Positions 1 through 64,000 of a stretch of DNA of 64,000 nt are shown in pieces. The DNA lies in NCBI GenBank assembly GCA_946409635.1, contig CAMJXD010000002.1, positions 1 to 64,000 of the forward strand, written 5' to 3'. The position numbers were made by a program, and so were the translations under genes. Source of the stretch: an uncultured Prevotellaceae bacterium. GTDB taxonomy: Bacteria > Bacteroidota > Bacteroidia > Bacteroidales > Muribaculaceae. Positions within the stretch are counted from its first letter, which is position 1, and each line of letters opens with the position of its first letter. The notes beneath the pieces were generated by a model. It made no database searches. It worked only from the letters and a program-made list of their open reading frames with translations, and had not been told where the DNA came from.

Positions 1-175
1 ACTGCGCGTCACCGCTGATGGCGCCCACGTTCTCCTTGTAGCGGATGCCCGGGCGGCCAGTCATGTACTGCAGGGTCTCATAGCAGCCTATGATAGGCAG
101 CATGAGCAGTTCCCTGCGGTACTTCGTCGCAGCTTCCTGGAATTGCTGCGGCGTGAATGTGAGTTTTCCTGCCAT
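1..175 (-). CDS. Phage major capsid protein, N-terminal part (cut by window edge)
   Basis: Only the first 58 codons are in the window, starting at the ATG at 175-173 (MAGKLTFTPQQF...). The start lies 22 bases after the stop of the ClpP-type prohead protease, the place where Bacteroidales prophages carry their major capsid gene. The visible part includes the phrases LPIIGCYETLQYMT and RPGIRYKENVG, which I recall as typical of the N-terminus of capsid proteins in Bacteroidetes prophages. This identification rests on position and short phrase similarity, so another structural head protein is possible. It would be co-transcribed with the protease from the promoter at 1322-1352. Confidence 0.55.
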   Translation of the reverse strand, partial: MAGKLTFTPQQFQEAATKYRRELLMLPIIGCYETLQYMTGRPGIRYKENVGAISGDAQ

Positions 176-197
176 GGTACAGATTTGTTAGTTGTGG

Positions 198-1277
198 TTA
201 GGGAACAAGATTATACAAGGCCTGGGCCTGGTTGCATGTCTCGACATACTGCTGCACCTCGTCTTGGGGCTGGTGCTTGTCGGACGTGCCTTCGTTGACG
301 ACGGCGGTGGAGGTGTCGGCGGGCGACTTCTTCACCGCTGCGAGTTCATCGGCGAGCTCGGCTATGCGCTTGTCCTTTGCGGACAGCGCGGCCTCCACGC
401 TCTTGAGCTGGTCAAGAGTGAGGCTGGAGCCGTTCTCGCCCACGGCAAAGCCCTCGATGTTGAGGACTTTGCCCAAAAGCGGGAGGAACTGGTTCATAAG
501 TGCTTGAGTTTTGGTTATTACAGATTGGTTGGTGTGTTGATCATCGTCGGCACCTGCTGCGGTGTCAACGGTACAGGTCTTGTCAGATGCGGCATGCTCT
601 TCACTCCTGGACTTGAACAGTGAGGAGATGGCGGCGAGGAACCGGGCGAAGGCCGTTTCCTTGTCGGCGGCGGGCACGTTGGGGATCGGGATGCCGGCAG
701 CGGCCATGGCCGAGGCGACGGCATCGGTGAGCACCGGCTTGGTCTCGCCCAGGTCGGTGATCTCATCCACAAAGCCCCACTCGCGGGCCTCCTTGGCGTT
801 GAGCCAGCCGCCCACCTTCATCAGGTCGAGCAGCTTTTCCTGCGGCTTGCTGCACTTGGCGGCATACATCTGGGCGATGTTGTTGTCCAGTTTGGTCAGG
901 TCGCGGATGGCATCCTCACACTGGTCGACGAGCTGCGCGAGCTGGTCGGCATTGAGGTTGCCCCACTCGAAGAACTGGGCGCTGCACTTGTGCACCAGGT
1001 ACATGGCCGAGGCGTCCATGGTGATGTGCTTGGCACCAAGAGAGGCGACGGTGGCTGCGCTGGCGTTCATGCCCACGAAGTGGACCGTCACGTCACCATG
1101 TCGCTTGAAGGCCGAGGCGATCGACAGCGCCGTGGCGAGAGAGCCGCCCAGGCTATCGATCAGGACGTTCACGGGCTTGTCCTCGTAGCGGGACAGCACG
1201 TAGTCCACATAGTTGCGGTCGAAATCGTACCCTCCGACCACTCCCTTGAGATGGAGTTGGTATTGTGTGCTTGGCAT
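198..1277 (-). CDS. ClpP-type prohead maturation protease with scaffold-like C-terminus
   Basis: 359 residues. Residues 1 to about 190 are a ClpP/S14 serine protease fold: the oxyanion strand region DSLGGSLATA at 41-50, the nucleophile Ser73 in NASAATVA, and the catalytic His96 in YLVHKCS. In phages this protease is used once, during assembly, to trim the capsid shell and scaffold. The C-terminal 150 residues are not ClpP-like: they contain a charged, Ala/Lys-rich predicted coiled coil (LKSVEAALSAKDKRIAELA) expected of an internal scaffold, so protease and scaffold seem fused. It precedes the capsid gene and follows a well-formed promoter. Function is from the family and the neighbour; the scaffold role of the tail is inference. 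Confidence 0.8.
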   Translation of the reverse strand: MPSTQYQLHLKGVVGGYDFDRNYVDYVLSRYEDKPVNVLIDSLGGSLATALSIASAFKRHGDVTVHFVGMNASAATVASLGAKHITMDASAMYLVHKCSAQFFEWGNLNADQLAQLVDQCEDAIRDLTKLDNNIAQMYAAKCSKPQEKLLDLMKVGGWLNAKEAREWGFVDEITDLGETKPVLTDAVASAMAAAGIPIPNVPAADKETAFARFLAAISSLFKSRSEEHAASDKTCTVDTAAGADDDQHTNQSVITKTQALMNQFLPLLGKVLNIEGFAVGENGSSLTLDQLKSVEAALSAKDKRIAELADELAAVKKSPADTSTAVVNEGTSDKHQPQDEVQQYVETCNQAQALYNLVP

Positions 1278-1321
1278 AGATTTAAAGTTGTGAATTTTGG
1301 CTTAGTAAATGTTTTACGATG

Positions 1322-1352
1322 CAAAATTACTGCGATGACCTCCTATGGCAAA
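1322..1352 (-). promoter_or_regulatory. Promoter of the protease-capsid operon
   Basis: On the minus strand TTTG (1352-1349) and TAATTTTG (1329-1322) are separated by 19 bases, matching the Bacteroidales housekeeping promoter (TTTG at -33, TAnnTTTG at -7). Transcription would start near 1315 and reach the ClpP-type protease ATG at 1277. Confidence 0.7.
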
Positions 1353-1456
1353 AGACATTGAACCAGCGGTTTCACTGTCTTTGCAGGGCGGCGGGTGGGC
1401 CCGATCTTCCTCATCGCAGCGGTCGGGTCGTGGCGGGTTCCGTTCCGATCGGGCAC

Positions 1457-1488
1457 GAAAAAAGCCATCCTTGCGGACGGCCTTTTTC
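1457..1488 (-). terminator. Terminator after ardA
   Basis: A stem of GCCGTCC with GGATGGC (one G-T pair) and a short AAG-containing loop is flanked by A and T runs on both sides, so it can end transcripts in either direction. It lies 20 bases past the ardA stop and separates ardA from the protease promoter. Confidence 0.7.
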
Positions 1489-1508
1489 TCGGCGGGTGCG
1501 GCTACGCT

Positions 1509-2177
1509 TCAGCAGGTGCGGAACACGTGGCCATCACTGAAATCATAGTCCGACATGAACAATTCGGCGGCGAAGGCCTTAAAGTCAAAAAAGCGGGTGA
1601 TGCTCTCGGGCACATTGTCGAACATGCAAAGCTCATCGGCCAGGTGCTCGGCAAAAGCCTCCTCGCTGTCCCACTCGCCGCAATAGCGCTCACGGAATGC
1701 CTCGATCGAGGGGGCGCTCTCGCAGGTGACATCCATAAACGCCTCGTAGGCCTCGCGCTCATCATCATCGAGCTCGGCCAGCTCCTGAATCAGCTCAAAG
1801 GTGGCCTCACTCATCCCGCTCTCGCTGTAGAGCGAATCGGGGTAATTCTCATAATCGAGGAACATGAACTCGGGATCGGCCTCATCACGGTGCAGCCATC
1901 GGCAGGCGGCGATGAAATCGCCGTAGGTGCTGAAGGTGGTCAAATCCAGCCACATGCCCGCCAGTGGGCGGCCTTCATTGTACTTGTGATAAGTGCAAAC
2001 GAACACGGCAGGATTGCCGCTGCGGTAATCATACTTGTGGAAATCCAAATCGACTTCCTCAAGCTCATCAACGATATTGAAATTGGATGAGCTGAGCGAG
2101 CCTTTTACAACCTGCTCTTGAACACTGGCGCTGTCAGCACCGCTTGCGGGATTGAAAGAATTGAAATTGTTGTCCAT
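1509..2177 (-). CDS. ardA: ArdA-type antirestriction protein
   Basis: 222 residues from the ATG at 2177-2175 (MDNNFNSFN...); a longer open frame reaches 2270 but its extra residues are low-complexity and not part of the family. ArdA is a DNA mimic that binds and blocks type I restriction enzymes while an element enters a new cell. The ArdA domain starts near residue 55 (AVFVCTYHKYNEGRPLAG, MWLDLTTF) and is very acidic throughout, with EDE-rich stretches such as ELAELDDDEREAYEAF, as expected for a mimic of DNA charge. It stands alone between a terminator and the iteron region. ArdA is common on conjugative elements and phages, and it supports the mobile nature of this segment. Confidence 0.88.
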   Translation of the reverse strand: MDNNFNSFNPASGADSASVQEQVVKGSLSSSNFNIVDELEEVDLDFHKYDYRSGNPAVFVCTYHKYNEGRPLAGMWLDLTTFSTYGDFIAACRWLHRDEADPEFMFLDYENYPDSLYSESGMSEATFELIQELAELDDDEREAYEAFMDVTCESAPSIEAFRERYCGEWDSEEAFAEHLADELCMFDNVPESITRFFDFKAFAAELFMSDYDFSDGHVFRTC

Positions 2178-2365
2178 AACGAAAAATATTAAAAAGTTAA
2201 ACATACGATTTTGAACTTGTTGTCGCTTTCGCTTCGCCTTTACGATGCCTGCAAAGTGCGGCTGGAGCACACTAAAGCAAGGCTTGCCCGGGAATTACTA
2301 CCCCGCAGGGGCTGGAGAATTTCCGAAGGCAACTTGCCCTGGCCTTGCGTGTGGGTAGGCCGCAA

Positions 2366-2373
2366 TACCTTTG
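2366..2373 (+). promoter_or_regulatory. Possible plus-strand -7 element upstream of the iteron region
   Basis: TACCTTTG fits the Bacteroidales -7 box, with a TTG at 2345-2347 about 18 bases upstream as a weak -33. No plus-strand gene follows, so a transcript would run through the inverted repeat and the TGTAGA array toward the primase 3' end. It may drive a small RNA or be chance. Confidence 0.3.
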
Positions 2374-2550
2374 CAGCGGAAAGGCAAGGGAGGCGACGGG
2401 TGAACAAGTGAAAGTGTGTTTGACTTTGTTTTTCGTGGGCAACATGAAAGATTCTTCCCGCAAGCGGTTGCGCCCGACAGCACCGTGGGCAAGAGCTGAA
2501 AAAAAGAATCAGTCCCGTAGGCATTCCGACATGCTCGATGTTGCAAAAAA

Positions 2551-2583
2551 CGGTTTTTTGAATTTTGGGCACATAAAAAACCG
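2551..2583. repeat. 9-bp inverted repeat beside the iteron array
   Basis: CGGTTTTTT at 2551-2559 pairs perfectly with AAAAAACCG at 2575-2583 across a 15-base spacer. It abuts the first TCTACA copy at 2593 and belongs to the same gene-free, AT-rich stretch. It could be a protein site or a cruciform at an origin. Confidence 0.55.
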
Positions 2584-2592
2584 AAAACATCC

Positions 2593-2821
2593 TCTACAAT
2601 CTCTACAAAACATCATTCCGCTGATTATCTGATATTTGTGAAAAACCAATGTTGTCTGTTTTTGTAGAAACTGACTAAAAATGTAGAAAAATGGGCTTTT
2701 TGGGGGTGTTTGGAGCATGAAAACATGCTTTTTTCTGTAGAAAAATGTAAGTGTTTATCTACAAATATATTTACTTTAATTGTCTTATAATCAATTATGT
2801 AGAGTTTGTAGAAGTTGTAGA
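2593..2821. repeat. TGTAGA iteron-like array (candidate replication origin)
   Basis: The hexamer TGTAGA occurs six times on the plus strand (starting 2663, 2682, 2736, 2798, 2807, 2816) and three times inverted as TCTACA (2593, 2602, 2758), nine copies in 229 bases. Two groups are spaced exactly 9 bases apart: 2593/2602 and 2798/2807/2816; most copies are followed by A or AA. The region is AT-rich, gene-free, and lies directly downstream of the primase-helicase gene. Iterons spaced by about a helical turn beside replication genes are the classic sign of an origin bound by an initiator. The origin role is inference; the repeats are directly visible. The whole 2178-2879 stretch has no convincing gene. 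Confidence 0.6.
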
Positions 2822-2879
2822 AGCAATCCTGGTGTCTCAATAATCAGATTTTTTTTTATCGTCCCGTCAGGGTCCAAAA

Positions 2880-2940
2880 GAGCCGACTACTTTCCCAAGC
2901 CGTCGGCTCCAAGCTATAATTCAGAGTGGTTGGCTCTGAA
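2880..2940 (-). terminator. Double hairpin after the primase gene
   Basis: Two perfect stems follow the primase stop: TTCAGAG/CTCTGAA (2920-2926 with 2934-2940) and GAGCCGAC/GTCGGCTC (2880-2887 with 2902-2909). On the minus strand the second is followed by TTTT. The U-run is short, so efficiency is uncertain. Confidence 0.5.
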
Positions 2941-2953
2941 ACACGGGTTATAC

Positions 2954-5900
2954 TTATTCCAATTCATCTATGCTCAAATCGAAGGTCTCGGTGAGCATGT
3001 CATAGTCAAAGACGAGTGCCTGGTCAACGACCGAGACTTTCTTGTACTCCTTTCGCCCGTTGCCCAGCTCGATCTCCTTCATCTGCTCCACGCCGTTGAT
3101 AATGTTCTTGAAGCGGACGGACTGCTTGCGGCCCAGGTAAGCCTCGCTGTTCTCGAGGTAGTACAGCAGGGACCCGGGCGAGATGAGTGTCTCGTTGACC
3201 TGCCTGCCGTGCATCTTGTACAGCTGGAAGATCCTGTTGTGGCGCAGGTAGAGGATGCGTTTCGGACTCGGGAATTCCGTCGCGTACTTCTGTCCTCGGC
3301 ACTGGAGTTTGACCTCTTTCTCTATCCTGTAGTCGCAGTCGAGCCAGATGCGGCCGTCCTGCTTGAGGAAAGAGACGATGTTCCAGAAGGTGGACACTTC
3401 GTTGTTCAACGCGTTCTCGCTGTTCTGCCTGATGGCTCCCTGCACTGAGATCTCAAGCATCTCCTGATAGGTGAATGGCAGCTTCACCACATCCTTGAGA
3501 GTGTTGTAGGCCGCCAACGGGATGACCCAGTTCCTGATGATGCGGTCTTCCACGTTGGAGTTCTCCAGCTCATCGACGAGTTGCCTGAAGCTCTCGTCGT
3601 AACATGAGCGGAAATCGGCCTCAAACAGTGCCCTGTGCTGAAGCAGTTCGAGCACCAGGTGCGTACAGCCGAGCTTGCGGCACTCCGTGAGGTCGGTGAA
3701 ACGGCGTTTGGCCTCCTGCGAGAACTGACTTTTGGAGTACGACAGGAAGATGAAGCGGGAGAACAGGGCGATGTCGGCAGTAGCCATCTCCTGACCGCTG
3801 ACGATGACACCGCAACTTACCCTCGTCACCTCTCGTTTCTTGTCCCTGTCCATGTTCATGCGGTTGCGCCCGGTGCCGTCCCACAGCCCCTTGAGGAACT
3901 CGCGTTTCTGCTCGTCAAGGTTGTTGCGGAACTCGTCCAGGTGGACGAGCGCATTGGCGCATTGAGCGACAGCATCAGCGAGAGCTGGAAGCGTTGAATT
4001 ACTGATGTTTGGCGGCACGTTGTCGCGGATGAAGAATGCCATCAGGGAGTGGCCCAGTTCGGACTTGCCCGATCCTTTCGGACCGAACAGGTTGAGGATG
4101 GGGAAACTCCTGGTGTAGGACACCACCACGTCGCGGAACAGCGTGGCCAGCAGGAAGCACAGGCCCACCTTGGCATTGTCGCCGAACACGCTGACGAGCT
4201 TCTTGGCGTAGTCGTACAGCGGGATGCTGTTGGTGGGCAGGTGGATGAACTGCCGCTCAAACTGGAAAAACTGCGTGTCATCCTTGTAGATGGACGAGAA
4301 CGCCGGGAGGTAGAAGTTGCCGAGCTCGTCGCCCAGACGGACGATGCCCAGGCTGTCCACCTCGTGCCATTCGGTGGTGAAGATGCCGTTGCCGAAGGCG
4401 AAGAAGCCTTGGCGCTGCCATCCCAGCTGTTTGATCTCTATCGCCGTGTCGGTGAACGAGTAGAGGTACTGCTTGAGCCGCTGAAGCTGTTTGTCAGCGG
4501 CATTCCAGATAAAGTTTCCGACACTCTCGACCCTTTGTCTGAATTTCGTGATTGATACCAGTTCTTCTTGTTTCATTTCTATCTCTTCTTTTATGCCGTC
4601 CTCGTTGGTGAGGCGGAACAGTCTGACTGCCGCCACCTGGTCCTTGATGTGGTACAGGGGCGTCATGGTGAAATTGGACCACTGCTGCCACTTGCCGTCC
4701 TCGCCGACGGAGAAGTAGCAGTTGTGGCGGATGTGGAAGCCGTACCGCGCGCCGAGATCCTCGTCCTCGCTCTCACGCTCCTTGAGGCGGGCCTCGGCCA
4801 GCCGCTTGCGGGCGGCCTTGACGGCGTTCTTCCACATGACCCTGCCGGGGATTAGCTTCACCAGCAGATCGAGGTGCATGGACTCCTTCACGTCGTCGTC
4901 CACTTTGGCGATGAGATCCGACAGTGTGGCGACGGCGCCGGTCTTTTCCTCCTGGGTGGCCTTGTCGGGCAGCAGCTTGCGGGCGTACCAGTTGATGAAG
5001 TCCTGCTCGGTGAGGCCGTCAAGGGCTTTGCGGCTGGTGCAGTACGTGTCGGGGTCGTTCTTCCTGCCTCCAGGTGCCAGGGGGATCTCCTTGACGGACA
5101 CGGTGAACCCTTCGGACAGGGCGAGCAGCGCGTTCTTGATGACCGCCTTCACGCCGGTGCCGTAGGGTTCGCCGCTCTTGGGCGGGTCGGCATCGGGAAG
5201 GAAGCACAGGTTCTGAGAGAACCGCTTGATCTGCTGGAACTGCTTTGCGGTCCATGCGGAGCCGAGCGACGCGATGGTGTTGTTGGCGCCGATGATGTGC
5301 ATCCTCAGCACGTCGGGAGCGCCTTCGACAAGGTAGAACTTGCGGTCTCTGACGGCGGCCCTGACGGCGGTATCGATGCCGAAGATGGAGTTCTCCTTGC
5401 TGTAGACCAGCGAGGTCGCCGAGTTGAGGTACTTGGGGATGTCGCTGTTTTCCGATGTCGTCCTTGCCGTGTAGCCGATGATGCGCCCCATCCTGTCGCG
5501 GATGGGGATCATCACACGCTCACGGAAGAACGGGTACAGGTGACCGTTCTTTTCCGACCTGCGCAGCAGCCCCATGTCGAGCAGCACCGCCTGCGGGATG
5601 CAGTTGACTTCGATGAATTTCAGCAGCAGCTCGCCGTTGCGCGGCGCATAGCCGATGCCGTATTCATCGATGAACTCCAGGGGCCAGCGTTGCCTGGCGT
5701 AACGGAAGGCTCCGGCGTTCTCTTCGTTGGAGCCCCGCAGCTGCGCCGTGAAGAAGGGCTGCACGGACTGGTAGGCCATGAACATCGCCTCACGCTTCTG
5801 GCCGTTGGCCGCCTGCTCAGCCGTCTGCTCCTTGCTATTGGTCTCCTCGATGGTGACGCCGTACATCTTCCCCAGTTCCTTGACAGCTTCGGGAAAGGTC

Positions 5901-6148
5901 ATGCTGCACATCTTCATCAGGAAGGTGATGGCGTTGCCGCCTTCATTGCAGGACCCGAAGCAGTGCCATGTGTTCCTGGCGGGGTTGACAATGAAGGAGG
6001 GGGTGCGCTCGCTGTGGAACGGGCAGCAGGCCTGCCAGGTCGAGCCCTTGCGCTTGAGCTCCACATGACGGCTCACCACGTCAACGATGTCCACGCGGTT
6101 GAGTAGTGTCTCTATGCACCTCTCGTCAATCATCGAAGTAGAGGTCAT
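2954..6148 (-). CDS. CHC2 primase / TOPRIM / SF3-like helicase replication protein
   Basis: 1064 residues, a one-protein replication engine for a phage or integrated plasmid-like element. Order of parts: a CHC2 zinc finger at about 38-70 (Cys42, His45, Cys63, Cys67), a DnaG-type catalytic core with the TOPRIM motifs YLVEGAPDVL and CFLPDADPP between about 270 and 330, a linker, and a helicase-type ATPase with a Walker A loop GPKGSGKS at 689-696 and a Walker B-like ALVHLDEF near 740. DnaG normally has Cys-x2-Cys in the second half of the finger; here it is Cys63-x3-Cys67. The first five codons overlap the 83-residue gene upstream; Met6 is an alternative start. Transcription likely begins at the repressor-controlled promoter near 6620. 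Confidence 0.88.
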   Translation of the reverse strand: MTSTSMIDERCIETLLNRVDIVDVVSRHVELKRKGSTWQACCPFHSERTPSFIVNPARNTWHCFGSCNEGGNAITFLMKMCSMTFPEAVKELGKMYGVTIEETNSKEQTAEQAANGQKREAMFMAYQSVQPFFTAQLRGSNEENAGAFRYARQRWPLEFIDEYGIGYAPRNGELLLKFIEVNCIPQAVLLDMGLLRRSEKNGHLYPFFRERVMIPIRDRMGRIIGYTARTTSENSDIPKYLNSATSLVYSKENSIFGIDTAVRAAVRDRKFYLVEGAPDVLRMHIIGANNTIASLGSAWTAKQFQQIKRFSQNLCFLPDADPPKSGEPYGTGVKAVIKNALLALSEGFTVSVKEIPLAPGGRKNDPDTYCTSRKALDGLTEQDFINWYARKLLPDKATQEEKTGAVATLSDLIAKVDDDVKESMHLDLLVKLIPGRVMWKNAVKAARKRLAEARLKERESEDEDLGARYGFHIRHNCYFSVGEDGKWQQWSNFTMTPLYHIKDQVAAVRLFRLTNEDGIKEEIEMKQEELVSITKFRQRVESVGNFIWNAADKQLQRLKQYLYSFTDTAIEIKQLGWQRQGFFAFGNGIFTTEWHEVDSLGIVRLGDELGNFYLPAFSSIYKDDTQFFQFERQFIHLPTNSIPLYDYAKKLVSVFGDNAKVGLCFLLATLFRDVVVSYTRSFPILNLFGPKGSGKSELGHSLMAFFIRDNVPPNISNSTLPALADAVAQCANALVHLDEFRNNLDEQKREFLKGLWDGTGRNRMNMDRDKKREVTRVSCGVIVSGQEMATADIALFSRFIFLSYSKSQFSQEAKRRFTDLTECRKLGCTHLVLELLQHRALFEADFRSCYDESFRQLVDELENSNVEDRIIRNWVIPLAAYNTLKDVVKLPFTYQEMLEISVQGAIRQNSENALNNEVSTFWNIVSFLKQDGRIWLDCDYRIEKEVKLQCRGQKYATEFPSPKRILYLRHNRIFQLYKMHGRQVNETLISPGSLLYYLENSEAYLGRKQSVRFKNIINGVEQMKEIELGNGRKEYKKVSVVDQALVFDYDMLTETFDLSIDELE

Positions 6149-6377
6149 ACTGCGGCAGCCGCTGCTTGCCGCTGTAGCAGGCGCCGTCGTGGTGCCAGGT
6201 GACGTAACGGTTGATCGGCATGTCGCCCTTCATGCCTATTCTCACGGTGCCCGACGCATGGTCAAGCACATTCCTGCCGGGCACGTAGTACACGGCATAC
6301 AATTCGCAGCGCCCGTCACGCTCGGCAGCTGCCTCCCACTCGCAGACGCGGTGGTGGTCCTTGAACAATCCACTCAT
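6126..6377 (-). CDS. Small early protein of unknown function
   Basis: 83 residues starting MSGLFKDHHRVCEWE. The end overlaps the primase start by 23 bases, or by 8 if the primase begins at Met6, which shows translational coupling. The chain looks like a compact beta-rich protein (ELYAVYYVPGRNVLDH, GTVRIGMKGDMPINRYVTWH) with several aromatic and His residues; no transmembrane segment or signal. I do not recognise the family. Its position between the early promoter and the primase suggests a replication or host-takeover accessory role. Confidence 0.7.
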   Translation of the reverse strand: MSGLFKDHHRVCEWEAAAERDGRCELYAVYYVPGRNVLDHASGTVRIGMKGDMPINRYVTWHHDGACYSGKQRLPQYDLYFDD

Positions 6378-6390
6378 GATCTTTATCCTT

Positions 6391-6567
6391 TTATTGGTAT
6401 GACTTGATGATGTCGCCGATGGCCTTCCTCTCCAGCCTGGTGAGGTTGTTGTGGCTCAGCTTGTAATAGAAGGTGCCGTATGACCAGCCGCACACTTTGT
6501 TCACCCGTTCCCTGAAGCGGGATTTCTTGCGCCTCGGCAAATCGTTGTAGAATGTTGATATACTCAT
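6391..6567 (-). CDS. Small basic early protein, possible DNA-binding
   Basis: 58 residues from the ATG at 6567-6565 (MSISTFYNDLPRRKK...). The open frame runs further upstream to 6720, but that extension crosses the divergent promoter and operator, so the shorter start is right. The protein is rich in Lys and Arg with WSYGTFYYKLSHNN followed by LTRLERKAIGDII, which could be a helix-turn-helix with a recognition helix. Similar small proteins of about 60 residues are found as the first early gene in Bacteroidales prophages. It is the gene immediately controlled by the divergent repressor. Confidence 0.6.
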   Translation of the reverse strand: MSISTFYNDLPRRKKSRFRERVNKVCGWSYGTFYYKLSHNNLTRLERKAIGDIIKSYQ

Positions 6568-6619
6568 GATTTTATCATTGAAAAATTTTGTCAGTTCAAA
6601 ATTTAGTTGTAATTTTGTG

Positions 6620-6627
6620 CAAAGGTA
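6620..6627 (-). promoter_or_regulatory. Early (leftward) promoter -7 element
   Basis: TACCTTTG on the minus strand, about 50 bases before the 58-residue gene. The expected -33 region falls on 6647-6650, inside the palindromic operator, so bound repressor would block it. No clear TTTG is seen at -33. Confidence 0.6.
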
Positions 6628-6639
6628 ATAAACATTTTC

Positions 6640-6669
6640 AAAATATATGGCATATAAACCATATATTTT
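6640..6669. promoter_or_regulatory. Palindromic operator in the divergent early region
   Basis: AAAATATATGG (6640-6650) and CCATATATTTT (6659-6669) form a perfect 11-bp inverted repeat with an 8-base spacer. It covers the -33 zone of the leftward early promoter and the -7 element of the rightward repressor promoter (TATTTTTG at 6664-6671). This is the layout of a phage-type switch in which the HTH protein encoded at 6702 represses the early genes and itself. The palindrome is seen; the regulator is inferred from position. Confidence 0.65.
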
Positions 6670-6701
6670 TGAGATAAATTTAACGCTATAATTCAGAGGA
6701 T

Positions 6702-7094
6702 ATGTATAACGGCAAAGCAATCAAAGAGTTGCTTGAGAAGCGTGGATTGCAGAATCAAGCACTGTTAACGGCACTCGGGTTGAATCCCAAGCAGAATTCA
6801 ATCCAGAGTCTCATCACGGGAAATCCCACGGCAAAGCGGTTGGAACAAATTGCAGATTTCTTCAACGTGACGATCGACACCTTCTTTATAAGGGAGGGTG
6901 GCATCGAGTTGTCGTCCACCGACAGCAAGAACGGACTGAAAAGCGCCAGCGCCTACGTCCTGCAGCAGGAGGTGAAGCACCGTGACGATGTGATCAAGTT
7001 CAAGGACGCCATGCTGCGCGAGAAGGACGAGCGCATCAGGCTTCTGGAAGAACTCCTGGAGGTTTATCGCGACAAAAAATCTAACGCGAAGTAA
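6702..7094 (+). CDS. XRE-like transcriptional repressor with coiled-coil tail
   Basis: 130 residues. The first 65 residues look like a Cro/CI-type helix-turn-helix (KAIKELLEKRGLQNQALLTALG, then SIQSLITGNPTAKRLEQIADFFNVTIDTFF), the segment that reads operator DNA and ends in the typical FFNV-x-ID-x-FF closing helix. The rest (about 80-125) is a long charged helix, EVKHRDDVIKFKDAMLREKDERIRLLEELLE, likely a dimerising coiled coil. It is transcribed away from the early genes and its promoter overlaps the 30-base palindrome, so autoregulation is likely. It has no peptidase domain of the LexA/CI type, so induction would have to come from another signal or antirepressor. Confidence 0.82.
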   Translation: MYNGKAIKELLEKRGLQNQALLTALGLNPKQNSIQSLITGNPTAKRLEQIADFFNVTIDTFFIREGGIELSSTDSKNGLKSASAYVLQQEVKHRDDVIKFKDAMLREKDERIRLLEELLEVYRDKKSNAK

Positions 7095-7104
7095 AGATTA
7101 ATTA

Positions 7105-7145
7105 ACTGTCCGCAAGACGATTATACGGCGTTGTCCTCGGACAGT
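7105..7145. repeat. Inverted repeat after the repressor gene
   Basis: ACTGTCCG (7105-7112) pairs perfectly with CGGACAGT (7138-7145) over a 25-base loop, 11 bases past the repressor stop. No U-run follows, so it is not a standard terminator; it might mark a recombination or protein site. Confidence 0.45.
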
Positions 7146-7254
7146 ATAGGGACACTAACCACGGAATTTCGCCTATCTACGAAAATGTAAGTTGTTGTGT
7201 ATCAGTTGGCAAATATTTCAGATTTCCAAGCAGAAAATCCCTCCCTTTCCGCAA

Positions 7255-7380
7255 AAGTTGAATGAACGATTAAGAGATGCCTCTTAATCGTTTCATTTTT
7301 TGTGCGAGGGCTTGAGCTTGCTCAAAGCACTGGTACAAAGAAATGAAACAAGAGGCACGTTAGTGCCGTTCATTCAACTT
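7255..7380. mobile_element. 126-bp element with terminal and nested inverted repeats (MITE-like)
   Basis: The ends are perfect 14-bp inverted repeats (AAGTTGAATGAACG at 7255-7268 and its complement at 7367-7380). Inside are further pairs: CGATTAAGAG/CTCTTAATCG (7267-7276 with 7281-7290, a 10-bp stem with an ATGC loop followed by a T-rich run), GTTTCATTT at 7290-7298 with AAATGAAAC at 7341-7349, TTGAG/CTCAA near 7312-7325, and GGCAC/GTGCC near 7354-7367. There is no coding capacity. It could be a non-autonomous transposable element or a strongly folded RNA. It sits 113 bases from a truncated phage gene. I saw no clear target-site duplication. Confidence 0.5.
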
Positions 7381-7693
7381 GTTGCGCCCCCGCCGGGGCG
7401 CAGAGGGATGCACGAAGTGAATCCCGACCGCCCTTGATGCTTTCACCAAGCCATCGACCTTCAGGTCGCTTTCTCAGCGATAACGGACTCCCTCTGAAGA
7501 AGATGTCGCCCGTGTCCACGTCCTTTCGGGTGATCATGCCGAAGATGTCGAGGTTCTGGGGACAGTCCGCCAGTGGCAGTTCAATCTCCATGGAGTAGTC
7601 ATCGGCATCGGTGAAGATGCGGTTCTCCGATACGTACTCTATCGAAGACCCCTTCTTCAGCGCTGCCTGCTTTCCGTTTATCGTCAGTATCAT
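7370..7693 (-). pseudogene. Truncated phage tail/baseplate-type protein
   Basis: Starts at the ATG at 7693-7691 with MILTINGKQAALKKGSS, then YVSENRIFTDADDYSMEI and LPLADCPQNLDIFGMITRKDV, phrases I recall from the N-terminus of large (several hundred residue) tail proteins in Bacteroidales prophages. After about residue 68 the similarity stops (near 7496), and the remaining 39 codons run through unrelated Arg/Ala-rich sequence to a stop inside the folded element. It is therefore a 5' fragment with a random tail, not a functional gene. Confidence 0.6.
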
Positions 7694-7761
7694 AAAGAAT
7701 TGCGGTTGATTTGCCACAAAGGTAAATCAACTGCGTATTCTTTGAAAAGACGAGTCTATTT

Positions 7762-8367
7762 CTAATGAGCTATCGATATGCTGTCTAACATAATGTATTT
7801 TTCAATACTGTCATTCGGTACGTCACCTTGCTTTAATAATCTGATTATATCACGCCTGTCAAAATGGTCTCGCACTTGATTATTTGGATTTTTGGGGAAT
7901 TCCTCTCCCAAATTCACTAAAATGATTATACAATCGTTGAAATGGCTGTGCGATTCTAATATTAAGGTATCTTCTACAAAAGCAAGAACATCAAACTGTC
8001 CTAAGCTAAATTTGAGTTCATCCGTTCTTTTATTATAATCCCATCTGTTTTTGTTTTTATGATTTATCTGCCAAGAATCATTAAATGGTTGTTTATAATC
8101 TTCATATTGATTATTTTCTTCATTATAAACGACATGTAATAGTTCTCCATTGCTTTTAAATTTGAAACAGCCAAAATTGCGAACTAAGCATTTGGATGTT
8201 GGGTATAAATCAGATGGATAAGGACAATATACATACCACATTTTACCATTTTGACAGAGGCGTTTCTTGACATTGTTTTGGCAAGAAATTAAGACCAAGA
8301 GGAATGTGACAACTACTAATAAACTAATAGTTAGGGATCTTTTACTGAATAGCCTTTTATATGTCAT
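7762..8367 (-). CDS. Hypothetical lipoprotein
   Basis: 201 residues from the ATG at 8367-8365 (MTYKRLFSKRS...). An upstream ATG at 8388 is in frame, but the -7 element TACCTTTG at 8401-8394 would start transcripts at about 8387, so the inner start is preferred. A basic N-terminus, a hydrophobic stretch (LLVVVTFLLVLIS) and a Cys form a lipoprotein signal; the mature protein begins CQNNVKKRL. The rest is soluble, polar, with no motif I recognise; IIRLLKQGDVPNDSIEKYI near the end is helical. The gene is clearly AT-richer than its neighbours and sits between two phage gene remnants, so it was probably brought in by a mobile element. Confidence 0.65.
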   Translation of the reverse strand: MTYKRLFSKRSLTISLLVVVTFLLVLISCQNNVKKRLCQNGKMWYVYCPYPSDLYPTSKCLVRNFGCFKFKSNGELLHVVYNEENNQYEDYKQPFNDSWQINHKNKNRWDYNKRTDELKFSLGQFDVLAFVEDTLILESHSHFNDCIIILVNLGEEFPKNPNNQVRDHFDRRDIIRLLKQGDVPNDSIEKYIMLDSISIAH

Positions 8368-8393
8368 ATTCAATTCTTCTTTTTCCATGTTTG

Positions 8394-8401
8394 CAAAGGT
8401 A
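8394..8401 (-). promoter_or_regulatory. Promoter -7 element of the lipoprotein gene
   Basis: TACCTTTG on the minus strand; start of transcription expected about 7 bases on, giving a leader of some 20 bases to the ATG at 8367. It decides between the two possible starts. Confidence 0.55.
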
Positions 8402-8422
8402 GCGCTTTTATCGCTCTAAACA

Positions 8423-8777
8423 CTATTTTCTCTTAGATTTCGGTGATTTATTATTCATGAGGCGCTGGTACTCGTCCTGCGCCTGCTTGATGCCCTTGTC
8501 GCCGGTCACGGTGCCCGCGGTGACGAAGGGCTCGTCCAGTCGCTCGTTGAGACGGGCGATGGTCTCCAGCAAGTCTTTTCTCTCCTGAACAATCACCTGC
8601 GGCTGGCTCTGGGCAAGAGCCAGCGGCGCGGTGATTGACCAGGAAAATCGGTGCAAGGCGAGTGCCGAGGCTAGCTTGGTCGGGCAGGGCCTCCTGCCTG
8701 ACGTTGCTGCTGAGCAGTTCACCCAGCGTGGCATAGGATCGGCACCTTACCGTGCCGTCGGCCTGTGTCATCTTCAC
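8423..8777 (-). pseudogene. Frameshifted phage tail protein remnant
   Basis: The N-terminal part is open in one frame (MKMTQADGTVRCRSYATLGELLSSN from 8777), and the C-terminal part in another (VIVQERKDLLETIARLNERLDEP... ending NNKSPKSKRK at 8423). The C-terminal phrase is one I associate with tail-region proteins of Bacteroidales prophages. Both halves make sense only when joined, so an internal frameshift or deletion has broken the gene. The product would have been a small protein of about 115 residues with a predicted coiled coil near its end. Confidence 0.55.
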
Positions 8778-8798
8778 ATCATTTAGACAATTATTTGC

Positions 8799-9085
8799 TC
8801 ATTTGTTTTTGACAGGCCGGATGGACATGTGGCATGCCCGCGTGATGTAGCAGCGGTAACGGGCCTGGGTGAACAACAGGTCACGGTAAGCGCGTTCGCT
8901 CTCAGCAGTAAGGCTGTCGCGGCAGACGCCCTCGACAAGCGCCAGCGCACTGTCAGGGAAGTCATGCATCAGGCTGTCTGCAGCAATCAGCCGCTTATCA
9001 TAGGGTTGTCTCCCTGCACAACTAAAATAGTTGTGGACAGCATCCCAAGTACTACTATCACCCATATGATTCGACTCATGATCAT
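8799..9085 (-). pseudogene. Broken TPR-type lipoprotein, 5' fragment
   Basis: From the ATGs at 9085 or 9079 the frame gives a signal peptide (MSRIIWVIVVLGMLSTTI), but it then leaves the expected frame. One base away, another frame gives FSCAG, a lipobox Cys, followed by RLIAADSLMHDFPDSALALVEGV and LTAESERAYRDLLFTQARYRCYI. That sequence is typical of the first repeat of Bacteroidales TPR lipoproteins that are usually several hundred residues long. A one-base change in the A-run at 9024-9027 separates signal and mature part, and the gene ends early at 8799. It is thus both frameshifted and truncated. Confidence 0.65.
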
Positions 9086-9389
9086 CGTACAAAAATACAA
9101 ATATTTTTATATCAACAAAAAAGCATTCATTTTCTATTATGTTCATTCTCTTTTTGTGTGTTTCATTTTTTCATCTTTATACTTTGAAAATCAAAACCAA
9201 TAACCGGCAGCAGTTTTTTGATTTCCAAATATTGGCGGCTCGAAGAGTTTATCGGATAGAACATTTTCATTTTGTGCACAAATTGGTGAGACAAATTGAC
9301 GAAGCCTACCGAAAAAAGCTGTTTAATTATCCCATTTTCAACTATTTTCACTACCTTTGCAGGCTGAATGATATAAAACCATAGAATTT
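9086..9389. other. Gene-free spacer with two promoters
   Basis: About 300 bases, AT-rich. It holds the candidate promoter of the broken TPR gene (TATTTTTG at 9097-9090 with CAAA/TTTG at 9116-9119, minus strand) and, at the right end, the rlmN -7 element. I see no gene or RNA structure in it. Confidence 0.6.
9352..9359 (+). promoter_or_regulatory. rlmN promoter -7 element
   Basis: TACCTTTG 30 bases before the rlmN ATG. The -33 box is not obvious. Confidence 0.5.
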
Positions 9390-10487
9390 ATGAGTAACGA
9401 CAAGACATTGCAGCCGCTTGCCGGCATGACACTTGAGGAAATGCAGGATGCAGTAACTGGGCTGGGCATGCCTCGCTTTGTAGCTAAACAGTTGGCCCAG
9501 TGGATTTACCAAAAGCGGGTGAACGACTTTGAGCAGATGCTTAACATCTCCAAGAAAAGTCGTGAACTGCTGGCCAGCCGCTACTGCGTGGGCCTGTATC
9601 CTCCCAGCCAGGCAATGGCCAGCGAGGACGGCACGGTGAAGTACCTGTTCGACGTGGGCGGCAAGCAGGCGGTGGAGTCGGTCTACATTCCCGAGGATGA
9701 CCGCGCCACTCTGTGCATCTCGTCACAGAAGGGCTGCAGGATGAACTGCTACTTCTGCATGACGGGCAAGCAGGGCTTCCATGGCAACCTCACCTCTAAT
9801 CAAATCATCAATCAGGTGCTGAGCGTCCCCGACAGCGACAAGCTGACCAACGTCGTGTTCATGGGTATGGGCGAGCCGCTGGATAACCTCGACGAGGTGA
9901 TGCGCGTGATTGCCATCCTGACCGAGCCGTGGGGACTGGCATGGAGTCCCAAGCGGGTAACCGTCTCGACCGTGGGCAAGAAGCCCGAGCTGAAGATCCT
10001 GTGTGAACAGACGAGCGTCCACATCGCCGTGAGCGTCCACAACGCCGTGCAGGAGGAACGCTCGTCGATGATGCCCATAGAGCGCCTCTACCCCATCGCC
10101 GATGTGATGGAGATGCTGGGCAACTATGACTTTGCCCACCAGCGCCGCCTGTCGGTGGAGTACATCTGCTGGCAATGGTTCAACGACGACATCCAGCATG
10201 CCGAGAAGCTGCGCGAGCTGCTGCCTAACGAGCACGTGCGTGTCAACCTCATCCGCTATCACATGATTCCGGGGATCGAGAAACTGCGCACCAGCAGCGA
10301 CGAGAGGATGACCTACTTCCGCGACTACCTCAACAGCAAGGGCGTGACGTGCACGATACGCCGTAGCCGTGGCGAGGACATCGCAGCGGCCTGCGGGCAA
10401 CTGGCCGGTCAGGTGCGCAAACCTCAGGCCGGGCGCGAAGCGGGCAAGGACGGCAAGCCGTCGAGCAAACAGACACGCAAGAAATAA
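9390..10487 (+). CDS. rlmN: 23S rRNA (adenine2503-C2) / tRNA (adenine37-C2) methyltransferase RlmN
   Basis: 365 residues. A radical SAM enzyme that methylates C2 of A2503 in 23S rRNA and A37 in some tRNAs, helping accuracy of translation. The iron-sulphur cluster motif is Cys116-x3-Cys120-x2-Cys123 (CRMNCYFC), followed by TGKQGFHGNLT, FMGMGEPLDN and SVHNAVQEERSSMMP, all standard RlmN segments. The radical/methyl-carrying Cys near the C-terminus is present in RRSRGEDIAAACGQL. A basic, low-complexity extension (about residues 340-365) follows the enzyme domain. It stands alone, 30 bases before the nuclease gene. Confidence 0.95.
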   Translation: MSNDKTLQPLAGMTLEEMQDAVTGLGMPRFVAKQLAQWIYQKRVNDFEQMLNISKKSRELLASRYCVGLYPPSQAMASEDGTVKYLFDVGGKQAVESVYIPEDDRATLCISSQKGCRMNCYFCMTGKQGFHGNLTSNQIINQVLSVPDSDKLTNVVFMGMGEPLDNLDEVMRVIAILTEPWGLAWSPKRVTVSTVGKKPELKILCEQTSVHIAVSVHNAVQEERSSMMPIERLYPIADVMEMLGNYDFAHQRRLSVEYICWQWFNDDIQHAEKLRELLPNEHVRVNLIRYHMIPGIEKLRTSSDERMTYFRDYLNSKGVTCTIRRSRGEDIAAACGQLAGQVRKPQAGREAGKDGKPSSKQTRKK

Positions 10488-10517
10488 TCAACATCATAAC
10501 AACATCATGCGATCAAG

Positions 10518-12317
10518 ATGAAGAAGTTCATGCGATTCTCCACAATGCTTGCAGCCATGGTCCTTGCCATACAGGCTGCACTTGCTGCTGCTCCGGCCAA
10601 CTACTATAACAGAGCCTTGAACAAGAGTGACGAGGCTCTGATGTCAGCCTTGTGCAGCATCATAAAGACCCACAAGGAGGTATCTTACTCCAGTGGCCTG
10701 CTCAAAGCGTTTGCCACAGCCGACACCGACGACCAGGGTTACATCATCGACATCTACAGCAACTGCAGGTATCGGCCGAGCGACAGCGGCTCGTCGGCCT
10801 CACATGTGGGCGAAGGCTACAACCGCGAGCACAGTTTCCCCAGAAGCTGGTTTGGCGGCGAGGTTGCTCCGATGAACACCGACGTGTTCCACATCTACCC
10901 CACCGACATCAAGGTGAACAGCCAACGCAGCAATTTCCCTTACGGCGTGTGCAGCGGCGGAACGCGCCTGAGCTATGGCCAGTATGTTGCCAAGGGCAAA
11001 TTGGGCACCTGCACCTATCCTGGCTACAGCGGCACTGTGTTTGAGCCCGATGACGAGTACAAGGGCGACTTGGCGCGTTCTTACTTCTACATGGTCACCT
11101 GCTACAAGGATGTCTTGCCCAGCTGGCCCGGCAGTGCCCAGCTAGACTATAGCAGGAACAAGTACAAGGCCTTCTCGACCTGGACCATCAACATGCTCAT
11201 GGAGTGGACCCGCCTGGATCCCGTGAGCGAGAAAGAGATTAAGCGCAACGAGGCCGTGTATGGCATCCAGGGCAACCGCAACCCGTTTATCGACCATCCC
11301 GAGCTTGCCGAATACATCTGGGGCAACATGCAAGGCCAGCCCTGGCCTGGCAGCGGCCATGAGATTCCTGCAGTCATCACCTCGCCGACTAACGGCACCA
11401 TTGTGGACATGGGCTCCACGACCATCGACAACGAATTACATTACACGGTCACCGTCAAGGGCGAAGGACTGACCCGCGGCTTGACCTTGTCGATGACCGA
11501 GAACGATCACTTCTATGTCAGCAAGAACTCTTTCAGCGCCAGTGAAGTGAACAGCGGCACATCGTTTGTCGTAAGTTTCACTGCCGACGAGGAGGGCTCA
11601 TTTGAGAACAGCATCACGCTGAGCAGCGATGAGGTTTCCACAATGATCACAATCAAGGCCATTGCCATCGATGACAATCCCGGTCCGGGTCCTGGTCCTG
11701 ACCCCGTTATGGGCGACAGCATCACCGAGGATTGGGAGTACTGTGAGACCGGTGGATACTGGACCGACCGCATTGTGGGCAACGCTTTTGATTGGGACTT
11801 CAGCAATGCCGGCATCTGGGGTGACAACCTCAAGCACGGCGACCTGTCATGCCGCCTGGGCAAGAGCAACGACAGCATGATAGCCATGGCCCAAGATTAT
11901 AACGGCGGCTCAAGTGGCATCAGGTTCTGGGCCGGCAGCTTCGGCAGTGATGCCGATGCCACGCTGAACGTGGACTACAGCACCGACAAGGGCGCCAGCT
12001 GGACCACCCTGAGTACTGTGACAGTGACCAAGGGCAGCCTGCAGGAGTTCAAATTGATCGCCAAGGTCAAAGGGCCCGTACGTTACCGTATTGCCCAGAC
12101 CCAAGGATCGCGCGTGAACATCGACGACATCACGCTCTATGCGTTTGTCCTGCCCGGCGATGTGAACGGCGACGGCGAAGTCAACATTGCCGACGTCAAT
12201 GCCCTGATCGATGCCATCATGAGCGGCAATATCCATTCACGCTGTGACGTGAACCAGGACAAAGAGGTCAACGTGTCAGACGTGAATGCCGTCATCGACC
12301 TGATTCTTGCCTCGTGA
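10518..12317 (+). CDS. Secreted endonuclease I family nuclease with dockerin
   Basis: 599 residues with a signal peptide (about 1-24, cleavage near ALAAAPA). Residues about 25-285 are an EndA/NucM-type endonuclease I domain: NREHSFPRSWF carries the catalytic His, and the metal-binding Asn/His part HIYPTDIKVNSQRSN and the NPFIDHPELAEYIW end are present. Then comes a beta-sandwich repeat (ITSPTNGTIVDMGSTTI), a Pro/Gly linker (NPGPGPGPDPV), a second beta domain with the phrase GGYWT, and a type I dockerin-like pair of calcium loops (GDVNGDGEVN, CDVNQDKEVN). Unlike the next gene it has no type IX sorting domain, so its final location is unclear. Likely role: degrading extracellular DNA for nutrients. 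Confidence 0.85.
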   Translation: MKKFMRFSTMLAAMVLAIQAALAAAPANYYNRALNKSDEALMSALCSIIKTHKEVSYSSGLLKAFATADTDDQGYIIDIYSNCRYRPSDSGSSASHVGEGYNREHSFPRSWFGGEVAPMNTDVFHIYPTDIKVNSQRSNFPYGVCSGGTRLSYGQYVAKGKLGTCTYPGYSGTVFEPDDEYKGDLARSYFYMVTCYKDVLPSWPGSAQLDYSRNKYKAFSTWTINMLMEWTRLDPVSEKEIKRNEAVYGIQGNRNPFIDHPELAEYIWGNMQGQPWPGSGHEIPAVITSPTNGTIVDMGSTTIDNELHYTVTVKGEGLTRGLTLSMTENDHFYVSKNSFSASEVNSGTSFVVSFTADEEGSFENSITLSSDEVSTMITIKAIAIDDNPGPGPGPDPVMGDSITEDWEYCETGGYWTDRIVGNAFDWDFSNAGIWGDNLKHGDLSCRLGKSNDSMIAMAQDYNGGSSGIRFWAGSFGSDADATLNVDYSTDKGASWTTLSTVTVTKGSLQEFKLIAKVKGPVRYRIAQTQGSRVNIDDITLYAFVLPGDVNGDGEVNIADVNALIDAIMSGNIHSRCDVNQDKEVNVSDVNAVIDLILAS

Positions 12318-12494
12318 AACAGGAACCTTTCAACCAACTGCAAGACTGAATCAACGCAGCAGACCATCATCAACGACTGGACAACATAGCCTCGACTGAT
12401 GGTCTGCTGTCTTTACTATACACCACGATTATCTATAATCATTTCATTAACAACTACATCATCATTAACTATCATCAAACATTATGCTGCGATT

Positions 12495-14840
12495 ATGAAA
12501 AAAATCTTTTTTCTCCTCACGTTCATGGCCCTGGCAACTACTGTAGGGGCCAAGGATCCCAAGCCGTGTCCCAGCAACTACTATTCCAGCGCCCTGAACA
12601 AGAGCGACCAGTCGCTGCTGACGGCCCTGTACAACATCATCACCAGCCACACCAACATCGGTTATGACAACCTGTGGAGTGCCTATGAGGACACCGACAC
12701 CGACTCGCGTGGCTACTACATCGACATGTACAGCAACTACGACAAGTACACCTACAGCAATAAGTGCGGCAACTACAGCGCCATCGGCGACTGCATCAAC
12801 CGCGAGCACAGTGTACCCAAGAGTTGGTGGGGCAGCGGCAAGCTGCCACAGTACAGCGACATCTTTAATATTGTACCCACCGACGGCTACGTGAACAACC
12901 AGCGCTCTAACTACCCCTACGGCGTGTGTGAGGGTGGCACCAGGCTGACCAATGGCGAGTATGTGGCTAAGGGCCGCATGGGTTACAGCACGCGTAGCGG
13001 CTACTCGGGCCGCGTGTTTGAGCCCGACGACGAGTACAAGGGCGACTTTGCCCGTGCCTACTTCTACATGGCCACCTGCTACAACGACGAGATCAGCGGC
13101 TGGACCAAGTCGGGCGGCGATGCCTTCTTTGCCGGCAATAGCTATCCGGTGTTCACGACCTATGCCATCGACCTGTTGCTGGAGTGGCACCGCCTGGATC
13201 CCGTGAGCGAGAAGGAGACCAAGCGCAACAACTATGCCTACGCATGGCAGGACAACCGCAACCCCTATATCGACCACCCCGAGCTGGCCGAGCACATCTG
13301 GGGCAACAAGAAGGGCCAGTCATGGACCGGTGACGGCCAGGTCGTGGTCACCCCCACCCTGTCGCAGCCCGCCAGCGGCGAGGTCATCAATGTGGGCACG
13401 ATCGCCCTTGATGACAACAGCATCAGCAAGACGATTACCGTCAAGGGCAGCAACCTGACGCAGAGCATCACCGTGAGCGTGAGCGGGACAGGCTTCAGCG
13501 TCAGCCCAAGCACACTGACGGCAAGCGCCGTCAATGCCGGCACCAGCATCACCGTGACCTACAGCGGCACGGCCGAGACCGCAACCGGCACGCTCAAGCT
13601 GACCAGCGGCGAGGTGAACCGCACCTGCTCGCTGACAGCCGGCAAGCAGCAGCCCGGTGACGACCCCGTAAATCCCGACGACCCCATCAATCCCAGCGGC
13701 GACTCCATTATCGAGACCTGGGAGGACAGCGAGAACGGAGGTTACTGGACCCGCGAGGTTCAGGGCGCAGCCTTCAAGTGGTACTTCAGCAACGCCGGTA
13801 TCTTTGCCCAGTCCAACGACCACTGGAATGACCAGATCGGTTGCCGCTTTGGCAAGATGTCAAACTCGTGGATTGCCATGGAACAAGACGTTGCCGGCAC
13901 ATCTGGCATCTCATTCTATGCAGCCACCTATGGCACCACCGAGGCCGACGCCACGCTACAGATTCTATATAGTACCAACGGAGGCACCACATGGACCCAG
14001 ATCGACGAGCTGGAACTTACCCACACCTTCACCCAGTACACCTACTCGCTCAACATTGCCGACAACGTGCGCTTCAAGTTCCAGCAGACAGCCGGTGCAC
14101 GCATGAACATTGACGACATTGCCATCCATGCTGTCGCAGCACCCAGCGAGCCCCAGGTCTACTTCAACGGAGCCATTGAGGCCATGACAGCCGTTAGTGG
14201 CGGCGAGTCCACCATCAGCGAGGCAACTGTTGTCACCGAGGACAACGACGAGCCCGTCATCGTCACGGTAGACGACAACTTCGAGCTGAGCCTCGACCAG
14301 CACTCATGGTCGACCTCGCTGACGCTTGATGCCAGCGGCGAGACCTTCTATGTGCGCATTGCCGATACCGCCACCGAGGGCCACTACGAGGGCACCATTA
14401 CGGCTACGGCAGGCAGCGCTACGGCCTATGCCGACGTTGAAGGCGAAGTGACAGCACCGGCAGTGCTCTACGGCGACGTCAACATGGACGGTAAGGTCAA
14501 CATCACCGACGTCACCACACTGTGCACCTACCTACAAGGAAACATGCCCAGTCCGTTTGACGAGCAGGCAGCCGACATGAGCAATGACGGCAAAATCAAC
14601 ATCAGTGATGCGACAGTCCTCATCAACTTCATCCTTAACTCGGCCGGCATGATGCAGTGGACAGTCCTGCCCACGCAACACGGCATCACCGTGGCCAATC
14701 CCCAGCGAGAGACGCTTGAGGTCTATGACCTGGATGCCAACCTCGTGGCCACCGTGAACGCATCATGCGAGATCAGCCTTGCCAACGGCACATATCTTGT
14801 CAGCAGCGACAGACGAACCCGCAAGGTAGTCGTGAAATAA
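12495..14840 (+). CDS. Secreted endonuclease I family nuclease with dockerin and T9SS-type C-terminal domain
   Basis: 781 residues from the ATG at 12495 (MKKIFFLLTFMALA, a signal peptide ending near VGA); the frame is open from 12399 but that part is not signal-like. It repeats the plan of the upstream gene: nuclease domain with NREHSVPKSWW and HPELAEHIWGN, a beta domain, linker, GGYWT domain, then an extra beta domain (SEPQVYFNGAIEAMTA), dockerin-like calcium loops (GDVNMDGKVN, ADMSNDGKIN) and a last 70 residues ending in LANGTYLVSS...KVVVK, a type IX secretion sorting domain. It is therefore exported and probably anchored or released at the surface. A paralogue of its neighbour by tandem duplication. 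Confidence 0.87.
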   Translation: MKKIFFLLTFMALATTVGAKDPKPCPSNYYSSALNKSDQSLLTALYNIITSHTNIGYDNLWSAYEDTDTDSRGYYIDMYSNYDKYTYSNKCGNYSAIGDCINREHSVPKSWWGSGKLPQYSDIFNIVPTDGYVNNQRSNYPYGVCEGGTRLTNGEYVAKGRMGYSTRSGYSGRVFEPDDEYKGDFARAYFYMATCYNDEISGWTKSGGDAFFAGNSYPVFTTYAIDLLLEWHRLDPVSEKETKRNNYAYAWQDNRNPYIDHPELAEHIWGNKKGQSWTGDGQVVVTPTLSQPASGEVINVGTIALDDNSISKTITVKGSNLTQSITVSVSGTGFSVSPSTLTASAVNAGTSITVTYSGTAETATGTLKLTSGEVNRTCSLTAGKQQPGDDPVNPDDPINPSGDSIIETWEDSENGGYWTREVQGAAFKWYFSNAGIFAQSNDHWNDQIGCRFGKMSNSWIAMEQDVAGTSGISFYAATYGTTEADATLQILYSTNGGTTWTQIDELELTHTFTQYTYSLNIADNVRFKFQQTAGARMNIDDIAIHAVAAPSEPQVYFNGAIEAMTAVSGGESTISEATVVTEDNDEPVIVTVDDNFELSLDQHSWSTSLTLDASGETFYVRIADTATEGHYEGTITATAGSATAYADVEGEVTAPAVLYGDVNMDGKVNITDVTTLCTYLQGNMPSPFDEQAADMSNDGKINISDATVLINFILNSAGMMQWTVLPTQHGITVANPQRETLEVYDLDANLVATVNASCEISLANGTYLVSSDRRTRKVVVK

Positions 14841-14862
14841 CTGATTCACACCGAAAGACCTA

Positions 14863-14900
14863 AAAACGGGGCCAGCTTCAGTTGAAGCCAGCCCCGTTTT
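14863..14900. terminator. Bidirectional terminator between nuclease and rpiB
   Basis: AAAACGGGGC at one side pairs with GCCCCGTTTT at the other, with inner pairing GCTTCA/TGAAGC. A and T runs on both sides let it serve the plus-strand nuclease gene and the minus-strand rpiB. Confidence 0.85.
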
Positions 14901-14926
14901 ATATCAAAAAAAACTGATAAAACTGG

Positions 14927-15385
14927 TTAGCTGACGGGGATTTTGTCGATGCGACGCTGGTGGCGGCCGCCCTCAAAGGGTGTTGTCAGGAAGGTCTCGA
15001 CCATGGCGATGGCCTCGTCGTCGGTGACAAAGCGGCCAGGCATGGCAATGACATTGGCATCGTTGTGCTGGCGAGCGAGGCGTGCGACTGCCAGTCTCCA
15101 ACACAGGGCCGAACGGATGCCCTGGTGCTTGTTGAGCGTGATGTTGATGCCCTCGCCGCTGCCACACACGGCAATGCCGGGATAGCACTCGCCGCTCTCG
15201 ACAGCTGCGGCACACAAGTGTGCAAAGTCAGGATAATCACAGCTCTCCTCGCTGTAGGTTCCGAAATCCTTGCAGGCAATGCCTTGAGCCTCAAGCCAGC
15301 GCTTGACGGCTTCCTTGACGGGATAGCCGGCATGGTCGCTGCACAAGGCCACAGGGATGCCAGGCTTCAAAATTGAGTTTTCCAT
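14927..15385 (-). CDS. rpiB: Ribose-5-phosphate isomerase B
   Basis: 152 residues from the ATG at 15385-15383 (MENSILKPGIPVALCSDHAG); the frame is open to 15442 but that overlaps a hairpin and is not RpiB-like. It interconverts ribose 5-phosphate and ribulose 5-phosphate in the pentose phosphate pathway. Family marks: SDHAGYPVKEAV, DFGTYSEESCDYPDFA, the active-site loop AVCGSGEGINITLNKHQGI (with the Cys that acts as base) and the substrate-binding RQHNDANVIAMPGRF. It ends KIPVS. It lies downstream of valS but a strong hairpin separates the two. Confidence 0.93.
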   Translation of the reverse strand: MENSILKPGIPVALCSDHAGYPVKEAVKRWLEAQGIACKDFGTYSEESCDYPDFAHLCAAAVESGECYPGIAVCGSGEGINITLNKHQGIRSALCWRLAVARLARQHNDANVIAMPGRFVTDDEAIAMVETFLTTPFEGGRHQRRIDKIPVS

Positions 15386-15411
15386 AATCTCTGGTCTATA
15401 ATCATAAATCC

Positions 15412-15447
15412 AATAATTGCGCCCCAAACGCGTGGGACGCAATTATT
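15412..15447 (-). terminator. Hairpin after valS
   Basis: AATAATTGCG (15412-15421) pairs with CGCAATTATT (15438-15447) and the stem continues with C/G pairs. It begins 6 bases after the valS stop, so it is the valS terminator, though some read-through to rpiB is possible. Confidence 0.7.
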
Positions 15448-15452
15448 ATTCT

Positions 15453-18167
15453 CTACTTCTTTAATGCCTTGAGGGCCTGCTCCATTGTGGCAATCTTGCT
15501 CTCGGCATCGGCTTTCTTCTTGCGTTCGCCGGCCACGACAGCCTCGGGGGCATTGGCCACGAATCGCTCGTTGCTCAGCTTCTTCTCCACGCTGGCCAGG
15601 AAGCCTCGCGTGTATTCCAGGTCGGCCTCAAGCTTCTTGATTTCCTCCTCGACATTGATGCTGCCGGCAACAGGAACGGCAAACTCGGCGGTGCCCACCA
15701 TGAAGGCAGCAGCAGTGGCATCCTTCTCGGTCACGGTCTCAATCTTCTCGAGTCCGGCGAGCTTGACGATGATGGCCTCAAACGGATTGTTCAAGCCACC
15801 GACGGCCTGCAGCGTGAGCTGCTCCTTGTTGGGCAGATTCTTCTGCTTGCGGACGTTGCGCACGCCACCGACGATTTCCTTGACATCGGCCATGGCCTTG
15901 AGCAGCGCTGCATCGGCCAGTTCGGGATCGGGAATGCGGGCATACATGATGCTCTCGCCGTCCTTGCGCTCATCGAGGTGTTGCCAGAGCTCCTCGGTAA
16001 TAAAGGGCATGAACGGGTGGAGCAGACGCAGCAATATGTCGAAGTACTCGAGCGTTGCCGCCATGGTGGCACGGTCCATGGGCTGACCATAGGCAGGCTT
16101 TACAGCCTCGAGATACCAAGCCGAGAATTCCTCCCAGAAGAGGCGATAGAGCACCATCATGGCATCGCTCAAGCGGAACTTCGAGAAGTGGTCCTTGACG
16201 GTAGCCAGGGCATCGTTGAGCTGGTTGCGGAACCAGAGCACTGCCTGGCGGCTTGATTCGGGCTGCTCGACATCGGCTACCTCCCAACCCTTAACAAGGC
16301 GGAAAGCGTTCCAAATCTTGTTGTTGAAGTTGCGACCCTGCTCGCAGAGGGCATCATCATAGAGGATGTCGTTGCCGGCCGGAGCAGCCAACATCAGGCC
16401 CATGCGCACGCCGTCGGCACCAAACTGCTCAATGAGCTTCAGCGGATCGGGCGAGTTGCCGAGCGACTTGGACATCTTGCGGCCCAGCTTGTCGCGCACG
16501 ACGCCTGTGAAGTAGACGTTGCGGAAAGGCATCTGCCCCATGTACTCATAACCTGCCATGATCATGCGAGCCACCCAGAAGAAGATGATGTCGGGTGCAG
16601 TCACCAGGTCGTTGGTGGGATAGTAGTACTTAATCTCCTCGTTGCCAGGGTTATTGATGCCGTCAAACAGCGAGATGGGCCACAGCCACGAGCTGAACCA
16701 CGTGTCAAGGGCGTCCTCGTCGTGACGCAGCTGGCTGGCCTCGATGTTCTCGTAGCCAGGGATCTTGCGTGCCTTCTCGAGGGCCTCTTGCTCGTTGAGG
16801 GCCACAACATAGACCTCCTTGTCCTCGCTGTCGGTGGGAAGGAAGTAGGCCGGGATGCGGTGTCCCCACCAGAGCTGGCGCGAGATGCACCAGTCCTGGA
16901 TGCCCTCGAGCCATACCTTATAGATGTTTTTGTACTTGGCTGGATGAAACTTGAGTTCATCGTTCTGGACACAGGGCAGAGCGATCTCGGCAAAGTGCTT
17001 CATCTTCAAGAACCACTGCATGCACAGGCGCGGCTCGACAGCGGTGTCGCTGTTGCGCTCGCTGTAGCCCACCTTGTTGTCATAATCCTCGATCTTCTCC
17101 ACCAGACCAGCATTCTTCAGGTCCACGACAATCACCTTGCGGCACTCCATGCGGTCCATGCCGACGTAGAGCGGCGACTGCTCGCTGATGGTGGCATCGG
17201 CATTGAAGATGTCGATGGTCTCCAGGTTGTGGGTCTTGCCCAGGACGTAGTCGTTGGGGTCATGAGCGGGTGTAACCTTCAGGCAACCAGTACCGAACTC
17301 TATCTCCACATAGCGGTCCTCGATGACGTTGATCACACGGCCCACCAGCGGCACGATCACCTTGCGTCCCTTGAGCCACTGGTTCTTGGGATCCTTGGGG
17401 TTGATACACATGGCGGTATCACCCATGATGGTCTCGGGACGTGTGGTGGCCACGACGGCATAATAGCCCTTCTCATCCTTGTGGATGATGTTGCCCTCGG
17501 CGCGCAGCTGCTCCTCACCCTCGAGGGCAGTGAGTCCGTCAACATAATACTTGAGGTGGTACAGGTGGCTCTTCTCCTCGCGGTAGATCACCTCCTCGTT
17601 GCTCAGTGCCGTCTGGGCCTTGGGGTCCCAGTTCACCATGCGCAGTCCACGGTAGATGTAACCCTTGTCATAGAGGTCGACGAAGACCTTGAGGACGCTG
17701 TTGCTGCGCTTCTCGTCCATTGTGAATGCCGTGCGGCTCCAGTCACACGAGGCGCCCAGCTTGCGCAGCTGCTGCAGGATGATGCCGCCGTGCTCGTGGG
17801 TCCAGTCCCAGGCATGCTTCAGGAACTCGTCGCGGGTGAGGTCACGCTTGCGTATGCCCTGCTCGGCCAGTCGCTTCACGACCTTGGCCTCGGTAGCGAT
17901 TGAAGCGTGGTCGGTTCCAGGCACCCACAGGGCATTCTTGCCCTCCATGCGCGCGCGGCGTATGAGGATGTCCTGGATGGTATTGTTCAGCATGTGACCC
18001 ATGTGCAGGACGCCCGTCACGTTGGGCGGCGGGATAACGATGCAATAGGGTTCACGCTCATCGGGCACGCTCTTGAACAGGTCGTGCGATTCCCAATACT
18101 TATACCACTTGTCCTCGACCTCTTTGGGGTCGTATTTGGTAGCCAGTGTATTCTCTTTCTCGCTCAT
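15453..18167 (-). CDS. valS: Valyl-tRNA synthetase
   Basis: 904 residues; charges tRNA-Val with valine in the cytoplasm. The class I motifs are HMGH at 55-58 (after PPPNVTGVL) and KMSKS at 564-568. The editing (CP1) domain lies between, with [12 protein letters not shown] and [16 protein letters not shown]. The C-terminal 70 residues form the ValS-specific coiled coil ([16 protein letters not shown]... [17 protein letters not shown]). Length is normal for the family. Expressed from its own promoter at 18208-18238. Confidence 0.97.
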
Positions 18168-18207
18168 TGTTATTGGTTATAATACTGTTTATTATCTGTT
18201 TAAATGG

Positions 18208-18238
18208 CAAAATTACGAAAAAAGCGTGACATGACAAA
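18208..18238 (-). promoter_or_regulatory. valS promoter
   Basis: On the minus strand TTTG (18238-18235), 19 bases, TAATTTTG (18215-18208). Start of transcription near 18201, giving a leader of about 34 bases to the valS ATG. Confidence 0.75.
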
Positions 18239-18590
18239 AAGCTGAACGTGTATTTTAAGTGCGCCCACCGCAATCGATTGATGTTCAATGCAAAATCATA
18301 TCTCAGTTAAATATAAAAGTAGGGGCGGAACTGTTAACGAAATGTTAAAAGCGGCTTCCCGTCTGTCGCTGCAAAGATACGCATCATACCCGCAAGAGAC
18401 AAGGTCAAAAAGCAATTCGCAAAGCTATAACGAGAAGATGCAAACGGCTGGACTTGATGGTCATCCAGCGCGTTACAATACATTGAATTACAGATAATCA
18501 ATGAAGCAAAAAGGCCATGCCTGGGGCACCGATCATCAGGGTGAGGACAGGTATGTGAGGAAGCGGGTTGGCGGATATTGAGAAAATGAG
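18239..18590. other. Intergenic region between valS and marC-like gene
   Basis: About 350 bases between divergent genes. A second possible minus-strand -7 element (TATCTTTG, 18379-18372) lacks a spaced -33 box. Otherwise I see nothing convincing. Confidence 0.5.
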
Positions 18591-18598
18591 TACCTTTG
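18591..18598 (+). promoter_or_regulatory. Promoter -7 element of the MarC-family gene
   Basis: TACCTTTG 32 bases before the ATG at 18631; a weak TTGG lies about 21 bases upstream. Confidence 0.55.
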
Positions 18599-18630
18599 CA
18601 GGGTAAATAAAATATAATGTCTCCTTGATT

Positions 18631-19209
18631 ATGGGTAAGATAAATTTCACGCAGATCTTGAGTGCAACGCTGGTGTTGCTGAGTATTATCGACATTGTCG
18701 GCTCGATACCTATTATCCTGCAGCTGAGGGAGAAAGGCCGGCATGTGGATGCACTGAAGGCTACCATCTACTCTACCCTGCTGATGGTGGGCTTCTACTA
18801 TGGCGGCTACTGGCTGTTGCAGATTTTCAACTGCAACATCTACTCGTTTGCCACAGCCGGCGGTTTCCTGATGTTCCTGATGGCGCTGGAGATGATCCTG
18901 GACATCGAGATTTTCAAGAACAACACGCCCAACAAGGGGGCGACGATGGTGCCGATGGTGTTCCCGCTCATTGCGGGCGCCGGTGTGCTGACGACACTGA
19001 TCTCGCTCAAAGCGATGTATGACGACATAAACATCTTTATCGGCCTGGCCATCAACATGCTATGGGTGTTTCTGGTCATCAAGAGCACCGACAAGATCCA
19101 GCGTCTGCTGGGCGAAGGCGGCATGATGTTCTCGCGCAAGTTCTTTGGCATTATCCTGCTGGCGATGAGCGTGAAGATGATGACCGAGAACCTGCAGCTG
19201 CTGTTCTGA
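18631..19209 (+). CDS. MarC/UPF0056 family integral membrane protein
   Basis: 192 residues from the ATG at 18631 (MGKINFTQILSATLVLL). About six membrane segments are visible, including LLSIIDIVGSIPIILQL, STLLMVGFYYGGYWLLQIF, GGFLMFLMALEMIL, PMVFPLIAGAGVLTTLI, FIGLAINMLWVFLVI and FFGIILLAMSVKMM. The early Asp-x-x-x-Ser-x-Pro and later VFPLIAGAGVLTT are the family's two repeated signatures. The original MarC link with antibiotic resistance has not held up, and the transported substrate is unknown. It has its own promoter and ends in a very strong terminator. Confidence 0.85.
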   Translation: MGKINFTQILSATLVLLSIIDIVGSIPIILQLREKGRHVDALKATIYSTLLMVGFYYGGYWLLQIFNCNIYSFATAGGFLMFLMALEMILDIEIFKNNTPNKGATMVPMVFPLIAGAGVLTTLISLKAMYDDINIFIGLAINMLWVFLVIKSTDKIQRLLGEGGMMFSRKFFGIILLAMSVKMMTENLQLLF

Positions 19210-19233
19210 CGGGCTGAGATAACGGATGACACT

Positions 19234-19281
19234 GAAAACAGGACAGCCGACCCGGATAGGGAGGTCGGCTGTCCTGTTTTC
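19234..19281. terminator. Strong bidirectional terminator
   Basis: A perfect 19-bp stem (19234-19252 with 19263-19281) ends in AAAAC/GTTTT, with a 10-base loop. It separates the plus-strand MarC-like gene from the end of the long minus-strand operon. Confidence 0.92.
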
Positions 19282-19310
19282 GTTGGCTAGCTAGTGCAGG
19301 GAGCGACGGG

Positions 19311-20822
19311 TTATTTCCAGGCGGGATCGCTCTCGTTCCAGCAGCGGTCAAGGGCGGTGACGGCATAGTGCCAATTTCCCTTGCCGCCGTCGGGCAGGAC
19401 AAAGGACGTCTCGCCCGTGATGGCAAGAATGTGGACTGCGTCGTCTAAGTGTCCCTTCTGGCCCTTGGGGTAGCGGTAGATGACGTAGCGGACGGCCTGC
19501 TGCATGGGATCGTCGGTGTCATGGGCACGCCAAGTCAGGCATTTCTTACCAGCCACCTTCTTGATTTTCAGATCATGCACATGGTGAGGCTCCTTGCTGT
19601 CGAGCCATGTATAGGCAGGGATGAGCGCGGGATGGCTCATCTGGTTATTGGCCAAGGAGTCCAGCACGCCGTTGAAATTGCTCGTGATGGTATAGCCGGG
19701 CCACCACGTCACGCCGTGCACATGGGCCATCGAGCGTTGCAGGCGCAGCTTGTGGTCGAGCTGAGTGGGATTGGCGGGATCGCCACCGTCATCAGCGATA
19801 TCCTGGTGAGACATGACGTTGTGGACAGCCTGTCCGTAGTACATGTGGCGGCCGTTGGCATGGTCATTCCACCAGTGCATGAGCACGAGGTCGCTGGCCC
19901 GCTTATGCTCCAATTCCCAGTAGAGCTGAGGTACCATGTAGTCAACCCAACCCATGGCCGTCCACTTGGGGCAGTCGGCATAGAGGGCATCGTAGCACTG
20001 GAGTCCGTCGGTATCGCTACCGTCAGGGTCATTGGCCTTGTTGCGCCAGATGCCGAAGGGGCTGATGCCGAAGCGTACCCAGGGTTTTACCTGCTGGATG
20101 GTGCCATGGAGCTGCTCGATGAGCAGGTCGACGTTGTGACGGCGCCAGTCATTCTTATCCCAGCCAATGCCGTATTGGTTGTAGGATGTGGTATCGGGGA
20201 AATCAACCCCCGTGACAGGATAGGGATAGAAATAGTCATCCATGTGGAGGGCGTCGATGTCGTAGCGCTCAAGGATATCCTTGACTACCAGATTGATGAA
20301 GTCACGGCTCTCAGGCAGACCCGGATCGAAGTACAACTTGCCGTCGGCATACTTGAGGAACCACTCAGGGTGCTCATAATAGATGTGTCCCGGTGCCGGC
20401 TTGTCGTCTTCACTGCTGGTGACACGGTAAGGGTTGATCCAGGCATGGAGTTCCATGCCGCGCTTGTGGGTCTGGTCAATCATGAACTGCAGCGGGTCCC
20501 ACACGGGATCGGGCGCCTTGCCGGGTTCACCCGTGAGCCAACGGCTCCAGGGCTCCAGGTTGCTGACATAGGCCGCATCGGCCTGAGGACGAATCTGCCA
20601 GATGACAGCATTGCAGTTGGCCTGCTGGAGCAGGTCGAGCTGCTCGATAAGGTACTGCCGCGTCTGCTCGGGGTTCATCTGGGCATATTGCTTCTGCCCG
20701 ATGATGTGCATCCACGCCCCACGGAACTCATGCTTGGGCTGAGCCTTGCTCGGGGCGACTTGAGCCGTCATGCCTCCCATCAAAGCCATCACAAGCGTTG
20801 CAAAAATAATCAATCGCTTCAT
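19311..20822 (-). CDS. Secreted glycoside hydrolase-like protein (GHL10/DUF187)
   Basis: 503 residues with a signal peptide (MKRLIIFATLVMALMGGMTAQ). From about residue 33 it has the GHL10 TIM-barrel pattern: EFRGAWMHII, CNAVIWQIRPQADAAY, GMELHAWINPYR, DIDALHMDDYFYPY, VRFGISPFGIWRN and MGWVDYMVPQLYWE. This family of putative alpha-amylase-type hydrolases acts on envelope or dietary glycans; substrates are mostly unknown. The last 90 residues look like a fibronectin/Ig-type module (HVHDLKIKKVAGKKCLTW...). It is the last gene of the minus-strand run, 49 bases after the beta-helix lipoprotein. Confidence 0.85.
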   Translation of the reverse strand: MKRLIIFATLVMALMGGMTAQVAPSKAQPKHEFRGAWMHIIGQKQYAQMNPEQTRQYLIEQLDLLQQANCNAVIWQIRPQADAAYVSNLEPWSRWLTGEPGKAPDPVWDPLQFMIDQTHKRGMELHAWINPYRVTSSEDDKPAPGHIYYEHPEWFLKYADGKLYFDPGLPESRDFINLVVKDILERYDIDALHMDDYFYPYPVTGVDFPDTTSYNQYGIGWDKNDWRRHNVDLLIEQLHGTIQQVKPWVRFGISPFGIWRNKANDPDGSDTDGLQCYDALYADCPKWTAMGWVDYMVPQLYWELEHKRASDLVLMHWWNDHANGRHMYYGQAVHNVMSHQDIADDGGDPANPTQLDHKLRLQRSMAHVHGVTWWPGYTITSNFNGVLDSLANNQMSHPALIPAYTWLDSKEPHHVHDLKIKKVAGKKCLTWRAHDTDDPMQQAVRYVIYRYPKGQKGHLDDAVHILAITGETSFVLPDGGKGNWHYAVTALDRCWNESDPAWK

Positions 20823-20871
20823 ATATACCTGAAAAATATCACGTTACTCATTCACATCGGATAAAAAAAGC

Positions 20872-22326
20872 TCATTCATCTTCCTCATCCTCAGGGATGA
20901 AGACCCAGGCATAGGCGCCCAAGTCGACACCGCCTCGCTCAAAGCGGTCGACTCCATAGCGGTCATAGCGGGCCTCGGCGGGACAGAGATCAGGGTTGCC
21001 CTTGGCAATGGCCTGGCTCTCGTTGCCCAGGCGATAATCGAAGTAGTGGTCGTCGCGCACGGTGAGGAAACAAGGGTCACCCTTCCAGACGCAGTTGATG
21101 AAGTGAGCGTCGTCAACGCCTGCGCCCTTGAGCATGCAATAGCGCAGATAGACGTCATAATTGTCGAGCGTGTCCCTGTTGATATCTCGCGTCATGCCGT
21201 GGATGATGCAATTGTCGAAGCGGCCCTTAATCTTACCCGTGGTGCCGTCGCTGAACTCGACATCAAACACGTTGATGATGGGAAGCGAAGGCAGGGCAAA
21301 GAGGTAATTGTTGGCAAACGTACACTGCGTTGCCAGGACCTTGCCTCCGGCAAAATAGGCGACTTCCTCGGCAGCATCACTGACCTCGGTGCCGATGAGC
21401 TGCACATAGCAGGCGGCAGTTGCCAGACAGGTCGAAGCCGAGTTAGAGAGAACACAATTGACCAACTTGAGGGAACAATTGAGCGTATCCACATAGTCCG
21501 GGTTGCAGTGCATGCCGATGCTGCTGCCTCGCATGATGACGTGCTTCAACACATTAGTCACCTTGTAGGAAGGTGAGAAAATGATGCCGCCCCACTGACC
21601 CGACATCACATCAAAACTGGTTTCTCCCACCACGCGATCCAGGCGGTCGCCGCGGAAGGTGATCGGTTCCTGGGCCGTGCCGTTGGCCAGCATGCGTCCC
21701 TTGCAGCGAATGGCAGCCTTGTCATGGAAGAGCAATGTTGCGCCAGGGTCGATGGTCAAAGTAGCGCCAGGAGCGACAAACATTGTGTCGTAGATGAGAT
21801 AAGGCTTAGTTGCTGTCAGGAGGGTGTTGTTATAGATTGTGTCGCCATTGATGCGGACGACGTCCTGTCCCCACGCGCTGAGCAGCACATACTGGCTCTT
21901 GCCGTTGGTCTCAAACTCGAGGCGGTCTTCCAGCAAGGTGGGTTTATCCTGCTCCATCTCATCAAGATAGGCCTCGATGAAAATAAATATCGAGTCGTTG
22001 CCACGAATTTCCACATTGTGGAACTCGTCGCCGCGCACGCCGTCCACATTGAGGTGGAAGTGCCCCTTGGAGGCGAGTCCGGCCACTTTGATCGACGAGA
22101 TATTGATCTGCTTGTTGCTGTGGTTATAGACCACCATCTGCTTGGTGGCCGTGCCCTGCAACGTGATGACCGTGTCAAAGGCCACTGTGTCGCGGTTGAA
22201 GTCCAGCACATCGTTTGGCGAGGTGGTGAAGCCGTCCTCGATACACGAAGCAAAGATGACCGGCAGGGCTATCATGGCGACAAGCAGCCACATAGAGAAT
22301 CTGGTATTGCTCATAGTAACATTCAT
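20872..22326 (-). CDS. Parallel beta-helix surface lipoprotein
   Basis: 484 residues. The N-terminus is a lipoprotein signal (MWLLVAMIALPVIFAS then Cys28); Met5 is an equally good start. A beta-sandwich at 40-150 (TKQMVVYNHSNKQINISSIKV, FETNGKSQYVLLSAWGQ) is followed by a right-handed beta-helix from about 180 (TLTIDPGATLLFHDKAAIRCKG, QWGGIIFSP, SCSLKLVNCVLSNS, FDNCIIHGM), the shape used by many polysaccharide-binding or -degrading proteins. The ending EDEEDE is acidic. It is a conserved Bacteroidales type but without assigned function. Linked to the EEP gene upstream by 48 bases. Confidence 0.75.
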   Translation of the reverse strand: MNVTMSNTRFSMWLLVAMIALPVIFASCIEDGFTTSPNDVLDFNRDTVAFDTVITLQGTATKQMVVYNHSNKQINISSIKVAGLASKGHFHLNVDGVRGDEFHNVEIRGNDSIFIFIEAYLDEMEQDKPTLLEDRLEFETNGKSQYVLLSAWGQDVVRINGDTIYNNTLLTATKPYLIYDTMFVAPGATLTIDPGATLLFHDKAAIRCKGRMLANGTAQEPITFRGDRLDRVVGETSFDVMSGQWGGIIFSPSYKVTNVLKHVIMRGSSIGMHCNPDYVDTLNCSLKLVNCVLSNSASTCLATAACYVQLIGTEVSDAAEEVAYFAGGKVLATQCTFANNYLFALPSLPIINVFDVEFSDGTTGKIKGRFDNCIIHGMTRDINRDTLDNYDVYLRYCMLKGAGVDDAHFINCVWKGDPCFLTVRDDHYFDYRLGNESQAIAKGNPDLCPAEARYDRYGVDRFERGGVDLGAYAWVFIPEDEEDE

Positions 22327-22374
22327 TTATATATAAAGAACGTGAAGATGTGCGATTTAGTGTATCGGGCACAT

Positions 22375-23430
22375 TTATCGTTCAAAGACGGCCACCAGCG
22401 GATAATGGTCGCTCTCGCCAGCCTTGACCCTGCGGCACGACAGCGGCTTGAGCTCCCCACGATACAGGATGTGGTCGATTTTGACATACAGATGATGAGC
22501 GTTAAAGGTGTAGGTGGGTCCGAATCCCGTGTCGGCCCAAGCATCGTGGAAGTCGTCGCCGCATACCGTTCGGTAGGTAAACGAGCCCGGCGTGTCGTTC
22601 ATGTCACCCATGACCAGCACGTCGGCCGGACTGTCGTTGAGCAAGTCACGCATCGCCCGGGCCTGGACCGCGTGAATGCGGAAACCGTCGTCGAGCTTAT
22701 GGGCAACAGAGCTGATGCGGCGTTTGCGGCCTGACGGCATGTTGATGGTCTCGATGACCTTGCTGTCGTTGGAGGTAAAACGCAGAGAGCTCAGGTGCAT
22801 GCTCACCACGCGCAGGTTGCCCCCAGGCGCCTCGACATCCCAAGCCTTGATGAAGTAATCGAGTGATTCCTTGGCCAGGGCCTGGGACTCGACCTCGGTA
22901 AAGGGATATTTTGACAGAATGCCCACGTCAAAGAAATGCTTCTTGCGGTAAGGGTACTTCTTGTACAGTTCCTTGAGCATGGGTTTCACCTTGTCGAGAT
23001 GTTCATAGGAGAAGTAGACAAGCCCTTCCTGGATGACCACGACATCGGCATCCTCGTCGAGGATGTATCGCATGGTCTTGCTGGGCGACTTGGTGCCGTC
23101 AAACCAATTGAACTCCTTCACGTTCATGGTGAGGACCTTGAGCTGCGTCTTGGCGGGGTTGGCGTCGGGGTGCAGCAGCGTGACAGGCGAGATCAGCCTC
23201 AATGTGGGCCATGACAAAAACAGGGCTCCAACAATGATGACTGCAGCCCGCCATTGCCGAAACAGCGCCAACAACGCTAAGACCACGACCGCCGCCACAG
23301 CCACGACCGGCAAAGCCAGCGTAGCCAACGCGGGCAACGACCACACCGACGGGTCAACACGGCCGCCATAGGCCGCAAACAATAAGACAAAGGCCACTAC
23401 AATGGCCAGAAGACGGCACAAAGACTTCAT
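22375..23430 (-). CDS. Membrane-anchored endonuclease/exonuclease/phosphatase family protein
   Basis: 351 residues from the ATG at 23430-23428 (MKSLCRLLAIVVAF...). The open frame extends into the upstream gene, but the Met here starts a sensible protein: two to three membrane helices (1-100), then an EEP domain with LTMNVKEFNWFDG, VVVIQEG, VSMHLSSLRF, VMGDMNDTPG and the final SDHYPLVAVF. These contain the metal-binding Asn/Glu/Asp and the catalytic His. The EEP fold hydrolyses phosphodiesters, of nucleic acids or of lipids. Start is only 5 bases after the acyltransferase stop. Confidence 0.87.
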   Translation of the reverse strand: MKSLCRLLAIVVAFVLLFAAYGGRVDPSVWSLPALATLALPVVAVAAVVVLALLALFRQWRAAVIIVGALFLSWPTLRLISPVTLLHPDANPAKTQLKVLTMNVKEFNWFDGTKSPSKTMRYILDEDADVVVIQEGLVYFSYEHLDKVKPMLKELYKKYPYRKKHFFDVGILSKYPFTEVESQALAKESLDYFIKAWDVEAPGGNLRVVSMHLSSLRFTSNDSKVIETINMPSGRKRRISSVAHKLDDGFRIHAVQARAMRDLLNDSPADVLVMGDMNDTPGSFTYRTVCGDDFHDAWADTGFGPTYTFNAHHLYVKIDHILYRGELKPLSCRRVKAGESDHYPLVAVFER

Positions 23431-23435
23431 ACAAT

Positions 23436-24455
23436 TTATCGGATTTTCCAACCAGGACCGAAGAAGGGTTGCTGGGCGGTGAACCTGGGAGCGTAAGTCT
23501 TGAGCAGCCAAATCAGCGGCCACTCGATGACCATGGTCATGGTGAAGACTATCAACGTGAGTGTGATGCCCGACTCCATGCCCTGTCGCAGCAGCAAGAA
23601 GCGGACGGGCTGCAAGATGAGCGGATGAGTTCCAAGGATGATGAGCGAGTAACGGCCATAGTGGCACATGACGGGAACGCGCGGCAGCGACTTACAGGCC
23701 CAGAAGAGTGCCAGGATAGCGACAAAAGGCACCAGGTATAGTTTCCAGTAGGCCGGATAGACCTGGAAATGCAGGTTCATGAACTCGTTGAGCCAATAGA
23801 CCGGCATCGCCACAGCGAGCAAGGCCAGGATGCCATATCGATCCCATCGCGAGGGTTCCAGGGCTCCAATACGTTTCATGCCCCAGCCCAACACAAAATA
23901 GGGCATCGCCACGAGCGATGTATCAAACATGAGCGGCAACTCGATGCGATGAACGCCCAGCTGATAGCCGATGACCGACAAGACTGCCGTCACTGCCAAC
24001 AACGCCCACAACGGCTTGATCCACCGGCGCATGGCATAGAAGAGGATGTTGACCCAAAAGAGGCTCCACAGGAACCACAACGGCGTGGTATTGGGCCAAT
24101 AGCGCAGATAGAACGGCTCGACAAGCTGAGTCAACGAGAGCTCGATAGGGTCGGCACCTAGTGCCAGACGGACAACAACCTCGACGCATCGGACACCAAA
24201 GGCGAAGACGACAAAGAAGACAAACGGCACGATGATGTTGTTGACCTTGCGCCGCGTGAAGTCGGCATAGCCGTCATAGAGCTTGAAAAAGATGCCCGAG
24301 ATGAAGTAATACATGGGCAGGCGGAAGGCCTGCAACGCATCATTGAGGTGGGGAGCCAGCAGATTGAAGAAGTCATGGCTGATGTGGTACATCACGATGA
24401 GCATGATGCACAGGCACTTCATAAAGTCGATGTACGGAATGCGCTCCTTGGCCAT
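23436..24455 (-). CDS. Acyltransferase 3 family membrane protein
   Basis: 339 residues, about ten membrane helices. The N-terminus YIDFMKCLCIMLIVMYHIS holds the family's catalytic His-like position, followed by FRLPMYYFISGIFFK. The family moves acetyl or similar groups from the cytoplasm onto exported sugars or lipids. Four such proteins occur in this locus; this one is the only one next to the carrier-protein gene cluster, 30 bases after the ACP at 24486, so it may take its acyl group from that ACP. Confidence 0.85.
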   Translation of the reverse strand: MAKERIPYIDFMKCLCIMLIVMYHISHDFFNLLAPHLNDALQAFRLPMYYFISGIFFKLYDGYADFTRRKVNNIIVPFVFFVVFAFGVRCVEVVVRLALGADPIELSLTQLVEPFYLRYWPNTTPLWFLWSLFWVNILFYAMRRWIKPLWALLAVTAVLSVIGYQLGVHRIELPLMFDTSLVAMPYFVLGWGMKRIGALEPSRWDRYGILALLAVAMPVYWLNEFMNLHFQVYPAYWKLYLVPFVAILALFWACKSLPRVPVMCHYGRYSLIILGTHPLILQPVRFLLLRQGMESGITLTLIVFTMTMVIEWPLIWLLKTYAPRFTAQQPFFGPGWKIR

Positions 24456-24485
24456 AACTACTTGTTAAAATGAGACTAACAGGGG

Positions 24486-24710
24486 TCAGAGCTTGGACTC
24501 CAGCATGGCGATGACACGGGAGAAATCGGTCATCTCGGCTATTTCCTCGGGCTCCAACTCAATGTCGAAGGCATCTTCCAGCTCGGAAGCGAGCGTGAGA
24601 TGACGCAATGAGTCCCACTGGTCACAATTCTTTTGAGAAACATCGGTCGACACCTCGTCGATGCCGAAGGTCTCACGCATAATGTCTAACACACGGTCTT
24701 GCAGGTTCAT
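24486..24710 (-). CDS. Acyl carrier protein (partner of the FkbH-type protein)
   Basis: 74 residues, standard ACP length. The phosphopantetheine Ser lies in CDQWDSLRHL, the DSL form. Four helices are predicted with a negatively charged second helix (ELEDAFDIELEPEEIAEM). The start codon overlaps the FkbH-type gene's stop as ATGA, the tightest kind of translational coupling, so this ACP is very likely the carrier loaded by that protein. Confidence 0.9.
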   Translation of the reverse strand: MNLQDRVLDIMRETFGIDEVSTDVSQKNCDQWDSLRHLTLASELEDAFDIELEPEEIAEMTDFSRVIAMLESKL

Positions 24711-26299
24711 AATACACGGATATTATAACAATTCTTGATTTCAAAAACATGTTGCAGGGGCATCTCGTAACGGCGCGAGCCATCGTCGCCCGTGGCGACA
24801 CAGGTCATGCCCATGCGGTCATAGAAGTCGGCCGTCTGGGCATTCTTGGTTGTGGGGATATAGAGGGCCTGCACCCTGCGGTAGCCGTCGAGCCGCATCA
24901 GGTTGAGCACCGTCTTGAAAAAGGCCTCCTCGATGCCCTTGCCCAAGATGCGGCAACTGAGCAGCAGCGTATCGATAGCAACGGTCTCATCGTCGACTGG
25001 CCTCAGAAAGATGGTGCCCGTGATGCCGTTGTCACCAAAGCGGTCGCTCACGCTCATGCAATAGATGCGCCAGCCCCGGCCCACAAACTGAGTGACGTCG
25101 GCATCGGTATACCGGCGCGTGGTGAGGTTGAACTGGTTGGTCTTCTGAGTCATCTGGGCAATGCGCGGCACGTTGTGCTCGTCGGCCGGAATCACATCGA
25201 TGGCGATGTCCAGACTATAGAGATAGTCATCCAGGTCGGCAAAGCGAGCCTGCTCGGCACGGCGTTGCGCATTGGCCCGGTACTGCTCGGTCTTGTTGCG
25301 GTCCTCGGCAGTTACCGTGTAGACACGGAAGTACTTATCGACCAGCATCTTGAAGAACGGCATCAGCTGATATGGTTTATCAGGGAACTCAGGCACTTCG
25401 ACCTGTGGCAGTCGCTGGCGGATGAGTTCGCGCTCAGCGGGGTTGTCATCGATAAAGACCATGCTGTCGAGACCGATGTTGAGTTCGCGGGCCAGCTCAT
25501 CGATGTTGGTGGCCTTGTCCTGCCAGTTGATGCGCATGGCGGCAAAATGCTCCCGCTTGAGCACCACATGCGGGTTGTGTTCCCACACCTCGTCAACATC
25601 GCTCATGTTGTTCTTGCTGCAAATGGCCAGAATCACGCCATTGCGCGATAGCTGCAACAGGGCCCGCTGCCAATAGGAAAACGCCTTACCGGGATAATCG
25701 CCGCCAAGGTGGATACCGTCGACACCCTCTTCGCCCAGCACCCCGCCCCACAGCGTGTTATCGAGGTCCAGCACGAGGCATTTCTTGCGCTTGAGTTCCA
25801 ATTCCTCCTGGGCACGCTGCCACCACGCCTGGAAATCCTTGGCCAGCTTGGGATTGAGCAGCGTCTGCGACATGAGGTAGTATTTCCAGTTGACCAGCGT
25901 TGAGGCGTCATAACGTGCTGTAAAGTCGGCAAAATCCACCATCTTGACACAAGAATTCTCGCTTGCCAGCTGCGCAACATGGGCATTGAAGCCGTTGACA
26001 GCCCGTTCAACCGAAGTGTCGTCGCCAGTGAATCTTAACGGGAACAGGTTGACCAGCGAAAGGACGATAAACGGCTTAGCCTTGTCGACCGACTCGAGCA
26101 CGAGGTCGAGTTTATCGCCATAGGAGTCAATTTCTTGAGCCAGCTGAGCAGTGTCGGCATTGACAGGAACCTGGTAGAACCAGATGTAGCGGTCCACGTC
26201 ATCGGGCACCAGGCTGATATCGTCATAGCCCGAATAGGTCACGCCATCATAGCCCATAAAGGCCTCGACCGTCTGATTGCGGAAAACAAAAGTCTTCAT
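24707..26299 (-). CDS. HAD-IIIC/FkbH-type protein
   Basis: 530 residues from the ATG at 26299-26297 (MKTFVFRNQTVEAF). The central HAD domain has the Asp nucleophile in LDLDNTLWGGVLGE (Asp178 and Asp180) and FIDDNPAERELIRQ; after it comes a GNAT-like C-terminal part (QTADFYDRMGM). FkbH-type proteins load a glyceryl unit from 1,3-bisphosphoglycerate onto an ACP, as in tetronate, ansamitocin and tacrolimus pathways. An ACP follows with an ATGA overlap, fitting that reaction. Whether it really uses a glyceryl unit here is inference from family and neighbour. Confidence 0.87.
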   Translation of the reverse strand: MKTFVFRNQTVEAFMGYDGVTYSGYDDISLVPDDVDRYIWFYQVPVNADTAQLAQEIDSYGDKLDLVLESVDKAKPFIVLSLVNLFPLRFTGDDTSVERAVNGFNAHVAQLASENSCVKMVDFADFTARYDASTLVNWKYYLMSQTLLNPKLAKDFQAWWQRAQEELELKRKKCLVLDLDNTLWGGVLGEEGVDGIHLGGDYPGKAFSYWQRALLQLSRNGVILAICSKNNMSDVDEVWEHNPHVVLKREHFAAMRINWQDKATNIDELARELNIGLDSMVFIDDNPAERELIRQRLPQVEVPEFPDKPYQLMPFFKMLVDKYFRVYTVTAEDRNKTEQYRANAQRRAEQARFADLDDYLYSLDIAIDVIPADEHNVPRIAQMTQKTNQFNLTTRRYTDADVTQFVGRGWRIYCMSVSDRFGDNGITGTIFLRPVDDETVAIDTLLLSCRILGKGIEEAFFKTVLNLMRLDGYRRVQALYIPTTKNAQTADFYDRMGMTCVATGDDGSRRYEMPLQHVFEIKNCYNIRVL

Positions 26300-26309
26300 T
26301 TGTGTAGTT

Positions 26310-27323
26310 CTAATTCTTCTTGATCGCACGATAGAGCCAGCTGAGGCAACGCCACAATGCGGGACGCATCATGAGAAAGTGGATGAGCTTCCATTTCGAG
26401 CCATAGTAGTTGGCCTCGGGCCCCACACACGGGAAGGGAAACAGGCCGGCTTGCCTGATGCGCTGCAGCACCTCGTCGACACAGCCACAAGTGAGTGCCT
26501 TGGTCATGGCAAAGTAAAGATAGACATTCCTCACGCCGGCGACCGAGGGCGGAGCCTGGCGGCCCGCAGCCTGTTGCTCATAGTCACTTATCGTCGCATT
26601 GATCGACGCAGCTGCGTCGACCTGGCTAAGGATGCGGCGACGCAGGTGACCGGGGTCAGGATTGTGCATAGCACTGTCGCTGCGGTTGACGTAGCAATAG
26701 GCTAACGTGTCGTCGTGAGCAACACGCGGCGCATTGAGCAGGAAACGAGCGATGAGAGCTCCATCCTCGCACACGATGAGCGAGGAGTCGAATCGCCAGC
26801 CGTTATCGTTGATATAGTCACGGCGCAGCAAGAATCGCCACACATAGGGTGTCATGCAGTGTGTAGCCAGATAGTCGGCACCTGCCAGAACCGCCGTCGA
26901 CGCGTAATTGTCGTCACGGGCGACGGGCAGTGCATTGCCAGCCATGTCAACACTCTTGTAGTTGAACTGCAGGACATCAAGCCGCTCGTCGAGCGCACGC
27001 TGCAACAAGGGCGCCATCACCCCTGAGGGCAGATAGTCATCGCTGTCGACAAACTGCAGGTAAAGACCACGAGCATTGTCGATGGCCAGGTTGCGTGCGG
27101 CACTGACGCCGGCATTGGCCTGGGAGAGCAGCCTCACTTGAGGGTACTCACGAGCGAACGCCTCGACAAGAGCCCTGCCGCCGTCGGTGGAGCCGTCGTC
27201 GACAACGATTACCTCGTAATCGTCATCGCCAAGGCCCTGGTCGACAACAGATTGAAGACACCGCAGCACATAGGCCTCGGTGTTATAGAGCGGAATGACG
27301 TATGTCAGCAGGATGTTGTCCAT
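26310..27323 (-). CDS. Glycosyltransferase family 2
   Basis: 337 residues. A GT-A fold is shown by YVIPLYNTEAYVLRCLQSV, VVDDGSTDGG and the sugar-nucleotide metal motif FVDSDDYL, then YVWRFLLRRDYI and VCEDGALIARF in the acceptor half. Expected to add one sugar from a nucleotide donor to a lipid-linked oligosaccharide on the inner membrane face. Its ATG overlaps the VOC gene's stop (TGATG), so the two are co-translated. Confidence 0.87.
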   Translation of the reverse strand: MDNILLTYVIPLYNTEAYVLRCLQSVVDQGLGDDDYEVIVVDDGSTDGGRALVEAFAREYPQVRLLSQANAGVSAARNLAIDNARGLYLQFVDSDDYLPSGVMAPLLQRALDERLDVLQFNYKSVDMAGNALPVARDDNYASTAVLAGADYLATHCMTPYVWRFLLRRDYINDNGWRFDSSLIVCEDGALIARFLLNAPRVAHDDTLAYCYVNRSDSAMHNPDPGHLRRRILSQVDAAASINATISDYEQQAAGRQAPPSVAGVRNVYLYFAMTKALTCGCVDEVLQRIRQAGLFPFPCVGPEANYYGSKWKLIHFLMMRPALWRCLSWLYRAIKKN

Positions 27324-27730
27324 CAGCGCTCAGCTTCGACCAATTCAAGCAGTCCATTGTCCTTCTTGAACAGGAAAGCAACACGGCGGCCACCCATGGC
27401 ACAGGCGGGCACCGGGCCGCTCACCAGCAGAAAACGCTGCCCGCGCAACATGGCGACTGCAGCGTCGATGTCCTGCACCTCGTAGCACAGGTGGTAAGGT
27501 GTAACGCCAGCCGTGTCCAGCGTGCGAGCCACGGGGCTCACGTCGTCAAGCGGCTCGAGCAGTTCCAGCCGCGGTTGGCCAGGCCGTTCCAGAAAGCATA
27601 CCTTGACGTGCTGCATCGGGTCATCGGTAACAGGCGATGCCGTGTAGCCCATCGCCAGATAGAAGCCCACCGTCTTGTCGATACTGCGACAGGCTATGCC
27701 CACGTGGTGAAAACTGAGAGGAAGTTCCAT
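27323..27730 (-). CDS. VOC-fold protein (glyoxalase / methylmalonyl-CoA epimerase-like)
   Basis: 135 residues from the ATG at 27730-27728 (MELPLSFHHVGIACRS). Two beta-alpha-beta-beta-beta units are visible, the first with the metal His in HHVGIACRSIDKTVGFY, the second from PYHLCYEVQDIDAAV with the closing Glu in GLLELVEAE. The spacing is closest to methylmalonyl-CoA epimerase. In a locus with KAS III enzymes it may act on a 2-substituted malonyl- or acyl-thioester, but the substrate cannot be told from sequence. It starts 4 bases after the KAS III gene. Confidence 0.75.
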   Translation of the reverse strand: MELPLSFHHVGIACRSIDKTVGFYLAMGYTASPVTDDPMQHVKVCFLERPGQPRLELLEPLDDVSPVARTLDTAGVTPYHLCYEVQDIDAAVAMLRGQRFLLVSGPVPACAMGGRRVAFLFKKDNGLLELVEAER

Positions 27731-27734
27731 CGGT

Positions 27735-28784
27735 TCAATACTCGATGACAGGCGACACGGCACAATCACGCATGTTCATGACCGCCGAGCACCAGCTCAA
27801 TCCGGCGCCAAAGGCACTCATAATCACCGTATTGTCACCATTGAGGCGGCCACACAGCTCACTGGCGATGGTCAGAGGGACCGATGCGCTGCTCGTGTTG
27901 CCATACTTGTGTATACAATAGGGCACCCGCTCGGGGGCTATCTTGAGTTTCTTGACAAAGAAGTCCATCATAAAGCGGTTGGCCTGATGAAAGACCATGT
28001 AGTCCACCTGGTCGATGGTCATGCCCGTCTCCTTGAGCAGTTGTTTGATGCTCTTGGGCACCTTACTGATAGCAAAGTTGAAGACGTCCATGCCGTCCAT
28101 GAAGACCTCGAGGTCGCTGCGGATGTTGCCCTCCTCCTGCTCACGCTCGATGCACGACTCGGGCGTGATGGGATTACGCATGCCAGCGTGAATCTTCAGG
28201 GCCCGCTCGCCACTGCCGTCGGTATAGAGCAGGAAAGTGGACGGGCCAAAGTCGCCCTTCTCGACAAGAGTCGCCGTGCCGGCGTCGCCATAGAGCGGCC
28301 AGTCGACCTTGTCGCGACGGTTGACAATCTTGGAGAAAGTCTCGCCGTCGAGCAGCAAGACACGGTTCACGCCCTCCATTTGGGCATAGGCAAACGCCGT
28401 GGTCAAGGCAAAGAGATAACCCGAGCAACCCAGCGAGATGTCGAAGCACATCGTCTCGCGAGGCAGTCCGAGCCGTTGCTGCATGATGCACGATGTGGCA
28501 GGGATGCGGTAGTCGGCCGTCTGGCTCATGAACAGGAGCACGTCGATGCTTGCGGGGTCGATGTCGTTGTCGTCCATGAGCTGGCGCGCGGCCTTGTAAC
28601 AGAGGTCGCTGGCCGTGACATCGTCGTCGGCAATGCGCCGCTGCTCGATGCCGATGTTGTTGATGGTCTTTTCTATTTCTTCCTCGGGGATGAGATAGTC
28701 CAAGTCCTTGTTATAGACTATGTTGCGAGGCACACATGCGCTCATCGCCTTAATTCCCACCCCATGAAAAGTCAGTTTAGCCAT
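27735..28784 (-). CDS. 3-oxoacyl-ACP synthase III-like enzyme, copy A
   Basis: 349 residues, FabH-like length. The catalytic triad is complete: Cys120 in SLGCSGYLFAL, His266 in VFHQAN and Asn296 in KYGNTSSASVP. KAS III enzymes either condense an acyl-CoA with malonyl-ACP or, in some biosynthetic loci, transfer an acyl group to another carrier or to a hydroxyl/amino acceptor. It is not the housekeeping FabH, since it lies in a glycan locus next to ACP (28892) and VOC genes, and it is a paralogue of the copy at 32861. Confidence 0.88.
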   Translation of the reverse strand: MAKLTFHGVGIKAMSACVPRNIVYNKDLDYLIPEEEIEKTINNIGIEQRRIADDDVTASDLCYKAARQLMDDNDIDPASIDVLLFMSQTADYRIPATSCIMQQRLGLPRETMCFDISLGCSGYLFALTTAFAYAQMEGVNRVLLLDGETFSKIVNRRDKVDWPLYGDAGTATLVEKGDFGPSTFLLYTDGSGERALKIHAGMRNPITPESCIEREQEEGNIRSDLEVFMDGMDVFNFAISKVPKSIKQLLKETGMTIDQVDYMVFHQANRFMMDFFVKKLKIAPERVPYCIHKYGNTSSASVPLTIASELCGRLNGDNTVIMSAFGAGLSWCSAVMNMRDCAVSPVIEY

Positions 28785-28891
28785 ATTCTTTACTGGCAGG
28801 TCATTGTTCTTAGGTCAATTTACATATACAACAATAACATGCCACTAGCGACAGCAATGGCAAGTCATCATTGGCACACGCAATCAAGCTA

Positions 28892-29131
28892 TCATTCGAT
28901 CTCGACTCTTTCTTTTACGATATTATAGAGGTCCTCGACCGTGTTACTGTTGCGGATATCGTCTCCACGGAATTCGACGTCGTACTCCTCGTCGATCATG
29001 GCAATGACCGACAAGGCCACGAGTGACGACCATTCTTCAAGATTCTTAAATCTAGTGGTAGCCTGTATAGTGTCGGGGTCTGTTTCGTCAAACAGATCCG
29101 CAAAATTCTCTATGAATTCATCTAATCTCAT
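28892..29131 (-). CDS. Acyl carrier protein, SSL type
   Basis: 79 residues from the ATG at 29131-29129; a GTG one codon earlier is also open. The attachment Ser is in EEWSSLVALSVIAM, where the usual Asp before it is Ser. It is a close paralogue of the ACP at 35641 (both run from an F/IENFA start to E/DEYDV and IxNSxTxxDL). It precedes KAS III copy A by 107 bases, so those two may work as a pair. Confidence 0.85.
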   Translation of the reverse strand: MRLDEFIENFADLFDETDPDTIQATTRFKNLEEWSSLVALSVIAMIDEEYDVEFRGDDIRNSNTVEDLYNIVKERVEIE

Positions 29132-29289
29132 CACGTATATTTGATAACGTGAAAATGCTAAAGATATTTTCTACAAAGCGCAAAATTAAATAAAAAATCT
29201 AAAATTGGCTCTCTGTTGCATGTTATTTGTCGCTGAAGGACTATTTTTTAATGGCAAAATGCTGCAAATGGCCAAAAAGGGTAGGTTTC
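29132..29289 (-). promoter_or_regulatory. Gap with a possible internal promoter
   Basis: AT-rich 158-base gap. TAATTTTG occurs on the minus strand at 29188-29181, about 50 bases before the ACP; no good TTTG box is found 19-21 bases upstream, so this is a weak candidate. Confidence 0.35.
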
Positions 29290-29931
29290 TCACAGGTCGA
29301 ACCTCTTGGCCGGGACACCCAGATAGGTTGAATGGGACTTGGGTTGTGTCATGAGCACGCTGTTAGCCCCCAGTGTGATGCCATCGCCGATGGTCATGCC
29401 CTGCAGCACCACGCTGGCCACGCCCAGCAGGTTGTTGTTGCCGATGGTGACCCCGCCTGACAGATGTGCCGCCGGCATGAGACCGTTGAAATCCCCGATG
29501 ACATTGTCATGCCCCACCACCACGTGGTCGTTGAACAGGTTGAAGCTGCCGATGACCACGTCGCACGAGATCATGCAACCATACTGGATGATGTTACCCT
29601 GACCCATTGTAACCGTCTGAGGGTCGACAAGGAACAGAGAAGGGTCGATGAGGTTTGGGAAAGAGATGTGAGGATTAGTAATCTCGTTGCGCAGGCGACG
29701 CACCGCCTTGTTCTCGTTGATGGCGATGGCTACGGCAAGCGGCTGGTCGACCTTGAGCAGGTCGTCCATATTGCCCAACACCTGGCCATAGACCGAGACC
29801 TGAGTCCCGGCGGGCTTGGCGTCGTCATAGAATCCCACCAGCTGCCAGTCACCGCCAGCAGCATTGATGCGCCGCAACAGGCAAGCCACTTCCTTGCCAA
29901 ATCCGCCTGCACCGTATATTGCGATATTCAT
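29290..29931 (-). CDS. NeuD-type sugar O/N-acyltransferase
   Basis: 213 residues from the ATG at 29931-29929 (MNIAIYGAGGFGKE). N-terminal half: a PglD-type nucleotide-sugar-binding fold (GAGGFGKEVACLLRRI, WQLVGFYDD). C-terminal half: left-handed beta-helix hexapeptide repeats (MGQGNIIQYGCMIS, VIGSFNLFNDHVVVGHDN, GNNNLLGVASVVLQGMTIG) that bind acetyl-CoA or another acyl donor. NeuD/PglD enzymes acetylate the amino group of UDP-4-amino sugars or an OH. The DegT aminotransferase gene lies directly upstream (45 bases), the expected partner: amination, then N-acylation. A very close copy is fused to an ATP-grasp at 36815. Confidence 0.87.
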   Translation of the reverse strand: MNIAIYGAGGFGKEVACLLRRINAAGGDWQLVGFYDDAKPAGTQVSVYGQVLGNMDDLLKVDQPLAVAIAINENKAVRRLRNEITNPHISFPNLIDPSLFLVDPQTVTMGQGNIIQYGCMISCDVVIGSFNLFNDHVVVGHDNVIGDFNGLMPAAHLSGGVTIGNNNLLGVASVVLQGMTIGDGITLGANSVLMTQPKSHSTYLGVPAKRFDL

Positions 29932-29976
29932 ATTACTCCCGGTTTGATTCATGTGATAAACAAGAGGCCGCCTTGA

Positions 29977-31119
29977 CTAGTGCTTGCAGCAGGCGATGAT
30001 TTCGGTGGCCACTCGCTCGACATCGTCGTCGCTGACCCAGGGTCCGCTGGGCAGGCACAGTCCATGAGCGAACAAGTCCTCGCTGACACCGTTGACATAG
30101 GCGGGAGCATCCTTGAACACAGGCTGGGTGTGCATGGGTTTCCACAGCGGTCTCGACTCGATGTTGCAGGATTCGAGATGCTGGCGCACGGTCTCATAGT
30201 CGGTTCCCGTCTTGACAGGATCGATGAGGATGGTGTTGAGCCAGTAATTGCTGTCAGAGCGCTCGTCGGCGTTGGTGTGGACCGTGATGCCGTCAATGCC
30301 GGCCAGCAGTTCCACATATCGGTCACACAGATGCCTGTGATGGGCCAGATGCTCATCGAGGACAAACATCTGTCCGCGTCCGATACCGGCACAGATGTTG
30401 CTCATGCGGTAGTTGTAGCCTATCTCCTTGTGCAGGTAATAGGGCATGGGCTCACGGGACTGGGTTGCATAGAACATGACCTTCTTCTTGGTCTCGTCGT
30501 CGGGGCAGATGAGTGCTCCGCCACCGCTGGTGGTAATCATCTTGTTGCCATTGAAGCTCATGATGCCAAAGTCGCCGAACGTGCCACATAACTGGCCACG
30601 ATAGCGTGAGCCGAAAGCCTCGGCCGAGTCCTCTACGACAGGGATCTCGTAACGACGGGCCACCTCCATGATGTCGTCGATCTTGCCGGGCATACCATAG
30701 AGGTAGACCGGGATGATGGCCTTGGGCTTGCGGCCGGTCTTGGCGATGCGGTCCTTGATGGCATCCTCGAGCAGGTTGGGGTCGATGTTCCATGTATCGC
30801 GTTCGCTGTCGACAAACACCGGCACACCACCCTGATAGGTAATGGGGTTGGCACTGGCCGAGAAAGTCATCGACTGGCAGATGACCTCGTCGTCGCGCCC
30901 GACGCCCAACTTGACCAGGGCGAGATGAATCGCAGCTGTTCCCGAGCTCAGTACGACGACACGCTTGTCCTCGCCACAGAGCTTCTCGAGATCCTCTTCA
31001 AAGGCGTTGACATTAGGTCCCAGGGGAACGACCCAATTGGTGTCGAAAGCCTCCTGGATATATTTCATCTCATGGCCACTCATGTGGGCGAGACAAAGTA
31101 AAATCTTGTTGTTTGCCAT
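29977..31119 (-). CDS. DegT/DnrJ/EryC1/StrS family sugar aminotransferase
   Basis: 380 residues. A PLP enzyme that replaces a keto group of a nucleotide sugar with an amino group (glutamate as amino donor). The PLP Lys is Lys193 in SFNGNKMITTSGGG; VVEDSAEAFGSRYRG has the Asp that holds the pyridine nitrogen and SSGTAAIHLAL the phosphate loop. The substrate-binding ends NYRMSNICAGIGRGQ and ESRPLWKPMHTQPVF are present. Sequence is closest in feel to PglE-type UDP-4-amino-4,6-dideoxy sugar enzymes. The product would feed the NeuD-type gene downstream. Confidence 0.9.
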   Translation of the reverse strand: MANNKILLCLAHMSGHEMKYIQEAFDTNWVVPLGPNVNAFEEDLEKLCGEDKRVVVLSSGTAAIHLALVKLGVGRDDEVICQSMTFSASANPITYQGGVPVFVDSERDTWNIDPNLLEDAIKDRIAKTGRKPKAIIPVYLYGMPGKIDDIMEVARRYEIPVVEDSAEAFGSRYRGQLCGTFGDFGIMSFNGNKMITTSGGGALICPDDETKKKVMFYATQSREPMPYYLHKEIGYNYRMSNICAGIGRGQMFVLDEHLAHHRHLCDRYVELLAGIDGITVHTNADERSDSNYWLNTILIDPVKTGTDYETVRQHLESCNIESRPLWKPMHTQPVFKDAPAYVNGVSEDLFAHGLCLPSGPWVSDDDVERVATEIIACCKH

Positions 31120-31142
31120 AATTCTATGATAATTTTGTTGTT

Positions 31143-31724
31143 TTACAATTCGGTTGGGGCCGCATGTCCCGGATAGACCAAACGATGCTCGGCCAGCTGC
31201 AGGATGCGTGCTTCGCTCTGATGGGCCAAATCCTTGTCGGAGTGCGGGATATTGGTCACCGTCTTTACGCCTGGGATGTGGCTGTCGCCGGTAAAGACCG
31301 ACTCACCGATGATCCAAGTCACACACGAGGGGCTGTGGCCCGGGGTCTCAACGGCGCTGGCAGTGGTGTCGCCATACAAGGGCAGCATCTGGCCGTCGGC
31401 AACGATGTCCACATTCTCGGGGTACAACAGAGTGAAAGGGTCACCATAGTACCTGGAGAAATTGAGTTTGTCGCTCAACAGCGCTTCCCTGCCCGCAGCA
31501 TTGGTATAGACCCGTGCGTGGGGAAATATCGAGAGCAACTGGTTCAAGCCGTAGATGTGGTCAAAGTGGGCGTGGGTGAGCAGCACGCCGCACAGGCGGC
31601 CCTTGATGAGCGGGAGGATGCTGTCAACGTCGCCACAGTCGATGAGCCATGAACGCTCATCGTCGCCCACGACATAACTGCAGGAGTTAAACACCGAATT
31701 CACCACTCTTGTCACCTCACTCAT
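31143..31724 (-). CDS. Metallo-beta-lactamase fold hydrolase
   Basis: 193 residues from the ATG at 31724-31722 (MSEVTRVVNSVFNSCS...); the longer frame overlaps the neighbouring gene. It has the complete MBL metal motif THAHFDHIYG, a second His in ETPGHSPSC, the Asp in FTGDSHIPG and the final YPGHAAPT. Of glyoxalase II-like size. In this setting it could hydrolyse a thioester (e.g. acyl-ACP or acyl-glutathione-like), but it could be a general hydrolase. It follows the ATP-grasp gene by 19 bases and precedes the aminotransferase. Confidence 0.82.
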   Translation of the reverse strand: MSEVTRVVNSVFNSCSYVVGDDERSWLIDCGDVDSILPLIKGRLCGVLLTHAHFDHIYGLNQLLSIFPHARVYTNAAGREALLSDKLNFSRYYGDPFTLLYPENVDIVADGQMLPLYGDTTASAVETPGHSPSCVTWIIGESVFTGDSHIPGVKTVTNIPHSDKDLAHQSEARILQLAEHRLVYPGHAAPTEL

Positions 31725-31743
31725 CACCTGACCAGTTATCTTG

Positions 31744-32844
31744 TCACTGCATGTGCAGGTAGAAACGCTTGTCCTTATCAAAAGTCTTCACATAAGTCTG
31801 GACGCGGCTGCACTCAACGCGGCGGGCGCGCTCCATGACCTCGTCCAGGTTGTCGCCAAACATTGGTCCGGCCTGAATCTGCGGTCCCTCGATACTGGGT
31901 TGCAGGTTGAACTCGATGAACATGGGTTCGCCGTCGGGCGTAACCGTCATGTCCCAGCCCACCAGGTCGAAGTAGGGCAAGCGCCGATGCATGTCAAGCA
32001 GGGTTTTCACCACCTTGTCGAAGTGGGGAATCACCAAGTTGTCGACACCGGTTTCCTGGGCCAGCGAGAAGACCTGCATGCTCTTGAAACGATAGGCTCT
32101 GTCGTCGACCGATCCGTCGGCGGCGACGCGGCACATGGCGCCGCCCTGCGAGACGTTATCCTTGATGGCACCCTTGTTGCCGTAGCGGAAAAACGAGTAA
32201 GGATACAGGAACTCGTAAGTGCCGTCAAGCCTGCGGTAAGAGAACAGGCGCATTGAGTTGAGCGACGTAGGGTTGACGCGCTGGATATCGGGGTGCTGTT
32301 TGACCTTCTCCTGGACGATGAAGTTGTGGCTGTATTGCTTGAGCAGGGCGACCAGCTGGTCGGTACCCAAGTCCTGAATCTGGGCCACGCCGTCGCCGTT
32401 GCAGGTGTCGACAGTGGGCTTGATGATCATCTCGCCCGTGAACTGCTGAATCAGGCTCACGGCATCGGTCATCGAGATTTCTTCACCGTCGTGAGTGAAG
32501 ATGCCATTCATATTCTTGACCAAGCTGAGCGGCTGTTTTACACCCGGGAACAGCTCGGTGTAGATGTTCTTGTCAAGGTAGGCATTGATGAAGTCAAAGC
32601 GGTTCAAGGCTGGCAGGACAAAGAAATAATAGACGTCCATGGAGATGTAGCGGTCGCTGTGGATGCCGTTCAGCCGTGAATAGTAGTCGGCAAACATCAT
32701 CGACACCTTGAAATCGCGCTGCTGGAAATAGGGCGAGAGTTCCTTCTTGTGGGCCTTGTAGTCAAAGTCGTCGGGCATGACGTGGTCCTTGAAATACCAG
32801 TCACCCCAGTAGAACTCCTTGTTAGTATTAAGAAATTGAGCCAT
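31744..32844 (-). CDS. Sugar-transfer-associated ATP-grasp protein
   Basis: 366 residues. The ATP-grasp core runs from about residue 120: GEMIIKPTVDTCNGDGVAQI, NFIVQEKVKQHPDI, SMRLFSYRR and the metal-binding EFNLQPSIEG with PYFDLVGWDMTV. The family (sometimes called ATPgrasp_ST) is found in surface-glycan loci and activates a carboxylate as acyl phosphate for joining to an amine or hydroxyl. Here it stands between KAS III copy B and the MBL gene. It would explain ligation of an amino acid or other acid to the glycan, but the substrates are unknown. Confidence 0.8.
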   Translation of the reverse strand: MAQFLNTNKEFYWGDWYFKDHVMPDDFDYKAHKKELSPYFQQRDFKVSMMFADYYSRLNGIHSDRYISMDVYYFFVLPALNRFDFINAYLDKNIYTELFPGVKQPLSLVKNMNGIFTHDGEEISMTDAVSLIQQFTGEMIIKPTVDTCNGDGVAQIQDLGTDQLVALLKQYSHNFIVQEKVKQHPDIQRVNPTSLNSMRLFSYRRLDGTYEFLYPYSFFRYGNKGAIKDNVSQGGAMCRVAADGSVDDRAYRFKSMQVFSLAQETGVDNLVIPHFDKVVKTLLDMHRRLPYFDLVGWDMTVTPDGEPMFIEFNLQPSIEGPQIQAGPMFGDNLDEVMERARRVECSRVQTYVKTFDKDKRFYLHMQ

Positions 32845-32860
32845 AGGTCTTCATCCAATA

Positions 32861-33922
32861 TTAATAATCTATCACATCAAGCACTTGCACACCGCCTGCA
32901 TAGAACTCCATGCTGGCCCATGCCAATCCCACGCCAAAGCCGCATGCCAAGCAATGCTTGACGTCGCCCGAGAGTTGCTCGCGGCATCGTGTCACCATCG
33001 TCAGGGGAATGGAGGCGCTGGTGACGTTGCCATACTCCTCCAGGCAATAGGGGGTCTTGTCGGCAGGTATCTTCACCGCCTTGCGTATCTTCTCGTCGAT
33101 AAACTTGTTGGCCTGGTGGAGCAACAGCAAGTCGACGGTGTCCACATCGATGTCAAATGTCTCAATCAGCTCCTTGAGCGAACGAGGCGGTTGCTTGATG
33201 GCAAAGCCGAACACGTCCATGCCATTGACAATCATGTCGACGCCGCGACGATAGACGCCCGGTGACACTTCCTTCTCCTCAAGGGCCTCGGCTGTGACAG
33301 GCTGGCGGATGCCGCCATAGGGTGCCCACACGGCATCAAAGCCGCTACCGTCGACACCGTACATGAAGTGCATGGGTTGCTCCCAAGCGGGATCATACTC
33401 AAGAGCCGTTGCCGTGGCTGCGTCGCCAAAGAGTGGACGCACAGCCGTGTCGCGCGGGTTGCGGTTGCGGGTGTTGGTCTCGGCAGCTACCAGAATGGCG
33501 CGCTTGAGTGTGCCGTGTGACATGAGCGAGGACACGATGCTCATACCATAGACCCAACCCGAGCAGCCAAACGGCAGGTCAAACACGCAGCAGTCGTTGC
33601 GCAGCTTCAGGCGGTCCTGGAGGATGCAGGCCGTCTGTGGAGCGATGTAGTCGCGCGAGGTGCACACATAGGCCAGGATATCGACCTGTTCAGCCCCCCA
33701 CCCCATCTTGTCGAGCAGGGCCTCGACGGCCTTGACAGTGAGGTCTGACGCGGTGGTATTGTCATCCACCTTGTGGTGGCGCTCGATGCCGGTCGAGGCG
33801 ATGACCTTGAGGGCATCGTTCTCGTCTTTGTAGATGGGCAGTGAGCGGTTATCCTCGACTGTCGAGGGTACACAGGCGCTCATGCCTGAAATGCGCACAT
33901 GATTGATTGTTAGCTGTGACAT
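32861..33922 (-). CDS. 3-oxoacyl-ACP synthase III-like enzyme, copy B
   Basis: 353 residues. Catalytic triad Cys120 (LPFGCSGWVYG), His269 (LLHQANKF) and Asn299 (EYGNVTSASIP). It shares the N-terminal pattern I-x-G/A-MSACVPS/R and overall layout with copy A (27735) and is clearly a paralogue. Its ATG follows the acyl ligase stop by one base; ligase, two ACPs and this enzyme form one unit. A role in extending or transferring the acyl group loaded by the ligase is likely. Confidence 0.88.
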   Translation of the reverse strand: MSQLTINHVRISGMSACVPSTVEDNRSLPIYKDENDALKVIASTGIERHHKVDDNTTASDLTVKAVEALLDKMGWGAEQVDILAYVCTSRDYIAPQTACILQDRLKLRNDCCVFDLPFGCSGWVYGMSIVSSLMSHGTLKRAILVAAETNTRNRNPRDTAVRPLFGDAATATALEYDPAWEQPMHFMYGVDGSGFDAVWAPYGGIRQPVTAEALEEKEVSPGVYRRGVDMIVNGMDVFGFAIKQPPRSLKELIETFDIDVDTVDLLLLHQANKFIDEKIRKAVKIPADKTPYCLEEYGNVTSASIPLTMVTRCREQLSGDVKHCLACGFGVGLAWASMEFYAGGVQVLDVIDY

Positions 33923-33923
33923 A

Positions 33924-35393
33924 TCATGATTTGAGTTTTAAACGTTGTATCTTGCCCGACGGCGTGCGAGGTATGCTGTCAATCCACTCCCAAAGCACTG
34001 GAATCTCGTGGTTGGGAAGTAACTGAACAAGCCGTTGCTTGATTTCGTCGAGGCCCATCGTCGTGCCGCCGCGGCAGATGAAAGCCTTGGGCACCTCGCC
34101 CAACACGCCGTTGGGATCGGGCACCGCAACGCACGCGCAGTCACTCACGCCCAGCGAGCAGATGGCATCCTCGATGGTGGCTGGGCTCACTTTCTCACCG
34201 CCGACGTTGATGAGTTCCTTGCGGCGCCCGGTGAGGTAGAAGTTACCGCTGGCATCGCGGTGTCCCCAATCGCCGGTACGAAACCACTCGTCGCCATAGA
34301 ATGCATCGGCATTGTCCTTCTCAAGAAAATAGGACCGGGTGACCATATTGCCCTTGACACAGATTTCGCCATCCATGCCATCATCAACCGGGTGCCCGCT
34401 GTCATCGAGGACGACGGCCTGTACCATGGCCGATGCGGGGCGGCCTATTGTATGCAGGTTGGCAGCATCAGTGTGAAATTCGCTGAACATGGCCCGCGAA
34501 GCCTCGGTCAGGCCATAGTGCATGCATAATCGGGTGTGAGGAAACAGTTCCATGAGCAGTCGCTTGTCCTCGACAGGCAACGCAGCGCTACCGATTTCAA
34601 TGAAACGCAACTGGTCGGCAAACACACCGATGCGCTTACCGCTCAAGCGTTTAATGTACTGCCACACGGCGGGAACCATGCCGAAACCTGTCACCCTCTC
34701 GGCCGTCATCACACTGAACAACGACTTGAGATTGGCAAAGTTGCTCACCATCACCATCGTGGCTCCAGCCAGGAGGGAACAGCGTAAACGTCCCAGTCCG
34801 AACGAGTGACTCAGCGGCAAGGCCAGCGCCTCGACGTCGTCAGGACCGTTGCCGATAAAGGAGTTGGTATTGGAGGCCGATGCGGCGATGTTGGCATGCG
34901 AGAGGCATACGCCCTTAGGAGCTGCCGTGGTCCCCGTGGTGAACATGACGTCGGCCACTGCATCTGGAGTGATGCTGTGCGCAGGCAGGCCGGCAGCCAT
35001 ATCGTGGCTGGTGGCCAGGGCACTGAACGGTACACAACGGACACGGTCGGCAACAGTCGAGTCGCCAAACAAAACGGCGGGATGCACCACATCAATGATG
35101 TAGGCCAAACGATCGGCCGGAGCGGCCGAATCGACCACCACATTGATGATGCCCGACTGATGGGCAGCAAAATAGAGGTAAACAAATTCCAGCTCCTTCT
35201 GGGCCGACAGGATGATGTGGTCACCAGGCTTGAGCCCCAACGAGTGCAGGAAGGCGGCAGCCTGCTCAATGGCAGCTACCAGCTGAGAATAAGAAATGCG
35301 TCTGTCACCCGCTACAAGAGCAGTCTTGTCGGGGGTGGCGGCCGCATGACCTGTGATTGCCTGCAAGAGCGGGCTGTGAGCGACGTTAAGCAT
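33924..35393 (-). CDS. AMP-dependent acyl ligase (ANL superfamily)
   Basis: 489 residues from the ATG at 35393-35391 (MLNVAHSPLLQAITG). Full ANL plan: P-loop-like FTTGTTAAPKGVCLSHAN, the A5 YGLTEAS, WFRTGDWGHRD, LTGRRKELINVGGEKVSPATIED and the C-terminal catalytic Lys in PRTPSGKIQRLKL. It activates a carboxylic acid with ATP and passes it to the thiol of CoA or an ACP. The end of the ACP gene upstream overlaps its start by 8 bases, so an acyl-ACP ligase role is very likely. The acid chosen is not visible. Confidence 0.9.
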   Translation of the reverse strand: MLNVAHSPLLQAITGHAAATPDKTALVAGDRRISYSQLVAAIEQAAAFLHSLGLKPGDHIILSAQKELEFVYLYFAAHQSGIINVVVDSAAPADRLAYIIDVVHPAVLFGDSTVADRVRCVPFSALATSHDMAAGLPAHSITPDAVADVMFTTGTTAAPKGVCLSHANIAASASNTNSFIGNGPDDVEALALPLSHSFGLGRLRCSLLAGATMVMVSNFANLKSLFSVMTAERVTGFGMVPAVWQYIKRLSGKRIGVFADQLRFIEIGSAALPVEDKRLLMELFPHTRLCMHYGLTEASRAMFSEFHTDAANLHTIGRPASAMVQAVVLDDSGHPVDDGMDGEICVKGNMVTRSYFLEKDNADAFYGDEWFRTGDWGHRDASGNFYLTGRRKELINVGGEKVSPATIEDAICSLGVSDCACVAVPDPNGVLGEVPKAFICRGGTTMGLDEIKQRLVQLLPNHEIPVLWEWIDSIPRTPSGKIQRLKLKS

Positions 35394-35616
35394 CGGCGAG
35401 CTGGTTGACCTCATCAACGATAGACTTGACCGAGGTGAGGTCAAACAGGTCCTCGAGCGGGAATTCGATATTCAGTTCCTGTTCTATCGTGCTGATTATC
35501 GCCAGATTACCCACCGAGTCCCACTGTGGGATATCGCCCGATGACAAGTCGTCGGTAATCAGGTCGAGGTCCACATTCAGGACCCTGGCAATGATCTGTT
35601 TAACCTGTGATTCCAT
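35386..35616 (-). CDS. Acyl carrier protein, DSV type
   Basis: 76 residues. Attachment Ser in PQWDSVGNLAIISTI; acidic helix II (EQELNIEFPLEDLF). The end overlaps the ligase start by 8 bases, coupling their translation. Together with the ACP at 35641, 24 bases upstream, this makes two adjacent carrier proteins of different type before one ligase. Confidence 0.88.
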   Translation of the reverse strand: MESQVKQIIARVLNVDLDLITDDLSSGDIPQWDSVGNLAIISTIEQELNIEFPLEDLFDLTSVKSIVDEVNQLADA

Positions 35617-35640
35617 GCAGGGGAACGACGAGGCTAAAGG

Positions 35641-35874
35641 TTAACGACGGTGCTTAGCTACAACATCAAACAAGTCCTGGATCGTGTCGGAATTGGTGAT
35701 GTCTTTACCCTTGATGATGACGTCATACTCGTCATCGACCATGGCGATGATGGACAACGCTGCCAGCGATGACCACTCGTCGAGATCCTTGAACCGGGTC
35801 TCGGCGGTGAAAGCCTCGGGCTCAGTCTCATCGAACTGCGCAGCGAAATTCTCAATAAATTCCTGTATATTCAT
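35641..35874 (-). CDS. Acyl carrier protein, SSL type (paralogue)
   Basis: 77 residues. Attachment Ser in DEWSSLAALSIIAMV, without the usual Asp. Nearly a duplicate of the ACP at 28892 (same FAAQFDETEPEA/FADLFDETDPDT pattern and DVxxxGxDIxNS end). It is the first gene after the promoter at 35939-35969 and so starts the carrier-protein subunit of the locus. Confidence 0.87.
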   Translation of the reverse strand: MNIQEFIENFAAQFDETEPEAFTAETRFKDLDEWSSLAALSIIAMVDDEYDVIIKGKDITNSDTIQDLFDVVAKHRR

Positions 35875-35938
35875 AGTTGTGATATAATCGCATATATAGA
35901 AGTCATCTGTCGATGACTGATACTATTGTTTCAAGCGG

Positions 35939-35969
35939 CAAAAGTAAGTCTATTTTTCAAATTTACAAA
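35939..35969 (-). promoter_or_regulatory. Internal promoter of the ACP-ligase-KAS III unit
   Basis: TTTG (35969-35966), 19 bases, TACTTTTG (35946-35939) on the minus strand, a full match to the Bacteroidales consensus. Transcription would start near 35932, 58 bases before the ACP ATG. It lies inside the long co-directional run, showing the lower half can be expressed on its own. Confidence 0.75.
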
Positions 35970-35984
35970 GGAATTGGCCAAAAA

Positions 35985-36749
35985 CTAGATAGAAAAGCCG
36001 CCATCGATGACCAAATCATGGCCTGTGAGCCAGCTTGAAGCGTCGCTGAGCAGGTAGATGGCGCCGTTGGCGATGTCGGCCGGCTGTCCGTATCTCCCTA
36101 AAGGATAACGCTTGGCGTCCTCGGCCAGCTGCTCCTCGGTAATGGTGCCTCGATGGATCAGCGGCGTGTCGACCATGCCGGGGCAGATGCTGTTGACGCG
36201 CACCTTGCGGGAAGCATACTCGCGTGCCGCATACTTCATCACGGAGTTCAAGGCTGCCTTGGAAGCGCCATACACGCCGTTGCCAGGCATGAAACTGTGG
36301 GTGCCGCCAATCGAGGCAATCAGCACAACCGAGGCCCCTTTCTGCAGCACTTTTTTCTTGTACATCAACCGCATCAACTCGACGGGGGCAAAGAAATTGA
36401 TATCAAACATCTCGTTGAACTTCTCGCGTGAGCCAAACTGCAAGGGCAGAGTCATCGAGTTGCCCGCACACAGCACAGCTCCATCGAGCGGCGGCAACGA
36501 TTTGAGCAGGCTGTCTACATCCTGAGGCTGAGTCAGGTCGGCCAAGGCCATCACATGGCTCTCACCGTCGGCTACGGGAGGGAGCAGGCTCATCGTTTCG
36601 GCCAATCGGCCCTGATCACGGGCCGTAGCCACGACACGAGCACCCATGCGCGAGCAGGCAAGCGCCGTCTCTCGCCCGATGCCCGACGAAGCGCCCGTGA
36701 CGAGTATGGTTTTTCCCGAAAGAGAAAACGGATTGTACATCGTCTCCAT
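35985..36749 (-). CDS. Short-chain dehydrogenase/reductase (possible 3-ketoacyl-ACP or sugar reductase)
   Basis: 254 residues. Rossmann motif TGASSGIG (18-25), the NAG-type motif in LCAGNS, and the catalytic Ser146, Tyr160 and Lys164 (YGASK). The C-terminal SSWLTGHDLVIDGG is that of the classical SDR family, as in FabG. Being before the ACP/ligase/KAS III unit it may reduce a beta-ketoacyl-ACP made by the KAS III enzymes; a sugar dehydrogenase is the main alternative. Met4 is an alternative start. It ends 15 bases before the internal promoter. Confidence 0.87.
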   Translation of the reverse strand: METMYNPFSLSGKTILVTGASSGIGRETALACSRMGARVVATARDQGRLAETMSLLPPVADGESHVMALADLTQPQDVDSLLKSLPPLDGAVLCAGNSMTLPLQFGSREKFNEMFDINFFAPVELMRLMYKKKVLQKGASVVLIASIGGTHSFMPGNGVYGASKAALNSVMKYAAREYASRKVRVNSICPGMVDTPLIHRGTITEEQLAEDAKRYPLGRYGQPADIANGAIYLLSDASSWLTGHDLVIDGGFSI

Positions 36750-36761
36750 AATCTATTATTT

Positions 36762-36795
36762 ATTTAAGTTTCGCAAGCAGGTAACTTACTCACTG
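36762..36795. repeat. Dispersed 34-base repeat, copy 1
   Basis: ATTTAAGTTTCGCAAGCAGG... matches the sequence at 60040-60073 in 30 of 34 positions. It lies in the gap between the ATP-grasp fusion and the SDR. No coding role. Confidence 0.5.
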
Positions 36796-36814
36796 ATTAT
36801 TTAAAGCTTAGTCA

Positions 36815-38530
36815 TCATTTGAATTCAAATTTCTTGGCGGGTACACCGATATAGGTGCAGCCATCCTTGGGCTTGGTCATCAAGACACTGCCTGCACCCA
36901 GCGTCATGTTACTACCGATATGCACCTTCTGGAGGACAACACTGTCGACACCCAACAGGTTGCAGTTGCCCATCTGCACAGCCCCCGACAAGCGCACGCC
37001 CGGCATGAGCACATTATAGTCACCGACGACCACATCATGCCCCAGTATGTTAGAGCCATTCAAGACATTGAAGTTACCCATCTCCACATCACACGTAACG
37101 TTACAACTGTCTTGAATGATATTACCTTGCCCCATTTTAAATGTCTGTGGATCTAATACCTTGAATGATGGGGCAATTATATTGGGGAAATATACATTAG
37201 GATTCTTAATACTATCAAATATATGTTTTCGAGCTAAGGGATCACCTACAGCAATCGCTAAAGCTAAAGGCTGTTCCACCTTATTTAGTTCGTCAATACC
37301 TCCTATCACTATTCCGTAATGAGAGATTTGTGTCCCAACTGCTATATTATCATCATAGAAACCAACTATCTCCCATTGCTCCTTGCCAATACTATTAATG
37401 CGATGAATGGCACCTGCCACTTCACGTCCGAATCCGCCAGCCCCAAAGATGGCAATCTTTTGGACTGAGACACTTCTTTCACCTGCTTTGCGAGCTTTTA
37501 TTCTTTCACTAAGATTTATTTCATTTGTCATATCAACCAAATAGTCACATTTAGCGAAGGTTAAGCCATAAATAGGCTGCAGTTCCTCGACATCAAAGTC
37601 CTTGCCTTGCACCCAATTAATTAAAGCTCCAGGCAGATTAACTCCTGCCTCATAGGAGAAAGGAAAACCTCCACCAAAACGCGGATTTAATTCAAGAATA
37701 TAGTATTCGCCTTCCATCTCAAGAATATCACAATCAAGATTGCCGATATGTGAGAGTTTTGAACCTAATAATTGACCAATACGATGTAATTTTGGATTGT
37801 TAATAATCGTCGCTTTATCAGTTTCTCCAGCACGCATCGCTAGTTTCTGCTTCACCGCCACAGAAACATTATTTCCATTCAAATCATTGATTACGTCCAG
37901 TCCGTACTCTTGACCGTTAATCATTTCCTGAATGAGAATAAAGTTCTCGTCATGCTGAGAAACTGCACCAAGAATGCCTTTACGAGTCTTACGTCTTATT
38001 AACTCATAAACTATTTTCAAATCTTCAATATTATCAACAAATTCTATACCAATCGAAGCAGATCCCCACCTTGGCTTAATTACCAGTGGAAAATCAAGTT
38101 CACCTGTATAAATAGCCTCCAGCGCCAAACCTAAATTGGCATAAGTCTTTGGTGATTTTAGACCAATGGAACTCACAAACTGAACAGTTCTCAACTTGTC
38201 AAAACAGATATCGATCACATCGGGGGATGAGACAATTACATTGACACCAATACTCTCAAACAGAGCCTTATTCTTGGCAAGAATAGGTAGTTCCAAGTCA
38301 TTTAGGGAGATAAGGGCATCTACGTGGTGAATTCTACAAATCTGATATAATGCCTCAACATAGCTTTCATCATAAACAGCTGGCACAATCACACGCACAT
38401 CAGCCACAGATAAAGCAGGAGCAGTTAACTGCATATCTGCACCAATGATTTTGCCATTATGACCTAACTGTTCCTTAAAGTATTTCAGCAAATAAGTTCG
38501 CCGACCAACACAAGTAAATAGAATATTCAT
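36815..38530 (-). CDS. ATP-grasp / NeuD acyltransferase fusion protein
   Basis: 571 residues from the ATG at 38530-38528 (MNILFTCVGRRTYLLKYF). Residues 1 to about 340 are an ATP-grasp ligase of the CarB/PylC kind (VIKPRWGSASIGIEFV, ILIQEMINGQEYGLDVI, YILELNPRFGGGFPFSYEAG). Residues 356-571 are a full NeuD-type acyltransferase (IFGAGGFGREVAGAI, then hexapeptide repeats), closely like the free NeuD at 29290. Fusion implies that an activated acid is made and transferred to a sugar by one protein. The C-terminal third from about residue 467 is GC-richer than the rest. Confidence 0.85.
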   Translation of the reverse strand: MNILFTCVGRRTYLLKYFKEQLGHNGKIIGADMQLTAPALSVADVRVIVPAVYDESYVEALYQICRIHHVDALISLNDLELPILAKNKALFESIGVNVIVSSPDVIDICFDKLRTVQFVSSIGLKSPKTYANLGLALEAIYTGELDFPLVIKPRWGSASIGIEFVDNIEDLKIVYELIRRKTRKGILGAVSQHDENFILIQEMINGQEYGLDVINDLNGNNVSVAVKQKLAMRAGETDKATIINNPKLHRIGQLLGSKLSHIGNLDCDILEMEGEYYILELNPRFGGGFPFSYEAGVNLPGALINWVQGKDFDVEELQPIYGLTFAKCDYLVDMTNEINLSERIKARKAGERSVSVQKIAIFGAGGFGREVAGAIHRINSIGKEQWEIVGFYDDNIAVGTQISHYGIVIGGIDELNKVEQPLALAIAVGDPLARKHIFDSIKNPNVYFPNIIAPSFKVLDPQTFKMGQGNIIQDSCNVTCDVEMGNFNVLNGSNILGHDVVVGDYNVLMPGVRLSGAVQMGNCNLLGVDSVVLQKVHIGSNMTLGAGSVLMTKPKDGCTYIGVPAKKFEFK

Positions 38531-38553
38531 AATCCTTATATCGCTTTTTCTTG

Positions 38554-39486
38554 TTATTTCATTATATTCATAATTCCACCGGTATGCCAAAATAAAATAT
38601 TACAGTTTTGAAGATTATTTACTTTAATAAAATCCAACATACCATAGAAGGCTTTGCCAGAATAAGTAGTATCAAAAATCAAACCCGTATTATGCATTAC
38701 TTCAACTAAGAACGATGCCATTTCTGGTTGGAATTGTTCATACCCACCATGAAGGTAATCCGCACAAAAAAGCACCTTTTTATCGTATTTTTCCGTCATA
38801 CGGTAATAACCCGAAAGCATATCCGCAAAATCAATAACAACTTTGCGTCCTCGCTCTTTTTGACGTGCAACAGAAATTCCCACAACCGTCACATCACCCC
38901 AACCAACCTGATCCAGACCAACGAGTAGGCCTGCTTGGGTTGAGCCTGTTCCAGAAGCATGGAAAATATAATCTGGTTTATAACCGATCTGATCACAGTG
39001 AGATTTCAGTAAGTGAATAGCATCTACAAAAGCAATACCTCCAGGCAAATCATGACCACCCCCATGAACATAGAAGGGATTAAAACCATGTTCTTTAAAT
39101 TTGTCCATTGCTCTATCCATCGCAAGAGCTGTATCCTCTGGCATTATCAATTCACAAACAGCACCACTTAGCCTATCCAGCAAAGCATTTCCTCTTTCAC
39201 GATAGAATCTATCTTCTGTTCCCTGAATACAAAGATGACATTTCCATCCATTTCTTGCAGCCATCAAAGCAATAGCTCGATTGTGATTACTCTGAATGCC
39301 GCCACATGTCACAACTGCATTATATCCGTTAGTTTGTATATACCGCTCATAGTAAACAGCTTTTCTAGCTTTACTACCACCACCTACAAACGGAAAAAGA
39401 TCATCACGCACAACCATCAATGGAAGTCCGTTTACTTTTACATTGTCTAAGATCAGAGAGTCAAAGAGAATATTTGATTGTATCAT
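38554..39486 (-). CDS. PLP enzyme of the D-cysteine desulfhydrase / ACC deaminase family
   Basis: 310 residues from the ATG at 39486-39484 (MIQSNILFDSLILDN). Family signature: the PLP Lys39 in GGGSKARKA and SNHNRA in CGGIQSNHNRAIALM, then ASGTGSTQAGL as the phosphate loop. Members act on D-cysteine, 1-aminocyclopropane carboxylate or other amino acids by alpha,beta-elimination or ring opening. In this AT-rich part of the locus it lies just before the ATP-grasp fusion, so it may make an unusual acid used by that ligase. The actual substrate is unknown. Confidence 0.83.
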   Translation of the reverse strand: MIQSNILFDSLILDNVKVNGLPLMVVRDDLFPFVGGGSKARKAVYYERYIQTNGYNAVVTCGGIQSNHNRAIALMAARNGWKCHLCIQGTEDRFYRERGNALLDRLSGAVCELIMPEDTALAMDRAMDKFKEHGFNPFYVHGGGHDLPGGIAFVDAIHLLKSHCDQIGYKPDYIFHASGTGSTQAGLLVGLDQVGWGDVTVVGISVARQKERGRKVVIDFADMLSGYYRMTEKYDKKVLFCADYLHGGYEQFQPEMASFLVEVMHNTGLIFDTTYSGKAFYGMLDFIKVNNLQNCNILFWHTGGIMNIMK

Positions 39487-39515
39487 AAATCGGAAAAAGT
39501 ATCTGTTCAACTCTA

Positions 39516-40127
39516 TCAATTATGACCGTTAAAGTTCTCGCTAGTAGCACTGCCTTCTTGGTTAATATCTTCACGGAACAACACTTTCTTGATGGTCAAT
39601 AAGAAAACTTGGCAATCCACCATAAAGGAACAATGGTCGACATACCATACATCTAGTTCAAACTTCCTTGCCCATGTGAGGCCATTACGACCATGACATT
39701 GAGCCCAACCTGTAATGCCAGGATAAACATCATGTCTTCTAGCTTGTTCTTCCGAATACAAATCCAAATAATCTACTCTAAGTGGGCGAGGGCCAATAAG
39801 AGCCATCTCTCCCTTTAGAATATTAAATAACTGGGGCAACTCATCTATGCTAGTTGACCTAACAAATCGTCCGACCTGGGTCAATCGATCACCATCGGGT
39901 AACAATTCACCATTGGCATCCCGTTCATCGGTCATTGTCTTGAATTTTATTATTTTGAAAATCTTGCCTTTGTAACCAGGGCGCTCCTGCAAAAAGAAAG
40001 CCCCAGCACCCTTATTCGCGACATGTAACCAAATGGTAACAATAATCAGTAGTGGTGACAGGCAGATTAGAGCAGCCAATGCTATAAAAAAGTCTAAAAT
40101 GCGTTTAATATACTTGCGGTAGATCAT
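39516..40127 (-). CDS. Initiating sugar-phosphate transferase (PglC/WcaJ small type)
   Basis: 203 residues, the short monotopic form. A re-entrant membrane helix (FFIALAALICLSPLLIIVTIW) is followed by the catalytic Asp-Glu pair in FKTMTDERDANGELLPDG, then STSIDELPQLFNILKGEMALIGPRPL and PGITGWAQCHGR. It moves a phospho-sugar from UDP-sugar to undecaprenyl phosphate and so begins each glycan unit. This is the only initiating enzyme in the window. Confidence 0.92.
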   Translation of the reverse strand: MIYRKYIKRILDFFIALAALICLSPLLIIVTIWLHVANKGAGAFFLQERPGYKGKIFKIIKFKTMTDERDANGELLPDGDRLTQVGRFVRSTSIDELPQLFNILKGEMALIGPRPLRVDYLDLYSEEQARRHDVYPGITGWAQCHGRNGLTWARKFELDVWYVDHCSFMVDCQVFLLTIKKVLFREDINQEGSATSENFNGHN

Positions 40128-40139
40128 ATTCTTGCATAA

Positions 40140-41267
40140 CTAGTTTAGTATTTCGTGATAAAAATCATATAGGCACTGCCGCACATAGCCCTGTTCGTAA
40201 CGTGAAGCAATCAGCCCTCGCGATTGGGAGGCCATTGCTGCGACATCAGCAGGATGATCTACAAACCATTCCATGGCATGGTGCAACGCTTCCTCGTCCT
40301 GCGGCGGGATAATGACTCCGTTCTGTCCGTCGATGATGATTTCACGCGAACCATTGATGTCGGTCACGATGCTGGGCAGGCCCATCGCTCCAGCTTCGAT
40401 CACCACATTGGGAAAGCCCTCACGATAGCTGGGGAAGACGAGGGCATCGGCTGCGACATAAAATGGGCGCACGTCTGCTTGATTTCCGACAGCTGATATA
40501 CCATTGCCACAATCTATACGCTCGAGAGTTCTTGGGAGAACTGGATCTAAGTCATCTTCACGTCTGCCGACAAGGACCAAACGGGTATCGGGGCGCTCAC
40601 GATGCAGCCGGTCGAAGGCCGCTACAAGCTCGTTGATGCCCTTGTCGCGAACGATGCGACCAACGAAGACAAAGGTGAAGCCTTGATGCTGGTCACGGGG
40701 ATATTGCTCAGGATCATAGTCTTGCAGATTGATGCCCATCACGTTGCCATAGCCCAGTACCTTGAGGGGCTTGCGGGTAATGTGATGGCTGAGCAGGTCG
40801 TTCTTGACGCCCTCGCCCTCGGGAATGACGTGTGTGGCGCAGGCACAGGTAAGCCAGTCGGTGGCCATGAGCACACGGCGCTTCAAGCCCGTGGACGTGG
40901 GCCAGACCAGGCCCGTGAACGTGTGGACGCGGCACGGCACCCGTGTCAGCCATGCGGCCAGCATGCACATCAGGCCGGCCTTGGGCGTCATTGAGTGAAC
41001 CATGTCAGGCCGCTCACGTCGCATCAGTCGCCACATCTGCCACAACGAGCGCAGGTCGCTAAGCAGCGAGATGTGCCGTTGCATGGGCACAGCGGCAATG
41101 CGTACGCCCTCACGAGCAGCGACCTCGTCAAGAGCCTCGCCTGGTGATGAGACGGCCAGCACGTCATATCGCGCCGACAACTCCTCAAGCATGCCACGAC
41201 AAAATGTATTGAGCGACTGAGGCACAGTCGCCGCACGAATGATCTTCTTCCTATTATTGGTTGCCAT
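40140..41267 (-). CDS. Glycosyltransferase family 4
   Basis: 375 residues from the ATG at 41267-41265 (MATNNRKKIIRAATVP). GT-B fold with the N-terminal acceptor domain (VHSMTPKAGLMCMLAAW) and the donor part FVFVGRIVRDKGINELVAAF, ALVFPSYREGFPNVVIEAGAMGLPSI, typical of GT4. This kind adds the second sugar to a PglC-started unit (similar in style to PglA). It lies 12 bases before the PglC-type gene. Confidence 0.88.
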   Translation of the reverse strand: MATNNRKKIIRAATVPQSLNTFCRGMLEELSARYDVLAVSSPGEALDEVAAREGVRIAAVPMQRHISLLSDLRSLWQMWRLMRRERPDMVHSMTPKAGLMCMLAAWLTRVPCRVHTFTGLVWPTSTGLKRRVLMATDWLTCACATHVIPEGEGVKNDLLSHHITRKPLKVLGYGNVMGINLQDYDPEQYPRDQHQGFTFVFVGRIVRDKGINELVAAFDRLHRERPDTRLVLVGRREDDLDPVLPRTLERIDCGNGISAVGNQADVRPFYVAADALVFPSYREGFPNVVIEAGAMGLPSIVTDINGSREIIIDGQNGVIIPPQDEEALHHAMEWFVDHPADVAAMASQSRGLIASRYEQGYVRQCLYDFYHEILN

Positions 41268-41327
41268 TATATTCTTAATAATTATCAAACTCCGGCCGAG
41301 CGCTTAATGTCTACCCCGACCCTTCAA

Positions 41328-42233
41328 TCACTTTCCGTTGACGGTCATCATGACCTGATGTTTCACTTTGTAACGTATGAGCCAGTAGAGCGCGACTCCA
41401 GCGGGGATACTCAACACGGTCAAGAATTTTTCGGGGCTTTCCTGAATGAATCTACGATTCCCTGAGATGATGCTACTCGACACATAATGGGCACATATCA
41501 AGAACTTGCGCTTCAGGCTACGGGTCGTCATCATCTCGGCCTTGCGGAAAAAGGCGAACCCCTTAGGATTGTTCCAGTATTGCTTGAACATGTTGAAGCT
41601 GGAGCCGTCCTGCTGATATTCCACAATCACCAGCGGCTCGTTGAGGGTGATGAGTTCATAGTCCTGGTCGATGAGCATATACTTGTAGGCCAGCCCCACG
41701 TAACGCTCGCCCTGGAACAGTGGGTACTCGGGGTATCGCTTGATCACATCGGTCCTGTAAACCAGCTTCTTGTCCCCCTTGCCACCAGCAGCATAAAAGC
41801 CCTGAAGCGTAGTCGTGGGCATATCAAGCGGGAACTGGGTACCGATTACTTGCCCGTCCTCGGTCACATCAAGCCCGATGAGACCGGCCAACTTGTCATT
41901 ACCCTTTTCACACCAGCAAGCCAAGATCTTCTCGACAGCGTCATCAGGCATATAGTCATCACTGTCGATACAGGTGTTGAGCGGCGTATCAATGTTGGCA
42001 TAGGCCGTGTTGTGCGCTCCATGCATACCCTGATTCTGCTGATAGATGTAGCGGATAGATATTTTAGCTTCCTTGATCCACCCCTCTACCAGCTCACGGG
42101 TATTGTCGGAACTGCCGTCATCGACGATGAGCCACTCAAAATCCTTGCACGTCTGGCGGCACAAGCTCTCGTAGGTGCGCCAAATGGTATGAGCCCTGTT
42201 ATAGGCCGGAGTAAAAACTGTTAATGTTGCCAT
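41328..42233 (-). CDS. Glycosyltransferase family 2
   Basis: 301 residues. VFTPAYNRAHTIWRTYESL, VDDGSSDNT and CIDSDDYMPDDAVEKIL are the GT-A donor site; YVGLAYKYMLIDQDYELITL is the acceptor part. The last 30 residues hold a hydrophobic segment (LTVLSIPAGVALYWLI) that may anchor it to the membrane. It adds a sugar of the repeat unit. Confidence 0.88.
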   Translation of the reverse strand: MATLTVFTPAYNRAHTIWRTYESLCRQTCKDFEWLIVDDGSSDNTRELVEGWIKEAKISIRYIYQQNQGMHGAHNTAYANIDTPLNTCIDSDDYMPDDAVEKILACWCEKGNDKLAGLIGLDVTEDGQVIGTQFPLDMPTTTLQGFYAAGGKGDKKLVYRTDVIKRYPEYPLFQGERYVGLAYKYMLIDQDYELITLNEPLVIVEYQQDGSSFNMFKQYWNNPKGFAFFRKAEMMTTRSLKRKFLICAHYVSSSIISGNRRFIQESPEKFLTVLSIPAGVALYWLIRYKVKHQVMMTVNGK

Positions 42234-42268
42234 TGAATCAATCTAAGTGAAATGCGGTTTGCCGGGAA

Positions 42269-43357
42269 TTATGCCAGGTACAATCGCTGGTAAAGCGCAA
42301 GGTAACGCTTTGCGGTCAATGATATGTCATACTGGCGGGCTTTTTCTTGACATCGAGTCGCCACCCGCTGGTATTCATCAGGATGCTCACACAGATGCTG
42401 AATTTTGTCTGCCAAATCCTGGGCATCGCCATGAGCGAACAGGATACCTGATCCGCCAACCATCTCGCGCAACCCGTCAACATCGCTTGCAATGAACGGG
42501 CGGCCGGATGCCATTCCCTCGATGCTGGACAACGACAATCCTTCCCAATGCGATGACAGGACTACAATGTCGCTCTGCTCAAGGATGTCAGGCACATCAA
42601 GTCTCAGACCCATAAAATCTACACGCTCGTCCAGCCCCAACTCATGGCAAGTGGCCTTAACGGCATCGGCTACGACATGTGGCCCACCGCCGACGATGCG
42701 CAACCTATAGTTCATGGGCAACAACTTGACGGCCCGTAGCAGGGTATCGTGGTCCTTCTCTACCCTCAGGGCCGCCACCATGGTCACAATAAAGGAGTGT
42801 TGGCCCGAAATATCTTTGATCGGTCTCAGGAAACGACTGATGTCTACGCCATTATTAATCGTTAGCACATTCTCGCGACGTCCAAGATAACCTTCCAAGT
42901 TGTCCTTTGCCCTGTCAGCAATGCACACAATCGCCTTGTATCGGCCATACATCCACTTGTCGAGTGGACGAAGCCACCAATGAGAACGACGCCTGTTGGC
43001 TGAGCTATGCTCTGTGGTTACCATCACTGCCTTGTGATGAGCGCCTAAACTAGCCAGCGGCAGAAACAACTGACATGCCGTATTGTGGGTGTGGATGATG
43101 TCATATTGATGACTTGACAAGAATTTTCTCAAGGCGAACAACTTACGCGGATTATAGACATCATTGGTCATCGACAGCCAGTGGATTTTGACACCCTGCT
43201 CTACCAGCGCCTTCTTGAACGGTGTTTCGACCCCGTTAAGGAGCAACAGTTCCACCTGGTTCTTGCCGTCGTCGGTCAAACGAGGCAACAGGTCCACCAT
43301 CAAGCGCTCGGCCCCACCAGTATAAAGTGAAGTGATTACATGCAAGATTCTCATCAT
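42269..43357 (-). CDS. Glycosyltransferase family 4, tandem copy A
   Basis: 362 residues (Met1 and Met2 are both ATG). GT-B signature: MRILHVITSLYTGGAERLMVDLLP, then IIHTHNTACQL, TTEHSSANRRRSHWWLRPLDKWMYG, VTMVAALRVEKDHDTLLRAV and SHWEGLSLSSIEGMASGRPF. It is a clear paralogue of the next upstream gene (43361), with the same motifs throughout. Its start follows that gene's stop by 3 bases. Confidence 0.9.
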   Translation of the reverse strand: MMRILHVITSLYTGGAERLMVDLLPRLTDDGKNQVELLLLNGVETPFKKALVEQGVKIHWLSMTNDVYNPRKLFALRKFLSSHQYDIIHTHNTACQLFLPLASLGAHHKAVMVTTEHSSANRRRSHWWLRPLDKWMYGRYKAIVCIADRAKDNLEGYLGRRENVLTINNGVDISRFLRPIKDISGQHSFIVTMVAALRVEKDHDTLLRAVKLLPMNYRLRIVGGGPHVVADAVKATCHELGLDERVDFMGLRLDVPDILEQSDIVVLSSHWEGLSLSSIEGMASGRPFIASDVDGLREMVGGSGILFAHGDAQDLADKIQHLCEHPDEYQRVATRCQEKARQYDISLTAKRYLALYQRLYLA

Positions 43358-43360
43358 GCA

Positions 43361-44446
43361 CTATTTTAGCAGAGATTGATATAACCAATCATAGGCATCG
43401 GCCATCACGCTGATGTCATAATCCATGGCACGACGCTGACATGCTTCGGCTACACGCCTGTATTCGTCGGGATGCTCACATAGTTGACGGATAATCGCGG
43501 CCAATGCCTGATCATCGCCCTGAGGGAACAAACAACCGGCACCACGGACCACATCGCTCAAACCATCGACATCACTTGCAACGAACGGGCGTCCAGAGGC
43601 CATGCCCTCAACGCTAGACAGCGAAAGCCCCTCCCAATGGGATGATAAAACGATCACATCGCTAGCTTCCATAATATCTGGCACATCCATTCTGGCGCCC
43701 ATAAAATCCACCCTGCCATCAAGGTTCAGGCTCTTGCACAGTGACTTCATCTGGAGCTCGCATTGACCGTTGCCTACCAACTGCACTCGATAATTTGCAG
43801 GCAAGTGCGTGAGAGCCTTGATCAACGTCTCATGATCCTTTTGAGGCCTAAAACCAGCGACCATAGTAATCACGTAATGATCTTGACTGGATACATCTTT
43901 AATCGACCGAATAAACCGACTGGTTTTCACGCCATTGTAAATCACACATGCTTTGCCATCACAGCCAAGATACTGTTGCAGATTGTCACGAGTGGAGTCA
44001 CCAATGCAGACGACCTTGGCATATTGGCGATACATCCATTTGTCTAGAGGGCGAAGCAACGGGATGGACCGACGGCGGTTGGTCGTGTTGTGTTCTGTCG
44101 TGACCAACTTCACGTGAGACCTTGTCATGCATCCTGCAATAGCCACATATAACTGGCACGCCGTATTATGGGTGTGAATCAGATCATAGCCCTTCATATA
44201 ACGACGCAGCCTAAGGATGTTCAACGGGTTATAGACCTCAGTGTGCCTCACATTTCCCGGCACATTAGTGAGCTCGTGGATGACAACACCCTGCTGCTCT
44301 AGCTCTTCACGGAAAGGGGTCATCACCCCGTTAAACAAGAGCAGTTCCACCTGGTGTCCTTTATCACGGAGCAAGGGCAACAGATCAACCATCAAGCGCT
44401 CAGCTCCGCCAGTATCTAGTGTCGTTATTACATGAAGGATACGCAT
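43361..44446 (-). CDS. Glycosyltransferase family 4, tandem copy B
   Basis: 361 residues from the ATG at 44446-44444 (MRILHVITTLDTGGAERL). Same fold and order as copy A: LIHTHNTACQLYVAIAG, TTEHNTTNRRRS, LDKWMYRQYAKVVCIGD, VTMVAGFRPQKDHETLIKAL, SHWEGLSLSSVEGMASGRPF. Two paralogues in tandem suggest they add similar sugars in successive steps, or one is a recent duplicate with a new acceptor. Confidence 0.9.
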   Translation of the reverse strand: MRILHVITTLDTGGAERLMVDLLPLLRDKGHQVELLLFNGVMTPFREELEQQGVVIHELTNVPGNVRHTEVYNPLNILRLRRYMKGYDLIHTHNTACQLYVAIAGCMTRSHVKLVTTEHNTTNRRRSIPLLRPLDKWMYRQYAKVVCIGDSTRDNLQQYLGCDGKACVIYNGVKTSRFIRSIKDVSSQDHYVITMVAGFRPQKDHETLIKALTHLPANYRVQLVGNGQCELQMKSLCKSLNLDGRVDFMGARMDVPDIMEASDVIVLSSHWEGLSLSSVEGMASGRPFVASDVDGLSDVVRGAGCLFPQGDDQALAAIIRQLCEHPDEYRRVAEACQRRAMDYDISVMADAYDWLYQSLLK

Positions 44447-44500
44447 AGGTCCACAATAATTGTCCAAGAATAATAAAAAAGTGCAAATCTTCTCGTCACC

Positions 44501-45579
44501 TCATCTATTAGATAATCTTTCCACTACAGAGAGAAGAAGGCATCTTGCTTTATAAGGAAGACGACCACACCGCTGTTGCATCAACCGATAGGCATGATTA
44601 AACATCCCTTCATAGTCATGATTAATCATCAAGTTAATCCCAATATCATCGGTTTTATTCTGCAAAAAGTATTGAGTTAATCGAGGCACTATGGCTCTTG
44701 AAGCGAGTTCCTTTTTTAAAAAAGCAATGACATCATTACGATCACCTTGCTTGTATTGCAATATCTGTTGTGCATGATAGTACACCATATTAACATACTC
44801 AACATATAACGGTTTGTAACCGTTCTTATAACCATACTGGTCAAGCAACGACAATCTGATATCAGACAGAACAAATGTCTCGGGGAAAAAGCGATTGAAA
44901 TGGTCAACAATACCACCAAGTCGATAATAATAAACGACTTTATCCGTCCGATACATTGACTTGAGATAAGGAAACAATTTTAAATTAAAATACTCATCTC
45001 CAGCCATACACGGCATCTCGGCAGAAAAAAGTTCTGTTTTCTCATAAGCCTCATCGACTACACTTTTTCGATATAGCCGCCCCCAGATATTGACGGGAAA
45101 AACATTATTCTGGAAAAAGCCAATGTAGTACTCATCAAATAATCGAGGAGATGTGACCAGCTCATTCACAGGGAAAGTGCCACCAGCTGTTAACTTACGT
45201 AAAAAGCCTAATTTCCGAGAAACAGCGCCTATAACTAAATCCGTTTCCTCCTTCTCAATACAATCTACCATCAATTCAACAGCATCCTTCGGCAACAGAT
45301 CATCGTTATCAACAAATGTGATATACTTCCCGGTTGAATGAAGATATCCATCGCGACGCGCATAGGAAGTACCTTCATTCTGCTTGTTAATCACTTTGAC
45401 GCGACTGTCCCGAGCGGCCCAGCCATTCGCCATCTGAGGGCTACGGTCGGTTGAACCGTCATTGACGACAATGATTTCAAGATTCTTGTAGTCTGCCTTT
45501 CAACCGACCTGATACATGCCTTGAAATATCGTTCCCGATTATACAGCGGAATCAGGATACTGACCAATGGTTGTGACAT
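44501..45579 (-). pseudogene. Glycosyltransferase family 2 with a frameshift
   Basis: The gene starts at 45579 (MSQPLVSILIPLYNRERYF...) and keeps one frame to KACIRSVERQT; the rest (KNLEIIVVNDGSTDRS... GWAARDSRVK... to 44501) is in the next frame. The paralogue at 45615 is intact and reads straight through the same place (CNQSYRNLEIIVVNDGSTDRS). A single base is missing near 45490 (CAGAC-TACAAG), so the gene is either a true frameshifted pseudogene, phase variable, or an assembly error. Its GC content is lower than that of its neighbours. Downstream halves still contain the GT2 FVDNDDLLPKDA motif. Confidence 0.8.
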
Positions 45580-45614
45580 AGTATGCATTGAACTTCTTGT
45601 TATTCAGTTTATTT

Positions 45615-46709
45615 CTAATCAAAATGCATGAGCAGTTTGATGGCCCAGCGCCTCAAACGGGATTTGAGGGTATTGCGTCGTTGGGCCACCATGGCAGTGG
45701 CATAGCGGTGCATGCCCTCGAAGTCATGGTCCAGCAGCAACTGGGCGCGCTGGTCGGGGGCTCCATGCAGAGTGTAGAACTCCAGCAGACGAGTCATCAC
45801 CTGGCGGTGCTCCATCTCGTGCCTGAAATAGTCAATGACGCCCTGCTTGTCGGCCACGGCACATGCTATCATCTGTGAGGCGTGGAAATAGAGGCATGCC
45901 ACATACTCGGCAAACAAGGACTCATAGCCATCGCTGTACTGGTACTGGTCCAAAAGCTCCAGGCGCTTGTCAGCCGAGACAAACAGTTGGGTGAAATTGG
46001 GGTTGAAGCGTGTGGTCACACCGCCAAATCGGTAGATGTACACGGTCTCGTCGGTACGGTAAGCCGAACCGAGGAAAGGAAACAGCTTGAGGTTAAAGAA
46101 CTGATCTTCACCCATATGCCGGATGTCGTCGTCATATAATGCAGTTTGGGACAGAGCCTTATCAATCACGCTCTTGCGATATAGGTGGCCACACATCGAC
46201 ACCGACAGCACGTTGTTGCGGAAAAAGCCCACATAGTACTTGTCAAACAGTTCGGGCTGGCTGATCACCTGATGATAGGGGAAGGTGTAGAGACTGTCGG
46301 TGTGGCTTTTATGGACAAAGCCCAGTTTCTTGGTCATGGAACCCATTACCATGTCAACGTCTTTGCCCACCAGATGGCCAACAAGAATTGAGATTGCCTG
46401 CTTGGGCAACAAGTCGTCACTGTCAACAAACGCCACAAGTTCACCCGTCGCCAGGGCGTAACCATCGCGGCGAGCCAGGGTCGTCCCACCGTTGGTCTTG
46501 TCCAGAATGCGGATGCGCTTATCACGCGCGGCCCACTCCCGAGCCATCTCGGGGCTGCGGTCGGTAGAGCCATCATTGACAACGATGATCTCGAGGTTTC
46601 GATACGATTGATTGCATATCGATCGCAGGCACGGCACGAGGCACTTTTCCTGGTTGTACATCGGCACGATGACGCTCACCTTGGGCTCAATGGAAAGTTT
46701 GTTGCTCAT
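45615..46709 (-). CDS. Glycosyltransferase family 2
   Basis: 364 residues. GT-A: VSVIVPMYNQEKCLVPCLRSI, VVNDGSTDRSPEMA, VAFVDSDDLLPKQAI, then a donor/acceptor segment with YRKSVIDKALSQT and HMGEDQFFNLKLFPFL. It is the intact paralogue of the frameshifted gene just downstream, and the two pairs (this with 44501; 42269 with 43361) sit side by side. Likely adds a sugar in the repeat unit. Confidence 0.88.
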   Translation of the reverse strand: MSNKLSIEPKVSVIVPMYNQEKCLVPCLRSICNQSYRNLEIIVVNDGSTDRSPEMAREWAARDKRIRILDKTNGGTTLARRDGYALATGELVAFVDSDDLLPKQAISILVGHLVGKDVDMVMGSMTKKLGFVHKSHTDSLYTFPYHQVISQPELFDKYYVGFFRNNVLSVSMCGHLYRKSVIDKALSQTALYDDDIRHMGEDQFFNLKLFPFLGSAYRTDETVYIYRFGGVTTRFNPNFTQLFVSADKRLELLDQYQYSDGYESLFAEYVACLYFHASQMIACAVADKQGVIDYFRHEMEHRQVMTRLLEFYTLHGAPDQRAQLLLDHDFEGMHRYATAMVAQRRNTLKSRLRRWAIKLLMHFD

Positions 46710-46723
46710 AGATTAATCCTTTG

Positions 46724-47824
46724 TCAGGGCATTGTTGTTTGGGTGGATGATTTAGAGGCAAAACAGGTTGTTACATAATCAACCGCTCTCTTGATCAGCC
46801 ATGATGATATAAAGGTCAACACGATGGTCCACAAGACGACAAGGTTGATGTCATGAAAAATCGTAATTGCCGGCTGATAGAACCACCTGACTGCCAAAGT
46901 GAAAAACAATGCATGAAAAAACCACATGTACACACTGACATCTCCAAACTTGGCCAGCACTACCCTGAGCGGTCGCATCTCAAAGACGTTGAATGCGACA
47001 GCAATTGCGCCTATAATCAATGGAGCATAAAAGAAGTCCATCTGGAAAGGCAACTTGAAGGGAAGACTCAGATATCGTTTCAACAGGAAAACGCCGACAA
47101 ATACGACCACACACAATATCAGTGTCAAGAGTTTAGGCAAACGAGAGACATTGATGCGTTCATAGTAACGCTGACGGGCAAAAAGATAGCCCAGTACCAT
47201 GATGGGAGTCATCATCAGGCAGTTAAACAATGCCAGCAGAGGGGGTATTTCAGTGATAGCAGGCATGTCCAAGCCCATCCATCCCGCTAATCGCGGAATC
47301 TCATGAACGGCGCCAGCGAGGATAACGGCCAGCACTACGACAGCCAGCGTAAGCGGTAAAGGCCTGCGGTCAATGAGCCTGGACAGGCCAGGCATGACAA
47401 GCATCGCAAAGATGTAGAAGTAGACAAACCAGCTGAAGTAATTAAAATGGGAATCAATGCCCACAAGATTGTACAACAGCGTGATAACATCGGTATGGAG
47501 CACTTCTCTGAAACAGGCAGGCAAGGTAAACACAAACAGAATCACCCAAAACGACAGGAGCAAGCGCTTGATGTGCTGCCATCCATATCGCCAGTCCCTG
47601 GATTTGGAAAACGAGTAGCCATAGCCGACCATGAACGTATACATGCCGACGCATATCTTGAGGATATAAGTGCTCACGATAAACCGATTGTCGAAATCAA
47701 GCGTTGCATCGTCATACAGCTCTTGGGTATAGCCATGCAACATGATCATGAAGATGATGGCCATGCCCTTGACGATGCTGGTAATGCCCTTGTCAAAAGT
47801 GATGCATTGGCTGGCTTGTTCCAT
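46724..47824 (-). CDS. Acyltransferase 3 family membrane protein
   Basis: 366 residues from the ATG at 47824 (MEQASQCITFDKG); a GTG six codons earlier is open too. About ten helices, with the start GITSIVKGMAIIFMIMLHGY and FIVSTYILKICVGMYTFMVGYGYSFS. Expected to acetylate or acylate an exported sugar. One of four related membrane acyltransferases in the locus. Confidence 0.85.
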   Translation of the reverse strand: MEQASQCITFDKGITSIVKGMAIIFMIMLHGYTQELYDDATLDFDNRFIVSTYILKICVGMYTFMVGYGYSFSKSRDWRYGWQHIKRLLLSFWVILFVFTLPACFREVLHTDVITLLYNLVGIDSHFNYFSWFVYFYIFAMLVMPGLSRLIDRRPLPLTLAVVVLAVILAGAVHEIPRLAGWMGLDMPAITEIPPLLALFNCLMMTPIMVLGYLFARQRYYERINVSRLPKLLTLILCVVVFVGVFLLKRYLSLPFKLPFQMDFFYAPLIIGAIAVAFNVFEMRPLRVVLAKFGDVSVYMWFFHALFFTLAVRWFYQPAITIFHDINLVVLWTIVLTFISSWLIKRAVDYVTTCFASKSSTQTTMP

Positions 47825-47867
47825 ACTGACTGTTGTTGACACGAAATAGACTTTTCTCGGTTTCTTG

Positions 47868-48908
47868 TCAAGGCACCCTTATCACGTCCTTCTGGGCGGT
47901 AACGTGGGGCATAAAGCGCTTCATGAAATGAATCATCCAGTGGCACACAAACAGCGTGGCCAGGAAAACGGCGATGATCTGGACAGGCGCAGGCAATGAA
48001 GGAGCAAACTTCAGGGCCAGCCAAGCCATCGAAACGACAATGAACTGGTGAGTACAGAGTATCATGATGGAATAGCGTCCCCAGAACGAGACGAGGGGCA
48101 GATGACCGATCATCTTAGACAGAATCAGCACCATCATTGTGCCCAGAATACCGCACACGTAGACCATGGCCACATTGTGGCCGGGCACGACATTGAAGCT
48201 GTAGATGACCGGGGCCGGAAACAAGCCGATAATCAGCAGTCCGGCAACCGCCACGAGCAGGTCACGTTTTACATTGACTGGAGATGACAGGAAGTCACTG
48301 TGACGCCGCAGCCACCACCCGAATGCAAAAAACGGCAACGCTGTCAACATCGTGGCCAGGTAGAGCGGAACCCACACCCTGTTTAGGCCTAAAATCAGGC
48401 CGCAACAGCCCAGCAACAATGAGACGGCTATCACCGTCACGACCTGATGCCTGGGCGCCAACCGACCAGCCAGCCACTGGATAAAGTAGAACAGTATGTT
48501 GATTTCGAACAGGCACAGCAGGAACCAAATGGCGAAGTTATACATCGGGCCGTTCATCTCGTTGAAGAACCCCTTCAACGAATTCTCATGATGCAGCAGC
48601 CAGTAAGGTAACACCGACGTGGCCAGCAGGAAGAACACAAAGGGTATCAACAACTTGTTTGTCTTGCGCTTGAGGAAACCCACAAAGCCCTCGTACTGCT
48701 TGAAGAACAAGCCGCTGAGCACAAAGTAGAGCGGCATCCTGAACGAGTTGACCTGCTCGGCCAGCGGATAGTCAACCTTCAATGCCACCGAGACGTGATT
48801 GAACACGACCAAGACAATACAGATGCCCTTGGCCAAGTCAATCCAGCCGATGCGCTTGCCCGAGTTAAGGACATCGCCTCCTGCAGTCTGTTTTCCACTA
48901 GCCATCAT
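47868..48908 (-). CDS. Acyltransferase 3 family membrane protein
   Basis: 346 residues. The family pattern is RIGWIDLAKGICIVLVVFNHVS followed by FRMPLYFVLSGLFFKQ and a run of about ten membrane helices with the conserved LFLSFWGRYSIMILCTHQF late in the chain. Distinct from the neighbour at 46724 in sequence, so a different acceptor is likely. Its last bases lie 30 upstream of... the EpsG-type gene begins 203 bases further up the operon. Confidence 0.85.
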   Translation of the reverse strand: MMASGKQTAGGDVLNSGKRIGWIDLAKGICIVLVVFNHVSVALKVDYPLAEQVNSFRMPLYFVLSGLFFKQYEGFVGFLKRKTNKLLIPFVFFLLATSVLPYWLLHHENSLKGFFNEMNGPMYNFAIWFLLCLFEINILFYFIQWLAGRLAPRHQVVTVIAVSLLLGCCGLILGLNRVWVPLYLATMLTALPFFAFGWWLRRHSDFLSSPVNVKRDLLVAVAGLLIIGLFPAPVIYSFNVVPGHNVAMVYVCGILGTMMVLILSKMIGHLPLVSFWGRYSIMILCTHQFIVVSMAWLALKFAPSLPAPVQIIAVFLATLFVCHWMIHFMKRFMPHVTAQKDVIRVP

Positions 48909-48938
48909 TGTAATCCAATATATATAGAAAATCGGTGC

Positions 48939-50111
48939 CTATTCACGCCACCAGTATTGATCGAAGCCTCGGAAGCCCGTAGTTCCGAAATAATAGATGA
49001 AGAACATGAAGAAGGTGAATAGGCTATACAGGAACAGGATGATCGCCGTCTTGCGGTCCTGGTCTTTCCAAATGTTCATGCGCAGCAACGGATAAAACAT
49101 CACAATAGGATACATGAACCACGACAGGTAGGCAAAACGGTTAGAGTACGATGCACGAATGACCATAATCCAGAATGCATTACAAAAGAGATAGGTGTTA
49201 GCAATCACATTATATCCCGGATCGTTAAACTTGCGGTGGCGTGATACGTACCAGATCATCACTACAGGGAAGAGACTATACAACAGGAAGTCCCATCGGA
49301 ATCCGGAATGAGAGAAAATCTCTTCATCAACTTCAGTCTGAGAATAACGTGTCATACGGTCGTCAAATCCCAATGAGACGAAGAATTCCGTCACCAGCGG
49401 TCCTGCCACCAACGAAATGGCAATGGACGCCAACCAAAACCGGAAGCCCCACTTGGTCTCCTTGACAAAATATAAAGCAAAGAATGCTGAGAAGGATGGC
49501 AACATGCTGGAACGATGAATAAACAGGGCCGTGAGCATAATCAATGCTGCCAAAACCTGTTTTTTCTTCCCATATTCAGCAAGAAGCGCAATGGCCACAA
49601 GGACCATGCTACATGCCATACCATTACGGATGCCATTAGTACCGTAAGTAAACGTCTGCATGGCCGTGAAAAAGAACATCATCGCTACCCACAAGTTCTT
49701 GCGAGTGATGATCATGGAACAGACAAACATGCCGAAAAAGAAGACGATGGCCACAAGCACAAAGAATTCATGAACGTTCATGCCCAACACCGACTTGCAA
49801 AAATACTGCATGTTCTCCCAAAGCCATTCTGTCTTGAGATCAACAGGAAGGTACTCATCCTTAAGCTCATAAGCACCAGCATAGCCTCGGGTATCGCCAA
49901 AGTCCTTGGCCAGCTGGCGCAGACCGATGAAAAATGACATCAGCAACGTCAAGACAAAAGCGGCACTCTGGGAGGGTGAGCCCTCGGCGTGCAACAACTT
50001 CTGATTGTTAGAACCGATATAATACAGCACCGTGGCCCATGTCAACAGGACAAACAGGAAGTAGTAAGCAGTACTGTAATAATAGTATTCAATGAATTCA
50101 ATTGGTTGCAT
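48939..50111 (-). CDS. EpsG/Wzy-type polysaccharide polymerase
   Basis: 390 residues, about ten to eleven membrane helices. The EpsG mark FIGLRQLAKDFGDTRGYAGAY (around 65-85) and the later FTYGTNGIRNGMACSMVLVAIA are those of the family that joins lipid-linked repeat units outside the membrane. It is the only polymerase in the window and I find no Wzx flippase, which may lie beyond the window edge. Neighbour to membrane acyltransferases on both sides. Confidence 0.83.
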   Translation of the reverse strand: MQPIEFIEYYYYSTAYYFLFVLLTWATVLYYIGSNNQKLLHAEGSPSQSAAFVLTLLMSFFIGLRQLAKDFGDTRGYAGAYELKDEYLPVDLKTEWLWENMQYFCKSVLGMNVHEFFVLVAIVFFFGMFVCSMIITRKNLWVAMMFFFTAMQTFTYGTNGIRNGMACSMVLVAIALLAEYGKKKQVLAALIMLTALFIHRSSMLPSFSAFFALYFVKETKWGFRFWLASIAISLVAGPLVTEFFVSLGFDDRMTRYSQTEVDEEIFSHSGFRWDFLLYSLFPVVMIWYVSRHRKFNDPGYNVIANTYLFCNAFWIMVIRASYSNRFAYLSWFMYPIVMFYPLLRMNIWKDQDRKTAIILFLYSLFTFFMFFIYYFGTTGFRGFDQYWWRE

Positions 50112-50157
50112 AATCTGAATGGATCAGGCAGTCCCACAAGTTTAGGGGAACACGGTA

Positions 50158-51177
50158 TTAAAGTTTTAACAGAAAAGCGGCTGGCGAACGCTGCAGCAAT
50201 GCGGAGATGCCAGCCGAAACGGCCATATAGATCAAGGCGATGAGGACAGCCATCACGGGATGGACAGTCAGCCCTGTTACAGCAGGGAAGATCCAACCGA
50301 CGATGACCATCAGTATCAAGTGAAAGATATAAATGCCCAGAGCTTGGTTGCCCAGGAAGGAAATGCCACGCTTGAGCCAAGAATCGGCGGGGTTCCAACC
50401 CTTGAGCCACTCAAACAGGGCTATTGACAACAGCAGGGCGCCCACTGTGGGAAAACAGTAATTGCCGCCCTCAAACGGCTGATGGATGTGGTTGACAACA
50501 GCTGTCGCCTCGATGGCCAGCAACAGCAGTCCTGCTACAGCACACAACCAAGGCAGCCATCGGCCAAAGTGTCTTGTCGATAAGTAGTCGCCAGCATAGA
50601 GATAGACGATGCCATACATGGTGAACACGCCTGAATGTCCCCACCGGGGCATCAGCGCCTGCGGATTACCGAGCAAGATGAAATCCCACACCAGATTGGT
50701 CACGAAAGGGAACGCCAGCAACAAGCCGACAACCGTCCATCGGCACCATTGGGGCAAGCGGCCCAGCAGATAACTGACCACATAGAGCGCCGCAAGGGTG
50801 AAAAGGAACCAATAGTAGCGCACCATGTGAAGCGAAAAGTAAGACACGTCATGCTTGCACAAGGCGTAGACACACATGGCCACCACGCCCCAGACAAGCC
50901 CTGCCAGCACCAGCCGCCAAGCCTTGAGGGCTACCTGTCGCCATGTATAGCCACGCTTCACCGTCAACGCTCCATTCACCATGAAGAACAACGGCACACC
51001 ACAGCCACAGAACAGCCACAGCAGTTGGGTGACGGTGGGATAATAATACACGCCTTCTCGATAACCCAAGTCGACCATGTCGACGTGGTACAACACCACG
51101 AAGAAAGCGGCCAATGCCTTGAGCGCATCGTAGCCAAAAATGCGCCGTTTCTCCAAAGTGGCTGCCTGTGTCACCAT
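50158..51177 (-). CDS. Acyltransferase 3 family membrane protein
   Basis: 339 residues from the ATG at 51177-51175 (MVTQAATLEKRRIFGYDALK). The N-terminus FGYDALKALAAFFVVLYHVD is the family's first helix with the conserved His. Then some ten helices, ending LLQRSPAAFLLKL. The start overlaps the stop of the GT2 gene by 7 bases, so they are translated together. Confidence 0.85.
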   Translation of the reverse strand: MVTQAATLEKRRIFGYDALKALAAFFVVLYHVDMVDLGYREGVYYYPTVTQLLWLFCGCGVPLFFMVNGALTVKRGYTWRQVALKAWRLVLAGLVWGVVAMCVYALCKHDVSYFSLHMVRYYWFLFTLAALYVVSYLLGRLPQWCRWTVVGLLLAFPFVTNLVWDFILLGNPQALMPRWGHSGVFTMYGIVYLYAGDYLSTRHFGRWLPWLCAVAGLLLLAIEATAVVNHIHQPFEGGNYCFPTVGALLLSIALFEWLKGWNPADSWLKRGISFLGNQALGIYIFHLILMVIVGWIFPAVTGLTVHPVMAVLIALIYMAVSAGISALLQRSPAAFLLKL

Positions 51178-52094
51178 ACAAAGCGGGAAATGCGGCAAGC
51201 CAGCCAATAATTGTGGGAAACCAGCCAGGCGAAGGCCCTCATCGCGCGGGTAGAGATACCCGTCTGAGTGATGTAATGGCCATCGCGACGAATGACGTCC
51301 TGCAGCGGCCTGATGTAGTTCTTGTCACGATAACCGCTCTTGACGGCGTCACGCAGTATCAGTGTCATCTCACAGGCAAAACGCGCGTGAGCCAGCTGGC
51401 TGTATTGAGGCCAATCAACGTCCACGTCCTCACAGATGGAATTCCATACTGTATAGACCGAGAACTTGTTGTTGCTGAGACGCTTGCGGGATAAGCTATT
51501 ACTATTTATGCCAATATGATAGAAAATATTCTTGATGATGCTAACGCGTTTTACACGCTGGAGCACTTGCCAAATCATGAGAGCGTCTTCGCCATAGCTG
51601 ACAGTTTCATCAAACCGGAGACCGTTAAACAAAGTCCTCTTGATCAGTTTATTGCACAGTGACCCATTGAAACTAGCATGCTCAAGAAACAGAGCTATAA
51701 TCCGCTCTCGTGAATAGGTGCCACAAATATCTTCTCTAATGTTAGTCATCTGAAAAGTCACGATGTCTGATTCATTACTTGCGAAATCTTTCAGCAAGTA
51801 GTCTATCGTAACATTATCTATCCAGTCGTCGCTGTCGACGAAGAGGACGAAGTCGCCTTTTGCCCTCTCCAGCAGATTGTTGCGGGTTGCAGCCACGCCA
51901 CGGTTGGCTTGGGTGTAGATCTCGATGCGGCTGTCTTCTCGCGCCAGTTCCTGCATGATGGACCAGGAGCCGTCGGTCGAGCCGTCGTTAATCAGAACAA
52001 TCTGTAGGTCGGTGTAGGTCTGGCCCGTGATTGAGCCGACACACTTGCGCAGATAAGGCGCAGCATTGTAAACGGGGACAAGTATCGATACCAT
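51171..52094 (-). CDS. Glycosyltransferase family 2
   Basis: 307 residues. VSILVPVYNAAPYLRKCVGSI, INDGSTDGSW, TQANRGVAATRNNLLERA and VLFVDSDDWIDN make the donor site. The middle part (about codons 100-210) is AT-richer than both ends, a sign of internal recombination. Stop overlaps the next gene's start. Confidence 0.87.
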   Translation of the reverse strand: MVSILVPVYNAAPYLRKCVGSITGQTYTDLQIVLINDGSTDGSWSIMQELAREDSRIEIYTQANRGVAATRNNLLERAKGDFVLFVDSDDWIDNVTIDYLLKDFASNESDIVTFQMTNIREDICGTYSRERIIALFLEHASFNGSLCNKLIKRTLFNGLRFDETVSYGEDALMIWQVLQRVKRVSIIKNIFYHIGINSNSLSRKRLSNNKFSVYTVWNSICEDVDVDWPQYSQLAHARFACEMTLILRDAVKSGYRDKNYIRPLQDVIRRDGHYITQTGISTRAMRAFAWLVSHNYWLACRISRFVW

Positions 52095-52110
52095 CGTAGA
52101 ATTTCAACTT

Positions 52111-53316
52111 CTAGTGTTGGGGATGCTCGGCCAGCCAACGACGCTGGGCGTCGAGCAGGTTGTTGAGCAACGACTGGGCGGCAGCCGGGCCGTTGAAATG
52201 GGAACGCACAAACTCGCAGCCTGTCCGGGCTATGGTCTCGAGTTCGGCCTGGTGCTCTGGCTGCTGGTAGTAACTGATCTTGGCCTTGAGGTCATCGAGT
52301 GTGCCGTCATAGCCGATGTAGTGCACGCCCTCCTTCATGCCGTAGTCCTCATAGTAACCGACCGTCTGTCCCAAATAGGCACAGCCGCAGGCCATGCCCT
52401 CGACAAAGCCGATGCCCGGCAGGCCGATGATCTCTTCGCCAACGATACACATCTTGTAATCGTTGAACTTCTCGACCATATCAAAGGAATAGTACTTCTT
52501 CTGCTGGCCAACGAAGAACTTGTCGTGGAGACGCTTTAAGACACGGACTACCTGATTGTCGCTGGCCGAAGAAGTATATACCTTCTGATCCTCCAGATAG
52601 TCGCTGTTGAAGCAGTCTACCCAAGGGGTCAGTTCCTTGGCGTTATCATAGACCTGCTTGCGCGCAGGCTGCAGGCAATCATGACCGTAGTACTTGACCA
52701 GATAGCCCGGATAGGTCACCGTACCCACCGAGACGGCCTTGTTCTGGCGCTCGGCAAAGGGCTTGACGACCTTGAACCGCGGCGCGAACACAAAGGGGAT
52801 GACCATGTACTGCTTGTGGAACCACCCGAAGTACTCGTCGAAGCCGACAAAGCGCTTCTGCATATTGCTCTCGTTGTACATCAAGTCGGGGTCCAGGCGC
52901 TCCATCATAGACGATGCCCCTAGGGCGAAGTGCAGCTGGCTGACGGCGATGAACGCGTCGGGGCGCTTGTCAAATTCAAACTGCGGCCCAAATATCTGAT
53001 ACAGGATGACGATGTCGTCGTGACGTATCTCGTCCTCGCTCTTGAGCACCTTGATCTTGTCAAGGGGAATGCCGTTCTTCTTCATCGTGATGCGGTGGTC
53101 CAGAAAACGGAACGACTGCAGGAACTTGTTACGGGTCGAATAAGACAGCGACAAGCCACGCTTGTTGATGAAGGAGCACACCTCGACGTCGTCGCGCGAC
53201 AGCAGGTAATCCAACAGATACTTGTGCTTGATGGCAACCGACTGCTTGAAGATGAACTTGTTGAGCGTCTTCACCAGGAACTCGTTGCCATGCAGGTTAA
53301 CGAAAACTATGCGCAT
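52111..53316 (-). CDS. Glycosyltransferase-like protein (GT-B)
   Basis: 401 residues. Starts MRIVFVNLHGNEFLVKTLNKFIF. A GT-B fold is suggested by YKMCIVGEEIIGLPGIGFVEGMACGCAYLGQTVGYYEDYG, the donor-binding E-x7-E type region, and a final EFVRSHFNGPAAAQSLLNNLL helix. The N-terminal half lacks strong motifs, so the sugar donor is not predictable. It lies 17 bases before the GT2 gene and 54 after the NTP-transferase-like gene. Confidence 0.75.
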   Translation of the reverse strand: MRIVFVNLHGNEFLVKTLNKFIFKQSVAIKHKYLLDYLLSRDDVEVCSFINKRGLSLSYSTRNKFLQSFRFLDHRITMKKNGIPLDKIKVLKSEDEIRHDDIVILYQIFGPQFEFDKRPDAFIAVSQLHFALGASSMMERLDPDLMYNESNMQKRFVGFDEYFGWFHKQYMVIPFVFAPRFKVVKPFAERQNKAVSVGTVTYPGYLVKYYGHDCLQPARKQVYDNAKELTPWVDCFNSDYLEDQKVYTSSASDNQVVRVLKRLHDKFFVGQQKKYYSFDMVEKFNDYKMCIVGEEIIGLPGIGFVEGMACGCAYLGQTVGYYEDYGMKEGVHYIGYDGTLDDLKAKISYYQQPEHQAELETIARTGCEFVRSHFNGPAAAQSLLNNLLDAQRRWLAEHPQH

Positions 53317-53369
53317 AGATAAAAATCTGAATTTGTGGCTATTAGGGTTATGGCGTCACCAGTCACCTG

Positions 53370-54053
53370 TTATTGGTTCACATGGGTGACGGCCCAGTCC
53401 TGATAATCGTCGATCAGGATGGGTCGGAAAATCTTCTTGTCGAGCAGCATCGCATAGATGATGTGGGACAGGTATAGCGGGGAGTAGTCCTTGAGCCGCT
53501 CATAGTAGCGGCAGAACTCCTGGGCATCCTCAAAGCAGTAGCCGCCGGCGCTGAAGAAGTGGCTGACGACACGCTTCTCGATGATGTTGGTGACATAGAA
53601 CATGTCATCGACGGCTACATAGCTCTTGTGCTGCGGGTCCACGATGGGCAGGTTCTCGAGCGGGTAGATGGAGACGCCGTTCTGCGGCAGAATCTCGTCG
53701 GTCGAGAAGTAGCAGTCGGCGTCCTTGATGAACACCAATCCCTCAATGCCGTTGATCTTGATGGCCTGGGCGACGGTCTCGGCCTGGCTGCCAGTCGGCT
53801 CGTCCAGGACTGTTACGTGGGCATTGTCGAGGCGGTGCCTGCGGAACTGCATGGCCAACTGCTCGCTGAGCATGAATCGCTCGTCATGCTCACGCAGGAT
53901 GACGTAATAGATGTCCTTGATCTCATCCATGGGCAGGCCGGTAATGGCCTTGACACAGAGCATGGTGCCCTCGTCATCGATGCGGAAGGGACGCGGCAGC
54001 TTGCTGGCATACTCGCTGTTGTTGGCTGCAATGGGTACTATCAATGTCATCAT
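53370..54053 (-). CDS. Nucleotidyltransferase-like protein (GT-A fold)
   Basis: 227 residues (two ATGs in a row at the start). LIVPIAANNS is a degenerate version of the nucleotide-binding LIILAAGLGSR loop, and LDEPTGSQAETVAQAI with VFIKDADCYF is the sugar-1-P/NTP part. The same order is seen in the paralogue at 55522 (QTTRGAVETC, VVMDCDLEFRS). Without the glycine-rich loop its activity is doubtful. It probably works with, or regulates, the kinase and nucleotidyltransferase in this four-gene set. Confidence 0.65.
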   Translation of the reverse strand: MMTLIVPIAANNSEYASKLPRPFRIDDEGTMLCVKAITGLPMDEIKDIYYVILREHDERFMLSEQLAMQFRRHRLDNAHVTVLDEPTGSQAETVAQAIKINGIEGLVFIKDADCYFSTDEILPQNGVSIYPLENLPIVDPQHKSYVAVDDMFYVTNIIEKRVVSHFFSAGGYCFEDAQEFCRYYERLKDYSPLYLSHIIYAMLLDKKIFRPILIDDYQDWAVTHVNQ

Positions 54054-54057
54054 GGCT

Positions 54058-54942
54058 TCAGGCGGTTTTAGGTTGGTTAATAATGGCTAACTGTCCTGCT
54101 ATCACTCGCTTGAGATAGGCAATGACCTTGTCTTCCTTGCCATACTGCAGGATGCGCAGAAAGTTCATCAGCTGCAGGGGCATGTAGTACTTGCGGTACC
54201 ACTCATACTTGCCCGTGAAATACTCGTCGATGGCCGTGTCAATCTTCTCGCTGATGATGCTCAGGCGCACCTTGTCAAACGGCTTGTGATACATCAGTGT
54301 GGACCACAGGTAGGCCGTGTCCTGACGTATCTTGACGATGTCGAGCAGCGGTGACTCGATGAAGGAGTCCAGGAAGTCGATCAGGTAGTAGTTGTTGCCG
54401 TTGAACAGGATGTTGCTGAACGTGAGGTCGCCGTGGCACATGCCCACGGGCATCACCATGTCCCCCACCCCGTTCATCACGACGGTGGATTGGCGCACCA
54501 GTTCCTGGGCTTCATCGTCATCCTTGAGGTGAATGTTCTTCTCCACCTTGCGGGCCACGTCGGCCATCTTGTCGGTGAGGATGCTCGACGGCACGGTCTG
54601 CATTTTGGAGTTGGCGATCTCGAGGTCGATGAAGTACTTGATAGCTCCTATCAGATACTTGATCTGCTCAAAGCCGGCCTGCTCAAAGTGCTCGATAAAG
54701 TTCCTGGAGTAGATATACTCCATCTTGATCACAGCGCTGGTGTCGCTTTGCGCGACGTCAAATATCTTGGGCACACGAATGTTCTGATACTCAATCCGTG
54801 ATGCTGCAATCTGCTTGTTGGCTTGGTTGACCAGCCGGGGCACATAGCCGGCGTCGTGCGTGCTCTTGTGGATAAACAGCTCGTTGTCCTCGTGCACGAT
54901 GGCTATGTCGCAGCCCGAGTGGCCCTGGATGTCAAGTTTCAT
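54058..54942 (-). CDS. APH-type kinase (choline/sugar kinase-like)
   Basis: 294 residues. The protein-kinase-like fold of aminoglycoside and choline kinases: catalytic GMCHGDLTFSNILFNG and the metal-binding LIDFLDSFIESPLLD. An N-terminal nucleotide-binding lobe (ELFIHKSTHDAGY, SAVIKMEYIYSRNF) precedes it. With an adjacent HAD phosphatase, nucleotidyltransferases and LicD, phosphorylation of choline or a polyol for activation as a CDP derivative is a fair guess. Confidence 0.78.
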   Translation of the reverse strand: MKLDIQGHSGCDIAIVHEDNELFIHKSTHDAGYVPRLVNQANKQIAASRIEYQNIRVPKIFDVAQSDTSAVIKMEYIYSRNFIEHFEQAGFEQIKYLIGAIKYFIDLEIANSKMQTVPSSILTDKMADVARKVEKNIHLKDDDEAQELVRQSTVVMNGVGDMVMPVGMCHGDLTFSNILFNGNNYYLIDFLDSFIESPLLDIVKIRQDTAYLWSTLMYHKPFDKVRLSIISEKIDTAIDEYFTGKYEWYRKYYMPLQLMNFLRILQYGKEDKVIAYLKRVIAGQLAIINQPKTA

Positions 54943-54956
54943 AGCATAGAGATTAA

Positions 54957-55511
54957 TTAGAGGGTTATTTTTATATAATGGGCACCTGCTGCCATGGCAG
55001 CCTGCAGCCCGACAGGAGAGTCTTCAAAAATCAGCGTCTCGCCGGGCGACACGCCCATGCGCGACATGACGGTTTCATAGATTTCGGGCGACGGCTTGCC
55101 CTGCTTGACGTCCTCGCCGGCAAGAATGAGGTCAAAGTCCCCGGTGGCGCCGATGTGGGTCAACGCATTGTTCAGGTTCTTGCCTCGCGCCGTGGAGGCC
55201 ACGGCCGTCTTGCCGCCGCAACGGCGGAACATCCTGATGAAGTCCAGCAGCGACTGGTTGACCTGCAGCAGGTGGAAATGGTCGGGGTAGCACTCACCCT
55301 TGATGGCGCGGATGCGCTTGCGCACCTCGTCGTCCCTGATGCCCACCTTGTCCATAAATCCGTCGAACCGTAGCCCGTAGCACTCACGGTACTGCTGCTC
55401 GCCGAGCGACAGGCCCACCTGGGCAAAAGCCTCACGATAAGCGTGGTAGTTGGCCTGGAACGTGTTGACCAGCGTACCGTCAAAGTCGGTGATAATCAGT
55501 TTGATTTCCAT
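54957..55511 (-). CDS. HAD-superfamily phosphatase (phosphoglycolate phosphatase-like)
   Basis: 184 residues from the ATG at 55511-55509 (MEIKLIITDFDGTLVNTF). The long upstream open frame is not coding; an ATG at 55535 is also in frame but overlaps the neighbour. Motifs: DFDGTLVNTF (Asp nucleophile), VASTARGKNLNNALTHIG (motif II) and IFEDSPVGLQAAMAAGAHYI (motif IV). It removes phosphate from a small sugar- or polyol-phosphate. Part of a four-gene set with two nucleotidyltransferases and a kinase. Confidence 0.85.
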   Translation of the reverse strand: MEIKLIITDFDGTLVNTFQANYHAYREAFAQVGLSLGEQQYRECYGLRFDGFMDKVGIRDDEVRKRIRAIKGECYPDHFHLLQVNQSLLDFIRMFRRCGGKTAVASTARGKNLNNALTHIGATGDFDLILAGEDVKQGKPSPEIYETVMSRMGVSPGETLIFEDSPVGLQAAMAAGAHYIKITL

Positions 55512-55521
55512 AATCCGGTCC

Positions 55522-56265
55522 TCATTGATGCTCATTGCTGTAGTGAGCCAGTTCCTCGGGCGTGCCATAGGAGTAATACTCCTCCATGGGTGCCAGGCGC
55601 ACGGTCTTGCCCTCGGCCAGCAGGTAGTTGTAGAGCAGCGACACATAGAACTCGGCCTTGCCATGGGTCCCGTCGATGAGCAACTGGCGGGCGATGCGCT
55701 TGAAGTCCTTGCCGCTGCCAAAGAAGTAGGCCCCGCACAGGGCATGGCTGGATATAGGCTCCTTCTCGGCCGTGCGCAGCACGCGCCCCTCGCCGTCAAC
55801 CTGGGCATAGCTGTAACGCGGGTTGTCCGACTCAAACGAGACGAGCGCTCCGCCGTCGGCCTCATCGGCACTCACGGCGAGAGCCCTGGCGACAAGCTCA
55901 TTGTAGCGCACGCTGCGGAACTCCAGGTCACAGTCCATCACCACCACGGCATCCTCGTCGTCGATGGCTCTCTCGGCCACCAGGCAGGTCTCGACAGCGC
56001 CGCGCGTGGTCTGCAGCACCGAGAATACGTTGGCCTCGGGCTGGATGGCCTTGATCAATCGGTCAATGTGCTGCGCGTCGATGTGCTCCTGGCGCACGAT
56101 AAAGCTATATTTCATCTCCACGCCCTCGATGGCAACGCTGTTAATGGCGCGGCGGAACAGGGGCACCCCGCGCAGCTCGATCAACGGCTTGGGCGTCGTC
56201 CAGCCCGCACGGGCAAACCGCGACCCCTCGCCAGCCATGGGCATGATAATGTGTAACGGTCTCAT
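55522..56265 (-). CDS. Nucleotidyltransferase (LicC/GlmU-type)
   Basis: 247 residues from the ATG at 56265-56263 (MRPLHIIMPMAGEGSRF). The NTP-binding loop MPMAGEGSRFARAGWTTPKPLIELRG and the metal/phosphate part VVMDCDLEFRS, QTTRGAVETC are those of sugar-1-phosphate and choline-phosphate nucleotidyltransferases. It likely joins CTP or UTP to a phosphorylated small molecule that the kinase made. The stop lies 11 bases from the HAD start. Confidence 0.83.
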   Translation of the reverse strand: MRPLHIIMPMAGEGSRFARAGWTTPKPLIELRGVPLFRRAINSVAIEGVEMKYSFIVRQEHIDAQHIDRLIKAIQPEANVFSVLQTTRGAVETCLVAERAIDDEDAVVVMDCDLEFRSVRYNELVARALAVSADEADGGALVSFESDNPRYSYAQVDGEGRVLRTAEKEPISSHALCGAYFFGSGKDFKRIARQLLIDGTHGKAEFYVSLLYNYLLAEGKTVRLAPMEEYYSYGTPEELAHYSNEHQ

Positions 56266-56320
56266 TTCTCTTTTATTGGTTCTTTGTGACAAGTTGATAA
56301 CTTGCCATACATGACTTCAC

Positions 56321-57415
56321 TTATTGTTCTCGCAGGCTCTGAGCCAGGAAGTCCAGGCTCACCTTGCGTTGAGCGTCCAACCGCGACGTGACGTCCTGCC
56401 AGTCGATGGCTCCATCGGCAGGCTCCACAGGCTCCACGTCCGACACCATGTGCCGCTCCAGCCCCAGCTGCCCCAGCAGGCCCGAGATGCGCGTGTTGCC
56501 GCGCTTGGGGTTGGCCAGCGTGTAAAACTCCTTGCCGAACAGGATGCTGAACACAGTGCCGTGAAACGAGTCGGTCACGACCATCGCCGCCTGCTTGAAC
56601 ATCAGCAGCCATTGCGGCACGGTCACCTCAGCAAAATGCCCTGCCGAGAAGTAGCGCACCTCGAGGCCACGCTCCGCAGCCAGCTGTTCAAAGAACGCTC
56701 TCTTGACTGGCGTGATGTCCAGGCAATACACGGCCAGATAGGGCTTATCATCCCCGTTGCCGATGCCTTCATCCCCGATGAGCGCCTCATAGTCCCTGGC
56801 GTCGCACAGCAACGTGGGATCAAGGACACAGCAGGCTTCCACGCCCAAGTTGTCGCGGCACAGGGCGATGCCGCTGGCCTCGCGCACCGAGATGGCATCC
56901 ATCTGCTTTGCCAGACGGGCACAAGCCTCGGTCTGCTCGGGGGTGTATTCCCACTTATCCACGCCAAAAGAGGCGGCATAGGCGACGCGCCTCAACGGTA
57001 ATCCCTCCACAAACTTGAGGTACATGTCCTCGATGTGTGCGCCGTTGTACTTGGCGCGCCACACCTGGTCGCTGCCGACCACGATGCCCTCGAGGCGGTA
57101 ACGCCTCACCACGCTGCGCTTGTAGTTCCACATGACACGCGTCGTGGCGATGTGGCGCTCGATAAACTCGCCTGTCACCCGGCGGCGCAGCGAGCCATGG
57201 TAGCGCTTGGGCAAACGCACTTTGCGGTGGTGGCGAACGTCATCCACCACGGCCCGCAGGCAGTTATACAGATAGTGCGGGGTCGAGTAACGCTCATAGG
57301 CATCAATCGTGACCGGGTCATGCCCCAGGCCCTTCAAGACCTGCTGCAACGCCCAGTTCTGCAATAGCCCGCCGTAGTTCATCTCCAACGGCTGTGTCAC
57401 AATCCCCACCCGCAT
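56321..57415 (-). CDS. Polysaccharide pyruvyl transferase family protein
   Basis: 364 residues. GIVTQPLEMNYGGLLQNWALQQVLKGLGH is the N-terminal family mark, VVGSDQVWRAKYNG follows, and VVTDSFHGTVFSILFGKEFYTL is the active-site signature with the His. It puts pyruvate (from PEP) as a ketal on sugars or phosphate groups, making the glycan acidic. Neighbours are a GT2 and the nucleotidyltransferase. Confidence 0.9.
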   Translation of the reverse strand: MRVGIVTQPLEMNYGGLLQNWALQQVLKGLGHDPVTIDAYERYSTPHYLYNCLRAVVDDVRHHRKVRLPKRYHGSLRRRVTGEFIERHIATTRVMWNYKRSVVRRYRLEGIVVGSDQVWRAKYNGAHIEDMYLKFVEGLPLRRVAYAASFGVDKWEYTPEQTEACARLAKQMDAISVREASGIALCRDNLGVEACCVLDPTLLCDARDYEALIGDEGIGNGDDKPYLAVYCLDITPVKRAFFEQLAAERGLEVRYFSAGHFAEVTVPQWLLMFKQAAMVVTDSFHGTVFSILFGKEFYTLANPKRGNTRISGLLGQLGLERHMVSDVEPVEPADGAIDWQDVTSRLDAQRKVSLDFLAQSLREQ

Positions 57416-57440
57416 GAAATAATAAGAAGACGTTTAATAT

Positions 57441-58409
57441 TTACTGCTTTGTTCTTGCTTCAATTTTATTCAAAATAAAATTATATAGCCTAGGACAATG
57501 GTAGCCTAAAATAGAACGCATTTTACTAATCCTACTATTATTACTATCCAAAAATTCTTGTATCGTTTCCTGATAGATTTGGTCACAGGCAGCATCAATT
57601 TCTCCCTTGTTGGCAGAATCTAAAAACTTTCGGCGACAATAAAGCATCATGGAGTACATCAGTTTTAACATCCTGTCTCGATATGCACGTTTGTCCTCGG
57701 GGATAGCATCCAGGCAAACCTTGTAGGTCCGGATTCTTTCTGCCGCTTTTTCGATCAACCCCCCATGCATAGCGGATCCCTTCCGCTGGATATAATAATA
57801 CATTTGTGCTTTCTTGACGATTGCTTTTTGCATACGCAAAGAGATGCGGATGTTCCACTCTAGATCCTCAGACTGTATCATATTTGAGAACTCCATCCGC
57901 TCTATTAATGACCATCGATACAACTTGTTAAAACATGAAGGATAACCGTTCTGTAGCGAGCACACACAACAAAAGAAAGAATAGGAAGACAATTCTGAAG
58001 ACTCTATTTCGTCGATGTTAAAATGTTTTTCCTCCAGAGTCGCCCCATCAGGAAGCTTCTGCATGTCTACCATCGATAAATCATAATCGCCGCTTTCGAT
58101 TGACGTTATCAAGACCTCGACCATTTGAGGATGGATTCTGTCATCTCCATCTATAAAAAGCACATACTCGCCGGTAGCCTCCTTCATGCCCACATTTCGG
58201 GCATCAGAAACGCCTCCATTCTCCTTGTGGATAACCTTCACGCGCTTGTCAAGTGTTGCATAGCTGTCACATATCACGCCACAATCATCCGGCGACCCGT
58301 CATCGACGAGAATCAACTCAAAATCTTGATAAGTCTGGCCTAGAATGCTATCCAGACATGCTTTGAGATAATTCTCAACATTATAAATCGGAACAATAAT
58401 GGAAACCAT
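57441..58409 (-). CDS. Glycosyltransferase family 2
   Basis: 322 residues. VSIIVPIYNVENYLKACLDSI, LVDDGSPDDCG, VIHKENGGVSDARNVGM, VLFIDGDDRIHPQMV and YRWSLIERMEFSNMIQSEDLEW give a full GT2. This gene is AT-rich compared with its downstream neighbour. A 231-base gap without gene or structure separates it from LicD. Confidence 0.9.
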   Translation of the reverse strand: MVSIIVPIYNVENYLKACLDSILGQTYQDFELILVDDGSPDDCGVICDSYATLDKRVKVIHKENGGVSDARNVGMKEATGEYVLFIDGDDRIHPQMVEVLITSIESGDYDLSMVDMQKLPDGATLEEKHFNIDEIESSELSSYSFFCCVCSLQNGYPSCFNKLYRWSLIERMEFSNMIQSEDLEWNIRISLRMQKAIVKKAQMYYYIQRKGSAMHGGLIEKAAERIRTYKVCLDAIPEDKRAYRDRMLKLMYSMMLYCRRKFLDSANKGEIDAACDQIYQETIQEFLDSNNSRISKMRSILGYHCPRLYNFILNKIEARTKQ

Positions 58410-58640
58410 AACAGTTGTATTTTCAAAGACTATTTGATTGGCCTGTTATTGTTAACGTGGTCAATATAATTGGACTCAAGAACGGCTTCTACTGCAAGCA
58501 CGTCCTCTAAAACCTCGCAGAATAAAGAGACTTAGCAAAAACTACAAGAGCACGCCGTTCTATACAATTATCTACTCCACATAAATGAACAGCCACTGAA
58601 ACTAATCTTATCATAGTGTCCATAAATATTTGGATTTGGC

Positions 58641-59567
58641 TCAATTGAAGCGATTACACTTTTTCCGAAGCTCTTTCATAAAAACTTTATCTTTCATTAC
58701 CTCCAGATAAGATCTACTGGTATCATAATAAACCAGGGTGTGTGCACTTCCACCCATAACAGGCGTCATATAGTCACCGTAAACCAGTTTTAGCATTTCA
58801 TCATAATGCGAAGATACAGGCATCAGCAGGTTCTCAAATTGCATCTCTATTGTATCCTTAAACCATGCTTCCTTATAGAATCGCTGCATTCCAGTCAAGA
58901 TACATGCCCGATAAGGGCTACTATCAAATTGTTTTACGAATCTGTCAAGTTTGTCATACTGCTTATAGATAGAGCCATAACGAAGATTATAATACAAGTA
59001 TCGCAGTTTTGTTCTGAAACTATCATTGCACGAAGGTACATATGCAATGGCATCCCTGCGACAATTTATAATCCAAACATGCTGAATCATTTCAGCCAAT
59101 TGCCCCATGTCATCTGAAGGCAAACTGTCATAAACAAAAATGTCTATAAAAATACCATGATTCATCTTTCTATAGCCCAAATCTACTTTCATCAAGAATG
59201 TTGTATCACTTCTCCTGAGTTTAGTGACTGTGTCAGCATAGGTATGCTCGGAATGATGATTCTGTAGAAAATATGGATACCGGAACTCTTGTGGTGCAAT
59301 TTGCAATAATTTCTCATAATCCTCACGGAGCATCGAAACGTCAAGGTCATCATCCCATGGGATAAAGCCCTTATGGCGCACAGCACCTAACATCGAGCCA
59401 AAATCCAGAATATACTTGAGGTTATACTTCTTGCAGACGCGGTCAAACTCGTTGAGTAAGTCAAGTTGGACAGCCCAAAGTTCCTTGGTCTTTGCGCTGA
59501 CTAAATAACCCCAGCGTTCTTCTTCCTGGAAGAAGGAGTCGGGCAATTGAATGTTCAGGTCAACCAT
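58641..59567 (-). CDS. LicD family phosphotransferase
   Basis: 308 residues. The LicD signature is complete: LDFGSMLGAVRHKGFIPWDDDLDVSM, then the Asp/Glu-rich catalytic region and a Cys/His-poor tail. LicD proteins attach phosphocholine (or another phosphorylated alcohol) from a CDP donor to a sugar. First gene after the promoter at 59789-59820, with a kinase and nucleotidyltransferases 3-5 kb downstream to provide a donor. The gene is AT-rich. Confidence 0.87.
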   Translation of the reverse strand: MVDLNIQLPDSFFQEEERWGYLVSAKTKELWAVQLDLLNEFDRVCKKYNLKYILDFGSMLGAVRHKGFIPWDDDLDVSMLREDYEKLLQIAPQEFRYPYFLQNHHSEHTYADTVTKLRRSDTTFLMKVDLGYRKMNHGIFIDIFVYDSLPSDDMGQLAEMIQHVWIINCRRDAIAYVPSCNDSFRTKLRYLYYNLRYGSIYKQYDKLDRFVKQFDSSPYRACILTGMQRFYKEAWFKDTIEMQFENLLMPVSSHYDEMLKLVYGDYMTPVMGGSAHTLVYYDTSRSYLEVMKDKVFMKELRKKCNRFN

Positions 59568-59788
59568 AATGATTCACGATTAGGATTAGAAAAAATGATT
59601 CTGCTTAAATAAATGAAATGCAACAAGGGTCACTGGGCTTGGGGGTCCAGTGGCACGGGGTGGAGAGCGGGTAATGCTGGGGACACTATCTCAGTAGTCA
59701 TTTACAGCGAGTTACCTGTTGTATGTCTCAAATTTCTGTCTTCGCGCGCGGTTGCATGGGAGCACGCCCTGCGCGCGCATTCATGTGG

Positions 59789-59820
59789 CAAAAGTAACAA
59801 ATATCTCGAACCTGAGCAAA
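59789..59820 (-). promoter_or_regulatory. Main promoter of the surface-glycan locus
   Basis: TTTG (59820-59817), 20 bases, TACTTTTG (59796-59789) on the minus strand. Transcription would start near 59782 and run toward LicD and the co-directional genes. No invertible-promoter repeats are visible around it. Confidence 0.7.
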
Positions 59821-60039
59821 TTTATGGCAACTTTTGCAGGGTACCGCACCAAAATCAAATACCAGCACCTCGGGACAGTTATCATTTGAACATTTGAATT
59901 TTGCAACATCTTCAGAAAATTGAGTTACAATAAAAATTGATTGATTGAATTTTTATACGTGGTTTTGGTTTATTTTCGAGCGAAACGCGACCATCAGCCA
60001 GGAGCTTTGAGACCGCCCATTTTCCCTTTGCCTTTGCAA

Positions 60040-60073
60040 TTTAAGTGTCGCAAGCAGATAACTTGCTCTCTGC
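60040..60073. repeat. Dispersed 34-base repeat, copy 2
   Basis: Copy of the 36762-36795 sequence with four mismatches. It includes a weak GCAAG/CTTGC inverted pair and lies between the two promoters of this intergenic region. Confidence 0.5.
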
Positions 60074-60304
60074 TTTGTGATTATTGATTTAGCAATTCAA
60101 AAACCTAAAAACATTCACACTGGGTCGTTGTTTGCTCGATATTTCAGGCGTACTACAATCACTAATCATTCATCTCTAATCCTCAAGTTTTAAAGTGGTT
60201 TAGCCACCTTAGAAACCTGAAAAGGCAAGAACAGTTTGGAGCGATTGACTTGAGTACTAAATATAATAGTATTGATTAGTGCTAGTTGTTTTTTATGCGA
60301 GATT

Positions 60305-60336
60305 TTTGTGAGTATTGCAAAAATTATTTATTTTTG
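60305..60336 (+). promoter_or_regulatory. Promoter of the LRR-like gene
   Basis: TTTG (60305-60308), 20 bases, TATTTTTG (60329-60336). The start near 60343 gives a leader of about 75 bases to the ATG at 60417. Confidence 0.7.
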
Positions 60337-60416
60337 CCATTCCAGAGAAAGATTTTTCAAATTCTAAGGATGACAAGTCCATAACCAAGGTATAATGATT
60401 ACATATTTTTACTTTT

Positions 60417-63400
60417 ATGAAAAAACAATCCTTTATCAGCATCTGTTGCGTCATGCTATGGGCCATGCTTGCCACCAGCAGCGCATGGGCGAGCGTGACG
60501 CTGAGCGCGTCAAACTTTCCTGACGCCAACTTCAGGGCTGCGGTGGCCGCGGCGGCCCACGTGAGCGAGGGCGCCACAATCGACGAGGCCACGGTCACCG
60601 AGCTCGACGTGAGCGGGCTGGGCATCACCAACCTGACGGGCGTCGAGCGCCTGACGGCCCTGACCAAGCTGGTTGCCGCCGACAACAACATCCAGTATGT
60701 CCGGTTGACGGGCAACGTCCACCTGGAGTGGCTGGACCTGAGCGGCAACGCGGCCCTGGTGGGCTTCAGCACAAGCGCCGCCACGGCCAGCAACCACTAC
60801 ATCAACCTCACGCCCAGCTCGACGCCCATGCCGCTGAAGCACCTGGACCTGTCGGACTGCAACATCGGCTATTTCCAGGCCATCTCGGTCACCTATGGCG
60901 TGACGACCCTCACCTGGCTGAGCCTGGCCAACGACGCGGCCATGGCCGGCTGGTCGCCAGGCATCGCAGCCCAGACGGGCCTGGTGTACTGCGACCTGAC
61001 CAACACGGGGCAGACGTCGACCAGCCTGGCGTTCACCGCCAGCCACAACAAGCTGGAGACGCTCATCCTCAAGAACAACGGCAGCTGGGGCTACAGCAGC
61101 TCGATACAGTACCTGAGCGCGCTCAAGCACCTGGACGTGAGCGGCTGTGACCTGTACTTCCGCAACGGCGCGTCGCCCACCTACTACCTGCTGCATTACC
61201 TCACGCCGGCCAACAACCCCTTGCTGGAAACACTCATCGCCAGCAACTCCAAGATGGGCAGCGCCACCGAGGGCCTCACCGGCTTCACCCACCTCAAGAC
61301 GGTGGACATCTCGGGCAACCCCAACGTCACCCAGTTCTGGGTCAACGGCAGCCCGACGCTCGAGTCGCTGAACATCAGCGGCCTCAACAAGATGGCCTAT
61401 CTGCAGCTCAACGACGACGCCCTGCCGCGCTCGGGCTTCAGCCTGACCGGAGCGGGCGACTGCACCGCGCTGCGCAGCCTCTACCTGAACGGCAACGAGT
61501 ATGAGAGCGTGGGCGACGCCGTGAGCGACTTTGCCTCGATCACCGCACTGGCGTTCCTCTACCTGGAGAACAACAGCGGCTTCGGCGGCAAGCCGTTGAC
61601 CCTCACGGCCCAGGACTGCGGCAACTTGACCGGCATCGACCTGGGCAACAACGGCATGACGGCCTTCAGCGCCGACGCCCTGCCCGCCACCCTGACGGCC
61701 CTCATGCTGGGCAACAACACGTCGATGACCCGCCTGGAGATGCACAACAACCCCGGCATCACCGCAATGACCGCCAGCCCGACGATGACGGGAGGCAGCG
61801 GCCTGTACCTGCTGGGCAACACTGCGCTCACCTACATGGACATCAGCGGAACGGCCGAGCAGCACAACCACTTCCAGCGCATCGGCAACAACGGCTCGCT
61901 CAACGGCGTGCCCATCGACACGATCAAGGCCAGCTACAACAAGTTCTACACCTTCAGGAACCTGTCGCCGGTGGCCGGCAACAACTACGAGCGCTGGTCC
62001 AAGAGCACGACACAGTATGACAACATCGTGTCCAGCACGCCGCCCAGCCTGGACTATTATTACTATGCCTACTGGCCCGCCTCGCCGGCCATGCCCGACA
62101 GCGCCTCGCTGGAGCAACTCCCTGGGCTGAAGTATCTGGACCTGAGCCACTGCCAGCTCAAGGACTCGCTCTACCTGCACAAGAACACCGAGCTGCGCTA
62201 CCTGGACGTGAGCCACAACCGCACCATCGCGCGTTACACCACCTCGCACGACAAGGGGGCGGCCTACAGGGCATCGATCCCCGCCGGCAGCACGTTTAAC
62301 CGCGACTTCCCCGACTACAAGAAGTACCTGTGGCTCTCGACCAACAACGACGACCGCGAGTATTTCACCGGTGACTACAACGACACGACGGGCCTCTACA
62401 TCCTGGACCTGATGGACAACGACAAACTGGAGTATCTGGACATCAGCTACACGGGCATCGAGCAGACGGCACTCACCCACTGCCACGTGTCGAACGCCCG
62501 CTACATCTGGATTCAGGACCTGAACAACCTCAAGTACTTCTATGCCAACTACAACGGCATGCGGTCGTTGGGCATCGGCACACTGTACGGCAAGCGCAAC
62601 CGCGAGGGCCTCAAGTCGCTCGAGCGGCTGTCGGTCATCGGCATGCGCGGCGCCGACGACCGCACGATGCAGGGCTCCATCAACTTCAGGGAGAACTCGG
62701 TGTGCACCAAGCTGCACTACATCAACCTGTCCTACTCCCGCTTTGACTCCATCGGCGTGTATGCGCCACAGGTCGACACGCTCATCATACGCGGCAACCC
62801 GCTGCACTATGTCGACATGCAGACGGTGAACGACATCACCTATATCGACGCGCGCGAGTGTGCCTTCAAGACGCGCGGCTATGACGTGGAGACCGGCAAC
62901 ATCTTCTACCCCGACGCCACCCGCTACCAGAACGGTGCGCGCAAGGGCGGCACCTACAGTGGCGTCGTGACCACCGAGCTCAGCGGTCTGAGGGGCATCA
63001 GGGCCTACAGCCGCCCCAAATTGACCACCGTGCTGCTCGACAACTGCAATGCGCTCACCGACGTCTATTGCCACCACGACCCGTTGCTGCCCAAGATTCA
63101 CGGCTTTGAGAACCTGGCTTTCAACAAGCCCTATGACTCACAATATGGCTTCCCCACCACCGACGCCGACACGCTGCGCCTGGTGTGGGTCAACGACAAC
63201 CAGGTGTTCAACGAGCTGAACTTGACCAAAAACGTCAACCTGCAATACCTGCACGCCTACAACGACAAGGCCCTGGGCACAGCCCTGGACGACGATGGCA
63301 TGCAGCTCAACGAGAACGTCATCCTCAAGTCGGCTTGGGTGTCCAACTCGCTGCTCAAGAAGTTCACCAACAATGCCACGACCCATCTCGACACCCTCAA

Positions 63401-64000
63401 GATCTGGGACAACCCGCAATTGAAGGAGCTCGACGTGACCCAGAACACCAAGCTCAGGTACTTTGACCTGCGCAACTGCAGCCTGCGCTACCTGGACATG
63501 CAGCATTGCGACTCATTGAGGTACTTCGACTGCAGCAACGACAGCATCAAGGGCAAGTATGCCCTGCCCGACTGGTTCGGCTACCAGCTGCCCCAGGCCG
63601 TCTCGGTCCCCGACGACCTCAATCCCGACAATGACGGCAAGAACCACATTGCCGACCTCATGTTCCAGAGCAAGAAGCTGAATACCGTCAAGGCCGACAA
63701 CAACGACCTGTACTCGCTGAAGGGCCTCAACAACATCGACAGCCTGAAAGTGTTGACCTACAGCCACAACCACATCAATGCCATCGACCTGAGCGGCAGT
63801 CCTAACATCCAGACCTATGACTGCTCGCACAACGGCCGCGGGGCATTCCCGGCCGAGTATGCCCGCTGGCTGGTCAAGAAAGCGGATAACAGCGTGGACA
63901 CCTGCCACATGTACTATCTGCAGCTCGACCCCAACGCCGGCGACGAGCTGAAGCCGCAAAGCCACGACAGCTACCTGGGCTACAAGTGGGGACACGACTC
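60417..64000 (+). CDS. Very large secreted leucine-rich-repeat-like protein (5' part)
   Basis: At least 1194 codons without a stop; the gene runs beyond the window. Starts MKKQSFISICCVMLWAMLATSSAWA, a signal peptide cleaved near residue 26. The body is a long series of irregular LRR-type units, many with L-x-x-L-D-L/V-S patterns (LKHLDLSDCNIGYF, LKYLDLSHCQLKDS, LRYLDVSHNRT, LEYLDISYTGI, LRYFDCSNDSI) broken by long loops, as in internalin-like or BspA-like surface proteins. Likely exported to the outer face, possibly by the type IX system. A shadow open frame of 863 codons runs opposite; the plus frame has signal, repeats and promoter, so it is the real one. Confidence 0.85.
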   Translation, partial: MKKQSFISICCVMLWAMLATSSAWASVTLSASNFPDANFRAAVAAAAHVSEGATIDEATVTELDVSGLGITNLTGVERLTALTKLVAADNNIQYVRLTGNVHLEWLDLSGNAALVGFSTSAATASNHYINLTPSSTPMPLKHLDLSDCNIGYFQAISVTYGVTTLTWLSLANDAAMAGWSPGIAAQTGLVYCDLTNTGQTSTSLAFTASHNKLETLILKNNGSWGYSSSIQYLSALKHLDVSGCDLYFRNGASPTYYLLHYLTPANNPLLETLIASNSKMGSATEGLTGFTHLKTVDISGNPNVTQFWVNGSPTLESLNISGLNKMAYLQLNDDALPRSGFSLTGAGDCTALRSLYLNGNEYESVGDAVSDFASITALAFLYLENNSGFGGKPLTLTAQDCGNLTGIDLGNNGMTAFSADALPATLTALMLGNNTSMTRLEMHNNPGITAMTASPTMTGGSGLYLLGNTALTYMDISGTAEQHNHFQRIGNNGSLNGVPIDTIKASYNKFYTFRNLSPVAGNNYERWSKSTTQYDNIVSSTPPSLDYYYYAYWPASPAMPDSASLEQLPGLKYLDLSHCQLKDSLYLHKNTELRYLDVSHNRTIARYTTSHDKGAAYRASIPAGSTFNRDFPDYKKYLWLSTNNDDREYFTGDYNDTTGLYILDLMDNDKLEYLDISYTGIEQTALTHCHVSNARYIWIQDLNNLKYFYANYNGMRSLGIGTLYGKRNREGLKSLERLSVIGMRGADDRTMQGSINFRENSVCTKLHYINLSYSRFDSIGVYAPQVDTLIIRGNPLHYVDMQTVNDITYIDARECAFKTRGYDVETGNIFYPDATRYQNGARKGGTYSGVVTTELSGLRGIRAYSRPKLTTVLLDNCNALTDVYCHHDPLLPKIHGFENLAFNKPYDSQYGFPTTDADTLRLVWVNDNQVFNELNLTKNVNLQYLHAYNDKALGTALDDDGMQLNENVILKSAWVSNSLLKKFTNNATTHLDTLKIWDNPQLKELDVTQNTKLRYFDLRNCSLRYLDMQHCDSLRYFDCSNDSIKGKYALPDWFGYQLPQAVSVPDDLNPDNDGKNHIADLMFQSKKLNTVKADNNDLYSLKGLNNIDSLKVLTYSHNHINAIDLSGSPNIQTYDCSHNGRGAFPAEYARWLVKKADNSVDTCHMYYLQLDPNAGDELKPQSHDSYLGYKWGHD

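Follow-up and report, generated by a model that had tools for sequence, protein, structure and literature searches.

On balance, we lean slightly towards a model in which the block analysed here encodes two parallel, short lines resembling type-II fatty-acid synthesis, one primed by an FkbH-type protein and the other by an ANL ligase, both ending at NeuD-type acyltransferases and serving one surface glycan. The model is built on gene content, conserved residues, linkage and the presence or absence of modules, from which each chemical step and the product are predicted. ACP/KAS/reductase/PglD lines that N-acylate 4-amino sugars have already been published, and the block is not new in kind; the starter supply looks to be the new part, both in having a line primed by FkbH and in pairing it with a second line.

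Gene content and conserved residues

The source is a rumen bacterium, and the block lies in a surface-sugar gene cluster within the window (the whole stretch of DNA analysed, 64,000 nucleotides). Profile searches recovered on the minus strand every gene that a preliminary description had named for the block, each matching its own family: four ACPs, two KAS III enzymes, an ANL ligase, FkbH, SDR, VOC, MBL, ATP-grasp, DegT and NeuD. The close spacing was also confirmed. With probable starts used, 12 of the 15 junctions from the ACP at 24486 to the ATP-grasp/NeuD gene overlap or leave at most 65 bases (gaps of 107, 155 and 110 bases at the other three), and the FkbH and ACPd genes overlap by 4 bases. 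The glycosyltransferase at 26310-27323, the ATP-grasp-NeuD1 fusion, the phosphoglycosyl transferase at 39516-40127 and the AT3 and EEP tail were absent from the earlier list.

22375..23667, minus strand: EEP, endonuclease/exonuclease/phosphatase-family protein, conserved tail of the long form (PF03372)
23436..24455, minus strand: AT3, acyltransferase 3, conserved tail of the long form (PF01757)
24486..24710, minus strand: ACPd, WDSL type, starter carrier paired with FkbH (PF00550 over cut-off)
24707..26329, start probably 26293, minus strand: FkbH, predicted glyceryl loader from 1,3-bisphosphoglycerate to ACPd (TIGR01686, 296.6 bits, cut-off 146.65)
26310..27323, minus strand: GT2b, family 2 glycosyltransferase inside the block (family match)
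27323..27769, start probably 27721, minus strand: VOC protein, methylmalonyl-CoA-epimerase-like metal enzyme (TIGR03081, 71.6 bits, under the cut-off of 114.95)
27735..28784, minus strand: KASb, KAS III of the FkbH-associated clade (family match, triad, tree)
28892..29134, minus strand: ACPc, WSSL type, probable extender/product carrier of line 2 (PF00550 over cut-off)
29290..29952, minus strand: NeuD2, PglD/VioB-type N-acyltransferase (TIGR03570, 158.1 bits, just under the cut-off of 160.8)
29977..31119, minus strand: DegT sugar aminotransferase (PF01041, 312.6 bits)
31143..31781, start probably 31724, minus strand: MBL-fold hydrolase (PF00753)
31744..32844, minus strand: ATPgrasp_ST ligase, line 1 (PF14397, 97.8 bits)
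32861..33922, minus strand: KASa, KAS III of line 1 (family match, triad)
33924..35444, start probably 35396, minus strand: ANL ligase, predicted carboxylic acid loader of ACPb (PF00501, 238.3 bits)
35386..35616, minus strand: ACPb, WDSV type, starter carrier paired with ANL (PF00550 over cut-off)
35641..35874, minus strand: ACPa, WSSL type, probable extender/product carrier of line 1 (PF00550, 20.7 bits, cut-off 20.8)
35985..36749, minus strand: SDR 3-ketoacyl reductase, probably shared by both lines (PF13561, 178.5 bits)
36815..38590, minus strand: ATP-grasp (PylC-like) fused to NeuD1 N-acyltransferase (family matches)
39516..40127, minus strand: phosphoglycosyl transferase, sugar transferase family (PF02397, 199.5 bits)

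The proteins expected to handle acyl groups retain their functional residues. Besides exceeding its model cut-off and having a partner ACP, FkbH carries the HAD DxDxT motif and the SCR cysteine: D176, D178 and C447, the last of which we take to be the catalytic Cys, each occur in at least 95% of 62 aligned rows. In the VOC protein, H6, E53, H77 and E126, presumably the four metal-ligand positions of epimerase structures, are each found in at least 95% of 52 rows; its TIGR03081 score led us to reject a true methylmalonyl-CoA epimerase. H148 of NeuD2 is present in at least 95% of 43 rows, and the PglD and VioB chains of the PDB align with this protein. The SDR residues N118, S146, Y160 and K164 (Asn-Ser-Tyr-Lys) are kept in at least 95% of 79 rows. 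The phosphopantetheine serine motif of the ACPs is visible in all relatives but one fragment, with the ACPd serine kept in 62/62 and the DSV of ACPb in 21/21; ACPa and ACPc are 57% identical. DegT scored 361.9 bits against the LegC model TIGR04181 (cut-off 420), and a role as the LegC aminotransferase of legionaminic acid was rejected. A low-confidence predicted model of ATPgrasp_ST resembles ATP-grasp ligases, and the MBL-fold hydrolase is a possible acyl-ACP proofreading thioesterase. The NeuD half of the fusion is the portion common to relatives. The phosphoglycosyl transferase probably starts the glycan; a gene of its family adjoins NeuD in the minimal operons L080 and L088.

The Cys/His/Asn triad is intact in both KAS III enzymes of the window and, in an alignment of 130 rows, in 64/64 KASb, 33/33 KASa, 28/28 other and 5/5 FabH sequences. 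CerJ-like KAS III acyltransferases, which act without condensation, have an altered catalytic triad; with Asn kept in all 64 KASb and all 33 KASa, we rejected this assignment for both. Position 32 is Trp in 5/5 FabH, where we assume it to be the CoA-stacking residue, and K, R or F in 64/64 KASb, a substitution that would fit an ACP-borne starter. Since all 33 KASa and at least 26 of the 28 other cluster KAS have lost Trp32 too, this substitution does not single out an FkbH starter. In a tree of 105 rows, after removal of 25 near copies, all 51 FkbH-linked KASb fell inside one supported clade of 56, and none of the 14 rows of its sister clade is FkbH-linked. One member of the KASb clade (L110) comes from a genome without FkbH.

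Linkage of the two halves across genomes

The relatives compared are metagenome-derived. The order SDR-ACP-ACP-ANL-KAS-ATPgrasp-MBL-DegT-NeuD-ACP-KAS-VOC-GT-FkbH-ACP-AT3-EEP was kept in 10 of 24 other genomes of the same genus examined, one of the ten being without MBL and one split over two contigs; MBL is absent in L022/L070, two names for the same contig. This conservation is more than chance. Both halves are likewise kept in order, with a single SDR, in 21 named records, of which 8 are the same contigs. GT2b occupies its block position in the long form only. AT3 accompanies the long form as well, and none was seen adjoining compact forms; it probably lies outside the acyl lines, which makes the transfer by the membrane acyltransferase at 23436, proposed earlier, less likely.

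In 61 of 65 loci with a KASb of at least 52% identity, FkbH follows KASb within 4.5 kb downstream; the same holds for 1 of 15 kept loci with weaker relatives (at most 50% identity). The four exceptions comprise two contig ends, one genome in which VOC-FkbH-ACPd lies on a different contig, and one genome without FkbH. VOC is absent from 14 of these 65 loci and from L026, in which a PF00698 acyltransferase-domain protein of the malonyl transacylase type, found in none of the 80 loci surveyed, stands beside ACP-SDR-KASb-FkbH-ACPd. Among KAS relatives from other genomes of the order, FkbH was nearby in 0/40, an SDR in 36/40 and an ACPa/c-type ACP in 38/40. Approached from the FkbH side outside the genus, KASb was present in 1 of 20 fetched loci; the other 19 are glycan-type loci without it, suggesting that FkbH mostly does something else there. 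A close FkbH occurs in 38 of 101 genomes of the genus (own included), so this decoration may be widespread among Bacteroidales of the ruminant gut.

The two halves also occur separately. Among the 80 loci are 15 that combine both ACPs with a single NeuD and a single SDR, KASa and ANL being absent from the stretch examined (the count leaves out L083, with three NeuD-like genes), and both ACPs therefore probably feed one acyl group. In L083, a close relative, ACPa-ACPb-ANL-KASa-ATPgrasp is missing as one block; it keeps both NeuDs despite this loss of line 1, which counts against a strict rule of one NeuD per line. Conversely, L147 has NeuD-ACP(WSSL)-ACP(WDSV)-ANL-KAS-SDR and no FkbH within its 14 kb, its ligase being only 26% identical to the ANL of the window. 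These separate occurrences fit two parallel lines better than the joining of two starters by KAS III put forward in the preliminary description. Other parts of that description are supported: the ligase and FkbH each adjoin their own ACP, and the comparative context points to an acyl group made on ACPs and then passed by NeuD to an amino sugar.

Predicted chemistry and alternative readings

In line 2, FkbH would charge ACPd with a glyceryl group, which KASb would accept as starter and condense with malonyl on ACPc. The SDR would then reduce the 3-oxo group, VOC probably setting the configuration at the carbon adjoining the ketone, and NeuD would use the product, predicted to be 3,4,5-trihydroxypentanoyl (+132.04 Da), to acylate the DegT-derived nucleotide sugar at its 4-amino position. 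In line 1, to which we assign ATPgrasp_ST, the ANL ligase would charge ACPb with a carboxylic acid, KASa would extend it on ACPa, and reduction by the same SDR and use by the other NeuD would complete the sequence.

The starter cassette (none, ANL and ACP, or FkbH and ACP) seems to be what can be swapped on an otherwise common ACP-KAS-SDR line. More tentatively, and with somewhat less confidence than in the two lines themselves, we suggest that such cassettes (acetyl-CoA, ANL acid or FkbH glyceryl) prime a common ACP-KAS-SDR-NeuD line in the surface-glycan loci of ruminant Bacteroidales and some other phyla, that the FkbH version gives a polyhydroxyacyl amide (3,4,5-trihydroxypentanoyl, longer with two KAS), and that the window holds two primed lines in one locus. 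A literature search found no report of such an amide as a glycan decoration. If this is true, the starter cassette in a genome sequence would be a simple rule for reading surface-glycan acyl groups, FkbH/KAS III chemistry would extend from antibiotics to glycans, and the predicted amide, having the mass of a pentose residue, would be read as pentose by mass spectrometry alone. Because a minimal nine-gene operon exists (L080, L088), the pathway is directly testable in vitro.

The main rival, which we judge unlikely, is direct N-glyceroylation: glyceroyl would go from FkbH and ACPd straight onto the amino sugar, as may happen with the dimethylglyceroyl group of Campylobacter flagellin, and KASb, SDR and ACPc would make a separate 3-hydroxyacyl group from acetyl-CoA. 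Campylobacter jejuni NCTC 11168 carries N5-(2,3-di-O-methylglyceroyl)-Pse, a methylated glyceroyl amide on flagellin that lacks extension, with fkbH in the locus (PMC7099621, PMC3068675). As described, strain 12664, with an fkbH pseudogene, and strain 12661, without the nearby 'epimerase' gene cj1301, are without the dimethylglyceroyl group, and other genes differ too. The cj1301-cj1302 locus resembles the block in combining fkbH with a putative epimerase gene among glycan genes, and its glyceroyl amide on an amino sugar would have a predicted counterpart in the block; unlike proposed line 2, the flagellin product is not chain-extended, and the role of fkbH there is correlational only. The flagellin locus presumably also holds fabH2 and acp. 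Direct transfer would also suit the 19 of 20 fetched loci that have FkbH without KASb. Against it stand a KASb clade that itself tracks FkbH and the 15 loci in which, over the stretch examined, the two ACPs have just one NeuD-type acyltransferase between them.

A single joint product, one acyl chain in which KASa and KASb would have connected the glyceryl unit to the acid loaded by ANL, seems quite improbable. It would account for the ordered co-conservation of both sets (10 congeners; 21 named records) with one SDR, which under the two-line model must serve two lines, a point against that model; and for celluxanthene a KAS III head-to-head fusion of two ACP-bound units has been proposed, the cluster as described including an AMP-dependent synthetase and ACP (PMC12144888). 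Each half exists alone, however (L083 and the 15 one-NeuD loci; L147), and two NeuDs are kept.

Tetronate-like chemistry, an analogy drawn earlier, is very improbable; here KASb would join glyceryl-ACP to a 3-ketoacyl thioester through C-C and C-O bonds and so form a tetronate decoration. FkbH, a stand-alone ACP and a FabH-like enzyme do form the core of the glycerate-utilisation operon (e.g. mad7/mad8/mad16), which, as described, has a secondary-metabolite PKS context and no NeuD or DegT (PMC7489565). General family profiles identified neither a PKS nor an Agg4-type acyltransferase/Agg5-type dehydratase pair in the block; SDR and NeuD are linked instead. Least probable of all is oxidation of glyceryl-ACP to hydroxymalonyl-ACP as a KASb extender: the methoxymalonyl pathway likewise starts with FkbH plus ACP (PMC7489565), but it requires two dedicated dehydrogenases where the block has one FabG-type SDR, equally common beside KAS without FkbH (36/40), and no methyltransferase family was among the matches of the block, so the full methoxymalonyl-ACP gene set was rejected.

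Relation to known glycan acylation systems

The preliminary description knew of no worked-out product; two are tied to comparable sets. The block shares with the wfp and vio types the ACP serine, the KAS III triad, the SDR Asn-Ser-Tyr-Lys, the PglD/VioB-type acyltransferase His and an aminotransferase. In Flavobacterium psychrophilum, the O-antigen R-group genes wfpB-wfpG are assigned 3,5-dihydroxyhexanoyl on Qui2NAc4N, the structure by NMR and the gene roles by prediction. Their published description includes a PglC-type transferase, a PglD-type acyltransferase, an ACP, two ketoacyl-ACP synthases and a reductase, as in the block, but names no FkbH, ANL ligase, VOC or starter ACP (PMC6519341). 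Pseudomonas syringae flagellin carries 3-hydroxybutanoyl viosamine, and vioA, vioB and vioR mutants lose modified viosamine. The island (vioA/vioB/vioS/vioR/acp) resembles the block in its aminotransferase, KAS III, reductase, ACP and VioB-type acyltransferase, and differs in having one KAS, one ACP and, among the seven genes described, no dedicated starter loader (PMC3927599). The group II polar flagellin islands of Aeromonas, as published, carry an ACP, a 3-oxoacyl-ACP reductase and an AMP-dependent synthetase, so that ligase, ACP and reductase in a glycan locus had been described, with luxE and luxC in place of KAS III (PMC7874193). Although its ANL is only 26% identical and its KAS 42% identical to KASa, with no FkbH within 14 kb, a Parabacteroides distasonis locus (L147, NZ_OY725812.1) follows the plan of line 1 with its NeuD-ACP-ACP-ANL-KAS-SDR, and adjoins a flippase and EpsG.

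Glycan locus and conservation of the block

The source assembly comprises 2.57 Mb in 134 contigs and is an estimated 83.6% complete, the window being bases 1-64000 of contig 2. Its nearest named relatives, among the best 80 of at least 172 matches, are uncultured ruminant-gut records titled Muribaculaceae, Prevotellaceae or Bacteroidales bacterium, and several relatives' record titles name the rumen, omasum, abomasum or duodenum. The glycan locus runs from about 59.6 kb down to 22.4 kb of the window:

First genes, minus strand: LicD, pyruvyl transferase, glycosyltransferases, three acyltransferase-3 proteins, EpsG
Then, minus strand: PF02397 phosphoglycosyl transferase, PLP enzyme, ATP-grasp/NeuD fusion, block
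Block, 24486..36749, minus strand: ACPs, KAS III, ANL, FkbH, SDR, VOC, MBL, ATPgrasp_ST, DegT, NeuD

Family searches of the window recovered every gene that the preliminary description had placed in the block. Of 24 further genomes of the genus that were searched, 10 hold the whole block in unchanged order (once without MBL, once split across two contigs). This long-form order was kept in 21 named records, one lacking MBL and one AT3, of which eight duplicate contigs of the same-genus comparison; a 22nd record picked, L090, was dropped, its ligase-like match being on the opposite strand. FkbH was present at ≥69% identity in 38 of the 101 genomes of the genus, the source genome among them, and at 58-62% in 8 further genomes, one match being partial. 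Among relatives carrying the block, the upstream glycosyltransferases differ; most lack the PLP enzyme and the fusion's ATP-grasp half or have something else in their place. We consider it very likely that the locus makes ACP-borne acyl groups for amino sugars of the surface glycan.

The fusion (36815-38590) joins a PylC-like ATP-grasp to NeuD; in most fetched same-genus loci the NeuD half alone aligns well. The PLP enzyme (38557-39519), within the glycan locus, is of the D-cysteine desulfhydrase / D-cysteate sulfo-lyase kind, and few relatives have one (e.g. loci L015 and L132). An APH/choline-kinase-like protein (54061-54942) adjoins a HAD phosphatase in the glycan locus and, together with LicD (58647-59567), hints at a phosphorylated substituent. 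On contig C57 the source genome encodes a candidate 4,6-dehydratase (PF02719; 698-residue open frame) that could supply the 4-keto sugar. A PADLOC scan of two glycan-locus genes gave no match.

Two predicted loader sets

ACPa and ACPc share 57% identity and both carry WSSL, while ACPb and ACPd are 16-25% identical to this pair and 22% to each other. ACPb adjoins the ANL ligase and has WDSV in all 21 relatives; ACPd adjoins FkbH. These identities and gene neighbours argue that each KAS III has its own loader, private starter ACP and WSSL ACP, the predicted sets in the window being ANL-ACPb-KASa-ACPa and FkbH-ACPd-KASb-ACPc. The window's ANL ligase carries a PLSHSFGL stretch, a feature typical of ligases whose acid substrates lack an alpha-amino group.

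The two sets were also found apart. The closely related L083 (KASb 84%) lacks all five of ACPa, ACPb, ANL, KASa and ATPgrasp_ST, and the aligned portions of its SDR and MBL are some 45 bases apart. Conversely, plasmid-collection searches with FkbH and KASb led to a Parabacteroides distasonis plasmid record with the order NeuD-ACP(WSSL)-ACP(WDSV)-ANL-KAS-SDR, adjoining a flippase and EpsG, and no FkbH was found within the 14 kb examined. Together, these loci suggest that starter cassettes can be exchanged and that the window holds two lines working in parallel.

Comparable lines are on record. The F. psychrophilum genes wfpB-G are assigned to a 3,5-dihydroxyhexanoyl group, the structure coming from NMR and the gene roles from prediction (PMC6519341), and the P. 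syringae vio genes to 3-hydroxybutanoyl viosamine, with mutants analysed by mass spectrometry (PMC3927599). Both are the same kind of line as the window's, and neither has a dedicated starter loader in the accessible parts of these reports. Aeromonas flagellin islands are described with an ACP, a reductase and an AMP-dependent synthetase (PMC7874193). In the open-licence literature, we found nothing linking FkbH with KAS III and surface polysaccharide, or FkbH with O-antigen; FkbH with capsular polysaccharide and ACP gave only a cyanobacterial natural-product review, FkbH with polysaccharide in general gave three papers, the C. jejuni one among them, and no title among the 15 matches listed, out of 19, for trihydroxypentan with polysaccharide concerned bacterial glycan acyl groups. 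The gene set is real and conserved; the variant looks new, and the kind of line is already known.

Linkage of FkbH to KASb and a proposed condensation step

FkbH is described as a glyceryl-ACP loader (PMC7489565). The chief rival to an extension model is, by analogy, a C. jejuni-type glyceroyl amide, in which the FkbH/ACPd product would be transferred directly to the amino sugar; in the C. jejuni flagellin locus fkbH is tied to this amide by strain comparison only (PMC7099621; chemistry PMC3068675). Bearing on this choice is the association of FkbH with one type of KAS. A KASb profile scan of named genomes gave at least 172 relatives, and in the best 80, which were kept, a downstream FkbH no more than 4.5 kb away was present in 61 of 65 loci with KASb at ≥52% identity and in 1 of 15 at ≤50%. 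Two of the exceptions (L085, L111) stop near a contig end; in L082 an ACPd-like gene directly follows KASb and VOC-FkbH-ACPd-DegT lies on another contig of the genome; L110 had no FkbH match in its genome. The other contig of the L082 genome, L141 (G395:C2:34001-48000, 4538-7549), carries this VOC-FkbH-ACPd-DegT run, and the pair is a split version of the FkbH line. In L109, a 646-residue GHMP kinase/nucleotidyl transferase fusion (10068-12005) is inserted between KASb and FkbH.

A KAS tree of 105 rows placed all 51 FkbH-linked KASb within one 56-row branch (98/88); its 14-row sister branch had no FkbH-linked member. As an order-wide control, we took 40 of 70 matching genomes with one KAS relative each (38-46% identical to KASb): FkbH lay beside none of the 40, an ACPa/c-type ACP beside 38 and an SDR beside 36, some stretches being cut by contig ends. 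Only these three counts were used, the ANL tally (8/40) being unreliable as several queries matched the opposite strand. Among 295 genomes drawn evenly from the order, KASb above 46% occurred only in the source genome and G147, so this type is rare order-wide, and the plasmid collection searched with FkbH and KASb held no KASb-clade member (best 40.7%). Among the best 80 of at least 172 KASb relatives, FkbH with KASb also turned up in other Bacteroidales, as well as in records whose titles name Opitutales, Opitutia or Verrucomicrobia, Treponema and Sedimentibacter, the last a 4.3 kb contig that could be mis-binned.

The minimal loci L080 and L088 read PGT-NeuD-ACP-SDR-KASb-VOC-FkbH-ACPd-DegT, and 15 of 80 loci show a single NeuD and a single SDR alongside both ACPs, with no KASa or ANL within the stretches examined, as limited by contig ends. 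Such loci have a single acyltransferase, so both ACPs would, most simply, feed one acyl group, with glyceryl-ACPd as the KASb starter. The Cys/His/Asn triad kept in KASa and KASb, and a malonyl-transacylase-type protein inside the L026 cluster, fit decarboxylative condensation. This gene was not found in the best 80 of at least 172 KASb loci, where malonyl-ACP would need supply by a housekeeping enzyme. Two CoA-contacting residues of E. coli FabH, Trp32 and Arg36, persist in all 5 FabH rows of the alignment and in 0 of the 64 KASb rows; this is weak evidence, since all 33 KASa and at least 26 of the 28 other cluster KAS lack Trp32 as well. Overall, we lean slightly towards the two-line, FkbH-primed mechanism, and hold any exact acyl group with less confidence. 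Tetronate formation, methoxymalonyl formation and CerJ-type acyl transfer appear less likely, by the gene families identified in the block or by catalytic residues.

Accessory enzymes

VOC conserves four residues at what we take to be the metal-ligand sites of epimerases. Its best PDB matches are lactoylglutathione lyase or glyoxalase (as deposited), followed by methylmalonyl-CoA epimerases, and VOC genes lie near FkbH even without KAS (L041, L047). VOC would act as an epimerase or ketol isomerase beside a ketone, and MBL may hydrolyse stalled acyl-ACP. The ATPgrasp_ST AlphaFold model (mean pLDDT 69; residues 1-61 below 50) resembled numerous ATP-grasp ligases, with query-length TM scores of 0.28-0.41 among the 50 matches listed; the resemblance identifies a fold and no substrate. 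Searching by sequence found no solved structure related to this protein, the sole match being unrelated (E 0.099).

In L032 (G021:C1:118001-138000), eight ATPgrasp_ST-like genes stand in tandem (7638-16389; one Pfam-checked, 123.8 bits). SDR and KAS III genes, with ANL or ACP, lie to either side, and the set could build a chain of repeated amide or ester links. L043 (G269:C28:111301-131300, 8852-14728) has FkbH, ACP, MBOAT, a 332-residue protein without Pfam match, and lastly DegT; this set resembles Dlt and might perform extracellular transfer of a glyceroyl ester. L041 (G290:C2, 7612-11178), FkbH-VOC-MaoC-SDR-ACP with no KAS III, appears to be a further FkbH-started acyl set.
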